From contig OW804094.1 in NCBI GenBank assembly GCA_942159475.1, positions 21,061,067 through 21,125,066 of the forward strand: a DNA stretch of 64,000 nt, in the 5' to 3' direction. Origin of the DNA: Sthenelais limicola (taxonomy: Eukaryota; Annelida; Polychaeta; Phyllodocida; Sigalionidae). Below the pieces are notes generated by a model that saw nothing but the letters and a program-made list of their open reading frames with translations, was not told the origin of the DNA and searched no databases. This document shows positions 1-64,000 of this stretch, piece after piece. Each line of letters opens with the position of its first letter. Position 1 is the first letter of the stretch. Both the position numbers and the translations under genes were made by a program.

Positions 1-74
1 CAGGCAGTGGGAACATCGTCACTGCGACGACGCTGAATGTCTATCCTGCAATAAAATTTGTTCCAAAAAAAAAA
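1..74 (+). mobile_element. 3' tail of a LINE related to LINE A
   Basis: The window opens with GGCAGTGGGAACATCG, an AATAAA signal and a run of A. LINE A ends with a very similar string (GGCAGCATGGGTGGAACATCG at about 37164) followed by AATAAA and an A-rich tail. I infer the 3' end of another copy of the same family whose body lies outside the window. Confidence 0.5.
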
Positions 75-482
75 TTATGGGAGTTGTATGTCAGTGCAAA
101 AGCTGTAGAAAACCTGTTAATTTCAGCATGTAATATTTAACAGTGATCTCATGTAAAATGTGTTTTATATGTTTCCATAAATAAGACTTCTTATTTCCAA
201 TCATTCATTTGGTTTGCACAATCAAAAAGCTCACTTTGAAAATTCAACCAAATAGCAGCACACACAGAACCAACAATCAAGCACAGAATCAAAAAGCACA
301 TGTTGTATATAGGGCAGAACTTTGCATGTCCACTATTTTGAATCTTGATTCACATGGAATTATGGGAGTTATAGAAAACCTGTTAAGGAATATTTAACGG
401 TGATCTCATGTAACTAGCCATGTGTTTTACAAGTTTCCATGAAAATAGAATTCTTATTTACCATCATGCCTTTGGTTTACTC
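75..482 (+). mobile_element. Two diverged M4-family fragments
   Basis: Two stretches (about 75-225 and 341-482) share ATTATGGGAGTT, AGAAAACCTGTTA, AATATTTAAC, GTGATCTCATGTA and a TCATTTGG/CCTTTGGTTT end. They match the interior of the better M4 copy at 6559. The terminal repeats are lost. Confidence 0.45.
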
Positions 483-840
483 GACCAAAAAGCTCACACA
501 AAATCAAAATGCTCATATAGAACCAAAAAACTCAACCAAAAGCCCAGATAGCTCAACCAAGAACCAAACAAAGAACTCAGAAACACACACAGAACCAAAA
601 AGTTCACTCAGAAAGTTCAAACAAAAGCTCACTGAGAAGGTTCAACAACAAAGCTCATACCAAAAGCTCTCCAGAGAACAAAATCCACATGCAGACATTG
701 TTAGAGGGCTGACATATAAGTAAGGATCTGGGGACTTCACATAGAAAACCCTCACAAAAAGGTCATTCAGGAAACTCACACAAAAGGTCCATGCACACAT
801 AAAGCTTACACAGAGAACCCCCACTTACAGAGTTCACAGC
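483..840 (+). repeat. Degenerate A-rich short-period repeat
   Basis: Variants of AAAAGCTCAC, GAACCAAAAA and CTCAACCAAA recur every 10-20 bases, giving an A/C-rich, T-poor strand. The 94-residue open frame across it (439-723) is Lys/Asn/Ser/Thr-rich low complexity and not convincing as a gene. Confidence 0.45.
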
Positions 841-1280
841 ATTAAAGCCCACACAAAGGGCTCACTGAGAAAGCTTATAGAGACTGCAAAATGAAAGTGG
901 AGACAGTGGGCTAATATATCACTACACATATTGAGAATACAATATGTCAGGACGTGAATCAACAACAATGAAAGCCACCTAAATGTCCCCTGGTAGTTGT
1001 ATTTATATGCTGCTTTACATTCAGAATGGTGTCCATGCAATTCTTCTATTACACTGCTGCTCAGGACTGGCTCAGAGCGTCCGATGATGTAGCACATGCT
1101 GCTCTACATATTTAGTAAGTTCTGTTAAATTGGGATGAAATTGATGAATACTAGGTTTATCTGAGTGTATTTGGTATTCAGATGGAATGTACCAAGTGGT
1201 TGATCTGAAAAAGTGTACAGACAGACACATACCGAATATATATATATATATTCACTCTGCCACTCTGATCAGGCCAAGTT
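841..1280. other. Unassigned spacer
   Basis: No gene seen. About 1110-1190 is a degraded M1 interior, and 1230-1250 is a short TA run. Confidence 0.4.
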
Positions 1281-1711
1281 AAGGTTGGGTTCCACTGGCC
1301 TGCTACTACTACCGCTACTCCTCACACTTCTTTGACTTCTTCTTTAGAAGTGGGAGCAAGCAACTGCAAGTAACCAGAATGGGTGCTACTGGGACGTTAC
1401 TTCCACCACTACATCTACTGCTAGTCATACATTTGAGCAGACGACATTTTATTTTCACATGGTGCCATTGCCCCGCTTCAGCTCCTGCTACTTCCGCTAC
1501 CCCCCACTAGCTCCCGCTACAAACATGTTTGATAGAAATGGGAGCACTCTATGCTTCGGAAATGCCCCAAAAGAAGCGGGAAGAAACATAGCTGTGTAGC
1601 AGGGCCTAATAGTACCCATCCCTGTTACTCTCCCACTTCTGCTCCCACTTCTTTAAGCAAGAAGCGGGAGCAGAAGTGGGAAAAGTAGCCGAGCAGTGGA
1701 ACCCAGCTTTT
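1281..1711. mobile_element. Non-autonomous element with terminal inverted repeats, about 430 bp
   Basis: The left end reads TTGGGTTCCACTGGCCTGCT and the right end AGCCGAGCAGTGGAACCC, which are inverted partners. The interior is full of AGAAGTGGGAGC and its complement (CTCCCACTTCT), so much of the element can fold on itself. No coding capacity. Family not identified. Confidence 0.6.
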
Positions 1712-1849
1712 AGACTGATGGAGTGTTAGTGATATCAGTGGTTTAGAGAGGGAGTATATTGGTATGCACAAAGTCCTATAAGTCATAATATGAGTACATT
1801 TGATAACATTTTGTTTGTTGTAATAGCTGCAGCTTTGATTTTGTGTTAT

Positions 1850-1920
1850 TTGAGAGGATTTGTGAAGGTGAATTGTACATTTTCTGATGACTTCACCCAG
1901 CTAAAGTCTAGCAAGTCTTA
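1850..1920 (+). mobile_element. M1 right-end fragment, duplicated at 2100-2170
   Basis: It shares TTTGAGAGGATT, GAATTGTACATTTTCTGATG and CTTCACCCAGC with the end of the following M1 copy, including the aberrant GATGACTTCACCC terminus. That suggests local duplication of about 250 bp. Confidence 0.6.
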
Positions 1921-1925
1921 CGTAT

Positions 1926-2160
1926 ATGGGTCAGATTTTCACAAAATGTACAATTGGCAGCTCTACACATTTGGGACATTCTCCTAAATTAGGCTGAAAA
2001 ATTAAGAATACCGGGTATATCTGAGTATATTTGGTATCGCATTGATTTAAAGTATCAGTTCTGTTATGCATTTTGAAGCTCATTTTTGTCTTAAATATGT
2101 GTTATTTGAGAGGATTGGTGAAGGCGAATTGTACATTTTCTGATGACTTCACCCAGCAGC
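1926..2160 (+). mobile_element. M1 inverted-repeat element, subfamily b
   Basis: M1 is defined by TGGGTCAGATTTTCAGAAAA plus TGTACAATT at one end and the complement at the other, about 240 bp, with TA target sites. Orientation + means that GGCAGCT follows the left repeat. Subfamily b has AGTATCAGTTCTGTTATG in the middle; subfamily a has CTGTTTGGTTAGGTTGAAC. This copy is subfamily b with an altered right end. Confidence 0.75.
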
Positions 2161-2395
2161 TAAAGTCTAGCGGTGCTTTGTCTTCGCCTACAGCAGGCAA
2201 ACCTTCTTTAGACGAAGGTACAAATGGAAATTATAGTTGAATCTAATTTGATAATGTGTCTATAACTGGTAATTGGAGGCAGTGACATGGAACAACAGTG
2301 GGTCTACTGCTGTTGTGTGAATAGTCGCTACTACAGACTTACAATACTAGAAAACTGCTGACTACTGCACAAATGTACTGGTCGGTAATGTATGT

Positions 2396-2950
2396 CATTG
2401 CAAATTGAGTCACAAGTCGACAAAAATTGGATTTCGAGATATCATCATATGTGATGTGTTCCAGGGAAATGAGTCACAAGTCACAAAAATTGTTTTTTCC
2501 AAAGTGTTATTTTTACAAGATCTCCTTATTGAAATGTTCTGATTTTTAGAGGGTTTAGCACTTATAGTCATATAAATCCATGTAACAAATTTCTGGACAT
2601 TGTTTCAATTATGTCCCTGCGTTTTGACGGCCTTTGTATGGAGTATATTTAGTTACTTTACTGGTAATTACCCATCCAGAAACATTGCACACTTTCTTTT
2701 CAAAAATAAAAATATCAAACTTAAAATATAGAAATATTTATTGGGTGTCCTAGTGTTTACTATCATTGGAATCACATTGATCTCATCTTTTTAAATATGG
2801 TGATATCTCAAAATCAATATTTTGCAACTTATGACTTATTTTCCTAAAACGGATCACATATTTGAAAAGATGAGATCAAGCCGATTCTAATTATGGTAAA
2901 CATTAAGACAACTAATAAGTATTTCAAACTTTTCAGGTTTGATATTATTA
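2396..2950 (-). mobile_element. M2 element split by a nested M2
   Basis: M2 is about 400 bp, with ends TGTGATGTGTTCCAGGAAAA and its complement plus an adjoining GAGTCACAAGTCGCAAAA. Here 2396-2449 and 2869-2950 are the two parts of one minus-orientation copy (GATATCATCAT joined to TTTGAAAAGATGAGATCAAG in other copies), separated by a second M2. Confidence 0.75.
2451..2868 (+). mobile_element. M2 element nested inside another M2
   Basis: A complete plus-orientation copy with both ends present (GTGATGTGTTCCAGG and CCTAAAACGGATCAC). The flanks show a TA duplication when compared with undisturbed M2 copies. No coding capacity. Confidence 0.8.
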
Positions 2951-3052
2951 AACTATGCAACTCCTACATTGGTTCTTTTTAGATGTCATTTATAAGCTCA
3001 TTCCATTTATCACTAATTTCATTACCTTATCATTCGATACACAGGAGTGAAT

Positions 3053-3150
3053 ATATGGGTAAAGTCACCTGGAAATGTACAATTTGCCTTCACCAATCCT
3101 CCCAAGTAACCACATTTCAGACAAGAGTGACGTTCAAACTACAATGCTAT
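3053..3150 (-). mobile_element. M1 fragment
   Basis: ATATGGGT, then TGTACAATTTGCCTTCACCA and a CACATTTCAGACAA interior. The remainder is missing. Confidence 0.5.
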
Positions 3151-3443
3151 ATATTAGTGGGTAGGAATTGTTATTCCTACCAACCGAATGAAGTGAAAAC
3201 AGTGAAGGAATTCCCGACACAACGTTCCTTTCCTTCCTTTTTCCTCTTTTTGTTCCTTTCCTGCCCTTATATCATAACAGGTCCGGGTGAACTGGTAAAC
3301 AAGTGTTGATCCGCCCAGTGGATATGGGGCTTACATGTCCTTGACCTTGCGTCTAAATATAGATCTTCTGATGGTTAAGTTATAAGATGTTCAGATGTTT
3401 ATTTCACCTGTAAGTGTCACCCCTGCCTCTACAACAGCCTGCA
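3151..3443. other. Unassigned spacer
   Basis: Includes a T-rich CCTTTCCTTCC stretch near 3230. Nothing else recognised. Confidence 0.3.
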
Positions 3444-3686
3444 CATGGATCAGGTTTTCTGCAAATGTACAATTTAATTTCACCAATTCTCTGAAATAAC
3501 CCAAATAATTTCAGACAAAAATAAAGTTCAAAATACAGTTCAACCTAGTCAAACAGATTGCTAAAATCAATCCAATGCCGCATATACTCGAATTTACCTA
3601 GTGTTGGCCAAATTACAGCCTAATTTAGCAGAATTTACTGAATGTGTACAGCTGCCAATTGTACATTTTCTGAAAATCTGACCCAC
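3444..3686 (-). mobile_element. M1 element, subfamily a
   Basis: Diverged left repeat (ATGGATCAGGTTTTCTGC), complete right repeat ending CTGACCCAC. Confidence 0.8.
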
Positions 3687-3689
3687 AAG

Positions 3690-4668
3690 CCCCCCTTCAT
3701 AGAGACACGTTCAGACAGGATTGGGAGTGGAGAAGCAGAAAAGACTTTTGCCGATTGATCTGTACATTAAAACGCCGTTATTCCGTTACAAAGAAACAGG
3801 ATAAATCGATCAGTGTTGATCTGTTTCATCTGTTAAGCACCGACAATCAGCCAGGGCTGAAGAGGTGAAACCGAGGCTGTGCGGTATCACGTGACCTTAA
3901 GTCAGATTCCTTACAAGTTTTTTTTAATATTTTTATTTAAAGATTTTGCTGACATTACCATTATTGATCTATGTCAATGTTTTAGTAAGCAGGTTCCCTT
4001 TCACGTTACATGGTACATACTGGCAGGCTACAGTAGTTCATTTCATTTAAAGCTGTAATCCACTGTGACCATACCATTCAAGAAAACCGCTTTACCCCAT
4101 CAAAGGGGACATTGTTTCTGTATTTCTATACCTCTGACATGTATAAAAATAATCATCAGAGATCATAATCAGTATTAGATCATAAGGATTTCATTATCAT
4201 CGCCATCAAGACAGTGCTTTTTTGGCTATTATTACATACATGTGCGATTTCACGGGTGCTATTCGGGGGTGCTATTCGAAATGTCAAATAGCATACGTAT
4301 GTGATTCGGCTTTCGCAGGTCACATGACGCAAACTGACCAATGAGAAGCCTAGAAAAATTGTCTGCTTTGACCCCGACGATCTGCGAGATTTTGTATTAT
4401 CCAAAGTCACAAAGAATATAATTTGTCAAAATGAAGCCTCCGCTGCACATGCAGTTGAATCAACTTGTAACAGTGAAGCATTAATGCCGGCACGGCCGTG
4501 CGTTCGCTAGTTTTGTTGACATTTTTTGTGAACGGTTTCATGACTTGGTAATCAAGGAGAGACACTGTCATGGCGGCCCTGTCATCAGTATGTCCACAAG
4601 AATCAGTGGAAACCAAGGTAAAATGTCATTAAAATCGTCTTTCTCTTGTTGATTACATATGAAATAAA
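3690..4668. other. Unassigned sequence
   Basis: No credible gene. GGGTGCTATTCG occurs twice at 4253-4278. The open frames are short and lack family features. Confidence 0.3.
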
Positions 4669-4782
4669 TATTAAATAGCCTTCTGTCGATGTCAAATCGA
4701 TCTCGACTCCACCCCTTTGGGGTGTCGTGCGATTTGACCCTCCGTCTCGATCGATTTGACATCGACATCGGGCTATTTAATA
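4669..4782. repeat. Foldback element, about 34-bp arms
   Basis: TATTAAATAGCC and TGTCGATGTCAAATCGATC on the left are mirrored by GATCGATTTGACATCGACAT and GGGCTATTTAATA on the right, with about three mismatches. The loop holds a smaller hairpin (ACCCCTTTGGGGT). Confidence 0.8.
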
Positions 4783-4900
4783 TAAAAACAAGTTTCCAAA
4801 TATGATAGCGATGAGGTAAAGCCAATGTGATGATGAGTGTAAAGCGACTTAATGATTAATATACCCCCTAGAATCATTGCAAAGTGTTCTAATCTAAAAT

Positions 4901-5273
4901 GCGATGTGTTTCAGGAAAATGAGTCAAAATTCATAAAAGTCATTTATTCACAAAATCTCCTTTTTGGAATGTTTTCATTTTTGGAGTATCTAGTCGAATA
5001 GGACATATGGATACATGAACTAAATTTCAGGATAGTGTATTAAATATATCCATGCATTTCGAAGATCACCCTATGGAGCACATTACCTGCTTTACTAGTA
5101 ATGTTTCGCCCCAAAATATTGAAAACTTATTTTTTCAGAAATAAAAATATCAAACTTAGAATATAGAAATACTTATTTAATGTCCTTAATGTTTACCACC
5201 ATTGGAATCAGCTTGATCTCCTCTTTTCAAATATAATGGTATCTCAAAATCTAATTTTCCTGAAACGGATCAC
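4901..5273 (+). mobile_element. M2 element, slightly shortened
   Basis: Left end GCGATGTGTTTCAGG, right end CCTGAAACGGATCACA. Confidence 0.75.
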
Positions 5274-5340
5274 AAATAAACTACCTTAACTCCAACTTTA
5301 TCTTACATTGCACCTGTACCTGATGGTTCACATACTGATA

Positions 5341-5580
5341 TCTGGGTCAGATTTTCAGAAAATGTACAATTCAACGTCACCAATCTTCTCAAATAACCCA
5401 AATTTCAGACCAAAATAAAATTCAAAATACAGTTCAACATAACCAAACAGATTGCTAGAATCAATACAAGGCCGAATATACTCGAATTTTCCCAGTATTG
5501 ACCGAATTGCAGCCTAATTTAGTAGAATTTACTAAATGTGTACAGCTGCCAATTGTACATCTTCTGAAAATCTGACCCAT
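5341..5580 (-). mobile_element. M1 element, subfamily a
   Basis: Full length, both terminal repeats present. Confidence 0.85.
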
Positions 5581-5742
5581 CTGAGCTTCACATTTTACCT
5601 TTGTGTCTAATGTTCTAAGCATATTATTTGTGCATTTATGTTCTCATAATAACGGCTGTAAAATGATGTCACAGATCGATTTGGTGTCGATGTCCATCAT
5701 TCCCTTGAGTGCAGGTGAGGCAGGGATTCTCATCTTGTGAAT

Positions 5743-5981
5743 ATGGGTCGGGTTTTCAGAATATGTACAATTGGCAGCTGTACACATTTAGTAAATTCTG
5801 CTAAATTCTGCTGCAATTTGGTCAATATTAGGTAAATTTGAGTATATTCGGTATTGCATTGATTCTAGCAATCTGTTTGGTTAGGTTGAACTGTCTTTTG
5901 AACTTTATTTTCGTCTGAAATTTGGGTTATTTGGGAGGATTGGTGAAAGTGAATTGTACATTTTCTGAAAATCTGACCCAT
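5743..5981 (+). mobile_element. M1 element, subfamily a
   Basis: Full length. Lies only 162 bases from the preceding M1 in opposite orientation, so the pair could form a long inverted-repeat transcript. Confidence 0.85.
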
Positions 5982-5999
5982 ATACATCTCCGCTTTCAG

Positions 6000-6070
6000 A
6001 TGTGACGTCTGTGAAGTGTTACAGAAAAATAAGTCACAAGTCACAGAATTGATATTATTCCAAGTGTTTT
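6000..6070 (+). mobile_element. M2 left-end fragment
   Basis: GTGTTACAGAAAAATAAGTC then ACAAGTCACAGAATTGATAT. Confidence 0.55.
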
Positions 6071-6558
6071 CAACGGTTTGGGGAAAGCTTTCGCCTTGCC
6101 TGTTCATTTCAGAATCATAAGAACATCATAGAAATAATTTCATTAAACAGTATCAACAGGCTTTAAATAATTTCTACTGAATACTTTGTTCTAGTGAGCT
6201 TATCTCTATACTATAATTTTCATATTTTTTTCCATTAATGTCTATACATTAGATTTAGATTAGATTTAGAAACTTTTATTTTTCGATCTTGTGGCTGTCA
6301 GAAAGCGTTTCTCCAGCTAAGGGAGGTTTGCAAGCTTTCTGGTGTTAATACATTAAAGTTCTGCAGTGAGCAACTCCACAGTCGTTATTGACGAAGGTGA
6401 TACACTGCTAACCTTTCAGAGAATGTTCCTTAATACATAAGAAACACATAAATGGGGAAAAAAAGGTATGTTACTCCATTTGTTCTTTTTCTAGAGTCAC
6501 CTTTCAGACGTATGTCTCCTTTTTGTACATTTTTAGGTGCAAACTAATGCTACGTACA
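6071..6558. other. Unassigned; possible minus-strand retroelement tail
   Basis: Around 6249-6275 a GATTTAGATTA-type repeat precedes AACTTTTATTTTTCGATC. This resembles the oligomeric 3' end of a minus-strand LINE or SINE, and a complementary CTAAATCTAAAAT tail occurs near 11855. No coding sequence. Confidence 0.3.
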
Positions 6559-6918
6559 AAAGGGGAGTTGCATAGCCGCCATCTTGAATCTTTATTTACA
6601 CGGAATTATGGGAGATGTGGTACGGTATAAAATCTATAGAAAACATATTATGTTCTGCATGGCATATTTATCAATGCTCCAATGTCAATATATATTCATG
6701 TGTGGGTGCATCCTACATGCTTCCATGACACAACTCCCCATATTTCCCATCATGCATTTGGTTTTCATAGATCATTCATAAAGCTATGTTGTAGATGAAA
6801 ACATTCTTGCAATTTTTATCAAAATCTTCCCAAATATTCGTACATACATATTTTATCGAAATCCATCCCATGATGCACTGTACCAGACATGCGCAGTGGC
6901 ACATGCAAATCCCCTATT
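6559..6918 (+). mobile_element. M4 inverted-repeat element, about 360 bp
   Basis: Best M4 copy. The left end AAGGGGAGTTGCATAGCCGC is the inverted partner of ACATGCAAATCCCCTATT at the right end. The interior has CATCTTGAATC, ATAGAAAACAT and CATGCATTTGGTTTTCAT. Non-coding. Confidence 0.7.
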
Positions 6919-7755
6919 CAATGACTCATAGAAGTGAAGTTCCATAGATCCAGTGCTGGGCAGATGACAAGATCAGTACACTGCTGGTACACTGCTGCCT
7001 CTTCTACTGCAGTGGATGTATTCAGAACTATAAACCTGTCAGAGCTGACATCTAGGCAGAAGTACGGGAACTAATTAGTTTGGAGCCGTACTAAAGGAAG
7101 AAGGCCTTGGCCTTCAGGAAATAGCAAAGACACTTTTTATCTATATTATGTTTGAACAAAGGTTGGGGATAATCATGGATTTACAACCTCTAGTAAAGTA
7201 GGTAAGTTAGTATCAATGTGAAATGTATAGATTCAGTCAGTACAGTTTTGCAATGTTATATATAGTTGTGTTTAATTGTTTGTTTGATATATTTTTCTTC
7301 ACATAACTGCTTATGGGCAGGGTACGCAGGAGTTGATAAAACAAAATCATTCACCTGTATTTGGGGGACCCGCCCAAATCGTTTCCTGCGATGACTTCAC
7401 CAATTTTTTAACTCGAGTTTGTTTCTTTAACTATGTTTTATATCAATGTATCGTGTATTTTAAACCACGCAATCGACTTTTATCTTTTTCTTTACATTAG
7501 ACAACCATATCATACTCTATTATTTTTAGTTTTTTTTTAATTTTTGCTTCCCTAGTAAATGCACGAAAACCAATATCATTTTCATTGAAAATCCTTTGTC
7601 TAAAATTCAAAAAATAAATCATATTCAGGTCATAAGACACAGATTTGTTCAAGACCCGACATCATCATCAGAGCCCACTCTGTATATTGCCATGTAGAGT
7701 GTGAGTGGTATAATTGGATTGCCTCTTGTACCTGCGTGCTGCTAGAGCTGCCAAT
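6919..7755. other. Unassigned sequence
   Basis: No gene or repeat recognised. The 7420-7620 part is very AT-rich. Confidence 0.3.
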
Positions 7756-7995
7756 AAGGGTCAGATTTTCAGAAATTGTACAATTGGCAGCTGTACACAT
7801 TTAGTAAATTTTACCAAATTAGCCTGCAATCTGGTCAATACTAGGTAAATTCAAGTATATTTGGCATTGCATTGATTCTAGCAACCTATTTGGTTAGGTT
7901 GAACTGTATTTTGAACTTTATTTTTGTCTGAAATTTGGGTTATTTTAGAAAATTGGCGAAGTTGAATTGTACATTTTCTGACTACTTCTGACCCA
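7756..7995 (+). mobile_element. M1 element, subfamily a
   Basis: Full length. The right end is disturbed by a short insertion (TTTTCTGACTACTTCTGACC). Confidence 0.8.
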
Positions 7996-8091
7996 CATAG
8001 CAGTGGTCAAGCTATGGTCCAGTCTGCTGCTGACACATCACATTTTCTATTTCAGGAATCATACTATGCTATATACAACAGATACTATCTG

Positions 8092-8180
8092 AGCCTCTGT
8101 GGCTGAGTGGGTAGAGCCTTCAACTCTACTTGCCAGCCTGTCCTTATGTGAGAGGTCCTGGGTTCAAATCCAGGCCAATC
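8092..8180 (+). tRNA. tRNA-like sequence, probably a SINE head or tRNA pseudogene
   Basis: Pol III A box TGGCTGAGTGGG at 8100-8111 and perfect B box GGTTCAAATCC at 8161-8171 lie about 50 bases apart, and the T stem CTGG/CCAG is paired. The acceptor arms do not pair and the middle gives no clean anticodon stem, so it is unlikely to be a working tRNA. A tRNA-derived SINE whose body continues into the palindromes at 8206 is the simplest reading. Confidence 0.5.
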
Positions 8181-8205
8181 CTAGTTCAGAATTATTTCCC
8201 AGAGA

Positions 8206-8293
8206 TGCCTGAGCGGACTCTTTAATGAAAGAGTCTGCTCAGGCATCTAAGAGGTCTCTTAGGTGCGGACTCTTTCATTAAAGAGTCCGCTCA
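8206..8293. repeat. Nested palindromes (three hairpins inside one inverted repeat)
   Basis: Hairpin 1 pairs GACTCTTT with AAAGAGTC, flanked by GCCTGAGC and GCTCAGGC. Hairpin 2 is CTAAGAG GT CTCTTAG. Hairpin 3 is GCGGACTCTTT CATT AAAGAGTCCGC, a perfect 11-bp stem. Hairpin 3 is also the inverted copy of hairpin 1, so the block can fold as one cruciform. Confidence 0.85.
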
Positions 8294-8535
8294 GAATGCT
8301 CAAAGAGTACACCTGGAATTCAAGAGTGTACTCCTCAAGCATGGGAGTCCGCCCAAGCCAATGCTGGGGAATAGGGAAAAAACAGCAATTGGAGGATAAA
8401 TCAGGACATTCCCTACTACTTCACCTTACCCTGATTACTGTTATACACCCATGAGCTTCATATAGTGGCATTGCTGAGGTGGGTTCGGGGGAAAGGACTT
8501 ATAGATAACTTTGTTTGTGGGTATCTCTTTCTCAC
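8294..8535. other. Unassigned spacer
   Basis: Continues with another GAGTACACC / GAGTGTACTCC near-palindrome at 8307-8333. Otherwise nothing recognised. Confidence 0.3.
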
Positions 8536-10060
8536 GTACTCATTCTGTTTGTCTGTCTGTCTCCCTGTCTCTCTCTCGTCCTCTTCCTTCTCTCTCCATC
8601 TCTCTTCCCTCCTTCCCCCTCTCTCTCTGTCTCCCTCTGCTTCTCACCTCTGCCTCTCTCTATATATCCCCTTCTCTTTCTCTCTGTGTCTCTCTCTGCC
8701 TCTATCTCCCTCCCTCTCTCTCTGACGCTCTCTGTGTCTCTGTGTGTCTTCCTCTCTCTTTATCTCCCTCTCTCTCTGCCTCTCTCTCTGCCTCTCTCTC
8801 TGCCTCTCTTTCTCTGCCTCTCTCTGTGTCTCTGTGTGTCTTCCTCTCTCTTTATCTCCCTCTCTCTCTGCCTCTCTCTCTCTGCCTCTCTCTCTGCCTC
8901 TCTCTCTCTCTGCCTCTCTCTGCCTCTCTCTGTGTCTCTCTGTGTCTTCCTCTCTCTTTATCTCCCTCTCTCTCTGCCTCTCTCTCTCTGCCTCTCTCTC
9001 TCTGCCTCTCTCTCTCTGCCTCTCTTTCTCTGCCTCTCTTTCTCTGCCTCTCTCTCTGCCTCTCTCTATCTCTCTACCTCTCTCTCTGCCTCTCTCTCTG
9101 CCTCTCTCTCTGCCTCTCTCTATCTCTCTACCTCTCTCTCTGCCTCTCTCTTTATCTCCCTCCCTCTCTGCTTCTCTCTCTCTGCCTCTCTCTCTCTGCC
9201 TCTCTCTCTCTCTCTGCCTCTCTCTGCCTCTCTCTGTGTCTCTCTGTGTCTTCCTCTCTCTTTATCTCCCTCTCTCTCTGCCTCTCTCTCTCTGCCTCTC
9301 TCTCTCTGCCTCTCTCTCTCTGCCTCTCTTTCTCTGCCTCTCTTTCTCTGCCTCTCTCTCTGCCTCTCTCTATCTCTCTACCTCTCTCTCTGCCTCTCTC
9401 TCTGCCTCTCTCTCTGCCTCTCTCTATCTCTCTACCTCTCTCTCTGCCTCTCTCTTTATCTCCCTCCCTCTCTGCTTCTCTCTCTCTGCCTCTCTCTCTC
9501 TGCCTCTCTCTCTGTCTCTCTCTCTCTGCCTCTCTCTCTCTGCCTCTCTTTCTCTGCCTCTCTCTCTGACTCTCTCTATCTCTCTACCTCTCTCTCTGCC
9601 TCTCTCTCTATCTCCCTCCCTCTCTGCTTCTCTCTCTCTGCCTCTCTCTCTCTGCCTCTCTCTCTCTGCCTCTCTTTCTCTGCCTCTCTCTCTGACTCTC
9701 CTCTGACTCTCTCTATCTCTCTACCTCTCTCTCTGCCTCTCTCTCTATCTCCCTCCCTCTCTGCTTCTCTCTCTCTGCCTCTCTCTCTCTGCCTCCCTCT
9801 CTCTGCCTCTCTCTCTCTGACTCTCCTCTGACTCTTTCTATCTCTCTACCTCTCTCTCTGCGTCTCTCTCTATCTCCCTCCCTCTCTGCTTCTCTCTCTC
9901 TGCCTCTCTCTGCCTCCCTCTCTGAATCTCTCTATATATATCTCTGCCTCTCTCTCTGCCTCTCCTTTCTCTTTCTCACTCTCTCTCTCTTACTATTTAC
10001 TATTCTTCCCACCTCTCTCTTCTTCCCTCTTTTTCCCGCTCTTTTCTCTCACTCTCTGAA
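8536..10060 (+). repeat. Polypyrimidine minisatellite, about 1.5 kb
   Basis: Almost only C and T with scattered G, made of CTCTCTCTGCCT-like units. A higher-order unit of about 305 bp is visible: TGTGTCTTCCTCTCTC recurs at 8941 and 9246 with the same downstream order. Long open frames across it (up to 438 residues, Leu/Ser only) are by-products of the composition. Confidence 0.95.
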
Positions 10061-10294
10061 GTTCCGAATCACTGTACCACATATTTTTTTAATCATTAAT
10101 TACAATGTGGAGTAAATATTTGTACAGGTTTTCCCCACGTATGAAAGGAGAATACATCCTTCGCTCGGCTTACGTCACTAAATACGTACCCATGTTGGTA
10201 GGAAGTGACTATTGTTCACAAACATTCTGTGCTCACCTACAAGGCAAAGTAAGAGGAATATTACATTTCAGTGATATATTTCGTCTATTAGTAT

Positions 10295-10536
10295 ATGGGT
10301 CAGATTTTCAGAAAATGTACAATTGGCAGCTCTACCCAAATTTTAGGAAATTCTGCTAAATTTGGCTGAGAAATGATGATTACCGGGTATATCTAAGTAT
10401 ATTTGGGATCGCATTGATTTTAAGCATCAGTTCTGTTATGTAAAACTGCATTTTGTAGCTGATTTTTGTCTTAAATGTGGGTTAATTGAGAGGATTTGTG
10501 AAGGCGAATTGTACATTTTCTGAAAATCTGACCCAT
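10295..10536 (+). mobile_element. M1 element, subfamily b
   Basis: Full length with flanking TATA on both sides. Confidence 0.85.
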
Positions 10537-10660
10537 ATATTATAATTTAGGAAGTGGACAATTCGTCAGTGATTGACTGTGACTTGCTCATACTGTTACA
10601 TCTTGATGGTACATATAACAGGATAAATAATTGATTGAATTCATGTAGTGATATTCTTAT

Positions 10661-10899
10661 ATGGGTCAGATTTTCAGAAAATGTACAATTTAACTTGGCC
10701 AATCTTCTCAAATAACCCACATTTCAGACGAACATAAAGTTCAAAATACAGTTCAACCTAACCAAACAGATTGCTAGAATCAATGCAAAGCCGAATATAC
10801 TCGGATTTACCTGGTATTGACCAAATTGCAGCCTAATTTAGCAGAATTTACTAAATGTGTACAGCTGCCAATTGTACATTTTCTGAAAATTTGACCCAT
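10661..10899 (-). mobile_element. M1 element, subfamily a
   Basis: Full length, middle member of a three-copy cluster. Confidence 0.85.
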
Positions 10900-11000
10900 A
10901 TACTAGCTTCTCCACTAGATATAGTTCTCTACTTTAAAGGTAACGCCTGGTAGAGGAGGGACTCTACCAGGAGCCTGTCGACCTCTTTATCAACCTTTAT

Positions 11001-11239
11001 GTGGGTCAGACTTTCAGAAAATGTACAATTGGCAGCTCTACACATTTAGGAAATTCTGCTGAATTCTGCTAAAAAATGAAGAATACCAGGTATATCTAAG
11101 TATATTTGGTATCGCATTGATTTAAGGTATCAGCTCTGTTACGCTAAACTGCATTTTGAAGCTAATTTTCGTCTTAAATGTGGGTTATTTGAGAGGATTG
11201 GTGAAGGCGAATTGTACATTTTCTGAAAATCTGACCCAT
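11001..11239 (+). mobile_element. M1 element, subfamily b
   Basis: Full length. The 10945-10977 spacer before it has a small hairpin, CTGGTAGAG/CTCTACCAG. Confidence 0.85.
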
Positions 11240-12099
11240 GTAACACATAAAACATATTCTATTCTATTCTAGTCTATATCCCAAACTGGAGTAGAAAGAG
11301 GTGTTCTAAGCAGAGAGTGAAAGGGGAAGGCTTGTGAAAGAATGGGAGAGTAACAGGGCTAGATGTCAGTACAGATTGACGGGTATGACAACTACTTTCC
11401 AATACACTAGATGGCACCACCTCTTCACCACCAACTGCGTGTACTTGTTCCGTGACTTAAAACTAGGTCAGTCTAGCCTAGTTCTGTTTCATAGGTTCTT
11501 GATTTATTGTTAGGCAGTTCAGTCAGGGTGTGGGACAGAATGTATCAGCATCACACGTTCATGGCGTCGATAATATTGTATAAATTCATGTTTTTAACTC
11601 ATCTCTTCCTCTCAATAACCCACCACTGACTGTTTTTAATTCTCATAAATTATCCTGTACCTTGTTTTCTATTTAATTGTACCTTAAATGAGTAACTATC
11701 TTATATTAATATGTGAATGTACTTCGTAACTTGTACTGTCCTAAACAGAGTTGATGTATAATATCTATTTTTCTCTATTTGTTTAAATCAGGCTGTCCTG
11801 AAAATATTCATACTCATACGTGTGGAAATGTTGTAGACCTGAATAAAATATTTTCTAAATCTAAAATCTCACAACTATTTTAATTTCACGACTATGCTGA
11901 ACAAGTGATGATGAAATAATTCACAATTGTCAGAAGTTAAACCTTGATAAAAACCAGTTTAGACTAGTTAAATAGCAGGCTAAACGTTACTGAAAAACTG
12001 GTTCCGAATCCTCAAAGGTTAAACCTGGATAACAAGCTCAGAGCTCTCAAAAGCTAAAGAGCTCGATGCAAACGAAATCACAATTTCAAATGTTAAAAC
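11240..12099 (+). other. Unassigned; likely plus-strand LINE/SINE 3' end at about 11700-11870
   Basis: TGAATAAAATATTTTCTAAA followed by TCTAAAATC resembles a polyadenylation signal plus an oligomeric tail. No reading frame upstream could be tied to it. Confidence 0.3.
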
Positions 12100-12167
12100 T
12101 GTACTGAATCTATCCCAGAATGCACTGTAACAGACATGCGGAGTGGCACATGCAAATCCCCTATTGT
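12100..12167 (+). mobile_element. M4 right-end fragment
   Basis: Shares CCAGAATGCACTGTA, CAGACATGCG and GGCACATGCAAATCCCCTAT with the end of the M4 copy at 6559. Confidence 0.6.
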
Positions 12168-12269
12168 ACAGTATGGGGTACTCGGAAGAGCTGTGAATAG
12201 CACAGACAGTATTCCACTTCCATTATTCTTTTGACTTAATATATATGTAACTGTGAAATGGAAATAAAA

Positions 12270-12292
12270 TCTATTATTATTATTATTATTAT
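12270..12292. repeat. (ATT)n microsatellite
   Basis: About seven ATT units following AATAAAATCT, possibly the tail of a short retroposon. Confidence 0.8.
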
Positions 12293-13090
12293 AATATGTT
12301 TTGCCCATAAAGAAATGTCTTAAACTAAGATTATAAGCGATCTGCATAGTGGTAACCCAAGTGTTGGTAGCACTGCATGAATATAGACCTTGACTACAGG
12401 GAGAATTGTGACAATTGCTTTGTCATATTGGTATGATTGATAAAATTACAGCTCGAATGGGTGCAGTCACTCCTTTTACAATGTAATATCTCCTGTGATG
12501 TCCTAGCATTCTTAAATATACAGAAAATATGAAAATACGAAAGTTGATGATTGATTTTCTATAGATTATTTAATGTAAGTGGTCCTTATGTTGTTGACGT
12601 AAAGATTAGTGAACAAGATATATGAATAAGATTAATGTGTCTAAAGTATTGAGTGATAATTTGTTTGTCATGAATTGATGTGACACAGCGCAGGTGGTGG
12701 TAATTCTATGTATTTTAATATTTCTAAAAATTAGTTCACAATATTTCACTTATATAATGTTAGTCATCATGCACTGAGATAAAGTGTAAACTGGACATAA
12801 TGTTGTGATGAAAACAAACTACATTGCAATTACACAACAACATCTTTCAAACCTAATACTTAAGATAGTGGCCAATTGACAGGTTCTGGCTTCAAACCTA
12901 GGCACAGGTGCAGTTTCACCTCATCCGACCAGGTACTATTCCAAACCCTTGAGTAAGTTACCAGGACTATTACAAATCATCTTCTGATTATAATTTCCAT
13001 AAGTCAAGAATTCATTAAAAATAACAGAAGTTTGTTTTTTTAAAGTTTTTCATATTCAACTTTTTCATTTGACAGTGTCCTGCCCCATAC
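12293..13090. other. Unassigned sequence
   Basis: No gene, repeat or structural RNA recognised. Confidence 0.3.
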
Positions 13091-13360
13091 TTTAACAGAG
13101 TTCCGTGTTATAGAGATTTAACAGGGAATGCAGCTTTAACAGAGTCCTGTGTTATAGTGATTTAGCAGGCAATGCACCTTTAACAGAGTCCTGTGTTATA
13201 GAGATTTAGTAGGGAATGCATCTTTAACAGAGTCCTGTGTTATAGAGATTTAGCAGGGAATGCAGCTTTAACAGAGTCCTGTGTTATAGAGATTTAGCAG
13301 TGAATGCAGCTTTAACAAAGGCCTGTGTTATAGACATTTAGCAGGGAATGCATCTTTAAG
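13091..13360 (+). repeat. 44-bp tandem repeat, about six copies
   Basis: The unit begins TTTAACAGAGTCCTGTGTTA and ends GCAGGGAATGCAGC; starts at 13091 and 13135 give the 44-base period. Units differ by 1-4 substitutions. Confidence 0.9.
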
Positions 13361-13645
13361 AGTATAGAGATAGCATCATTGGCTTGAATAGCGAGCCATG
13401 CTAGTGCCGATGATGAACCTAATAAACAGACACAAACAGATATAGACCTTGTTCTGATCTGCACCCAACTCTTATCCGCAAATCTAAACCTCTGCTGAGC
13501 GATAATCAGCGAGTTGATGACTAATAAATAAGACTTAATTGTTGCCTGGTGTGGTGATTAGCGAAGGTTTAATTAATTTAATTAGGTTTTCCTGGAAACA
13601 AGTGAATGTTAAGTCTAGATCACACAGGGAAGCGATGCTCAGTTG
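13361..13645. other. Unassigned spacer
   Basis: No feature recognised. Confidence 0.3.
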
Positions 13646-13884
13646 ATGGGACCGATTTTTAGAAAATGTACAATTCGCCTTCGCCAATTCTCTCAAATAA
13701 CCCAAATTTCAGGCAAAAATAAAGTTCAAAATACAATTCAACCTAACCAAACAGGTTGCTAGAATCAATGCAATGCCGAATATTCTCGAATTTACCTAGT
13801 ATTGACTAAATTGTAGCCTAATTTTGCAGAATTTACTAAATGTGTAGAGCTGCCAATTGTACATTTTTTGAAAATCCGACCCTG
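13646..13884 (-). mobile_element. M1 element, subfamily a
   Basis: Full length with worn ends (ATGGGACCGATTTTTAG, AATCCGACCC). Confidence 0.75.
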
Positions 13885-13928
13885 ATGCTGGAAGAGACAA
13901 CACTTGGATGAGGAAGTTCCCTCACGTT

Positions 13929-14205
13929 ATATGTGATGTGTCACAGAAAAGTCTTAAGTCGGAAAAATAGATTTTGAGATCATACATTTGGAACGATGAG
14001 ATGAAGTGAATTCCAACTGATGTTAACATTTAGAAACTCTATGAAGTATTTTTATATTTCATGTTTGATTTTGGTGGTCTTTGAAATAAAGTTTGCGTGT
14101 TGACAATTGGTAATAAAGTAGCTAAATATACTACATAGGATGATCTTAGTGACGGAAGGATATATTTACCCACCGTCTTGAAATTTGATAATGTACTCAT
14201 ACGAC
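13929..14205 (-). mobile_element. M2 element, truncated
   Basis: Left end TGTGATGTGTCACAG with a minus-orientation interior (GATTTTGAGATCA). The far end is lost before the terminal repeat. Confidence 0.6.
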
Positions 14206-14870
14206 TTGAAGTGAAATTGAAAAATCTTTTATTTGTCAGTAATATAATAACATTTACATAGAAAATAACAAACTGGTCTACAGGCTTCTGGGATAACCCC
14301 AGTTCTTCCAGTCGTTCCCATGTTTTTTAAGGTTAACTAAGAGCAGTGCTAGTGGATGTACATGATATTAATACAAGTTGTAACCAAGTTGATCATCTAG
14401 TTAATTAATTACGTAACCAACTATTACATAATCAACTTTTAATTTTCACCGGTCTACCTTACACATACACATCTATCAGCATGACTGTACAGTTTGCTGA
14501 GGTAATCATACAATACATTATGATTATGAACATAGTATGGCAATAATAATAATACCATGACTTATGACTCTTATTCTTGGTATGACATCACATATAAAAT
14601 GGGAACTCCCCACATGTCCTGTTTGATAGGTGAGGGACCTGTATCTAACGCTGTATTCACAACTCTTACAACAATAACAACATAAAAGCTTGACGTAGCT
14701 TACTTCTTGTTTGATGTATACCCCCAACATGAGAACATTCCCTTTAAAAAAATTTGGGAATAAAGCGGTCCTGCCACTGTTGACAAAATTGTTGGTGATG
14801 CGTTGACGATGAGGTAGTCGATAAGATTTTTGTGAAATTTATTGCATCGTTTTTGCATCGACTTGCCATC
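14206..14870. other. Unassigned sequence
   Basis: No gene supported. The small open frame at 14524-14730 shows no family features. Confidence 0.3.
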
Positions 14871-16571
14871 GCCTGTCTAATAGGGACCTTTATTTAACCC
14901 TTCTGTCTAATAGGGACCTTTATTTAACCCTTCTGTCTAATAGGGACCTTTATTTACCCCTCCTGTCTAATAGGGACCTTTATTTACCCCTCCTGTCTAA
15001 TAGGGACCTTTATTTAACTCTCCTGTCTAATAGGGACCTTTATTTTACCCTCCTGTCTAATAGGGACCTTTATTTACCCCTCCTGTCTAATAGGGACCTT
15101 TATTTACCCCCTCCTGTCTAATAGGGACCTTTATTTACCCCTCCTGTCTAATAGGGACCTTTATTTACCCCTCCTGTCTAATAGGGACCTTTATTTAACC
15201 CTTCTGTCTAATAGGGACCTTTATTTACCCCTCCTGTCTTATAGGGACCTTTATTTAACCCTCCTGTCTAATAGGGACCTTTATTTAACCCTCCTGTCTA
15301 ATAGGGACCTTTATTTAACCCTCCTGTCTAATAGGGACCTTTATTTACCCCTCCTGTCTAATAGGGACCTTTATTTAACCCTCCTGTCTAATAGGTACCT
15401 TTATTTAACCCTCCTGTCTAATAGGGACCTTTATTTAACCCTCCTCTTTCATAGGGACGTTTATTAACCCTCTTGTCTAACGGGGACCTTTATTTACCCC
15501 TCCTGTCTAATAGGGACCTTTATTTACCCCTCCTGTCAAATAGGGACCTTTATTTACCCCTCCTGTTTAATATGGACCTTTATTTACCCCTCCTGTCTAA
15601 TATGGACCTTTATTTACCCCTCATGTCAAATAGGGACCTTTATTTACCCCTCCTGTCTAATAGGGACCTTTATTTACCCCTCCTGTCTAATAGGGACCTT
15701 TATTTAACCTTCCTGTCTAATAGGGACCTTTATTTAACCCTCCTGTCTTATAGGGACCTTTATTTAACCCTCCTGTCTAACAGGGACCTTTATTTACCCT
15801 CCTGTCAAATAGGGACCTTTATTTACCCTCCTGTCTAATAGGGACCTTTATTTACCCTCCTGTCTAATATGGACCTTTATTTACCCTCCTGTCTAATATG
15901 GACCTTTATTTACCCCTCATGTCAAATAGGGACCTTTATTTACCCCTCCTGTCAAATAGGTACCTTTATTTACCCCCTCCTGTCTAATAGGGACCTTTAT
16001 TTAACCCTCCTGTCTAATAGGGACCTTTATTTACCCTCCTGTCTAATAGGGACCTTTATTTAACCCTCCAGTTTAATAGAGACCTTTATTCAACCCTCCT
16101 GTCTAATAGGGACCTTTATTTAACCCTCCTGTCTAATAGGGACCTTTATTTACCCTCCTGTCTAATAGGGACCTTTATTTAACCCTCCAGTTTAATAGAG
16201 ACCTTTATTCAACCCTCCTGTCTAATAGGGACCTTATTTAACCCTCCAGTTTAATAGAGACCTTTATGTAACCCTTCTGTCTAATAGGGACCTTTATTTA
16301 ACCCTCCTGTCTAAAAGGGGCCTTTATTTAACCCTCCTGTCTAATAGGGACCTTTATTTACCCCTCCTGTCTAATAGGGACCTTTATTTACCCTCCTGTC
16401 TAATAGGGACCTTTATTTAACTCTCTTGTTCAATAGGGACCTTTATTTAACCCTCTTGTTCAATAGGGACCTTTATTTAACTCTCTTGTTCAATAGGGAC
16501 CTTTATTTAACTCTCTTGTTCAATAGGGACCTTTATTTAACTCTCTTGTTCAATAGGGACCTTTATTTAAG
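14871..16571 (+). repeat. 30-bp tandem array, about 56 copies
   Basis: The unit contains TCTAATAGGGACCTTTATTT then AACCCTCCTG. The first dozens of units are exactly 30 bases; later ones lose one base (TTACCCTCC). A distinct variant (CTCTTGTTCAATAGGGACC) fills the last five units, a sign of local homogenisation. The period is a multiple of three, so open frames of 10-residue repeats appear; they are not genes. Confidence 0.97.
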
Positions 16572-16985
16572 GTTGTATACTTAGCTATACACACAACAAA
16601 GCCTTACCAGGCGTACTCCATGTCTGATATATATATAGGTCTGAAGTCTTTACAAAAATTTAAATAAAGAACATGTAAAAACCTCTATAAGGTGAGTATA
16701 GTAAAACACTCTACATAGTGACAATAGCTCCTCATTGTTCTATAGAGGCACTTCTTATACCCTCCTCAGTTTCATTCTCAACGCTTGTGAGTTTTTTGTC
16801 GCCTGTATCCAATCTAGCCTGCGTTGCTCCCACCAGCGCGCCTGCCTTCATCACGGCCAGATGGTGATTACTCTCTCTATTGTCTTTGATATAAGGTTTT
16901 ATATGCCTGCTAGCATATTGGTTCCCCCTCCTATATATATAGACTCTTATCTTGCTTCCTCTTGCTCCTCTTGCTCCCTCTTTTG
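16572..16985. other. Unassigned spacer
   Basis: No gene supported. Short TATATATA runs at 16628 and 16933. Confidence 0.3.
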
Positions 16986-17840
16986 CTGAGTCTCCCCTCA
17001 TTTTCTTCTTCCCTCCCTCCCCTCTCTATCCATTGTCTGTCTATCTCTCCTCTCTCCCTCTCTCTCACTCTCCATCTCTGTCTGTTTTTCTCCTTTTCTT
17101 TCTCTCTCTCTCCCTCACGTCCTCTCTCTATCTTTCTCTTTCTCTCTCCCTCTCTTCTCTCTCTCCCTCTCACTCTCCATCTCTGTCTGTTTTTCTCCCT
17201 TCCTTTCTCTCTCTCTCCCTCACGTCCTCTCTCTATCTTTCTCTTTCTCTCTCCCTCTCTTCTCTCTCTCCCTCTCACTCTCCATCTCTGTCTGTTTTTC
17301 TCCCTTCCTTTCTCTCTCTCTCTCCCTCACGTCCTCTCTCTATCTTTCTCTTTCTCTCTCCCTCTCTTCTCTCTCTCCCTCTCTCTCTTTCTCTCCCTCT
17401 CTCTCCCTCTTTCTATCTGTCTCTCGCCCTCTCACTCCCTCTCTTTCTAACTTCCTTATATATATATTCCTCCCTGTGCATCTCTCCCTCCCTTATACTC
17501 TCTCCCTGTCAACAAGTGCTTGCTCTCCCTCTGTTTCTCCCTCTCTCTCCTTCTCTCTTTTCCCTCCATCATTCTCCTGTTCCCTCCCCCACTCTTTTCC
17601 CCATCCATCTCTCTATATCCCCCATCCGCCCTCCCACTCTCCTACCCTCCCTCTCACTTGCCTCTCCCTCTCTCTCTCACACTCCCTCTCTTGCTCTCAC
17701 TCCCTCTCTTTGCACTGCTTCCCTCGTACTCTCCCTCTTGTTCTCTCACCCCCCTCCCATTCTTCTCCTTCCCCCTCGTGGCCCGCTCCTTCTCCTACCC
17801 TCTCCCATCTATTGGTACCCACTCTCTTTCATCTGCGTAA
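16986..17840 (+). repeat. Polypyrimidine tract with three 105-bp repeats
   Basis: CCATCTCTGTCTGTTTTTCT recurs at 17072, 17177 and 17282, so the core is a 105-base tandem repeat inside C/T-only sequence. Open frames on both strands are low-complexity artefacts. Confidence 0.93.
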
Positions 17841-17903
17841 CTAAGATTAAATCTACATAAAAAGGCCGCATCCTACAGTGGTTGAGTGGTGGAGTGGTTG
17901 GAT

Positions 17904-18129
17904 GTGGGTCAGATTTTCAGAAAATGTACAATTCACCTTTACCAATCTTCTCATATAACCCAAATAAAGTTCAAAATACAGTTCAACTTAACCAAACAGA
18001 TTGCTAGAATCGATGCAATGCCAAATATACTCGAATTTACCTTGTATTGACCAAATTGCAGCCTTATTCAGCAGAATTTACTAAATGTGTGCTTTTGCCA
18101 CTTGTACATTTTCTGAAAATCTGACCCAT
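17904..18129 (-). mobile_element. M1 element, subfamily a, between two polypyrimidine tracts
   Basis: About 226 bp, slightly shortened (AACCCAAATAAAGTTC lacks the usual TTTCAGACA stretch). Confidence 0.8.
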
Positions 18130-18204
18130 GTATGTCCACACGATGAGCACTTCCCCTGTGTATAGATCCTCATACTAAATATCCATGTTTCTACTGTTAA
18201 AGTT

Positions 18205-18768
18205 GCTGTTCTTCCTCTCTCTCTCACTCTCACCCGATCTTTCCTTGGCTTTCTTAGGCCCATCCCGCCTCTCTCTTTCTCTCTGTCCCATTTCTCCCAT
18301 CTCTTGCCTCTCCCTTTCTAACTCTCTCTTCATTTCCCTCACTCAGCCTCTCTCCCCTCTCGTCACTCCCCTCTTTCCTCTCCCTTCCCTTCGCTCTTTC
18401 TCTCTGTGACCTCCCCCTTTTTATCCTCTCTCTTTCTCTGATGTGTGTGCTTGCATACTGGCTTGTTCTCTCTCCCTCTCTTTCTTTTTGTCTCTAATGC
18501 TTTCACTCTCACACTCTCTTTCTCTGTCTCTCCTCGTCTCTCTCGTCCCCTTTCTCGTCCCCCCTATCTGTTATTCTTTGTCCCCCTCTCTCTCTGCCCC
18601 CTCTCTTTCTCCCCCTCTCTCATCTCCTCTTCCCATTCTCTTCCCTTGTGTTTCTTCCTCCTATCTTTCTCTTACCCCTCTTCTCCCCTCTTCCCCCTTA
18701 GCGTCCCTCTCTCTCCCCCTCTCTTCTCACATTCTACCATTATCCCCTCCCTCTCTCTTGTTCTCCCA
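18205..18768 (+). repeat. Polypyrimidine tract
   Basis: Irregular CTCTCT/CCCTCT-rich sequence with no clear higher-order period. Pyrimidine-rich on the plus strand, like the tracts at 8536 and 16986. Confidence 0.9.
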
Positions 18769-18769
18769 T

Positions 18770-18999
18770 ATGGGTCAGATTTTCAGAAAATGTCTTGACC
18801 AATCCTCTCAAATAACCCACATTTAAGACAAAAATGAGCTTCAAAATGCAGTTTAACATAACAGAACTGATACTTTGAATCAATGCGATACCAAATATAC
18901 TCAGATATAACCGGTATTTTTCATTTTTCAGCGTAATTCAGGAGAATTTCCTAAATGTGTAGAGCTGCCAATTGTACATTTTCTGAACATCTAACCCAT
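18770..18999 (-). mobile_element. M1 element, subfamily b
   Basis: Has a small deletion after AAAATGT that removes TACAATTCGCC of the left repeat. Confidence 0.8.
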
Positions 19000-19261
19000 A
19001 TCCAGAGTGACACTACACAAGGCAGATAGGCATGGCGCATCGCCCCATCAATAGCCGCTATGTAGAGAGAAGACTATCCTTTATTCCCTCAGCTGCCACT
19101 GACTTGTTTCCTGATCAAAAGAACCAGATATGGTGGTGGTGTGGCTGGAGGTCACTGCTGAGCCCGGCCCTTAACCCTCCCATCTCCGCTCCATCAAAGA
19201 CTGCAGGCCCATTTCTCACTTTAAAGCCTGCATATTGCACTGGTAAATGTAACCTTAATCT

Positions 19262-19995
19262 CTGCACACACACTGCCACTACCACAGCCTGCGGGTGGTG
19301 GGTATATGGGCTGCTATAGCATATATACATGTAATATTACATGTATATTAGACTGCACACACACCACCACTACCACAGCCTACACCCGCGGGGTATATGG
19401 ACTGCTATAGCATATATACATGTAATATTACATGTATATTATACTGTACACACACCACCACTACCACAGCCTACACCCGCGGGGTATATGGGCTGCTATA
19501 GCATATATACATGTAATATTACATGTATATTATACTGTACACACACCACCAATACCACAGCCTACACCCGCGGGGTATATGGGCTGCTATAGCATATATA
19601 CATGTAATATTACATGTATATTATACTGTACACACACCACCACTACCACAGCCTACACCCGCGGGGTATATGGGCTGCTATAGCATATATACATGTAATA
19701 TTACATGTATATTATACTGCACACACTCTGTGACTACCACAGCCTACACCCGCGGGGTATATGGGCTGCTATAGCTTATATACATGTAATATTACATGTA
19801 TATTATACTGCACACACTCTGTGACTACCACAGCCTACACCCGCGGGGTATATGGGCTGCTATAGCTTATATACATGTAATATTACATGTATATTATACT
19901 GCACACACTCTGTGACTACCACAGCCTACACCCGCGGGGTATATGGGCTGCTATATCATATATACATGTAACATTACATGTATATTATACTGTAC
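19262..19995 (+). repeat. 91-bp tandem array with two palindromes per unit, about eight copies
   Basis: Each unit has CACCACTACCACAGCCTACA, a GC palindrome CCCGCGGG, and a perfect 26-bp AT palindrome whose half-site is ATATACATGTAAT. Units 1-5 begin CACACACCACCA; units 6-8 carry the variant CACACTCTGTGA. The 91-base period makes the frame drift, so open frames of 83 residues recur every unit; they are not genes. Confidence 0.95.
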
Positions 19996-20550
19996 AATCT
20001 CTGCACACAAACCCGGTGCTCTTTGCATTGCAAGTACCAAATAGCTTGGAAATAATGTTCCCAGAATTTGTTTTTGTTTCTTGCAATACCTGTTGCAGAT
20101 GTCTAGAACAGAGTCTCGCTTTATTTTTACAATTTTTCTTTTCACATCATCTGGCAATCTTTTGGCAGTATGCCATCAACAGTATCGTTAGTATGCTTAG
20201 CTACTCTGAAAGCCTTGTTTTTTCAATGAATCATTGATCTCAAATCTCTGATGTGTAGAATATTGCCATATTTAACCATATAGCTCAGCAGTGTGTATAG
20301 TTGATCTTGAATTTTAGAAAACTCCTTAGTAGTGAGTAGTTAAATAACTATTTCTCTAGCTTGATTCACCATGAAACCATAACCCCACCCACCCTATCCT
20401 CTTCCCCTAAATAGTTTATTTGAAAAACTCTCATTTATTACCTAATGCCTTATATTACGATGGGGAGTGTGTGTATGCCTGGTCATTCTCAGACATGTTC
20501 CCCATACAGCCAGTCGCCAGTGTTACATATAGTCAACCATGTATTCAACG
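19996..20550. other. Unassigned sequence
   Basis: No gene or repeat recognised. Confidence 0.3.
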
Positions 20551-20726
20551 ACAGTGGAACCTCTCTATTGAGACCACCCTTGGGACTGGATGATTTGTGG
20601 TCTCATAGCGAGGTGTTCTCATTAGAGGGGTTAATCTGATAAGAGGAAAGCAATTAGGGACTGAGAGAAACTTGTATAGAGGGGTGGTCTCTATAGAGAG
20701 GTGGTCTTTATGCGAGGTTCCACTGT
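20551..20726. mobile_element. M3 inverted-repeat element, about 176 bp
   Basis: ACAGTGGAACCTCTCTATTG at the left and GCGAGGTTCCACTGT at the right are inverted partners; AGACCACC and GGTGGTCT motifs repeat inside on both strands. Non-coding. Confidence 0.85.
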
Positions 20727-20802
20727 ATCAACATGTGCATTGTATATCAATGACATATTTGAATAATCATTTTAGTAGACTGAAATGATATTATGTGTGT
20801 AT

Positions 20803-21040
20803 ATGGATCAGATTTTCAGAAAATGTACAATTAGAAGCTCTACACATTTAAGAAATTCTCCTGAATTAGGCTGAAAAATGAAGAATACTGAGTATATCTG
20901 AGTACATTTGGTATGCATTGATTTAAAGTATCAGTTCTGTTAAGGTAAACTGCATTTTGAAGCTCATTTTTGTCTGAAATGTGGGTTATTTGAGGAGGAT
21001 TGGTGAAGGCGAATTGTACATTTTCTGAAATCTGACCCAT
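20803..21040 (+). mobile_element. M1 element, subfamily b
   Basis: Full length, lying between the two M3 copies. Confidence 0.85.
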
Positions 21041-21110
21041 GTGTGGGTGTAAAGGAGATGGTGTCCAGTTCATCAAATAATAGTAATAATAGTAATAGCT
21101 CATCAAAGGT

Positions 21111-21290
21111 ACAGTGGAACCTCACATAAAGACCACCTCAATATAGAGACCACCCCTCTATTAGGACCAGTTTTCCCAGTCACGAATTATTCCCTCTTAT
21201 TAGATTTAGTGCACTCTAAAGAGACCACCTCGCTATGAGACCAAAAATCATTCAGTCCCGCGGGTGGTCTTAATAGAGAGGTTCCACTGT
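21111..21290. mobile_element. M3 inverted-repeat element, second copy
   Basis: Ends ACAGTGGAACCTCACATAAA and GAGAGGTTCCACTGT, about 180 bp, preceded by GGT and followed by ACA. Confidence 0.85.
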
Positions 21291-22162
21291 ACATTGTAAT
21301 TAATATGAGGCAAAATGGACGGTTGTGAAGCATGTCCTGATTTGAGTTTACTATGGACTAAAGAATATCATATGCTTAACTTAATTGGTTGTAAAGTTAA
21401 AGTATGTCTTCGTAAATTTATCTAGATTTCTCGTTTTTATAGTTTAATCTGTAAAATGACAACGCATTAAAACAGCCATCTATATAAAAGTCTTTTTTAA
21501 AGCAATCTGTTTAAAATTGACGCAACTGAAAATGTTTAAAAACTAAAAATGCTGTTAAATTTGCACCAAAGTCGATTAGGAGCAGAGAGCTGGCACAATC
21601 TCCACTGTGGCGTGTTCTTAACCCAGATTGGACACAGAGCGACACAAGGGCCCACACGCAATGCCTACCAAGCAGCTCGGCCCATAAACCAGGGGCTTAA
21701 CCCAGCGCCCAATCGCTCCTTATAGTGGCAGTGGGCGCTAAAAACCGGGCCCCTTGTGTCCGTGGGCTCTAAAAGCTAGTCCCCTTGTGGCAGTTTAATT
21801 CCAGTAGACATTTCAGGGGAAGGTGCAGAGGGAGATCTGCCCCATCACATTCCTCTTTTATTTAAATAAATGTTATGTTTAAATCTATCAATTAGGAAAT
21901 GTCACACAAAATGATATATTTTTAATTATTTTCCAACAAGAACCCTTGCTCAGAATGTTTTTATTTTGGAATTGTTTTGTGCTGGTAGTAATATGAATAT
22001 ATATTAAGACTTACAAAAGATTTCTTAGGATATGAAAACAGACATTTGTGGATGGAGGAATGAGATGAGATGTGGGTTAAACATGTGAATAAATATGATG
22101 TTGATAACAGATTCAACATTAAACAGTCATTTGAGAAACATTCAGGTATATATTAACATTAT
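21291..22162. other. Unassigned; GC-richer patch at 21580-21800
   Basis: 21640-21800 repeats motifs such as CCCTTGTG, GGGCTCTAAAA and GTGGGCGCTAAAAA in both orientations and may be an eroded inverted-repeat element. No gene. Confidence 0.35.
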
Positions 22163-22357
22163 AGGGCGACTCCACTAGAGAGAAAAACGGCGCCGACAAA
22201 TTTTGTTGTTGCCCACTAATTTGTTGCAACAAATATCCATACAGAAACAACAGTTTCCAGAGAATGTGGCAACACATCTGACACTCCTCCATTTGCGTTT
22301 TCATTGCAAACATGGAATGAACTGATGTTAGTGGGCAACAAGACAATTTGTCGCCCT
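22163..22357. repeat. Foldback element, about 30-bp arms
   Basis: GACAAATTTTGTTGTTGCCC at the left mirrors GGGCAACAAGACAATTTGTC at the right; the outer GGGCGAC pairs with GTCGCCC. No coding capacity. Confidence 0.75.
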
Positions 22358-22481
22358 CCAGCCATTCTACCCAACCGTTTCCTGGTCTTGCCCTTTACAC
22401 TAACCCTGATTAATTATTTGCGTTTCACAGAGCGTCGTTCTTGCCGCCATTTATTAACCAACAACATAAAAACATACATAA

Positions 22482-22896
22482 TTGTGACCCGTTTTAGAAA
22501 AATGAGTCATAAGTCGCAAAATATGGATTTTGAGATATGGCCATATTTGAAAAGAGGAGATCAATCCGATTCAAATGATAGTAAACACTAATAACCACAT
22601 AAGAATTTCTATATTTTATGTTTGATATTTTTATTTTGAAAAAAGAGGAAGATTTTAATGTTTCTGGATGGATAATTACCAGTAAAGTAACTGACTATAC
22701 TCCATATGAAGGACTTCAAAACGCAAAGATGTATTTAATACAATATCCCGAAATTTCTTACATGGAGTCATATTATGCCTATAAGTACTGAACCCTCTAA
22801 AAATCAGAACATTTCAATAAAAAGATCTTATGTAAGAATCACTTTAAAAAATACCAATTTTGCGACTTGTGACTCATTTTCCGGGAACACATCATA
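22482..22896 (-). mobile_element. M2 element
   Basis: Full length; left TGTGACCCGTTTTAG, right TTTCCGGGAACACATCA. Confidence 0.8.
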
Positions 22897-23255
22897 TATG
22901 GATAGCATAGGTTGAAAGTACACAGTTGCAGAGGATATTGTGTTTAACAAAAGACTTGTCCTTTGTTTGTTTTTGATTATTGTTATTGTTTTGCTTTTAA
23001 TTAATATGGGTCGGCCTTTAAGGTCAAGGTTTGAGCAATGGTCGCTGAGTTACTTTAACATCCGTTCCATTTTTATAGTCAGTAATTTTTATATAATAGA
23101 ACTGCAGGAGTTGTTGATCTGGGGCAAAGGATGGACCCAAGACAACTCTTTTCATGGAACACCCCACTGCTATTTATATTCCACGGTGGTATTAAATGAA
23201 ATATAAATTATAACATAATTATATAGTCTTTCATTTACTAACACATGAACCGCAT
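22897..23255. other. Unassigned spacer
   Basis: T-rich; an 88-residue open frame has no recognisable domain. Confidence 0.3.
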
Positions 23256-23381
23256 GAGGATGTGGTATGAACATGTTTTCCTCATAGGTGTGAGAAAAAT
23301 CTCCCTTTGAGTGATAGCAAGTCTGTTGAGGAGACAGGATTGTTCAAGCACCTATGAGGAAACACGTTCATGCACCACCTC
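23256..23381. repeat. Foldback element, about 33-bp arms
   Basis: GAGGATGTGGTATGAACATG plus TTTTCCTCATAGGTG at the left, CACCTATGAGGAAA plus CACGTTCATGCACCACCTC at the right; two or three mismatches. Confidence 0.8.
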
Positions 23382-23942
23382 TGAGTTGTGATTCTACATT
23401 TACTACATGCTACCAAAATAAAGGAAGAGTTATCAAAAAATTAGAACTTTTTCATACAAAATCAATAGTAATAAGAGTGTATTATTAGATTATGATTAAT
23501 GTTGGTAACACACCAAGTGTATAAGGTTTATCATGCACCATGAGGGCTCTAGCAGACCCCACATGGAGGTTACTAATCCTTGTAGTCTCCACCTCAGGTG
23601 GTTAAAGCCCCTGGACCGTTCATAGCGGAGACCCACACTATGTAAACACCTCCAGTGTAAAAAGGTTGGCAGTCTATGTATGAGAGCTAGGTCTATGAGT
23701 AAGTAGGGTGTGTAACACCACCATTGACCCCCAGCCCAGTCTCTATACATAATTCATATTTACTGCTACCCTCCTATTACATGATCATATTACACAATGC
23801 CTGTACTCGGGGCTTCTTCCTCTGCTCTTATTCTTTACGACCCCAGTAACCCGGCTTGACTGTTATGTTTGTGCGCTCTTCCTGGCAGTTTGTGCGACCC
23901 GCTGCTAAGGAGGTGCCGTGTGTTCATTCCTGGTTGTCTATT
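23382..23942. other. Unassigned sequence
   Basis: No gene or repeat recognised with confidence. Confidence 0.3.
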
Positions 23943-24382
23943 TGTGATGTGTTCCAGGAAAATGAGTCACAAGTCGCAAAATTAATAATTTTTAAAGTAT
24001 TTTATTCACAGGATCTCTTTGTACGAATGTTCTCATATTTGGGTAATCTAATGCTTCGAGTCGTATAGATATGTGTACCAAATTCCAAGACTATGTATTA
24101 GATATATTTATGCGTTGCTAAGCTCATCCTATAGGGTATATTCATCTACTTTACTAGTAGTTGTCCGCCCGGAAATATCCCAACTTTTTTTTTCAAAAAT
24201 AAAAAAAAAATAAAGAAAATATAGAAACACTCATTAGGTGTCCTAGTGTTTGCTATCATTGGAATCGCCTTGATCTCCTGTTTTCAGATAATGATATCTA
24301 ATATAATGTAATATCTAATATAATGATATCTCGAAATCCATATTTTGCGACATATGACTCATTTTCCTAAAACGAATCACAT
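23943..24382 (+). mobile_element. M2 element with internal AT expansion
   Basis: Full length. The ATGATATCT segment is duplicated (ATAATGTAATATCTAATA) before the right end. Confidence 0.8.
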
Positions 24383-24694
24383 TTGTGGGTCACGGCACAA
24401 TTCATCATAACCACGATAACAGAGAACCTATTAATCCCCAAACCCAATCCAATGGACTTTTCTCCCTTAATTTGATCTTAGACTCTTTAATTCTTTCACC
24501 AATTGAAAGGGAATTACATCAACAACTACATGTGTGAGTTTCAAAGAAATCTGAGTCCCAGATGTGAAGATATTAGTGAAATTAAAGAATTAAATCACTC
24601 AAAAATGAGACAAATATAAAAAGGCTGCCTTCACTGGGATCCAAATTCACAATGTCCAGATTGGCAGTCCTAGATGCTAACCACTTGACCATAG
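24383..24694. other. Unassigned spacer
   Basis: 24600-24700 may be an eroded tRNA-like sequence on the minus strand (GGGATCCAAATTC, reverse GAATTTGGATCCC), but no cloverleaf could be drawn. Confidence 0.25.
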
Positions 24695-25004
24695 GGGACT
24701 CTGGAGATCATGCATATAATAAAACTGGACATAGCCGTTGATGCATCACATTGTAGGTTTTCTTTAATCCCCCATTCTCCTCATGCTTAATGAGGAGAAT
24801 GGGGAAATACATTTTGAATATCCCTGTGTTAGCCACAGGCGATTTAATGATCAGCTGGTAGGCAAGTAAGTGATAATGTACCTTATGATGAGACCCATGT
24901 TCATGCAGTAGTAACAATGTACCTTATGATGAGACCCATGTTCATGCAGTAGTAACAATGTACCTTATGATGAGACCCATGTTCATGCAGTAGTAACAAT
25001 GTAC

Positions 25005-25302
25005 TCCACGGTGAATTGTGTATCACATGACATTTGTATGTAGAGGCGTGTGGTATATACCGTGTGGAACATTGTTTTGTACCACATGGGCGGGGCCTAA
25101 TGATAAACGCAAAATAAACTCATTTGATTGGCTCCCTTCCGTGCGGGAAAATGCGTTGTCAATGACTCTTACTAGCATTACTAACGTCACGACGTCGCCG
25201 GCATCAGTGAGCGAAGCATGGCTGTTACTTCGTAAGTAAATAAAGGGCATTGTATTCTAATTTATAATTAATTGAACGGTACCGTGGGGTAAATATAGTA
25301 CC
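25005..25302 (+). promoter_or_regulatory. CpG-rich promoter/first-exon-like insert within the 41-bp array
   Basis: An Sp1-type GC box GGGCGGGGCC at 25088-25097 is followed by CpG-dense sequence (ACGTCACGACGTCGCCGG), an ATG at 25218 in strong initiation context (AAGCATGG) and a consensus 5' splice site GTAAGT at 25232. This would give a tiny first coding exon. It stands alone inside satellite DNA, so it may be a captured or duplicated promoter, or chance. Confidence 0.3.
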
Positions 25303-25451
25303 GCATCTCGTAGGTGGTCTTGCATAAAGGATCACATTGACCCTTGACGATTCTTTTCGATATAACACACTCACCTATCGGCTTGTGTGCCATGCGAAAA
25401 GAAACGTCTTGGGTCAATGTGATCCTTTATGCAAGACCACCCACGAGATGC
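25303..25451. repeat. Foldback element, about 57-bp arms
   Basis: GCATCTCGTAGGTGGTCTTG plus CATAAAGGATCACATTGACC at the left are mirrored by GGGTCAATGTGATCC plus TTTATGCAAGACCACCCACG at the right. The arms continue less perfectly through TTCTTTTCG/CGAAAAGAA. The loop is about 35 bases. Confidence 0.85.
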
Positions 25452-27385
25452 TTATGATGAGACCCATGTTCATGCAGTAGTAACAATGTACTGCATGATA
25501 AGAACCATGTTCATGCAGTAGTAACAATGTACCTTATGATGAGACCCACGTTCATGCAGTAGTAACAATGTACCTTATGATGAGACCCATGTTCATGCAG
25601 TAGTAACAATGTACTGCATGATGAGACCCATGTTCATGCAGTAGTACCAATGTACCTTATGATCAGACCCATGTTCATGCAGTAATTATAATGTACCATA
25701 TGATGAGACCCACGTTCATGCAGTAGTAACAATGTACCTTATGATGAGACCCATGTTCATGCAGTAGTAACAATGTACCATATGATGAGACCCATGTTCA
25801 TGCAGTAGTAACAATGTACCTTATGATGAGACCCATGTTCATGCAGTAGTAACAATGTACCACATGATGAGACCCACGTTCATGCAGTAGTAACAATGTA
25901 CCTTATGATGAGACCCACGTTCATGCAGTAGTAACAATGTACCTTATGATGAGACCCATGTTCATGCATTAGTAACAATGTACCTTATGATGAGACCCAT
26001 GTTCATGCAGTAGTAACAATGTACCATATGATGAGACCCATGTTCATGCATTAGTAACAATGTAACATGATCAGACCCACGTTCATGCAGTAGTAACAAT
26101 GTACCTTATGATGAGACCCATGTTCATGCAGTAGTAACAATGTACCTTATGATGAGACCCATGTTCATGCAGTAGTAACAATGTATCATATGATGAGACC
26201 CATGTTCATGCATTAGTAACAATGTACCTTATGATGAGACCCATGTTCATGCAGTAGTAACAATGTACCTTATGATGAGACCCATGTTCATGCAGTAGTA
26301 ACAAAGTACCTTATGATCAGACCCATGTTCATGCAGTAGTAACAATGTACCATATGATGAGACCCATGTTCATGCAGTAGTTATAATGTACCATATGATG
26401 AGACCCACGTTCATGCAGTAGTAACAATGTACCATATGATGAGACCCATGTTCATGCAGTAGTAACAATGTACCACATGATCAGACCTACGATCATAGGG
26501 GACTCTAGAGATGATGCATATAATAAAACTGGACATAGCCGTTGATGCATCACATTACAGGTTTTCTTTAATCCCCCATTCTCCTCATGGTTAATGAGGA
26601 GAATGGGGAAATACATTTTCAATGTCCCTGTGTTAGCCACAGGCGATTTAATGATCAGCTGGTAGGCAAGTACGTGACAATGTACCTTATGATGAGACCC
26701 ATGTTCATGCATTAGTAACAATGTACCTTATGATGAGACCCATGTTCATGCAATAGTAACAATGTACCATGTGATGAGACCCATGTTCATGCAGTAGTAA
26801 CAATGTACCTTATGATGAGACCCATGTTCATGCAGTAGTGACAATGTACCTTATGATGAGACCCATGTTCATGCAGTAGTGACAATGTACCTTATGATGA
26901 GACCCATGTTCATGCAGTAGTAACAATGTACCACATGATGAGACCCATGTTCATGCATTAGTAACAATGTACCTTATGATGAGACCCATGTTCATGCAGT
27001 AGTAACAATGTACCTTATGATGAGACCCATGTTCATGCAGTAGTAACAATGTACCTTATGATGAGACCCATGTTCATGCAGTAGTAACAATGTACCTTAT
27101 GATGAGACCCATGGTCATGCAGTAGTAACAATGTACCATATGATGAGACCCATGTTCATGCAGTAGTAACAATGTACCATATGATGAGACCCATGTTCAT
27201 GCAGTAGTAACAATGTACCATATGATGAGACCCACGTTCATGCAGTAGTAACAATGTACCATATGATGAGACCCATGTTCATGCAGTAGTAACAATGTAC
27301 CATATGATGAGACCCATGTTCATGCAGTAGTAACAATGTAACATGATCAGACCCACGTTCATGCAGTAGTAACAATGTACTGCAT

Positions 27386-27822
27386 CAGTACATTCTTCCA
27401 GTACATCTGAGACTATTTACAATTACACTAGAGCAACATTTAGGATTATAAAGACCAGTAAGGTTGAACTGTGTTTCGAACTTCATTTCCGTCTGAAATT
27501 TGGGTTATTTGAGAGAATTGGGGACACAAGACACTGCTTCTCTACAGCACTTTGTTATATTAGCAGAATGATATATCCTGGTTTTATGATGTTTGCCCCA
27601 TCACCCCTGGGACATCATCTATGTAAGTGTTAGAGAAATAGCCTCGAGTCCACTGACCCAACTGTCAAGCGGACAGAGTGAAATCTGATTAGTGTGCTTC
27701 ATATAGTATATGAACATTAACTTTTTTTGTATGTTTGAAGAAAATATTGGTGATCTTTTGGGGCGGGAAATCATTGGTATAATAGTCTAATAGAGTAACA
27801 CAGGATGCCCTTAAACATACAT
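27386..27822. other. Spacer with an M1 interior fragment
   Basis: 27463-27525 matches the subfamily-a M1 interior (GTTGAACTGT, GAAATTTGGGTTATTTGAGA). The rest is unassigned. Confidence 0.45.
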
Positions 27823-28058
27823 AGGGGTTAGATTTTCAGAAAATGTACAATTCAACTTCGCCAATCTTAAATAACCCAAATTTCAGACAAAAATAAAGTT
27901 CAAAATACAGTTCAACCTAACCAAACAGATTACTAGAATCGATACAATGCCAAATATACTCGAATTTACCTAGAATTGACTAAATTGCAGCCAGATTTTG
28001 CAGAATTTACTAAATGTGTACAGTGGCCATTTGTACCTATTCTCAAAATCTGACCCAT
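27823..28058 (-). mobile_element. M1 element, subfamily a
   Basis: Full length; right repeat worn (GTACCTATTCTCAAAATC). Confidence 0.8.
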
Positions 28059-28077
28059 AGATGTAGAATCAGTAATC

Positions 28078-28416
28078 TTCAATTCAATTCAAAGATTCTT
28101 TATTTGTAGGTCTTGTTTACAAAGGTGATCCGATGTCTGGTTACAGAAAGTGATATCCCTGACAACCAGGTCTTCCAACGAATGCCTGGAATCTTGATTT
28201 ACTTTATTGTTTCAACGATAACAACAATGATTTTGAAAAGTTAATTATGGTTTACAACAATGTGTGAATTAGAATGTAATGTGATGGGGTATGAGTTAAC
28301 AGTGAACAGATCATGACAGGCGAAATTTTATGAGGAGTGACATTCACCCCAGAAGATTGTGTTACTAAGAAAGATATTTGGATATACCATATTTTGATCA
28401 ATTAGGAGTTAGACAG
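28078..28416 (-). other. Unassigned; possible minus-strand LINE tail at its start
   Basis: CAATTCAATTCAAAGATTCT then TTATTTGTAGG looks like a minus-strand LINE 3' end with an oligomeric tail. No reverse-transcriptase frame follows. Confidence 0.3.
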
Positions 28417-28654
28417 ATGGGTCAGATTTTCAGAAAATGTACAATTGGCAGGTCTACACATTAAGTGAATTTTGCTAAATTAGGCTACAATTTGTTCAAT
28501 ACTAGGTAAATTCAAGTATATTCAGCATTGAATTGATTCTAGCAATCTGTTTGGGGAAGTTGAACTGTATTTTGAATTTTATTATTGTCTGAGATTTGGG
28601 TTAATTTTGAGGATTGGTTAAGGTGAATTGTACATTTTCTGAAAATCTGACACA
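28417..28654 (+). mobile_element. M1 element, subfamily a
   Basis: Full length. Confidence 0.85.
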
Positions 28655-28768
28655 TATATTGATTAATTAGTATTTGCACATATATTGAGGTAAAGATACT
28701 ACACAGATACTATACTGAGTCAGTGTGTATACATAATACATACGTCATAAGGAGTGAATGGCCAATAT

Positions 28769-29002
28769 ATGGGTCAGATTTTCAGAAAATGTACAATTCG
28801 CCTTTACCAATCCTCTCAAATAACTCACATTTAAGATGGAAATGAGCTTCAGAATGCAGTTTAACGTGGCAAAACAGATAATATAAATCAACGTGATACC
28901 AAATATATTCAGATATACCCGGTATTTATCATTTGTTCAGCCTAGTTCAGAAAGAGTTCCTAAATGTGTACAGCTGCCAAGATTTTCGGAAAATCTGACT
29001 CA
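28769..29002 (-). mobile_element. M1 element, subfamily b
   Basis: The right repeat has lost TTGTACATT (CTGCCAAGATTTTCGG). Confidence 0.8.
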
Positions 29003-29102
29003 TATAGTTGGTTAGATTTCTTACTTTTGGAGATTCCAACCCTCATGTGGGTAGAAATTGATAATGTAGCGCAATAACTTGTCAATAGGGATTAATATGA
29101 AC

Positions 29103-29341
29103 ATGGGTCAGATTTTCAGAAAATGTACAATTCAACTTCCCCAATCTTCTCAAATTACCCAAATTTCGGACGAAAATAAAGTTCAAAATACAGTTCAACC
29201 TAACCAAACAGATTGCTAGAATCAATGCAATGCCGAATATTCTCGAATTTATCTAGTATTGACCAAATTGCAGCCTAATTTAGCCAAATTTACTTAAATT
29301 GTAAACCTGCCAGTTGTACATTTTCTGAAAATCTGACCCAT
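29103..29341 (-). mobile_element. M1 element, subfamily a
   Basis: Full length. Confidence 0.85.
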
Positions 29342-30206
29342 CTAGCCATCTGACTACATATTCCGATCCCAGAATGTATAATGAGATATGAGGTAATAAA
29401 CAGTAGGCTTCCAGTTTGCTACATATATTAGCAGCTCTACACATCTAATAAATGATGGATAATAAGGCTGAACATGGGTATATCTGGCCTTTCGTTAATT
29501 GTTTTGTTTTGTTGAACTCTAATGACCCTATGTTCGCCCTAGGAGGAGAAAAAACACCATATCTTGTACATTCTTTTATTACTCGGTTTAATCAAAATGT
29601 ATGGGGAGAGCTGATGAAATAACTCATGCACATCAATAGGTGTAGGCTATAGTACATAATGCAGTAGCACAGCAGTAAAGGAGAAGTAAATGAAAGTAGT
29701 AGCCTGTCGAATATAGTTCCACCTTGTGGATATTATTTAAACTACTTATACAAAGAGACGTGAGTAGTACATGAAGTACTTGTCTATGGCACCACAGAAC
29801 TATATTTTGAATCGCCTTTTTCTATATAACTTTAGTTATTTCAGAGGCAATGTGTACATTTTTCGAAGATCCGACCCATTTTGTACACAGTGGAATGATT
29901 CTGCCTATTTGTATAAGCAAGTGGTAGAGGAGGGACTCTGGTGCCTACTGGAGCACTACAAGCTCACCACCCGTGTAATAGGCTCAGACCAGTCAGTGCA
30001 CAAAGGTCGCTATACCAGGTTTAGCCATCACCAGTCAAATACTAGTACAATGTACCCCAAGTAGAGCACTTTGAACTCCTGGCCACAGCAGAACTTTTCT
30101 TGGATACAGAAGGAACTTCATCTCTATGTCATTTCTCTGTTTCATGGAGCCTTGAGGCTGTGCCTTTTATATTGAAAAATATGGAAACAGTGTTGTTGTT
30201 TGACAT
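29342..30206. other. Unassigned sequence with two small M1 scraps
   Basis: 29428-29487 and 29833-29881 resemble M1 interior and right end (TGTGTACATTTTTCGAAGAT). The 97-residue open frame at 29771 crosses one scrap and shows no domain. Confidence 0.35.
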
Positions 30207-30445
30207 GTGGGTCAGATTTTCAGAAAATGTACAATTCACGTTCACCATTCTTCTCAAATCACCCAAATTTTAGACGAAAACAAAGTTCAAAATACAGTTC
30301 ATCCTAATCAAACTGATAGCTAGAATCAATGCAATGCCGAATATACTCGAATTTACCTAGTTTTGACCAAATTGCAGCCTTATTTTCAAGAATTTACTAA
30401 ATGTGGTAAGCTGCCAATTGTACATTTTCTTAAAATCTGACCTAT
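30207..30445 (-). mobile_element. M1 element, subfamily a, immediately upstream of LINE A
   Basis: Full length. Confidence 0.85.
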
Positions 30446-30953
30446 GTATAGGGCGCATAAGTGTCATGGCCGCCACAAACAAATTAATAAAAATTAGTCG
30501 CGTACTTGGATGGATGTGTGGACCGGAAGTAAACAATCTCCATAGACTCACAGACTGTTGCGGCGATAAATAATCACTCTTTACATCGCCACATTAAAGG
30601 CTTAACGATTATGGTCGATATATAACCCATAAAACATGTCATGAGGGACATGGAAACAAACCTGCGACAGGAACTACAGACCAGACACAACAAAGAGACC
30701 AGAGGCCAAACAGGAGGTTCAAGAGATACCAACCGAATGAACGAGCGAGCGAGCGAGGGGTGAGGACGCACGGAGACCGATCGCTTCATTTTCGCCTAAA
30801 TTCGCTGGATATTTTGTTGATACAAACTAGAAAACTAGACTACTGGAAAGAACTCTGAGGCTAGCTCCAGGAGGGCGCTATGGTATGTAACAGATTGTAC
30901 ATATACTGCATATTTTGAGCGTTTTTGATACAAAAATTGCATACGAATTCGAT

Positions 30954-32867
30954 ATGGATCAGTATTTTGAAGCGCTGGTCCCCGACCGAGACAGCCGGAG
31001 AGCATTCACGGCGCCCACTAATCCCCGGAGATTAGACCAAGCTTGTTATTTTAGGGAAGAGCCTACTGAACACTTTGTAGAAAATGCGCTTGGACCTAGG
31101 GCCCTATTTGAACTGGTAAATGACGAATTCACCCCAGCAAATGTCAGAGGAGCTGTCAATAAATCATACGAACTATTAGAATCTCACAGACTAGTACTTG
31201 ACAATGTAATACAAAATGAAAGAGACTTTAGAACCGAATTATGCAAACTAAGGGAAGACGTGAACAAGCTCTCAATCCGAAATGAATTTCTTGAAGAAAG
31301 AGTAACTGAATTAGACGTGGACAGACGTAGACAGAATTTAGTACTCAGTGGAGTATCCTTTGACAAAAACGAAAATCTAGTGAATAAATGCGGCTATATT
31401 TTCAACCAAATCGATAACCAAATCACTAGCAATAATGTCATCTCAGCTAGACGTCTCACATCCTTCGTTAATGGTACAAAACAAGTCCTAGTAAAACTAG
31501 ACTCAATTGAGGCAAGAAATTACGTGTACCAACATAGGAAAGACTTGAGGGCAACAAATACATGCTACAATGTATATATCAACCCGGATCTCCCGGAAGA
31601 TGTCGTTGAAAAAAAGGCAGACTTGAGAACTCTACAGAAACATCTCAACTCAATGAGAGGAGTCAAGGTCGGTAAGATATGGAAGGATACAATACAGATA
31701 GATGGAATCACCTATCGACATTGTGACCTAGACAACCTTAAAGAGGGTTACCGTCTTGAAGATGCCAAATCAGTGCCTGTTGAAAATCGCATATATTTTC
31801 AATCGCAGCATAGCCCACTTAGTAATTTCTATCCAGCGAAAATTGAAATAAGAGGGCTCAAATTTACTAGCGCTGAACAAGCGTACCAATACGCGCGCGC
31901 TAACACGATTGGAGATGCAGACAGAGCCTCCCAGATTTACGCGTGTACTACGGCAAAGAAAGCAAAAGCTATTGGCACGGATATCAACTCGACCCCAGGT
32001 TGGAATGACGAGAAAATCAATGTCATGCATGCAATTTTGGACCAGAAGTTCAAACAGAACCCAGTATTGCTGGATTTCTTGGTTGCTACCAGAGAAAAAA
32101 CCCTTTGCGAGGCGACTACGGACCAATTCTGGGCAGCTGGTTGTAAACTCGGCTCTGATGAAATGGAAGAAGGCGATCACGAGGGCTTTAATGTGGTAGG
32201 GAAGATTCTGATGGAAATAAGGAAGCATCACCTAACGGGTACTACACAAATGGAAAGAGTAAGTGCTAATATGGATATCAACCAGGATCCTAAAAATGAT
32301 TCGATGAGAAGTCATTCCAGGAAAAGGATGGAATTTGATCAACGCCAACAACAGTGGTATGGTTATAGGGAGAGAGATACACGTGGACAGTATAGGCCAG
32401 ACCCAACCATGGGTGACGAAGTAAATAGAAACATAGCAGCAGAGGGCCCCACTCCAATGGAGGCTCAGGCAACCGGAATCACTGGACCGGAACAAGCCGC
32501 ACCGGTACAACCCGCCGCAGCTACACCTGCCCCTGCAACGATCGGCGGAGACAACACAACTGAGAACGGAGCTCTACCTGTAAACAGATTTGATCGCAGG
32601 GCTCAACTTCGCATGACAGCTGAGGAAAGACAGAGGGCACGATCGAGATCTAAGAGAAGACGTAGCGGTGCATCATACTCAGTAAGTAGTGCACCTAAGA
32701 GACAATCGAGACATGATAGTTATTATGCGGATGCAGTTAGATCTGACAATTCAATCTGGAGAGATAATATGACTCCACTATCAAAACAAGCGCATGGGGA
32801 TTACCCCCACCAAAGACGCTCACCACCGCAGCTATATTTAGACAGGACCCACACTAGATGCATTTGA
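30954..32867 (+). CDS. LINE A ORF1: coiled-coil/RNA-binding-like protein with C-terminal-half NADAR domain
   Basis: 637 residues from the ATG at 30954; the frame opens slightly earlier but only with non-ATG codons. Residues about 82-127 form a coiled coil (KLREDVNKLSIRNEFLEERV). Residues 125-232 resemble the RNA-binding and C-terminal domains of L1-type ORF1 proteins (RRRQNLVLSGV, then VLVKLDSIEARNYV). Residues 279-424 are a NADAR/YbiA-like domain: PLSNFYP, the conserved glutamate in SAEQAYQ (E308), W350, KFKQN at 365-369, the FWAAG block (W393) and FNVVGKILMEIR (N413). A long disordered tail ends in basic RS-like sequence (RARSRSKRRRS, about 562-572). Studied NADAR proteins hydrolyse ADP-ribose from guanine; here the substrate is unknown. 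Expected to be the nucleic-acid-binding partner of the ORF3 polymerase. Confidence 0.9.
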   Translation: MDQYFEALVPDRDSRRAFTAPTNPRRLDQACYFREEPTEHFVENALGPRALFELVNDEFTPANVRGAVNKSYELLESHRLVLDNVIQNERDFRTELCKLREDVNKLSIRNEFLEERVTELDVDRRRQNLVLSGVSFDKNENLVNKCGYIFNQIDNQITSNNVISARRLTSFVNGTKQVLVKLDSIEARNYVYQHRKDLRATNTCYNVYINPDLPEDVVEKKADLRTLQKHLNSMRGVKVGKIWKDTIQIDGITYRHCDLDNLKEGYRLEDAKSVPVENRIYFQSQHSPLSNFYPAKIEIRGLKFTSAEQAYQYARANTIGDADRASQIYACTTAKKAKAIGTDINSTPGWNDEKINVMHAILDQKFKQNPVLLDFLVATREKTLCEATTDQFWAAGCKLGSDEMEEGDHEGFNVVGKILMEIRKHHLTGTTQMERVSANMDINQDPKNDSMRSHSRKRMEFDQRQQQWYGYRERDTRGQYRPDPTMGDEVNRNIAAEGPTPMEAQATGITGPEQAAPVQPAAATPAPATIGGDNTTENGALPVNRFDRRAQLRMTAEERQRARSRSKRRRSGASYSVSSAPKRQSRHDSYYADAVRSDNSIWRDNMTPLSKQAHGDYPHQRRSPPQLYLDRTHTRCI

Positions 32868-32960
32868 AGCTAGCAGCTTAGGTATATATAGTCCTTAGAC
32901 ACACTACGCACATGAATACCAAGCATTATATTCTCTTACCATTTTTTTCCAGACGAGAAA

Positions 32961-33611
32961 ATGGACCGTTTACCGCTAACTGTAGTTGTATCTGACTCAA
33001 GGGGCAAATCATTGATTGACTACATTGAGACAAGACAAGAAATTGTCACGTATAGCTTCCCTGGAAGAGGAATAGTTGACCTCGCCTACAAAGCCAAAGG
33101 TATTATTGACGATCTGCGACCAGATAGCCTATTGCTGATAGGAGGTATATGCGATCTATGTAAGAAGGATCCGATCTCTAAATGGGTTGACTTATGCTTG
33201 AAAGAAGAGGGACCATTAGCACGACATATGGAGAAGCAATATGAATTAGCTTTAGAAGTTCTGAAACAGGAGCAGACCTATTGTAATATTGCACTTGGAG
33301 GCCTAATCGGCTGCGAACTAGCAAGAGCACATCAGATGAATATTTCACCTTATCAGGTCATGATTAATAACGTAATTTGGACAATAAATGAGAACATCAG
33401 GATGAGCAATGAGCGGAGAGGAATCACACATCCGTATTTAATTAGCAAGGTACACACTTTCCATAAAGGGTCGCCTATGCATTTACTTTGCAAAATTCCA
33501 GATGGAATACACCCAAATGAAATAGTGATTAAAGAATGGGCGAAGCAAATTGAAAAGTTTCATCGATCTCCAAAACGCATAACAAGATTCACTAGCCCGA
33601 AATACCTATAA
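32961..33611 (+). CDS. LINE A ORF2: small SGNH/GDSL-hydrolase-like protein
   Basis: 216 residues, starting 93 bases after the ORF1 stop. Block I is VVVSDSRG with the candidate nucleophile S13; block II is FPGRGI (G35-G37); block III is IGGICDL (61-65), where the usual Asn of GxND is Asp; block V is DGIHPN with D181 and H184. This spacing fits a minimal SGNH hydrolase. Esterase-like domains of this superfamily are known inside ORF1 of CR1-type LINEs; here the domain is a separate protein. The missing block III Asn could weaken catalysis. Substrate unknown. No signal peptide or membrane segment. Confidence 0.75.
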   Translation: MDRLPLTVVVSDSRGKSLIDYIETRQEIVTYSFPGRGIVDLAYKAKGIIDDLRPDSLLLIGGICDLCKKDPISKWVDLCLKEEGPLARHMEKQYELALEVLKQEQTYCNIALGGLIGCELARAHQMNISPYQVMINNVIWTINENIRMSNERRGITHPYLISKVHTFHKGSPMHLLCKIPDGIHPNEIVIKEWAKQIEKFHRSPKRITRFTSPKYL

Positions 33612-34167
33612 ATTATAAGTCAGGATATATGTACATATAGGAAAGCGCGCCTAAGAATTAGCATAGTTTTGTGCTCCGTGAATCGGTCACAATGTTAGTA
33701 ACTTAACTGTCGACGAAGGGAATTATAATTATATCGCGTGACAATTTACTAGTAATTTAGGAAATCATGAGCATGATAATTATTAAATACTTTGTACATT
33801 TATTTTAGACGATTTGAATTGTGCTGAATATCGCTGTATATAGAGAAAATCTAGTGTTAAGAGATACTACCTAATGATAGACCTAATGAGATGATAGGCT
33901 AAGTAATAAAAGTCCACGGACGAGGAGTATTGATAAGCCGGCTAACAACTAACACATGACACTAACATGCTAAGAGAGTAAAGGTCTACTTTCATGATAC
34001 AGTACACCGTAGAAACGGTCGCTGACACTGATGCATTAATATGAATACGCTTGGACTCAAATAATCTGATACAGACTTTAGACGATGTGAGATGCTCCGT
34101 AAAAACGGTCTCTTGCAACTATAATGAAATATATGTATATTAACCCATAAAACTAACACATCCTAAT
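33612..34167 (+). promoter_or_regulatory. LINE A ORF2-ORF3 spacer with repeated small hairpins
   Basis: Three related motifs occur: GTGCTCCGTGAATCGGTCAC at 33671, ACACCGTAGAAACGGTCGCT at 34004 and GCTCCGTAAAAACGGTCTCT at 34094. The second and third form CCGT/ACGG stems with four-base loops. The last copy is extended to GAGATGC...AACGGTCTC (34089-34112), a form that is also present twice in the LINE B spacer. No long frame. Possibly a translation or packaging signal. Confidence 0.5.
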
Positions 34168-37026
34168 ATGCCCACCCTCGACCCCCCATTAGAATCATGG
34201 AACGAATTAATGAAAATCAAAGGATTCAAAATAATTCACCTAAATACGCGATCGCTCATACAGAAAGTTGACCAGATTAAATTAGACATACTCGATAAAG
34301 AGCCAGACATTTTATGCCTAAGTGAATCGTGGTTAAAAGCAACGATCGATAGTAAATTAATATCACATAACGGATATGTATGCTTGCGCGCGGACCGAGC
34401 TACGGGTAGGACTGGTGGCGGCATCTGTAGTTACATTAGAAATGATCTTATAGTTAGAGAAATAGACCTTGAAGATGTAGTAAATAATGATATTGAAGCA
34501 CAAGCATTCATAACTGGAAAACAGAACGTAAGGAAGAAATTCATAGTCTGTGTATATCGCCCCCCAAGCTCTAATATGGCGAAGTTTGTGGAAGGTTTAA
34601 AAACTATTATAGAAAAATTAGACGAAAATGACCAAGAAATACATGATATAATCTACTGCGGTGACTTTAACGTTGATTTATTAGATAAAAAGGACCCCAA
34701 GTTTAAATTGTTAGACAGCTTTTGCCGAGACCAAGGATTATCTATCAACATGAACAGTATCACCCGATTCGGAATGACAAAAAACAGTATATTAGATTTC
34801 TACCTGACAAAGATCCGTAAGACATTTAGCTCTGGCACAGTCAATTATAATATTTCAGATCATCAGGGGATTTACTTAAATATTAAGCAAGAAAGAAGAA
34901 TTTATAAAAAAATTAGTTTTAGAGGACGGAAGATGGCTAACTACAATAAGGACGAACTAGATATTAAATTGGACGCTATAAATTGGGAAGAATTCTACGC
35001 ATTAAATGATGTGAATGAACAGTGGGACTATGTATATAACCATGTAAAACGTGTAATTGATAACCTAGCGCCTATGAAGTTATTTAAAAGACGAGCGGAA
35101 CGCCCTAAATGGTACACCAATGAACTGGCTCAACTAGCACAGGACCGTGATAAAGCATTTAAAATTGCCAATAGATCAGGTAATATAGAAGACTCTCGCT
35201 CTGCCAAGCAGAAGAGGAATGTGTTCAATCTAGAACTGAAACGAGCAAAACAAAACTATTATACGAATCTACTTAACATAAATAAGAATGATGGCAAGAA
35301 ATTTTGGCGGACAATATCAGAATTACAAGGGAATAGAAAGCCAGAGGTCAGTCAATTAATAGATGATAATGAAAATACTATACATGGTAAAGAGCTATCT
35401 GAATATATTAACAAATTCTTCTGCGAAATTGGAGATAGAATTCAGGAGCAAATCCCGCAGTCAGCCCCGATCTATCATCAGGAACTAATAACTGCACAAC
35501 TTGAGATGAGAAAATTCACCACGGAGGAGGTTGAAGAGGAAATTAAACTTATAAATATTAATAAACCTTCTGGCTGCAACGAAATTAATAGTAGAATATA
35601 TAAAGATATTTTCAGTAGAATTACACCACAATTAACATTTATGTTCAACAGCTCCATCAGTACAGGTACCTTCCCTGTTGTATGGAAAAATAGCACTTGT
35701 AAAATAATACCCAAGAAAGATTTACCAAGAACCGCGGACGATACTAGACCCATAACACTGATACACATCGCAGGAAAGCTACTAGAGAAATTAATTTCAA
35801 AGATATTATACTCTCATTTAAGCACAAATAACATCATATCTAACAATCAGTTTGGATTTATGCCAGGTAGAGGTACTGCAGATGCACTGGCGAAATTTAT
35901 GAGTTATATGGATGACACCCTGAATAGGAAAGAGTTTGGTATTGCGACCTTCGTTGACTTTAGTAAGGCGTTTAATAGTGTTAATTTAGAGATCTTAGTA
36001 AAAAAGTTGGAATTCAATGGTATAAAAGGAGATTTATTAAGATGGATCAAGTCATATGTAATGGGTAGGAGCCAGAGAGTCAGGATCGGAACCGATGAGT
36101 CATCCAGCCGTGGTTTGAACTGCGGGGTACCGCAGGGCTCGGTACTAGGGCCGATACTATTTTTGATATATACGAATGACCTGAAATCTCTGAATCTAAA
36201 TTGTAAGTATATACTATATGCGGACGATACCGTGCTATATAGTTCTGGTAAAGACTTAGTAGATATCTGTAGGAAAATGGAAGCTGACATTGGCATATTC
36301 CATGAATGGGCGGTAAGAAATAGAATATTAATGAATATGAAGAAAACAAAACATATGGTTATCAGTAGAAAGAAGAAAATAAACTCACCAGCAATGACAA
36401 TTAACAACCAAATAATAGAGAGAGCGACCAACTATGAATACTTAGGAGTAAAGATTGATGAGCGTATGACATTATTACCACAGTTGGACACCGTAATTAG
36501 GAATCTAAATTTCCGAATATACCAGCTAGGATGTATGAGAAAATTCCTCACGGCACATGCCGCTATGACACTTGTAAAGACTTTTATTCTACCGATCATA
36601 GATTACTCCCTACCGTTCCTAACTTATGTAGGACAGAATAAATTAAACAAACTACAACGAATGCAGAACAAAGCTATACGAATTGCAACGAGGAGTGGAT
36701 TCCTAATAGGAAGATTAGAGTTACATAAAAATTATAAGATTATGACAATAAAGAACCGGCAAAAGTACTTACTTACAATATTAGGAAAAAAAAGTACAAA
36801 GGATAACAATAACTCCGTTGTAAACAGATACCCGACGCGAAGACAGGACGCAGACACTATACAAATGCGAAGACCAATGGCTGAATGTGACCGTAAAACC
36901 TTTTCATACCAAATGGCCATAGGATGGAATGAGCTGACTCCAGAGATTAGGAACCTTGGCATGGACGACCTAAAGAAAAGAATGAAATTCTTAATTTTAA
37001 CGAATCAAAATGACAACGACCTATGA
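34168..37026 (+). CDS. LINE A ORF3: AP-type endonuclease and reverse transcriptase
   Basis: 952 residues. Endonuclease/exonuclease/phosphatase domain at about 18-236: N26 in HLNTRS, E53 in SESW, GGGI at 83-86, YRPPS, D166 and N168 in GDFNVD, and S230-D231-H232. Reverse transcriptase at about 505-770: motif A FVDFSKAF (D597), QFGFMPGRGT, motif B GVPQGSVLGP (653-662), motif C YADD (684-687). A long C-terminal region follows, with the YLGVKID and KLQRMQNKAIRIATR segments usual in this LINE group; no RNase H or zinc knuckle seen. It nicks target DNA and copies element RNA by target-primed reverse transcription. All catalytic residues are intact. The ATG at 34168 is the first in frame. Confidence 0.95.
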   Translation: MPTLDPPLESWNELMKIKGFKIIHLNTRSLIQKVDQIKLDILDKEPDILCLSESWLKATIDSKLISHNGYVCLRADRATGRTGGGICSYIRNDLIVREIDLEDVVNNDIEAQAFITGKQNVRKKFIVCVYRPPSSNMAKFVEGLKTIIEKLDENDQEIHDIIYCGDFNVDLLDKKDPKFKLLDSFCRDQGLSINMNSITRFGMTKNSILDFYLTKIRKTFSSGTVNYNISDHQGIYLNIKQERRIYKKISFRGRKMANYNKDELDIKLDAINWEEFYALNDVNEQWDYVYNHVKRVIDNLAPMKLFKRRAERPKWYTNELAQLAQDRDKAFKIANRSGNIEDSRSAKQKRNVFNLELKRAKQNYYTNLLNINKNDGKKFWRTISELQGNRKPEVSQLIDDNENTIHGKELSEYINKFFCEIGDRIQEQIPQSAPIYHQELITAQLEMRKFTTEEVEEEIKLININKPSGCNEINSRIYKDIFSRITPQLTFMFNSSISTGTFPVVWKNSTCKIIPKKDLPRTADDTRPITLIHIAGKLLEKLISKILYSHLSTNNIISNNQFGFMPGRGTADALAKFMSYMDDTLNRKEFGIATFVDFSKAFNSVNLEILVKKLEFNGIKGDLLRWIKSYVMGRSQRVRIGTDESSSRGLNCGVPQGSVLGPILFLIYTNDLKSLNLNCKYILYADDTVLYSSGKDLVDICRKMEADIGIFHEWAVRNRILMNMKKTKHMVISRKKKINSPAMTINNQIIERATNYEYLGVKIDERMTLLPQLDTVIRNLNFRIYQLGCMRKFLTAHAAMTLVKTFILPIIDYSLPFLTYVGQNKLNKLQRMQNKAIRIATRSGFLIGRLELHKNYKIMTIKNRQKYLLTILGKKSTKDNNNSVVNRYPTRRQDADTIQMRRPMAECDRKTFSYQMAIGWNELTPEIRNLGMDDLKKRMKFLILTNQNDNDL

Positions 37027-37248
37027 AATGGAAATGTAACACTTAACTAGTAGCCCTCCTGGTAGCGTCGCGCCTCCTGCGAGCCCACAACCCCTCTAAA
37101 TGCCACTAACCCATAAGAGATTTTACTAATATTTGCATGTCTACCCACTAAGTAAGAACTTTAAGGCAGCATGGGTGGAACATCGCCCCCGGTGAGCCTG
37201 TGGATGTATTTGTACTGCCAATAAAAATTATAAAAAAAACAAAAAAAC

Positions 37249-37280
37249 GGGAGAGGCAGGCATCATCGCCAACCTCTCCC
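37249..37280 (+). repeat. Perfect 8-bp stem hairpin at the LINE A/Penelope junction
   Basis: GGGAGAGG (37249-37256) pairs with CCTCTCCC (37273-37280). The right half codes in the Penelope frame (ANLSQ). Confidence 0.6.
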
Positions 37281-38415
37281 AGCACCAACTAACAGCCCCA
37301 CAGAATAGTGTCCTGAACAAGGGGTTGAACTTCATCCCCACCCCTCGTTCCACCAACACCATACACAGTCTCAAGGACACTTTAATGTTCAACCAACGAG
37401 TTCGTCTACAACACTATTGGCAAAATTATCCCAACCCTACAAAAAACACAAATCCTTTTCCACCTGAACCCAAAGGATGGGTCCCCCCCCCCCAAGGGAC
37501 TGGACCCAGACGTAGATGCCCTGACCGCTTACACCGCCCAAAAAATGAGAACCCCCCCTCGCCCACCTATAATGAAACCCAACCTCACCCCAGATGAACT
37601 TCAAGCTCTAAAAGAACTGAGCCAAAATGATGAAATCGTAATCAAACCCGCCGACAAGGGCGGGGCAATTGTATTTCAAGACACAAAAGACTACATTTCT
37701 GAAGCAGAGAGACAGCTCAACAACCCTTCCCATTACAAAATGGTCCCCATTAGGACCACCACTGACAACTATGAATGCATCAAAAGACGCCTCATAGAAC
37801 TATCAGCAAATGGAGCCTTACCATCACATGCCCCCACCACGCTACTGCCAAAATACATAAAAACTGCTCCTTTCTACACTCTCCCAAAAATTCACAAAGC
37901 AGGCAACCCTGGCAGACTCATTGTTGCTGGCATCGACTGTCCCACAGATCGCATCTCAGCAGCCGTAGATACTATCATCTGCCCCCTGGTAAAGAAAATG
38001 CCCTCCTACATCAATGACACAAGGGACTTCATAAATTGTCTCCAGAATCACAGGAATGGCTACCTGGATGATGACGAGATCATGATTACCATAGACGTTT
38101 CAGCACTTTATACCCCAATCCCCCATGAAGAGGGTATTGCTGCAGTTGAAGAGATCCTAATGTCCAGGCCCTTCAACCTAGTAGATCCACATGTGGTAAC
38201 TGAAATGATCAGAATGGTACTAACTACAAACACCATGACCTTCAATAACAAATGCTACCTACAGGTCCAGGGTACGGCTATGGATACCAAGATGGCACCA
38301 ACTATGCCAACTTGTTTATGCACAAAATAGAAACAGACATGCTGAGCAGAACATCAATTACTCCAGTACTATGGAAGCGTTACATAGACGACGTCTTCAC
38401 CATTTTCAAGTGTAC
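37250..38415 (+). pseudogene. Penelope-like reverse transcriptase, broken and truncated
   Basis: Starts mid-protein with NLSQHQLTAPQNSVLNKGLN and FIPTPR, typical of the N-terminal part of Penelope-like polymerases. A C-tract near 37479-37491 shifts the frame; the next frame carries IKPADKGGAIV, FYTLPKIHKAGNPGRLIVAG, MITIDVSALYTPIPHEEGI (motif A) and LQVQGTAMDTKMAP (motif B). A second shift near 38300 moves to the frame with NYANLFMHKIE and WKRYIDDVFTIF (motif C YIDD at 38381-38392). Similarity ends soon after; no GIY-YIG endonuclease follows. Two frameshifts and both ends missing mean it is dead. Confidence 0.9.
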
Positions 38416-38451
38416 CAATGTACTAACTCCTGTAGCTATCCTTGACTCTGA

Positions 38452-39346
38452 ACATGTCCCGGCCCCAAAGAAGCTGGTAGTACAGCTAGAAGTATTGAAA
38501 ACTTTTACAACCAAAAACCCTCCTCCTCCTTGTTTCGTATATTAAAAGGCAATAACTCGCCGTATGTTACAGGCATAGCACCTCCGAAGGGAAAGCCAAA
38601 AACTCCTAGACTGATACATCCACCATCGTTTCCTATCACCAGACCCGAGGATAGAATAAGGACACAACAGGCCACACCACAACATATCGCCTCATGCTCC
38701 ACCGGGTCGGTAGATCCGACCTCCAAAAGACCTCGAATGCAACACGCCCCAGTTACTCCTCAGAAACGTGTGCCACGCTGTGAGAGCCCACCTCGCTGCC
38801 AGAATACACTGGCTCACACATCACTAAAGAGACCTTCAAACGACACCACCGAAAACAGTGCACCATCAGCAGCTAAGTATTGTATGAATCCAATAGACTT
38901 TAGCGGATTACTTAATCAATCACTAAAAGCCACAGTAGTAAGTGTCCCTGCGCAACCAGTAGTCTCCAAATCTCCCTTAAGACCTGATCTCAAATCTCAG
39001 TGACTCTGATACCAATTGTCAAGATGAGACAGACTCTCCAAGATCCACCCCACCAAGACCACCTAGTCCAGCTCCTTCCTCCCACGATTTATCCATCTCC
39101 AGTGACAGTGACATATCAATCCTTGATAAAGAACTAACAACTCTCATCAGTGGAGAAGAAAAGATGTGCCAAACCAACTTAGACCAGAGTGACAAATCTA
39201 CCATGACATCTCCATCCAACAGTGCATTGAAAGACTCAAAACTATTGAATCTAATGTCCGAACTAATTCGAACCATTGACATTGATTTTGCTGATAAATT
39301 TGACATTGAATTAACCAATAGAGGTTATAAATACAAACCAGAATAG
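38452..39346 (+). pseudogene. Unrecognised Pro/Ser-rich reading frame with one frameshift
   Basis: Frame one runs from 38452 to 39003 with no clear ATG start: GNNSPYVTGIAPPKGKPKT, then basic Pro-rich sequence (KRPRMQHAPVTPQKR) and NPIDFSGLLNQSLKATVV. Near 39000 the sense continues in another frame (SDSDTNCQDETDSPRS, PPRPPSPAPSSHDLSISS) and ends with LLNLMSELIRTIDIDFADKF and a stop at 39346. Composition suggests a disordered structural or gag-like protein of a mobile element. I do not recognise the family. Codon use is clearly coding-like, unlike the surrounding spacer. Confidence 0.5.
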
Positions 39347-40378
39347 AATAGTTATCAAAACTAATTAGCCTGAAATATGGTATTCTATCATCCATATAAT
39401 ATACGGGTAGAGCGATTTCTAGGAAAAGAGGTAGACATCCATATGAGGCAAATAAGGTTTTCTTTGTCCTGAATGTTCTCGGAATTTGTTGTATTACAAA
39501 CCACTTTACTCATCTCTAGAGGTCTGTCCCCCCTCTCTTGATGTCGTGGTATGTGGTTTGTGAAGGTATCTGGAGTGAAAATGTGATTTTGAAGCCTTCT
39601 TTAAATCGGGATATCCACACTCTATTTATAGCCTGGGAAAGCCCCTGTGTGATACTACGTCATTAGCCACAAGCTATGTCCAGGGGGACCTAACCACATG
39701 CAGAGGAGTGAGAGAGTGAAGAAAAGGGTGTAGGAATAGGAGAGGGGGAGGGGGAGGGAAAGAAGACGAGGGTTAACCAATAAGCAGACTGCATTCTACT
39801 GTAACATTATCTATGTTCACTGTCATCAAACTAACAGATTTGTAAAGAAGTCAATGTGGTGCTCCTTCTCTTTTCCCTAAAGATGTATATGTAAAACTTG
39901 GAAAAGAAATTGATACATACATACATACATACATACATACATACATACATACAAGAGGGGAGGCAGAGGGGGGGAAATCGGAGATGGGGTTGGGAGAGAA
40001 AAACGAGCATGTGTAAGAGGGGAGGGAGAGAGGGGGGAATCGGAGATGGGGTTGGGAGAAAAAAACAGGTATGAGAGAGAGAGAAGAGGTAGAGGGAAAA
40101 GAGGCAGAGGGGGAAGTATGGGGAGAGAGGGGGACCGTCCGGAGGACGGGTACTTTGCTAGTATTATATATGTTCTTATAAAAAAATCAACTAACTAATT
40201 TTCTGAAAGAACCCATGTGATACTAGCCTAAAATAACCCATGATATGAAACAATAACGAACAACGCAATTTTATTTACTGCGGCCAGACCCACGCCTATT
40301 GTGTGCGGTCAGCCATGTTTACATGTTTCTTACTACTACATCATTTTCTACTTAACCCCCCCATGTTCATGTACTCAC
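39347..40378. other. Purine-rich spacer with a CATA microsatellite
   Basis: 39690-40140 is GGGGAGAG-rich and contains two near-copies of GGAATCGGAGATGGGGTTGG (39980 and 40030). 39909-39953 is (CATA)n. From about 40240 the sequence may be the Penelope-like 3' UTR. Confidence 0.5.
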
Positions 40379-40416
40379 TCACCTGATGAAGGCCAATAAC
40401 GGCCGAAAGCTAGTGG
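40379..40416 (+). ncRNA. Hammerhead-ribozyme-like motif, Penelope-type minimal form
   Basis: Core CTGATGA (40383-40389), stem II GGCC AATAAC GGCC, then GAAA (40405-40408), a two-base GC loop and UA as the cleavage-site dinucleotide. Stem I pairs TCAC (40379-40382) with GTGG (40413-40416). Minimal hammerheads with a tiny stem III are known from the terminal repeats of Penelope-like elements, and a broken Penelope polymerase lies 2 kb upstream. Confidence 0.65.
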
Positions 40417-40516
40417 AAATAAAACCCAATAATCACAAAATTCTAGGATTTTTTACTACACCCGGACCCTCCGCCATAAACGACTGCCCTCCCCTATTCC
40501 ATTATACTATTGATAT

Positions 40517-40770
40517 ATGGGTCAGATTTTCAGAAAATGCCTAGACACAAGACACAAAAGACTACATTTCCATCAACAATTCTCTCAAATAGCCAATATT
40601 TAAGAGAGAAATGAGCTTCAAAATGCAGTTTAACATAACAGAACATATACTTTAAATCAATGTGATAATCAATATATTCAGATATGTATCCGGTATTCTT
40701 CATCTAATTTAGGAGAATTACCTAAATGTGTAGAGCTGCCAATTGTACATTTTCTGAAAATCTGACCCAT
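40517..40770 (-). mobile_element. M1 element, subfamily b, with a foreign 23-base filler
   Basis: In place of TACAATTCGCC it holds a segment that includes 23 bases (40548-40570) identical to the Penelope-like coding region at 37677-37699. The remainder is normal M1. Confidence 0.85.
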
Positions 40771-40771
40771 A

Positions 40772-41181
40772 TGTGATCCGTTTTAAGAAAATGAGTCATA
40801 AGTGAAAAATATGGATTTTGAGATATCACCATATTTGAAAACAGGAGATCAAGGTGATTTCATTGATAGCAAACACTAGGACACCTAATGAGTGTTTCTA
40901 TATTTTAGGTTTTTATTTTTATTTTTGAACATTTTTTTTGCAATATTTCTGGGCGGACAACTACTAGTAAAGTAGATGAATATACCCTATAGGACGAGCT
41001 TAGCAACGCATAGATATATTTAATATACACAGTCTTGAAATTTAGTACATGTATCTATACTACTGGAAGCATTAGATTACCCAAATATAAGAACATTCGT
41101 ACAAAGAGATCCTGTGAATAAAATACTTTAAAAGATATCAATTTTGAGACTTGTGACTCGTTTTCCTGGAACAAATCACAT
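40772..41181 (-). mobile_element. M2 element abutting M1
   Basis: The M1 end GACCCA and the M2 start TGTGATCC are separated only by TA, so one element inserted at the target site of the other. Confidence 0.85.
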
Positions 41182-41299
41182 ATATCCACCTTTCTCACCC
41201 TCCTTCCAGCCCTCCATCTCCCCAAACTGTTATATAGAAAATATTACTAGATATTGTATGTGTTATTTCAAGCGAATATATCCATGCATACACTGTAAT

Positions 41300-41580
41300 A
41301 GATAGATTTCCAAGGAAATGAGTCGCAAAAAAGGAATTTTTAGATATCATCATATTTGAAAAGATGAGATCAAGCGGATTTCAATAATAGTAAACAGTAG
41401 GACATCAAAAGTTCGAAATATCTCTGGGCGAACATTTACTAGTAAAGAATGTAAATATACTGTATAAGATGACCTTAGAAATACATGGATATATTTATTA
41501 GGCTGTCCTGAAATTTGGTACATCTATTCAGGCTACAACAAGCGTTAAGCAACCCCAAAATGGAAATATTCCCGCAGATA
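41300..41580 (-). mobile_element. M2 element, truncated
   Basis: AAGGAAATGAGTCGCAAAAA then TTTAGATATCATCATATTTG. The right third is missing. Confidence 0.7.
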
Positions 41581-41585
41581 CATCT

Positions 41586-41680
41586 TTTAAGAATTAAACA
41601 ACTAGGGTTGTACCGTTCGGGCGGTCTATGGGATCCCAGACCTGTCCTCATGGTACAACCCTCGTTGTTTAATTCTTAAA
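41586..41680. repeat. Foldback element, about 28-bp arms
   Basis: TTTAAGAATTAAACAAC and GGGTTGTACC at the left, GGTACAACCC and GTTGTTTAATTCTTAAA at the right. The loop contains GGTCTATGGGATCCCAGACC, itself nearly palindromic. Confidence 0.85.
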
Positions 41681-42076
41681 TGATTTACCAGGCTGTTTAT
41701 TTCAGCTCCTATAGTTGGTCTTCTACTTACTCCTGTGGTAGTATACTGCCATCTATTGATGTATTACCAATAATGATTAATTGTCACTCATCTATTACTA
41801 TATTCCCTAAATTGATAATTATACTAATACCATAGGATCCACATGAGATCACATGTGTTTCAATGTTATTCTCTACTTCTCAGAATAAGTACTTTTAAAC
41901 AGACTGCTTCACAAGGACAAATGGCTAATAATAAGTAAGGATTTGTTACGAAAGATACCACAGGACGCAGCATAAAAATGATAACCTGTTTTGATAGCAG
42001 GTGGTGCGAGCATCCAGGAGTAGTTCTGTATTCTGTATCTGTCTCTTATTAAGTGGCCAGAACAAGTCCATCAGCC
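41681..42076. other. Unassigned sequence
   Basis: No feature recognised. Confidence 0.3.
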
Positions 42077-42646
42077 AATAGGGGACTTATATAGCCGCCA
42101 TCTTGAATCTTGAAATACATGGAGTTATTGGAATTGTATGTAAATGTAAAATATATGGGTCAAATTATCTGAAAATGTACAATACACCTTCACCAATGCT
42201 CTCAAATAACCCACATTTAATACAGAAATGAGCTTCAAAATGCAGTTTAACATAATAGAACTGATCCTCTAAATCAATGTGATACCAAATATACTCAGAT
42301 ATACCCAAAATGTACCGTTCTTTTACCAGAATTTAATAGAAATTACTAAATATGTAAAGCTGTGAATTGTACAATTTCTGAAAATCTGACCCATATAGAA
42401 AACATGTTATGTTCAGCATGGGATATGTACCGATGCTCTAATGTCAATATCAATTGGTTATGTATATGCTTTCATAACACAAGCCTTCATCTTTCCCATC
42501 ATGCATTTGGCTTTAATAGATCATTTGTACAACCCATTATAATGGTGAAACGTTTGCTAAAAGTGTTGCTTAACATTTGTATGTCAGAACTGAGCTGAAT
42601 TCATCCCAGGATGCACTGTACCAGACATGCGCAGTGCACATGCAAA
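42077..42646 (+). mobile_element. M4 element interrupted by M1 and truncated by M2
   Basis: Left end AATAGGGGACTTATATAGCC, interior ATAGAAAACATGTTATG and CATGCATTTGGCTTT, right end GCACATGCAAAT cut off by the next M2. An M1 sits inside at 42155-42393. Confidence 0.75.
42155..42393 (-). mobile_element. M1 element, subfamily b, nested in M4
   Basis: Comparing the flanks with the undisturbed M4 at 6559 (AAAATCTATAGAAAAC) shows insertion at TA with duplication. Confidence 0.85.
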
Positions 42647-43058
42647 TGTGATGTGTTTTAAGAAAATGAGTGACAAGTCGCAAAATGGATATTTTTCAAA
42701 GTGACTTTTTCGGAAGATTCCTTTAATAAAATGTTCTGATTTTTCGAGGGTCTAGCACACTTAGTCATATATATATGATCTATGTACCACATTTCAGGAC
42801 ATTGTATTAAATATATCCTTGCGTTTTGAAAGCCTTCATATGGATTATATTTAGTTACTTTACCGGAAATTACACACCCAGAAAGATTGAAACTTTATTA
42901 ATTTTTTCAAAAATAAAAATATCAAACTTAAAATATAGAGATACATATTAAGTGTCCCAGTGTTTACCATCATTATAATCGGCTTGATCTCATCTTTTCA
43001 AATACGATGATATCTCAAAATCCATTTTTTACGACTTATGACTCATTTTCCTGAAACA
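42647..43058 (+). mobile_element. M2 element
   Basis: Full length; left TGTGATGTGTTTTAAG, right CATTTTCCTGAAACATA. Confidence 0.8.
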
Positions 43059-43312
43059 TAAATCCTCTATTGGTGTAAGGAAACATTCTCAGGGAAATCA
43101 TCCATTGCTGAAGATGGATGATCTGGGCCCATGTGTTGTACACGACAGTGCAATTATAGGACTATTGGCCAGAGTGCACTATACACGATAGCATCCTATC
43201 AACTAGGCCCTGCACCACCCTCCTTAATATACCAGGGCAAGGGCTTAAATATACAAGGTGTTTGGCATCTGGGGAAGGTAAGATATGATTCAGAGTAGTC
43301 AGAGGAAGATAG

Positions 43313-43453
43313 GGATAAGATTTTCATGAAATGTCCAATTGGCTGCTCTACACATTTAGGAAATTCTGCTAAATTAGGCCGAAAAATGATGAATACCGAG
43401 TGTATTTGAGTATATTTGGTATCACAATGATTTAAAGTATCAGTACTGATATG
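43313..43453 (+). mobile_element. M1 element, subfamily b, right half missing
   Basis: AAGATTTTCATGAAATGTCC then TTGGCTGCTCTACACATTTA; stops after AGTATCAGTACTGATATG. Confidence 0.7.
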
Positions 43454-43900
43454 TTCCCGACAGGCACTGAGTGCAATTGAGTGTGATAGCACTGCGATCA
43501 TTTTGTGATTGAATGCAAACTAGTGAAATGTGATGCATGTGTGATACTTATGGCTTTGGATAACAGTGAAATGAACATGCCATTAGCCACCGTTACGTGA
43601 AATCCATTGCGTCTATTTCCTCTTATGTTATTGGTGGTCTCACACTTGTGTTAGATCAAGTTCTCATTTATATTCATTTATGTTTGTATTAAAAATGTGT
43701 TACTCAACCAATTGTATCAGCCAATATATGTTTTCAAGTCAATAGACTGGGTGTGATCTCAATCACGCATTTGATGTGCATTCAAAATTGCGTTAAATAC
43801 ACATAATAATGAGGTATTAGCTAAATCATTATTACTTTTATAAGGTGGAAAACTATCCTTATAATATTTGAGAGTCAACATTGACGAAAATGTGTATGTA
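43454..43900. other. Unassigned sequence
   Basis: No gene or repeat recognised. Confidence 0.3.
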
Positions 43901-44133
43901 GATGGTGACTTTTTTATTTCCAACGTTTTGGACTTCAGTCACATTTACATTGTTTAGTTGCGTGTAGGGGTTTCTATGACTCAGTGTCAGAGACTGGGTG
44001 TGAGTGTCAGAGAGTGGGAGGGTCAATTGTGTGGCCGTAAGTGTGAACGCTAGGTGACTGAGCAGTGCCAGGTTATTATGATGGTGACTTTTTTATTTCC
44101 AACATTTCGGACTTCAGTGGTCCTTCCTCAGGG
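43901..44133 (-). mobile_element. Two Penelope-like terminal fragments
   Basis: GATGGTGACTTTTTTATTTC followed by CAAC(G/A)TTT(T/C)GGACTTCAGT occurs at 43901 and again at 44080. Read on the minus strand, these are the TCCGAAATGTTGGAAATAAA ends usual in Penelope-like elements. Confidence 0.6.
44099..44133 (-). ncRNA. Hammerhead-like core, minus strand
   Basis: Minus strand: CTGAGGA, stem II GGAC CACTGAA GTCC, GAAA, TG, TT. This is the CUGANGA...GAAA order of a minimal Penelope-type hammerhead. Stem I is weak, so activity is doubtful. Confidence 0.45.
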
Positions 44134-44477
44134 AAAAAGTACAGAGTATTCTATCGAGAATGTATCATTTGGTGGGGGAGGGGGATTTTCATTATATTCC
44201 CCCATCATTATTACTTTATTTTATAACTAAATAAGTATGCGTAACACTTACGCGCGGCGCTAACGCACGCCTCCTACTAGTGAGACCAAAATGAGGCATA
44301 TGGTTAAATTCCTTGTTTTCTCAGCTTTCTGTAGCTATAAAGTTTGTGCATGTTAAATAATATTTAATATGATAGAACAGTTACCAAAGATAATTTATTT
44401 CTTTTGCTGAAGAAGAGTAAGAATTGAACTAAAACTAAACATAACTGGGGGATGGTGCATCTCATCATTAGTTTACC
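44134..44477. other. Unassigned spacer
   Basis: No feature recognised. Confidence 0.3.
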
Positions 44478-45600
44478 ATTTTTTTTTTTTAAAACATTTT
44501 ATTTCGATAAACAATTCCACACAGGTGGTACGTTTCAAGTTATCGAGTGAAAAGAAATGGTACAATTTAAGAATCTACAATATAATATTTATCAATATCC
44601 GTAGTCTGAAGACTTCAGTGATTCCATATATCATCTATATCATTATATAACATTGAAAACCTTTATAGATATACAAAAAATTATTTTACAATAGTCATTT
44701 CTAGGTAACATACTACCAACTACATTTATAGAGGCTAAAAAAACTCGACATTTCAACATAATATGATATGACGACGAGGGGCAATACACATTTTTTGGAT
44801 TTTTTTTGCCAACTAAAAACAAATACATAAGTCTATCCGCATTTATAAAACTACGAGGTTTACGTTCATTTAACCAGTTGGTTACATTTAACTCAGGTCA
44901 TACCATTTTACCGTTATTCCGATATAGATAAACGGGCCGTATTTCACGTTATATAGAAACAAAATTGTTTCACTTCAAAGCATGTTCTTAAGATAAATCT
45001 TAATTTCCTGCCACGGTTTCACTCTGATAATCGCAGGAATGTTGTTCCACATCATGGGGCCCTGACATTGTGGGGAAGAGAGATATTTTGCGGAAGAACA
45101 AACCGGTTGGATGATGTTGGGACCTTCAGCCTGCCTGGTATTGCGAGGCATGATTTGTATATATATTGGATCTAATGATCTTCTAGCCATTATGCTTAAA
45201 ATGGCGATTTTACCTCTAGCTATTATTTCATTGATGTTGTACATGGTTTTGATCTCTTGTGTGGATAGATCATGATTAAACGATATCAACCGGATCGATC
45301 GGTTTATCGTACTTTGCACTTTCTTAATAATGTTCGCATTTGCCATATTGTACATGAACAAACCATAATCCGCAAGCGGTAATATATGTGCTTTCACAAT
45401 CATCTTTGCTACATTGTCATCAATAAAGAATCTTAACCTGGCAAATTTGTTTACCTTCATCTGTACAGTGCACTTCATTTTGAAGAAATGCTCATTAAAG
45501 CTTAGGTTAGAATCGATACAGAAACCAAGATACCTACAATGCTTCGCTTTTGTAATGGCATGGCCATTTATATATACATCAGCAAGGTTACATTATACAT
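44478..45600 (-). mobile_element. 5'-truncated LINE, minus strand
   Basis: Ends with AATAAA and an A-tail on the minus strand (T run at 44479-44490). It holds only the C-terminal part of a polymerase frame. It lacks the endonuclease and catalytic reverse-transcriptase motifs, as expected from abortive target-primed insertion. Confidence 0.75.
44975..45597 (-). pseudogene. C-terminal fragment of a LINE reverse transcriptase
   Basis: The open frame begins upstream of its first ATG (at 45478) with DVYINGHAITKAKHCRYLGF then CIDSNLSFNEHF, which matches the post-catalytic YLG.ID region of LINE polymerases. ILPLADYGLFMY and VQSTINRSIRLI correspond to LPIIDYSLPFL and LQRMQNKAIRI of LINE A. The frame is intact to its stop at 44975, so the insertion is fairly young, but it cannot make an active enzyme. 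Confidence 0.75.
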
Positions 45601-45659
45601 TATGCCACTTGTTCGCACCAAGTGACAGTACTAGTTTTACATTAGTCCCATAATTCCAT

Positions 45660-45704
45660 GCGAATAACAATTCATAATGGCGGCTATGCAAATCCCCTAT
45701 TGGG
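45660..45704 (-). mobile_element. M4 end fragment
   Basis: CATAATGGCGGCTATGCAAA then TCCCCTATT is the complement of the M4 left end. Confidence 0.55.
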
Positions 45705-45795
45705 TATCGACAAGCTGAAGAACGGAACTTGTGCCTTCTGTTTTGCCCACTGAGTGCACTGCCTGTATTTATATCCACCAACACCTCGCTCTGTA

Positions 45796-46034
45796 ATAGG
45801 GTCAGATTTTCAAAAAATGTACAATTCGCCTTCACCAATCCTCTCCAATAGGCCACATTTCAGACAAAAATGAGCTTCAAAATGCAGTTTGACATAACAA
45901 AACTGATACTTAAAATCAATGTGATACGAATTATACTCAGATATACCCGGTATTCTTAATTTCTATGCATAATTTAGGAGAATTTACTAAATGTGTAGAG
46001 CTGCCAATTGTACATTTTCTGAAAATCTGAGCCA
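45796..46034 (-). mobile_element. M1 element, subfamily b
   Basis: Full length; last bases changed to CTGAGCCA. Confidence 0.8.
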
Positions 46035-47029
46035 ATAACTACCGGTTCTCACTTCTTCCTGCACCCGTCCCTATAACGCTTTATTTCATTACACCGCGGC
46101 CTGCTTTTATTTCATTCTATTAACTTTTTGCAGGGTATCATTTGTTTCTCTCCGCGCACTGAGTGAAATGGTCATACAGGATTCTGAAATGTAATTATAA
46201 ATGCTATTTGCGTGCTGGGAATTGGTTGGGACTGCGGGTGGATGGAGGGGAAAGGTACTGTTGGTTCAAATAAACACTTAAGACAAGATCAAGAAAATTC
46301 CAACGTTATTACTGTTCAAAAAATCTAATATGTACTTCTATTTTCTTCTTCTATATTTTTTATCACCGGCAGTTAGACTTCCAATTTAGACTAGGCAAAA
46401 TTGACCATATATATATGTTTTTTTTATGATTTTTCTCAGAAATGAGTGAAAAACACATATTATGTGTGGATATTTGGTTTTCATGGTAAGCACATTGCTG
46501 TGACATCCAGGTAAATGGATTGTCCTCTCAGTTTCCATCATTTTGAGGTATCACACGACTATATATGTGTGTTTTATGATTTTTCTAAAAAATGAATGGC
46601 AGCCATTTTTGTTTTTCATTTTTGACGGAGAAGGAGTCAGATTTCAGCTGTCCAACAGTGATTTTCCTGTTCAGCACACCCAAATTAGCCAGAAAAGTGC
46701 TGGTGGACCTTTGTACTCAAAAATGCCCCCAGGATTGAGAATTTCTCATCTGTTTCCCAGTCTAATTCATATATTAGATGTTGACGTGATGATAATTAGA
46801 TATATGGAGTTATATCTAGACCGACACAGCTGACTCAAATATAATAATAACAATTATTCTCCCTCATTCAAGGACGAATCAAAAGGGAAAAAATGAAAGA
46901 ATTCATATCAACCAAATAAGATAAGAAAGATAAAACCTCACACCGGGGACTATGTCTACAAAGCATGACAGGCAATAAAACTGTCCTAAAATTTAACCTC
47001 ACTGGATTTCCCCGGATCTATCTTGTTAT
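46035..47029. other. Unassigned sequence
   Basis: ATGATTTTTCTCAGAAATGA near 46427 and ATGATTTTTCTAAAAAATGA near 46576 suggest an internal duplication. No gene supported; the 96-residue frame at 46543 has no domain. Confidence 0.3.
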
Positions 47030-47269
47030 ATGGGTCAGATTTTCAGAAAATGTACAATTCAACTTCATCAATCTTCTCAAATAACCCACATTTCAGACGA
47101 AAATAAAGTTCAAAATACAGTTCAACCTAACCAAATAGATTGCTAGAATAAATGCAATGCCGAATATACTCGAATTTACCTAGTAGTGACCAAATTGCAG
47201 CCTAATTTAGCAGAATTTACTAAATGTGTACAGCTACCAATTGTACATTTTCTGAAAATCTGACCCATA
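47030..47269 (-). mobile_element. M1 element, subfamily a
   Basis: Full length with TATA on both flanks. Confidence 0.88.
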
Positions 47270-47651
47270 TATGATGATATTTCAAAATTCATTTTTTGTC
47301 AACTTATACCGCCACCGACAATATTAGATGTGGCATTGGAGGATCCCCCCCCCCTATATAGATCATAGTTTAACACGAGCAGACAGCCGGAGAAGCCCTC
47401 AGTGAAAAGGGGAATTTGGGAAAGTGAAACAATATCTGCACCGTGGTTATATGGTGGTTATATGAAGGCAGGGGCGGGTGGGGTGGGATCGATATATCGA
47501 GCTTATGGAAAGCCAGATGTGGTATTCCCTGACTGCCTGCCAGTAACCCTGTACATGTATACACCCTGCCTATATTATATCTGATTGATTGTCCTGTAAT
47601 ACACAGTCTATATATGGACATGGATCTGTTGTTCTACTGCACAAAGTCTAT
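47270..47651. other. Unassigned spacer
   Basis: No feature recognised. Confidence 0.3.
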
Positions 47652-47846
47652 ATGGGTCAGATTTTTAGAAAATGTACAATTGGTAGCTCTGCACACTTAG
47701 AATGTACAACTCGCAGCTCTACACATTTAGGAAATTCTCCTAAATTAGGCTGAAAAGTGAAGAATGCCAGCTATATCTAAGTATATTTGATAATGTTTCA
47801 GTTATGATCAAGTAAAGTATCAGTTTTGCTATGTTAAATTTTATGT
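47652..47846 (+). mobile_element. M1 element, subfamily b, right end missing, left end partly duplicated
   Basis: AATGTACAATTGGTAGCTCT then AGAATGTACAACTCGCAGCT shows a repeated left end. It runs into the next M1 without a right repeat. Confidence 0.75.
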
Positions 47847-47847
47847 T

Positions 47848-48084
47848 ATGTCAGATTTTCAAAAAATGTACAATTGGCCTTCACCAATCCTCTCAAATAA
47901 CCCACATTTAAGACTAAAATTAGCTTCAAAATGCAGTTTTACATAACAGAACTTATATTTTAAATCAATGTGATACTAAATATAATCAGATATACCTGGT
48001 ATTCATCATTGTTCAGCCTAATTTAGGAGAATTTCCTAAATTAGTAGAGCTGTCAATTGTACATCTTCTGAAAATCTGATCCTT
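47848..48084 (-). mobile_element. M1 element, subfamily b
   Basis: Head-to-head with the preceding copy; ends CTGAAAATCTGATCC. Confidence 0.78.
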
Positions 48085-48298
48085 ACGACAATGTAACATC
48101 TGTAGCCATCTGTAGCTCCAAGTTCAAATAAAAATCTTTATATTATGTTTAACGCTTTTTATAAAAGTTACATTAGCTTTGACTGAGAATATTGTGTATC
48201 ACATAACGCTTGGCTAAATAAAAATATTTAAATACAAATACATCTATGTGCATAATGCTCCCTGCAGACTACAACACATTTCCATTAACTATTGAATA

Positions 48299-48688
48299 TG
48301 TGATGTGCTCCAGGGAAATAAGTCATAAGTCGCAAAATTGATATTTTTTAAAGTGTTGTTTTCACAAGATGTATCTGTGGTAATGTTTCCATTTTGGGGT
48401 TGCTTAACGTTTGTTGTAGCCTGAATACATGTACCAAATTTCAGAACAGTCTAATAAATATATCCATGTTTTTCTAAGGTCATCTTATACATTATATTTA
48501 GGTTCTTTACTAGTAAATGTCCGCCCAGAGATATTTCAAACTTTTTTCACAAATAAAAATATCAAACTTTAAATATATAAAAACTTATTTTGATGTCCTA
48601 CTGTTTACTATCAATTAAATCGTCTTGATCTCATGTTGTCAAATATGATGATATCTGACTGTCTCATTTCCCTGGAACACATCACAAA
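48299..48688 (+). mobile_element. M2 element with internal deletion near the right end
   Basis: The CAAAATCCATTTTTTGCGAC stretch is missing (GATATCTGACTGTCTCATTT). Confidence 0.75.
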
Positions 48689-48711
48689 TGTTTTTTTGAC
48701 AAAAGCTATAT

Positions 48712-48950
48712 AGGGGTCAGATTTTCAGAAAATGTACAATTGGCAGCTCTACACATTTAGTAAATTCTACTAAATTAGGCTGCAATTGGGTCAATACTAG
48801 GTAAATTCGAGTATATTCGGCATTGCATTTATTCTAGCAATCTGTTTGGTTAGGTTGAACTGTATTTTGAACTCTATTATCGTCTGAAATTTGGGTTATT
48901 TGAGAAGATTGGAGAAGACGAATTGTACATTTTCTGAAAATCTGACCCAT
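48712..48950 (+). mobile_element. M1 element, subfamily a
   Basis: Full length. Confidence 0.87.
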
Positions 48951-49462
48951 ATATAGCCATACTCCTCCAACACCTGAAGCTAACACATAAACCCGGGTGT
49001 GGTTCTCTTTAGGGGTTTCCAACCAAACAACCCACAATCGATGTTCTTCCGCCCGCAACACTACATCAAAGCATCCCCAAGCTGCAGTTAGTACTTGCCA
49101 AGGATTTTCTTTGAATGAGCAAATACCAGATATCGATTTCTGACAAGAACCAGTTTTTATTGCATTGAAAATGTCTCTTTCTGCGACCAACCAGAATGTA
49201 AACTTTAAAAGTGCACCCAAAAGGGAAAATGGGAGTTTTAGGGAGGGAGGCTTTTGTCAATATTAACCAAAGAGATATTTGGCAGAACAGAAAGAATAGA
49301 ATTTGTAGAAACAAGGTTTCTAGGCTGGAGAGTGCATGCAGATGACACAGATAGAGTTCTCATTTTCCAACTTAAAAATAATAATTTCTTATATTCTCCA
49401 AATGTACTACAGAAATTGTGAAGTGAGATTGTAAGAGACTCCTTGATATTAAACAAATACAT
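48951..49462. other. Unassigned sequence
   Basis: No gene supported; small minus-strand frames have no domain. Confidence 0.3.
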
Positions 49463-49633
49463 GAAGAATACCGGGTATATCTGCGTATATTTGGTATCGC
49501 ATTGATTTAAAATATCACTTCTGTTATGTTAAACTGCATTTTTGAAGCTCATTTTTGTTATTTGAGAGCTATTTGAGGGCTATTTGAGAGAATTGGGGAA
49601 CGCAAATTGTACATTTTCTGAAAATCTGACCCA
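49463..49633 (+). mobile_element. M1 element, subfamily b, left end missing
   Basis: Starts at GAAGAATACCGGGTATATCT. GAGCTATTTGAGGGCTATTT is a small internal expansion. Confidence 0.7.
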
Positions 49634-49649
49634 CATGTACCAGGGCTTG

Positions 49650-51556
49650 TTCCACTATACCTCTGTACCACAACCTCCCCGTAAGATGTCTGGTACTCTA
49701 CCATCTGAGCTTGTCCTACTAACTGTGTACCACAACCTTATAGACCTAATAAAGAGGTGATAATTAATAATTATATATAATGAGGTTATGCAATGTTATG
49801 TAATGTGTCATAATACCATCTGAGCTACCAGGGCTGTCTTGTCCCGCTATCTCTGTACCACAAGCTCCCTATTAAATTCAGGTGCTCTACCGTCTGAGCT
49901 ACCAGGACTGCCTTGTATAATTACCTCTGTACCACAACCTCCATATCACATGTCTGGTGCTCTACCATCTGAGCTACCGGGACTGCCTTGTATCACTACC
50001 TCTGTACCACAACCTCCCTATTACATGTCTGGTGCTCTACCATCTGAGCTACCAGGACTGCCTTGTATCAATACCTCTGTACCACAACCTCCATATTACA
50101 TGTCTGGTGCTCTACCATCTGAGCTACCAGCGCTGCCTTGTATCACTACCTCTGTACCACAACCTCCCTATTACATGTCTGGTGCTCTACCATCTGAGCT
50201 ACCAGGACTGCCTTGTATCAATACCTCTGTACCACAACCTCCTTATTACATGTCTGGTGCTCTACCATCTGAGCTACCAGGACTGCCTTGTATCACTACC
50301 TCTGTACCACAACCTCCTTATTACATGTCTGGTGCTCTACCATCTGAGCTACCAGGACTGCCTTGTATCACTACCTCTGTACCACAACCTACCTATTACA
50401 TGTCTGGTGCTCTACCATCTGAGCTACCAGGACTGCCTTGTATCACTACCTCTGTACCACAACCTCCCTATTACATGTCTGGTGCTCTACCATCTGAGCT
50501 ACCAGCGCTGCCTTGTATCACTACCTCTGTACCACAACCTACCTATTACATGTCTGGTGCTATACCATCTGAGCTACCAGGACTGCCTTGTCCCACTGCC
50601 TCTGTACCACAACCTCCCTATTACATGTCTGGTGCTCTACCACCTGAGCTACCAGGACTGCCTTGTATCACTACCTCTGTACCACAACCTCCTTATTACA
50701 TGTCTGGTACTCTACCATCTGAGCTACCAGGACTGCCTTGTATCACTACCTCTGTACCACAACCTCCTTATTACATGTCTGGTGCTCTACCATCTGAGCT
50801 ACCAGCGCTGCCTTGTATCACTACCTCTGTACCACAACCTCCTTATAACATGTCTGGTGCTCTACCATCTGAGCCACCAGGACTGCCTTGTATCACTACC
50901 TCTGTACCACAACCTCCTTATTACATGTCTGGTGCTCTACCATCTGAGCTACCAGGACTGCCTTGTCCCACTGCCTCTGTACCACAACCTCCCTATTACA
51001 TGTCTGGTGCTCTACCATCTGAGCTACCAGGACTGCCTTGTATCACTGCCTCTGTACCACAACCTCCCTATTACATGTCTGGTGCTCTACCATCTGAGCT
51101 ACCAGGACTGCCTTGTATCATTACCTCTGTACCACAACCTCCCTATTACATGTCTGGTGCTCTACCATCTGAGCTACCAGGACTGCCTTGTATCACTACC
51201 TCTGTACCACAACCTCCTTATTACATGTCTGGTACTCTACCACCTGAGCTACCAGGACTGCCTTGTATCACTACCTCTGTACCACAACCTCCCTATTACA
51301 TGTCTGGTGCTCTACCATCTGAGCTACCAGGACTGCCTTGTATCACTACCTCTGTACCACAACCTCCCTCTTACATGTCTGGTGCTCTACCATCTGAGCT
51401 ACCAGGACTGCCCCGTCTCACTACCTCTGTACCACAACCTCCTTATTACATGTCTGGTGCTCTACCATCTGAGCTACCAGGACTGCCCTGTCTCACTACC
51501 TCTGTACCACAACCTCCTTATTACATGTCTGGCGCTCTACCATCTGAGCTAACACT
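49650..51556 (-). repeat. 75-bp tandem array with a tRNA-like D-arm in each unit, about 23 regular copies
   Basis: Minus-strand units contain GTAGCTCAGATGGTAGAGC, which is a classical tRNA D-arm/Pol III A box, followed by ACCAGACATGTAATAGGGAG and GTTGTGGTACAGAGG. The unit length of 75 bases is that of a tRNA, but the B box and acceptor pairing are absent. Degenerate units start at about 49650 and regular ones at about 49815. The period is a multiple of three, so 580- and 531-residue frames are open in two registers; these look like consequences of the repeat. Confidence 0.9.
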
Positions 51557-51728
51557 TAAAACACTTATTGTTATGAAGTAAACATTTTCCCTCTGTCCTA
51601 TATTTCAGTAAAAATGTCTTAACTAAAGAATGATATAGACCCATTAGAGATAGTCCTCCACCACAGAACTATAGTCTGTAGTTGGCCGAAACCGAATAAC
51701 ATTTTCAGGCCTAAAATAAATGAATTAA

Positions 51729-52124
51729 ATGTAATGTGTTATTGCAAAATGTGTCATAAGTCGCAAAATTTATATTTTTCTAAATGAGTTGTTCACCGGA
51801 TGCAATTCTGGGAATGTGTTCATGTTTGCTATGCTTAATGCTGCTTGTAGCATGAATAAATGCACCAAATTTCAAGAAAGTGTAATGGGTATATCCATGT
51901 ATTTCTAAGGTCATCTTATAGACCATATTAAGCTACTTCACTAGGAAATTTCCATCCAGAAATATTGCATTCAGAAATATCAAACTTAAAATATAGAAAT
52001 ACTTCTTAGATGTACTTCATGTTTACTATCACTGGAATCCGCCTGATCTCATCTTTTCAAACATGATAATATATCAAAATCCATTTTTTGCGACTTATGA
52101 CTCTTTTTCCTAAAACACATTACA
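51729..52124 (+). mobile_element. M2 element
   Basis: Left TGTAATGTGTTATTGC, right TTCCTAAAACACATTACA. Confidence 0.78.
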
Positions 52125-52529
52125 ATGTGTTTCAGGACAATGTTTCAGTCGCAAAAATTGGATTTTGTGATATTATCATATTAAAAAAGATGTGACCAAG
52201 GGGATTCCAATGAATATAAACATTAAGGGCATCTAATAAGTATTTCTATATTTTAAGTTTCATATTTTTATTTCTGAAAAAAAAAGTTCCAATATTTTTG
52301 GGTGGACAATTACTATTAAAGTAGCTAAAAATGCTCTATGGGATGACCCTATAAATGCATGACAATATTTGATACACTGTCTTGCATTTTGGTACATGTT
52401 TTAATACTTCATCCAGCGTTGGTCACGCCAAAAATGAGAACATTCCTACAAAGAGATTTTGAGAATATATCCCTTTGAAAAATATCAATTTAGCGACTTA
52501 TGAAACATTTTCTTGAAACACATCACAAA
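52122..52529 (-). mobile_element. M2 element sharing its end with the previous copy
   Basis: The join ACACATTACAATGTGTTTCA shows two M2 ends back to back with at most a few bases between. Confidence 0.78.
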
Positions 52530-52560
52530 TGGCCTTGATACACCTGTAAGAAGCGTTCGT

Positions 52561-52564
<4 letters not shown>

Positions 52565-52597
<33 letters not shown>
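52565..52597. repeat. (TA)n microsatellite at the 3' end of LINE B
   Basis: About 16 TA units directly beyond the AAATAAAAATC end of LINE B on the minus strand. Either the element's own tail or an expanded target site. Confidence 0.85.
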
Positions 52598-52599
<2 letters not shown>

Positions 52600-53268
52600 A
52601 TTTTTATTTCTCAGTAGACAGATACAATAAATGTAGAGAAAATGGATGTGTGCCTTTCAACGCATTGCTGCTCTTCCAAGACTTCCGCTGGCATATTGTA
52701 TTAATACATGTGGATCCTTCTTAATCTCATACATTTCAGTTTATAAATTGTTTAAAATCGACATTAAAATTCTACTTGACATTGCTATCACCAAGAGTTC
52801 ATCTTATAGTTACAATTTTTTGAGAACTCTTTCAACAATTGATAGATATAAAATCCTCATTATTTAGAGGCATCGGTTATAATAATTAACTACAACTACA
52901 TAACAGAATTTCATTTTTGTTATATATTTTACCCTTATATTCCCCCCTTATCTCTCTTTACTGAGAGTATGTGTTAGTCTTTTTCTTTCATCAACCTTCA
53001 TAAAATATTCTTACCCATACAAGATACGAGTTTTGAATTCAAACCTGTTCATTACAATTCATATGTTAGTTCTTTTCCTGAGTGAGTTCCATTTTTCGCA
53101 GTACATTAATTTAGATATAATTTCCTCTACATTCTATTTTGTACATACTTTTAGTTTATGCAAGATTCTTATACAATTTCAGATATAGTCATGTGTCCAG
53201 CGATTACTGCAAATAAACACTATTTGCCCGTACTAGCAATTCGCTGGGTTGACTTTTTCTTTATCACC

Positions 53269-56184
53269 TTACCCTGGGTCATATTCTCTTTTTAAATATC
53301 TCTTAAATTCCTTAATATCACTTAAATTCTGTTGTTTTGGGGCCAAACTGTTCCAGAGTGTAGGTATGGTATATATGAAAGACTTCTTCACTCTTTCTGA
53401 AGTTGGATTAACCACCTTCATGTTTTTCCCACCTACAAGGCTTCTAAGGTTTATCTCTCTATTATCTAAGTAATTCTTGTTTTGCGCTAATTTATATCCC
53501 ATTTCAAGTAAATGTGATTTTCTGCGCACTTCTAACTTCTGTAGGCCTAGTTCAGCATGAGCTGCATCCGTATTTGTTCTTTTAATCAGATTTTTTACTA
53601 TTCTCACTGCTGAATTTTGCAGAACTTGTAGTTTTGCTAGTCCAGATTGGTTTCCTCCACTATAAAGTAAATCACCAAAATCTATAATAGGACGTATAGC
53701 CACCTTATATATTGTCAATAGGGTATTATTACCAGCTGATTGTCTCAGTTGCGCCAGTTTATGAATCTTATTTCTAACAGAGCATATTCGCAATGAGAGG
53801 TGTTGTTTAAACGTCAGCTTGTCGTCAATGGTTACCCCTAGGTATTTATAAGATTTCGTTCTCTCTATTTCGGCCTTCCCTATGTGAAATCTTGTTTCGT
53901 TATCATCAGGTACTTGCCTTTTCCTACTGATCTCCATTATTTTACTTTTCTTGATATTCAGAGATATTTTATTTTCTCTACACCACAGATTTACTCTGTT
54001 CAGGTCAAATTTCATTTCCTCTTCTATTACTTGTTTCTCCTTGTTTGTGCCATAAATTACAGTGTCATCAGCAAATAAAATTATATTTGAATGCTTAATC
54101 CACTGATTTAGGTCATTAATGTACACCTGGAACAGTAATGGCCCCAAAGCTGTCCCTTGAGGGACCCCGCATGTTACCTCTTTTCTATCTGACGTCGTTT
54201 TATTTACTACTACTGTTTGTTCCCTACCGCTCAGATAATTTGTAAACCATCCCAGTGCCTTTTTGTCTACCCCTATCATTTCAAGTTTTTGTAACAGCCT
54301 TTCATGGTCAACCGTATCGAAGGCCTTTTTTAGGTCTAGATACGCCAAAACTGAAACATCTTTCTTATTAAGATTTTGGTACACATCGGAGAATAACTTA
54401 AAGTGTGCATCATTCAAGGATATCCCTTGTCTAAACCCGTACTGGTGCTCATATAAAAGATTCTCTTCCTCCAGATAATTATAAAATTGCCTTTGGATAC
54501 ATTTTTCAAGAATTTTTGCTGGAAAAGTAATTACCGAAATAGGTCTAAAGTTCCCTGGCTCTGTCTTGCTTCCATCTTTATGGAGTGGCGTTATTTGTGC
54601 ACTCTTGAACGCTATGGGTACCTGACTCGTATCTATTGACAGATTAAATAGGTATAATAATTGCATGCTCAGTTTTATCAAGATCGGTTTCAGTACTTTA
54701 GTGGGCATATACGGTATCCCTGATGCTTTGTATTTGCTCGTTCTCCTTACAAACTGTAATATTTCTTTCAATTCTATTGGCACTAGGGAAAATTTATTAC
54801 TGTTCCCTCCATCAATAACACTAGTTTCGTCTATTAAACGATTTTTTGATTCTGACGTAAGATTTCTTATTTCTTCATCCTTTTCCTCTTCTTTTAGAGG
54901 TTTTATTTCTTGCGCCAACTTTTGTCCTATATTTGCAAAATAATCATTCATAATATTTGGAACTTCACTCTCTTCAACTAGTTTTCCATTTTGTAATTTA
55001 ATCTGAACCGGCTTGTTCACTTTCTCTTTGTCAGGTGATATAATAGGATTTATTGTTTCCCAACATTTCTTGGGATCATTCCTATTTTCTTGGATTTGTA
55101 GCCTGAGATAATTATTTTTCATTTTCACTAGTTCAGAATTTACTTTATTTCTACATTTCCTTGCTTCCTCCCAATCATTTAAATTTTGACTCCTTTTTGC
55201 CTTAACAAAAAGTTTATCTCTCAGCTTAGCCATCCTGACCAATTCTTTTGTGAACCACGGCGGTTTAGATTTTACATTTCTCAACTCTTTCACTGGGCTC
55301 ATTCTGTCTAGAAAGAATGATATTTTATTATACATTAGTTCCCAACACTTATTTACATCCCTTGTTTGATAGTATTCCGTCCAGTCTTCATTTTCTAGAA
55401 TTTCATTCAATATATTTCCATCATAATGACTCATGTCCCTAGCTTTAAATGTAGTATGTTGGTATCTCGTTCTAGGTTTCTTTATTATTACATATACAGG
55501 TAAGTGGTCACTCAGGTTATTTTCAATGACTCCTGACCTATCAATCTTATTACTATTACTATATACCATATCTATAAGCCTAGCTGACTTATGTGTAATT
55601 CTTGTTTTCTTCTCTATTAGTTGAGTTAGATTGTATTTCATGAAGACACAATTCAGTTCACCTATTTGGGATGATTTACTTGCTTCTGACATTTCGGTGT
55701 AGTCTATATTAAAGTCACCGAATACTATTATCTCTTGATATTTTTTTATGTTCTCTAATACCAGGCTCAAATGTTCTCTGAACTTTTCTATTGACCCATT
55801 TGGGGGTCTATATAGATTTATAGCTATTAAATTTTTACTTTGTCCTTTCTTGATACCTAGGATTTGTATTTCTATGTCATTTGAGGATTTATTATAATCT
55901 TGGTAAGTTTGTTCATCGACATTTATCCCCTCTTCTATATACATAGCTATACCCCCTCCTTTCCTGCTGCCTATTCTATCAGCTCTTATGTTTTAATACC
56001 CTTCAATATTTATTTGTGATTCTGAAATATTCCTACTCAACCATGTTTCTTGGCATGCTAGAATGCTGGGCTTATATTCCTGTACTAGTGTCGAGATTTC
56101 AAGCAATTTCGGTTTTAAACTTCTAACATTCCATGAAATAATGGAAAGACCTTTGAACTTTTTAATTTCGGTCATTTTGCACAT
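53269..56184 (-). pseudogene. LINE B ORF3: endonuclease and reverse transcriptase with one premature stop
   Basis: A frame of about 970 codons beginning at the ATG at 56184 and interrupted by TAA at 55993-55995, about 63 codons in. Before the stop: SIISWNVRSL and CQETWL of the endonuclease. After it, in the same frame: RKGGGIAMYI, YRPPNG, FGDFNI, NNLSDH, then reverse-transcriptase motifs YLDLKKAFDTVDH (A), GVPQGTALGPLLF (B) and FADDTVIY (C), and the C-terminal KLQVLQNSAVRIVKNL. All other catalytic residues are present and there is no frameshift, so loss of function is recent. Product of the intact state: target-primed reverse transcriptase. Confidence 0.92.
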
Positions 56185-57643
56185 ATATATAGTAGGATTA
56201 CGTAAATTTACCTTGTATCAGGTTTATAATCAACCAAAATGAGTTTACACCATTATTTTTCTACTTGAGCGTCTAGCTACATAACAATGTTATGCGACTT
56301 GTTTAAATACAAGTCTATGTGCAGCCCTCTTATATAGACATTTTAACAGATTTATATTTTGAAAAATAGTACATTTTTCTCATTTCAAATATTATTTACA
56401 GTTTGTGTTTCCTATTTTGACTGTGAAATACTCCGGATGTGCCTAGTAGACTTTACCCTTTCATACGATCGGGTCTTCTCTACCTTGCACGCCAGCAATA
56501 CCACTGAGCATATTCCATAGTAACATTTCATATTTTATACAATTTTTACAACTTTTCTTTTCTTCAATGCCCTATCAGTAGTATAGACATAGTGTACTGG
56601 GTATTTACTAACTCCTCTGGTAATATTACAACAACACAACATAGTTACCCATACTAGTCTTCCAATTATATATATTCTGATTAGGTCGTCTATCACTGTT
56701 CGTCAGTTCGTAGGTATTAGGTAATGTTCAGTAAAATTGTTTTCTTGTATCAAATTTTTCTTTGGATGATACTGCTTAGTTTTCACCTAACATTCACTAT
56801 TTGTACCTGTTGATTTTAACTGACTATTTAATAAGTAACAAGTATTCTCCTGTGGGTCACTTCCAGCCCTTCTTACCTACATTCAAAGAAATATAGGTAA
56901 TCCAAGTTGAAAATTCTCCAGGGAGAATACATAACTTTAATTTATCAATATCAATGAGAGTAGGTATCAATGTAGCATCAATTTTAACACTTGGTGTTTT
57001 GTACTTTATATTTGGTATTTTTTGAGACCGTTCAATAGAAATGCATCTCCATACCTCCTATATCATACATACCATTCATATATTTGTGTACAAACTACAT
57101 TGAACCTTTACTATCTTATTTTGTCGTATGACCTTTCTGTGTCTGTATCACAGCCATTGTAAAATGCTGTAAGTCTTCACATATTATGACGATGGTCCTC
57201 AATTTAACTGGACTATTTGTATTACGTATATATATAATATATATGTATAATATTTCGTTCTTACTTGTAATATCCGTCATGGTCCTGGTTGTTATCATGT
57301 CCAGTTTTACATGTCCAGTTTTCCATCGTACTCCTCCTGTGGATCGTGCAAGACCTTTCTTAACTACGTTCAAAGAAATATAGTTAATCCAGGTCAGCAT
57401 TTTCCAGGGAGGGTACATACTTATTTCACTAATTAATACTTCGCAGTGATATGGATTTATTCTTAATTCCCACAGATATGTAAAATACATTTTCTGCTAT
57501 ATATTGTACGTGGTATGTGTGAGACCGTTCAATAGAAATGCATCTCTATACCTCGTACCTTATATAACTATGTGGGTGAATTTACTGCTCCCATAACTAT
57601 TTTCTTATAATGGGGTATATATTTAGACACGATTTCCTCTTTG
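56185..57643 (-). repeat. LINE B ORF2-ORF3 spacer with an imperfect tandem duplication of about 490 bp
   Basis: TTCAAAGAAATATAG...TAATCCA followed by CCAGGGAG occurs at 57369 and 56882, and GAGACCGTTCAATAGAAATG plus CATCTC occurs at 57521 and 57024. The latter, read on the minus strand, is GAGATGC...AACGGTCTC, shared with the LINE A spacer. No long frame. Confidence 0.7.
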
Positions 57644-58345
57644 CTACTGGGCTTTGTTAAAGGCAATGGCCAGCTGCTTTGCATACTCCCACTTCATTTC
57701 TCTTGATAAGTGACAGCCGTCACCTGCAAGCTTGTGGTAAAAGGATGAATATTTGGTTGGTCCGTTTTTGCGTTTTTTCTTTCCGGCTTGGCATCTATGG
57801 ATCATTTGGGAAACAAATGGTGTTGGGTTTCCCTGTTCTGCATTCATTTGCCTCGCCATATTACTGAAGATGACTACTCGCTCATTTATTTGCCTTTGTA
57901 CTTCCTGATAATGATCTTTCTTCGGGTAAAGTATCCCTTTTAAGGCGGCCAGGTGAGAGTTATATATTCTGACGTTGATGCCTATCATTGTGGCTATTGA
58001 AACTTTCGGTATGTAACCCTGAACCGGCGCTATTTGTTTAAGTGTTGATATTGCTTGGTTGAGGGTAGTTCTGATCGATTCTTCAAATAGGACGTTCGTA
58101 TCATGCCTCAGTTTTATCTGTTCACCAAAATCACTTTTATCTCTAAAAGTTATATTGCACAACCCAGCTGCTATTACTATATGCTTGGGTCTTCTTAATG
58201 CAACCATCGATCGTGCTTCCTCCGTCAACCTCTCTATGGTTCCCCCTCTTACTGTAATGACTCTTAACGCGACTCCTGAGAGTGTTATTTTAAGCTTGTT
58301 CTCTATGCCATCTCCCCTGGAGTCCATCAGTATCAGTAAATTCAT
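57644..58345 (-). CDS. LINE B ORF2: small SGNH/GDSL-hydrolase-like protein
   Basis: 233 residues; the ATG lies only six bases beyond the ORF1 stop (TAA TGTAAC ATG), which suggests termination-reinitiation. Block I is LILMDSRGDG with S9; block II VRGGT; block III AAGLCNIT with N64; block V AGDGCHLS with D209 and H212. Unlike the LINE A protein it keeps Asn in block III, so the catalytic set looks complete. A basic segment (KKKRKNGPTK, 189-198) could bind nucleic acid or direct it to the nucleus. Substrate unknown. Confidence 0.78.
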   Translation of the reverse strand: MNLLILMDSRGDGIENKLKITLSGVALRVITVRGGTIERLTEEARSMVALRRPKHIVIAAGLCNITFRDKSDFGEQIKLRHDTNVLFEESIRTTLNQAISTLKQIAPVQGYIPKVSIATMIGINVRIYNSHLAALKGILYPKKDHYQEVQRQINERVVIFSNMARQMNAEQGNPTPFVSQMIHRCQAGKKKRKNGPTKYSSFYHKLAGDGCHLSREMKWEYAKQLAIAFNKAQ

Positions 58346-58351
58346 GTTACA

Positions 58352-60169
58352 TTACATTACCTTTGTTTCAGCTTCAATGATAAGTCTCTCTCTAATTCTT
58401 TCTAAAATCTTTCCGAAAATGTTTTTCCCAGTGAGGCTACTCGCGTCTACGGTTACTCGGGCGCCATTTTGAATGAGCACTTCCGGGTGTTTGGTTCCGG
58501 TAGCCCACTTATGGGAGGATGTCATTTCGTATAATTTTTTCCCTTTTGTGTCGAGCAATTTTCTTTTAAGATCATTTGACTGGTCAAATTTTTGGTAAAC
58601 AATGTTTTCCAGCATATTTTCTTCGATCTCTTTCCACTCGGGAGACGTTCTAAACTTCCCGCCCTCTCCCTTAGCGACCGCTGGGTTTGGTTCACGCGCT
58701 ATGCTCTCGGCCAATCGAACACGGCCTGCCTTCGCCGCTTTGTTTGCTTGGAAACAATGCTCGGCCGAGTCATAGGTTCGGCCGTCAAATTCAAATTTTA
58801 CTTTATAAAAGTTGCTCATGAAGCTGTGTTCCCCTTTGAAGCCAATGCCATTTTCTCCCACTTGAACATGAAATATATTCTCGGGTTTGCAACCCTCTGG
58901 AAGCTTGTGTAAGTCATAGACACTGAAGGTTTCTCTTCCTATGACTATGTGGTTGGCCTCCAGCCTCGCCGCAATTTTATTTAACTCGAGTAGTCGTAAT
59001 GAGTTTTCGAGCAAATTCAACTGGTAGCCATTTGTGTGCCTGCTAAATTTATTTAGCCAGACCCTTCCATACATTCGTTGCTCCCTCATTTTCCTACTTG
59101 CTTTAACAATTTTAATTTTCATTTCTTCGGTGGCTACAATAATATAGACTGCCCTCCTCCGACCTATCGTGGCCTTCCCTATTCTGTAGGCGGTCTGTAC
59201 ATCTACTTTTTGTGACTCGTGAATCGCTAATTTTATGATTTTCAGAATTTTTTGGTGTACTTCTTCCCTTTCCCCATTTATTCTGACTATTTTGCTTAGC
59301 TCTTCTTGGGTTTCAATTCCTTGGTTTTCCCAATCCTCCTCAATCCCTTCGATGATTAAATAATGTGGGTCCTTTCTAGTTTTCGGCATATTCTCACCGT
59401 TTACTTGGGCTTGCCTGTCGGCTAATCCGTCATTCTCTTTTCTCTTTTCTTTTCCTTTTTCAACTTTTGGTTCAGCTTTTTCCCTTTTCCATTCGTTGTT
59501 TTTGCCCACCGTTACTTCGATTTCTCTGACTCGCCTCTCTAGCTCGTTTAAATTTATCATTTGATTTTCCATTTTCTTGATTCGTTTATGAAAGCCCTGG
59601 ATCGTGTTGGAGTTCTCCCAGGCGTATTCACCAAAGTCCTGCTCCATACACTCTATGTCAGTTTTTATTTTCGTTATAAATTGCCCAAAGCTGCTTTCTA
59701 CGAGCACTAAATCCTTTTTGACTTCCTCTAGCTCTGTTATTTCAATTTTATTTTGTGAAATTGAACCCACCTCATTCACTGGAGCATTCTTTCTCCTGGT
59801 CATCGACTTTCTTGTCGCCCATGACTTTGCCTCTGAATCCACTGTGCGCGGAGTCTCAGCGCGTGAATAATCTCCTTTTGAATTATCAAATAACACTTTC
59901 TTTACACTTCCATACTTCAGCTGAAGCATTTCCTCTTCGTTAAGGTTTTCTTCTTCCACTTTTACCTCATCATTCTCTGAGTGAGTGGTCTTTTTATCCG
60001 GGTATAATTCGTTATCCGTACTCATCTTTCCGGATTTCTCGTCATCGGATACCCAATCTCCATGGCCGCCATCCTTCTTAACGGTTTTCTTTCGCGATGA
60101 AAGTGTTTTTCTTGATGAACTGCCCAATATGGCATGTTTCATTCGAGAAAAAAGCCCTGGCGATTCCAT
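58352..60169 (-). CDS. LINE B ORF1: coiled-coil/RNA-binding-like protein with C-terminal NADAR domain
   Basis: 605 residues from the ATG at 60169. N-terminal 130 residues basic and Ser-rich. Coiled coil about 145-225 (RIKKMENQMINLNELERRVR), then a Lys/Glu stretch. Residues 268-395 resemble L1 ORF1 RNA-binding and C-terminal domains (HYLIIEGIEEDW, TAYRIGKATIGRRRAVYIIV, MREQRMYGRVWLNKF). Residues 441-598 are NADAR: FMSNFYKVKFEFDGRTY, SAEHCFQANKA (E470), W512, YQKFDQSND, KWATGT and GKNIFGKILERIRE. The linker YDLHKLPEGCKPE before NADAR matches that of LINE A. The likely role is RNA chaperone/packaging plus ADP-ribose removal. Frame fully open, though its ORF3 is broken. Confidence 0.9.
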   Translation of the reverse strand: MESPGLFSRMKHAILGSSSRKTLSSRKKTVKKDGGHGDWVSDDEKSGKMSTDNELYPDKKTTHSENDEVKVEEENLNEEEMLQLKYGSVKKVLFDNSKGDYSRAETPRTVDSEAKSWATRKSMTRRKNAPVNEVGSISQNKIEITELEEVKKDLVLVESSFGQFITKIKTDIECMEQDFGEYAWENSNTIQGFHKRIKKMENQMINLNELERRVREIEVTVGKNNEWKREKAEPKVEKGKEKRKENDGLADRQAQVNGENMPKTRKDPHYLIIEGIEEDWENQGIETQEELSKIVRINGEREEVHQKILKIIKLAIHESQKVDVQTAYRIGKATIGRRRAVYIIVATEEMKIKIVKASRKMREQRMYGRVWLNKFSRHTNGYQLNLLENSLRLLELNKIAARLEANHIVIGRETFSVYDLHKLPEGCKPENIFHVQVGENGIGFKGEHSFMSNFYKVKFEFDGRTYDSAEHCFQANKAAKAGRVRLAESIAREPNPAVAKGEGGKFRTSPEWKEIEENMLENIVYQKFDQSNDLKRKLLDTKGKKLYEMTSSHKWATGTKHPEVLIQNGARVTVDASSLTGKNIFGKILERIRERLIIEAETKVM

Positions 60170-60234
60170 GTCTTTGTCTTCTACTTTCGTACTATTTTTT
60201 TCTTCTGTCTGGCGGTGTTTTCTCTACTTTTGGT

Positions 60235-60635
60235 TGTGATCCGTTTCAGGAAAATTGTCATGATTCGCAAAAAATGGATTTTGAGATATCACCATATTTG
60301 AAAAGAGGGAATCAAGGGGATTCCAATGATAGTAAACACTAGGACACTCAATAAGTGTTATCATATTTTAAGTTTGATATTTTTATTTTTGAAACAAAAA
60401 GTTTGCAATGTTTCTAGATGAAGTAAAGTAACTAAATATACTCCATATGAAGGCCTTTAAAACGCAGGGATATATTTAATACAATATCCTGAAATTTGTT
60501 ACATGGTTTCATATGACTATAAGTAATAAACTGTTTAAAGATCAGAACATTTCAATAAAGAGATCTTGTGGAAAAAACACTTTAAAAAATATCAATTTTA
60601 CGACTTATGAATCATTTTCCTTGAACAAATCACAG
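60235..60635 (-). mobile_element. M2 element at the LINE B 5' border
   Basis: Full length; left TGTGATCCGTTTCAGG, right CCTTGAACAAATCACAG. Confidence 0.8.
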
Positions 60636-61224
60636 ATGGTGGGATTTGTCCCATCCACCCCAATACAAGTGGGCGGATGATCCTAGCAATTAAACAAGTC
60701 AAGTAATGAGCTAATTCCCATATTAATTATAGTTCAACGTCTAAAATATTGATCCCCTCCGCTCCAAATGCATTTTTAAAAGAGTCAAAAAATTTCTCTT
60801 AAATGAGATTGATTTTTCGTTCTGCTTTCTGCGCGGTAGGAAACTAACAATGAGGGAAAGGGCAGGTTGATGTAATTTGGTGGATTAGGTTTTTTTTATT
60901 TTTATTTTTCTATTTTTATCTGAATCTCATTAGTTCTGGTTTCAGTCGCGGAACCAATTGTCATGGAGATGCAGCGTCCGTTAAAGCTGCACTCTCAGCT
61001 AAATTAAAGATTTTCTACTTTTTTGCCCATTCTTTTCCAATTATCTGAGAGACATTTAACCAACTTTTTGGAGGATTTTGTCTCGTTGTTTTTGTTACAG
61101 GGCTCCTATGACGTCCTCCTTTGTATTTGGAGGACCGTACTGAATCATTTCCTATGGTGACTTCACTTATTATCGCTCACCAGTGGCTATTATCGCTCAA
61201 CCAATTCTACTTCAGATTCTTGTA
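60636..61224. other. Unassigned sequence
   Basis: No gene recognised. GTGGCTATTATCGCTCA and the preceding CACTTATTATCGCTCA near 61165-61200 form a short duplication. Confidence 0.3.
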
Positions 61225-61407
61225 TAAGGGTAAGATTTTCAGAAAATGTACAATTTGCAGCTCTACACATTTAGGAAATTCTCCTAAATCAGGCTGAAAA
61301 ATGATGAATTCCGGGTATATCTGAGTATATTTGAGTGTATTTAGATTTCCTAAATGTGCAGAGCTGCCAATTGTACATTTTCTAATAATTATTAAATCTG
61401 ACCCATA
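61225..61407. mobile_element. M1 left-left inverted dimer
   Basis: Both ends carry the M1 left arm: GCAGCTCTACACATTTAGGA near the left and TCCTAAATGTGCAGAGCTGC near the right. The normal right arm is missing, and a micro-insertion (AATAATTATT) lies in the terminal repeat. Confidence 0.8.
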
Positions 61408-61467
61408 TCCCTCAGACCTCAGTAAGCAGGGTGTAGAACCAATAGTAGTAAGATGGTAACATTTATA

Positions 61468-61929
61468 GGGGGCCCACACTGACAGCGATGGCCTTCGTGA
61501 TAAGCTTTGCAATAAGTTTCACGATAAAACATTTTCTATCACAAACATAATCCTGTTGCAGCAGTTTGTGCTACTTCCCGCATTTTGCTATGGAAAAAGT
61601 GGCGGAGTTTATCGCAAAATTATTTGACATGTTTTATAGTTGTTACTGATATGTAGTCTATCAGGAGAAGTTAATATGCTTTGTGATTGATCACAAAAAT
61701 GTGTTCTGCTTTGCGATGGGTTTTGTGATAGCCTTTTGCGATATAGAACTCAAAATCGTCTGCTAAAGTCATCTAAGGTCACAAAACTCTATCACAAACC
61801 ATGTCATCACAATAGTCTATTGCGATGCACTTTGCGACACACTTTTGCGATATTTTATTTCCATATTCATTGCAAAGGTTAATCACCAAACTCTATCGCG
61901 AAGCCCATCGCCGTCAGTGTGGGCGCCCT
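61468..61929. mobile_element. Non-autonomous element with terminal inverted repeats, about 460 bp
   Basis: Ends GGGCCCACACTGACAGCGAT and ATCGCCGTCAGTGTGGGCGC. The interior repeats TGCGATA/TATCGCA and TTTGTGATA in both orientations. Non-coding; family not identified. Confidence 0.8.
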
Positions 61930-62837
61930 ATTATCTTCAATCTTGGATGCCAAGTATGATAGCATGATGCCATGATGTCAGTCTGGTGGGATTAAACATT
62001 TACAGTTTCTCATTGGAGGCAATTGGAGCATCACCTGACCTGCACAACCGTCACGCTCGCTGGTAACCTACCCACCTCATGGTGGGCAGCCATTGTTTGA
62101 AAACATCCATGACTCATCATTACTTAAAAAAAAATCCCCATAAGATCAAAGATTCATCATTACTAAAAAAACAAAAGAAAACAAAGAGTCATCATTACTT
62201 TAAAAAACAAAAAACAAAGAGGCAGTTGTGGGTAATTCAAATATATTATTTAATAATTGAATTAACTAATGATATGCGGTCACATGATGTTATGACACTG
62301 TGTAATACACAGCTGTAAACAAGCACATACTTAATGAGATCTTGCGTGGTGTGGATGGTTGGGAATGATATCGCATGCCTTGTTGCCATGCTTAAAAAAG
62401 TCGCAAAGAAATTATTTTTCCTATGTTTTCCCTTGGGCATAACACAATGGTATCTCTCCCTTCTTTAATGATTTGGCTGATTAATTAACACAAACATATC
62501 GAAGATCTCCAACACAACAGACCTGTTCCTGTATCTATTCCTACATCGGTATTTAACAACTGAGGCTCATTTCCTACCAATTATACACATGTCACTGTAC
62601 TCTGCAAGAATAGATTGTATATTGTCATATTATTTTGTGTATCGATTAATAAACGTTTCTAAAAAACAAAACAAAAAACAATAGCATGACTGACGGCCTA
62701 GACATCTGAACTCACATATATTTGATGTTTACCGCTAACCTACAGGCCAGGTGCTGATGCACATGGTAACTAAAGGGTGTAAACATTAGTTCTATATTTT
62801 TGGCAGTAGAACACACACATAACAGTGATCAGTGGCT
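61930..62837. other. Unassigned; short imperfect repeat at 62105-62215
   Basis: A-rich units with TCATCATTACT occur three times about 40 bases apart. 62640-62680 (AATAAACGTTTCTAAAAAAC) may be a retroposon tail. No gene. Confidence 0.35.
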
Positions 62838-62885
62838 AAATGTGATTTGTTACAGAAAATATGAGTCACAAGTCGCATAAAAGGC
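62838..62885 (+). mobile_element. M2 left-end fragment
   Basis: TGTGATTTGTTACAGAAAAT then GAGTCACAAGTCGCA. Confidence 0.6.
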
Positions 62886-62988
62886 CTTCGAAAAAATATG
62901 CCTAGTCCTAAATTCATAGTTTAAATAAAGATTGATTAATTTAGTTTCAAAATATTGGAATTGGAACTTCGCGAAGAGGTGGCAAGTG

Positions 62989-63062
62989 GTCTCTGTGGCG
63001 CAATTGGTTAGCGCGTTAGACTGTTAATCTAAAGGTTGGTGGTTCGAGCCCACCCAGGGACT
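62989..63062 (+). tRNA. tRNA-Asn (anticodon GTT)
   Basis: Full cloverleaf of 74 bases: acceptor GTCTCTG/CAGGGAC, D stem GCGC/GCGC, anticodon stem TTAGA/TCTAA around loop CTGTTAA (anticodon GTT), T stem GGTGG/CCACC with B box GGTTCGAGCCC. The D-arm supplies the A box. A Pol III terminator TTTTT follows at 63068-63072. The base after the acceptor stem is T rather than the G usual for eukaryotic tRNA-Asn, the one odd point. Confidence 0.95.
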
Positions 63063-63067
63063 GAAGC

Positions 63068-63072
63068 TTTTT
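63068..63072 (+). terminator. Pol III terminator of tRNA-Asn
   Basis: Run of five T six bases after the tRNA 3' end. Confidence 0.85.
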
Positions 63073-63273
63073 CTTTACACGCCTAACAAGGTAACATAAC
63101 TTTTGGATACTCTTGAACAAAGTTGCAAGAAAAAGAAACGACCATATATGATGAAACAGGAAAGTAACCCAGCCCAATAAATCTTGCACGCATTCGTTAC
63201 ACCCCTCCCCCTCCCGCCACACACACACCTACACACACTGCCTAGAAATATCTTACTTTACCCTTAGAGTAAT

Positions 63274-63312
63274 AGAGTAAATTGTGACTTGTTTTCCTGG
63301 AACACATCACAT
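63274..63312. mobile_element. M2 end fragment
   Basis: TTGTGACTTGTTTTCCTGGA then ACACATCACA matches the M2 right end. Confidence 0.65.
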
Positions 63313-63348
63313 TGGAATAAAGCCTCTCCCTACAGATTCCATATGGTC

Positions 63349-63660
63349 CTGGGTATGACCATAAAGTGCCTTTCTGTCAATTTTCTCTGTCTCTCTCCCT
63401 TCTTCTCTAACTCTATTTCATGGGTATGACCATAAAGTGCCTGTCTGTCTCTTTTTTCTCTCTCTCTCCCTTCTTCTCTGTCTCTATTTCCTGGGTAAGA
63501 TCATAAAGTACCTTTCTGGCTCTTTTCTCTGTCTCTCTCTCCCTTCTTCTCTATCTCTATTTCCTGGGTAAGACCATAAAGTGCCTTTCTGTCTCTTTTC
63601 TCTGTCTCTCTCACCCTTCTTCCCTACCTCTATATCCTGGGTATGATCATAAACTGTCCC
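63349..63660 (+). repeat. 71-73-bp tandem repeat, about four copies
   Basis: CTGGGTATGACCATAAAGTG starts at 63349, 63420, 63491, 63564 and 63637, each followed by a CTCTGTCTCTCTCCCTTCTT tract. Confidence 0.92.
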
Positions 63661-64000
63661 CCTCTCAGCTCTCCCGCCCTTGATATAACCATATTAAATG
63701 TGTTGATAAGGGCGTAAAGTAACCAATCTCCCTCACTCCCTCTCAGCTCTCCCGCCCTTGATATAACCATATTAAATGTGTTGATAAGGGCGTAAAGCAA
63801 CCAATCTCACTCACTCCCTCTCAGCTCTCCCGCCCTTGATATAACCATATTAAATGTGTTGATAAGGGCGTTAAGCAACCAATCACACTCACTCACTCAC
63901 TCTCAGCTCTCCCGCCCTTGATATAACCATATTAAAGGTGTTGATAAGGGCGTAAAGCAACCAATCTCACTCACTCCCTCTCAGCTCTCCCGCCCTTGAT
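63661..64000 (+). repeat. 78-bp tandem repeat continuing past the window end
   Basis: CTCAGCTCTCCCGCCCTTGA starts at 63664, 63742, 63820, 63902 and 63980 (one unit is 82 bases). Each unit contains CGCCCTT...AAGGGCG as an inverted pair about 25 bases apart. Confidence 0.93.

What the first reader, a model, noticed from the sequence alone, without database searches (positions are those of the whole stretch)
30954..32867. NADAR (ADP-ribose-removing) domain fused to an L1-ORF1-like protein in an intact LINE
Seen: one open frame with a coiled coil, an ORF1p-like nucleic-acid-binding region and a full NADAR domain with its conserved Glu, Trp and Asn motifs. Known: some NADAR proteins reverse guanine ADP-ribosylation, and are paired with DarT-type toxins in bacteria. 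Inference: the element carries its own eraser against ADP-ribosylation of its RNA, cDNA or nicked target by host PARP-like enzymes, or uses ADP-ribose chemistry in integration. I do not know of a described LINE with this fusion.
Basis: partly seen in the sequence, partly recalled or inferred. Interest (0 to 1): 0.92.

Follow-up and report, generated by a model that had tools for sequence, protein, structure and literature searches.

The report
ADP-ribose eraser domain inside LINE retrotransposons

The parts
30747..37247 (+). Element 1: full-length non-LTR retrotransposon (5' edge 30743-30754, A-rich 3' tail ends 37247)
   Evidence: blastn to other copies stops at these edges; flanks differ between copies, no clear target-site duplication in the two copies checked
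30954..32867 (+). ORF1 of element 1, 637 aa: coiled coil + RRM + CTD + NADAR + low-confidence tail
31134..31328 (+). coiled-coil helix (residues 61-125)
   Evidence: AF2 model secondary structure
31332..31766 (+). RRM and CTD, L1-ORF1p-like (residues 127-271)
31785..32237 (+). NADAR domain (residues 278-428; Pfam 284-424); E308, R315, W350, E386, D390, W393 = P. nicotianae E43, K50, W89, E125, D130, W133
32961..33611 (+). middle ORF, 216 aa, SGNH/GDSL hydrolase; putative triad S13, D181, H184
34168..37026 (+). ORF2, 952 aa: APE-type endonuclease and reverse transcriptase (RVT_1 at residues 514-763)
58352..60236 (-). Element 2, ORF1 with NADAR (first in-frame ATG at 60169; 5' edge of element 60236; NADAR about 58831-58382)
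   Evidence: Pfam NADAR E 1.3e-24; three other 98-99% copies end at 60236
57644..58345 (-). Element 2 middle ORF (SGNH-like), ATG 6 bases after the ORF1 stop
53269..56169 (-). Element 2 ORF2: EN and RT; open frame 55992-53269, EN N-terminus (56169-55996) cut off by one in-frame stop at 55995-55993; 3' end of the element not determined

Best explanation
These are autonomous LINEs whose RNA-coating protein ORF1p carries a catalytic NADAR domain. ORF1p trimerises through the coiled coil and packages the element RNA through RRM and CTD (inferred from L1). The tethered NADAR then acts in cis in the RNP, cutting the N-glycosidic bond of ADP-ribose on guanine bases (or a closely related ADP-ribosyl adduct) of element RNA, first-strand cDNA or the single-stranded target, so that reverse transcription is not blocked. 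The writer would be a host or environmental guanine ADP-ribosyltransferase. Shown here: domain, predicted fold, active-site residues, intact element, constraint, many copies, some recent. Inferred: catalysis, substrate, writer, and the anti-block role. The SGNH ORF is a second enzyme, probably for membrane or lipid handling of the RNP as proposed for the esterase of ZfL2-1.
Against: No activity measured. No dN/dS ratio could be computed for NADAR in any of the 10 pairs, as silent sites are beyond correction. Lineage A carries Arg for the catalytic Lys (18 of 19; His in L005), a change after which E. coli C7 NADAR no longer rescued cells; lineage B has Ser for D130 in 9/9 and Glu for R93 in 8 of 9, so pocket and substrate may differ from known NADARs. 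One locus (L044) has Lys for E125. YbiA itself cleaves a riboflavin intermediate, so guanine is not the only possible substrate. No writer was searched for in this genome and the species is unknown, so the clam data may not apply. NADARs can act without a conflict role (nematode SNA-3 in trans-splicing).
Confidence: 0.45

Rival explanations
1. The NADAR of ORF1p is catalytic but works in RNA processing or repair of the element transcript, or on small ADP-ribose molecules (for example products of RNA end healing or trans-splicing, or host NAD-derived signals), not against a guanine-directed block.
For: SNA-3, with three NADAR domains, is needed for SL1 trans-splicing and mutation of key residues impairs it (passages). 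PMC12477816 suggests processing of RNA intermediates. The pocket of lineage B departs at D130 and R93.
Against: In the papers seen, each NADAR tested on guanine ADP-ribose in DNA or RNA was active; fusion to an RNA-binding ORF1p favours a macromolecular substrate.
Confidence: 0.3
2. The NADAR is a non-catalytic reader: it binds ADP-ribose or ADP-ribosylated nucleic acid or protein, for example at PARP-marked nicks, to target or hold the RNP.
For: K50 is replaced by Arg in 22 of 33 and D130 by Ser in 9 of 33; both contact the pyrophosphate of ADP-ribose in 8bau.
Against: The two distal-ribose Glu (E43, E125) are kept in 33/33 and 32/33; a pure reader need not keep E125. K95R in C7 NADAR still hydrolysed in vitro.
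Confidence: 0.17
3. The domain is a structural or RNA-binding add-on whose chemistry no longer matters.
For: SGNH domains in some proteins have lost catalysis (Oskar, PMC3905857 passages), so enzyme folds can be reused in this way.
Against: E43 and W89 are invariant and E125 nearly so, in a domain that is more conserved than the rest of ORF1p in 5 of 7 comparisons.
Confidence: 0.05
4. Chance resemblance, assembly chimera or host gene next to a LINE.
For: None found.
Against: E 1e-28, one open frame, same layout in two distantly related elements, and matches on nine contigs.
Confidence: 0.01

Closest known systems
Tx1-clade LINEs of Crassostrea gigas with NADAR in ORF1 (Repbase entries cited in PMC12477816)
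   Same: NADAR in a LINE ORF1 protein
   Different: reported as Tx1 (L1 group, recalled); here the RT has GVPQGSVLGP and YADD, motifs that I recall as Jockey-superfamily-type, and a separate SGNH ORF follows ORF1. Their sequences were not seen, so how near they are is open.
Ectocarpus Gypsy LTR elements with NADAR in Pol (PMC12477816)
   Same: NADAR captured by a retrotransposon
   Different: LTR element, domain in Pol, not in the RNA-binding protein
Type II ORF1p (human L1 and some CR1, L2, R1 elements; PMC4120745)
   Same: coiled coil, RRM, CTD order and fold
   Different: no NADAR; the word does not occur in the main text of that survey
Esterase-carrying LINEs (ZfL2-1, CR1, RTEX; PMC3905857) and GDSL ORFs of rotifer LTR and Athena elements (PMC5408684)
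   Same: SGNH hydrolase encoded by a retroelement
   Different: there a domain of ORF1p or an ORF3; here a stand-alone ORF between ORF1 and ORF2, beside NADAR
DarT1-NADAR and stand-alone NADARs such as P. nicotianae NADAR and YbiA (PMC11543638)
   Same: fold, E43, W89, E125
   Different: no partner toxin seen; Arg for Lys in lineage A, Ser for D130 in lineage B
RNA viruses with NADAR in polyproteins (PMC9503650)
   Same: RNA-based element with its own NADAR, proposed to counter host ADP-ribosylation
   Different: RNA viruses, not retroelements

Membership tests
NADAR superfamily, YbiA subfamily | profile match above curated cut-off and YbiA-like fold | tested here: met
NADAR superfamily, YbiA subfamily | catalytic E43 and E125 (Glu in YbiA subfamily) | tested here: met
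   E308 and E386; 33/33 and 32/33 of aligned LINE NADARs
NADAR superfamily, YbiA subfamily | catalytic K50 | tested here: inconclusive
   Arg in element 1 and 22 of 33; Lys in element 2; Lys in 7 of 7 non-LINE NADARs aligned; Arg tolerated in vitro in C7 NADAR
NADAR superfamily, YbiA subfamily | hydrolysis of guanine-ADP-ribose | not testable with these tools
   needs an assay
Autonomous non-LTR retrotransposon (LINE) | ORF1, APE endonuclease and RT in one element with multiple copies and shared ends | tested here: met
Autonomous non-LTR retrotransposon (LINE) | target-site duplication | tested here: inconclusive
   none clear at two copies
Type II (L1-like) ORF1p | coiled coil + RRM + CTD | tested here: met
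Tx1/L1 clade | RT groups with L1/Tx1 | tested here: inconclusive
   no named Tx1 reference at hand; PDB phmmer to E 10 lists R2 and group II RTs, not L1 ORF2p (that the copy holds it was not checked); tree groups EL1 and EL2 with GVPQGS-type RTs, but P0061, the one RQGCPISP-type protein, was set as root
SGNH/GDSL hydrolases (middle ORF) | block I Ser, block V Asp..His, SGNH fold | tested here: met
SGNH/GDSL hydrolases (middle ORF) | block III Asn (GxND) | tested here: inconclusive
   GGICD in element 1 (Asp), AGLCN in element 2 (Asn)

The most novel reading that the evidence does not exclude
A deep lineage of Jockey-type LINEs runs a two-hydrolase kit (NADAR in ORF1p plus an SGNH ORF) as an anti-restriction system: host guanine ADP-ribosylation of RNA or cDNA is a real, so far unseen, animal defence against retrotransposons, and the LINEs carry the eraser in cis. 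The two deep NADAR lineages with different pockets (Arg/Asp and Lys/Ser) would reflect an arms race over the modified substrate.
Probability: 0.2. Interest if true: 0.9.

Novelty: new variant of a known kind. Interest (0 to 1): 0.66.

Why it matters
The role of NADARs outside DarT operons, and of those found across eukaryotes including animals, is called unclear in PMC11125620 (passages). A mobile element that keeps this domain under strong constraint in two deep lineages says that reversing some ADP-ribosylation, or a like N-glycosyl mark, helps retrotransposition, and so points to a nucleic-acid ADP-ribosylation system that can be tested. Enzymatic ORF1p domains are rare: PMC3905857 (2013, passages) calls the esterase-carrying ORF1ps unique in this.

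Tried and rejected
Homologues of the middle ORF in the 5.8-billion set: none at E 1e-3 among 113 candidates. Viral contigs with P0001: two pattern matches, no relative. A whole-genome Pfam scan for NADAR, to see host NADAR genes, did not complete; ORF1s without NADAR were not sought, so whether sister LINE families lack NADAR is untested. A single capture of NADAR is not resolved: lineage A (ultrafast bootstrap 93, 19 sequences) and lineage B (100, 9 sequences) are each one clade, but the smallest clade with both also holds P0002-P0004 and five phage or cellular NADARs, support 55. Conserved RNA fold in the gap 33612-34167: none (z 0.64). ZfL2-1 esterase was not among the listed fold matches of the middle ORF; no weight is put on that. 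Profile of the middle ORF against PDB sequences: two weak hits, a ribosomal protein (E 0.0049) and a GDSL-like lipase (E 0.15). Host PARP and LINE literature: listing only. I did not look for a guanine ADP-ribosyltransferase in the genome, since the profiles that I recall for that fold are built round listed toxins.

The species is not known; 'animal' rests on genome size and element types only.

Full report

A SECOND ELEMENT. The same window has, on the minus strand, a second LINE with the same order: ORF1 with NADAR (E 1.3e-24), SGNH-like ORF beginning 6 bases after the ORF1 stop, then EN-RT. Three other copies at 98-99% end at the same 5' base, 60236. In the window copy ORF2 is interrupted by one stop near the EN start. 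Between the two elements ORF1 identity is 17% in the coiled coil, 22% in RRM-CTD and 34% in NADAR.

THE GENOME. The window lies in a 1.13-Gb assembly of 161 contigs. ORF1 of element 1 matches 70 places and ORF1 of element 2 matches 72; by my reading of the two lists none is shared. The tool calls both lower bounds, and at least four elements count twice because their match is broken in two. By my count from the listings 31 of 70 align from residue 8 or less to 597 or more without a stop, and 13 of 72 from 16 or less to 613 or more; more have long open frames with a divergent tail. Identities run from 100% to about 36%, so there are many families, some young. Of the 30 loci, 28 hold a match to the middle ORF, whole or in pieces; L017 and L022 do not, and some loci are halves of one element. 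ORF2 matches lie in all six downstream stretches fetched; in five of the six the match is broken into pieces, L034 alone being one open frame. In the wider protein set ORF1 has 6 relatives at E 1e-3 among 6392 candidates; five carry NADAR in an ORF1-like protein, and the sixth, P0006, is a fusion with a PF01467 domain.

ACTIVE SITE. I aligned 33 LINE-type NADARs: the two window ones, 20 stretches picked by hand for spread (20 of 142 rows, not random), 6 of the 30 loci, and 5 found proteins (P0002-P0005, P0007); P0006, 8bau and YbiA were left out of the count. Some of the 33 are near-identical, so they are not 33 independent cases. E43: Glu 33/33. W89: Trp 33/33. E125: Glu 32/33, Lys in L044. 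W133: Trp 31, Phe 2. K50: Arg 22, Lys 10, His 1 (L005). D130: Asp 22, Ser 9, Asn 2. R93: Lys 21, Glu 9, Arg 2, Ala 1. The seven non-LINE NADARs aligned (four phage, P0006, 8bau, YbiA) have E43, K50, W89, E125, D130 and W133 all as in P. nicotianae. In E. coli C7 NADAR, E88, K95 and D171 (E43, K50, E125 here) are the catalytic set; K95R still hydrolyses in vitro yet fails to rescue cells (PMC11543638 section 12 read in full). So lineage A (element 1) is probably active but changed, and lineage B (element 2) has an altered pyrophosphate end.

SELECTION. With a Nei-Gojobori script I compared 10 hand-picked pairs of lineage-A ORF1s. NADAR silent sites are saturated in all ten (pS 0.80-0.99), so no dN/dS could be computed for it. 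pN of NADAR is 0.06-0.15 in the eight pairs among W1, L005, L006, L010 and L012, and 0.21 and 0.26 in L023-L030 and W1-L023. In the eight pairs RRM-CTD has 0.04-0.18, the coiled coil 0.09-0.24 and the tail 0.17-0.36. NADAR identity to element 1 exceeds that of RRM-CTD in 5 of 7 comparisons; in the two nearest (L005 88% vs 93%, L006 80% vs 81%) it does not. A captured domain with no use would hardly hold like this (inference).

RT TYPE. ORF2 has GVPQGSVLGP and YADD. On a FastTree of 55 RT segments (5 window or locus sequences and 54 found proteins went in; L033, P0052, P0056 and P0058 were dropped as too short) EL1, EL2, L034, L035 with P0008 and P0009 form one group, support 0.861, rooted by me on P0061, whose RQGCPISP motif I recall as L1/Tx1-like. 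PDB search lists R2 and group II RTs but not L1 ORF2p. No named clade reference was at hand, so Jockey superfamily is my reading, not a formal class.

MECHANISM. Others showed that NADARs of several kinds hydrolyse guanine ADP-ribose on DNA (PMC11543638 passages and section 12; PMC11125620 passages) and RNA, but not phosphate-end ADP-ribose (PMC11833690 passages). Guanine-N2 ADP-ribosylation of DNA is reported from six edible clams, with CARP-1 cloned from Meretrix lamarckii (PMC11209040 passages); NADARs as erasers of CARP-1 marks are noted as an unconfirmed assumption in PMC11543638. A LINE that tethers this eraser to its RNA coat would protect template or cDNA. This is inference. The rivals are RNA processing as in nematode SNA-3 (PMC9303266 passages) or a reader role.

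PRIOR PRINT. Searches: 'NADAR + retrotransposon' (104 papers, 20 listed), 'NADAR domain, ORF1, LINE', two of three (15,972 papers, 20 listed), 'NADAR + ADP-ribose' (71 papers, 40 listed), 'YbiA + non-LTR retrotransposon' (none), 'NADAR, LINE, Crassostrea' (five). Among the listed papers one is on the subject, PMC12477816 (outline with abstract, and passages seen): NADAR in Ectocarpus Gypsy Pol and, in one sentence, in ORF1 of several C. gigas Tx1 LINEs. The Jockey ORF1 survey PMC4120745 (first of six parts, and a word search) does not hold the word. PMC3905857, PMC5408684 and PMC9503650 were seen in passages. The library holds open-licence papers only, unlisted hits were not seen, and supplements could not be read.

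VERDICT.

Noticed in passing
window 53269-60236 (-): A second, distantly related NADAR-LINE with the same three-ORF order; its ORF2 has one in-frame stop near the EN start.
   Followed up: yes
L005 with L032 (G000:C2:128445100-128454977): This copy looks mosaic: ORF1 and middle ORF are 82% and 85% identical to element 1 in protein, but from window position 33998 on the DNA is 94.6-95.7% identical, as if ORF1 and middle ORF were exchanged between families.
   Followed up: no
window 37386-38330 (+): An open frame that looks like a Penelope-type reverse-transcriptase fragment (recalled, no Pfam hit) begins 139 bases after the A-rich tail of element 1.
   Followed up: no
window 49814-51551: 75-bp minisatellite, 23 copies, open in two + frames (585 and 543 aa, 25-residue unit).
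   Followed up: no
window 25451-27380, 14872-16570, 19262-19996, 13090-13359: Further tandem arrays with units of 41, 30, 91 and 44 bp.
   Followed up: no
window 44975-45592 (-): RT C-terminal fragment, 25.7% identical to ORF2 of element 2.
   Followed up: no
window 33612-34167: Gap before ORF2 holds three short CCGT...CGG inverted repeats seen by eye; no overall RNA fold signal (z 0.64).
   Followed up: partly
phages collection: 471 phage records match the NADAR part of ORF1p by tblastn, 223 of them Staphylococcus, 77 Streptomyces and 54 Listeria phages.
   Followed up: partly
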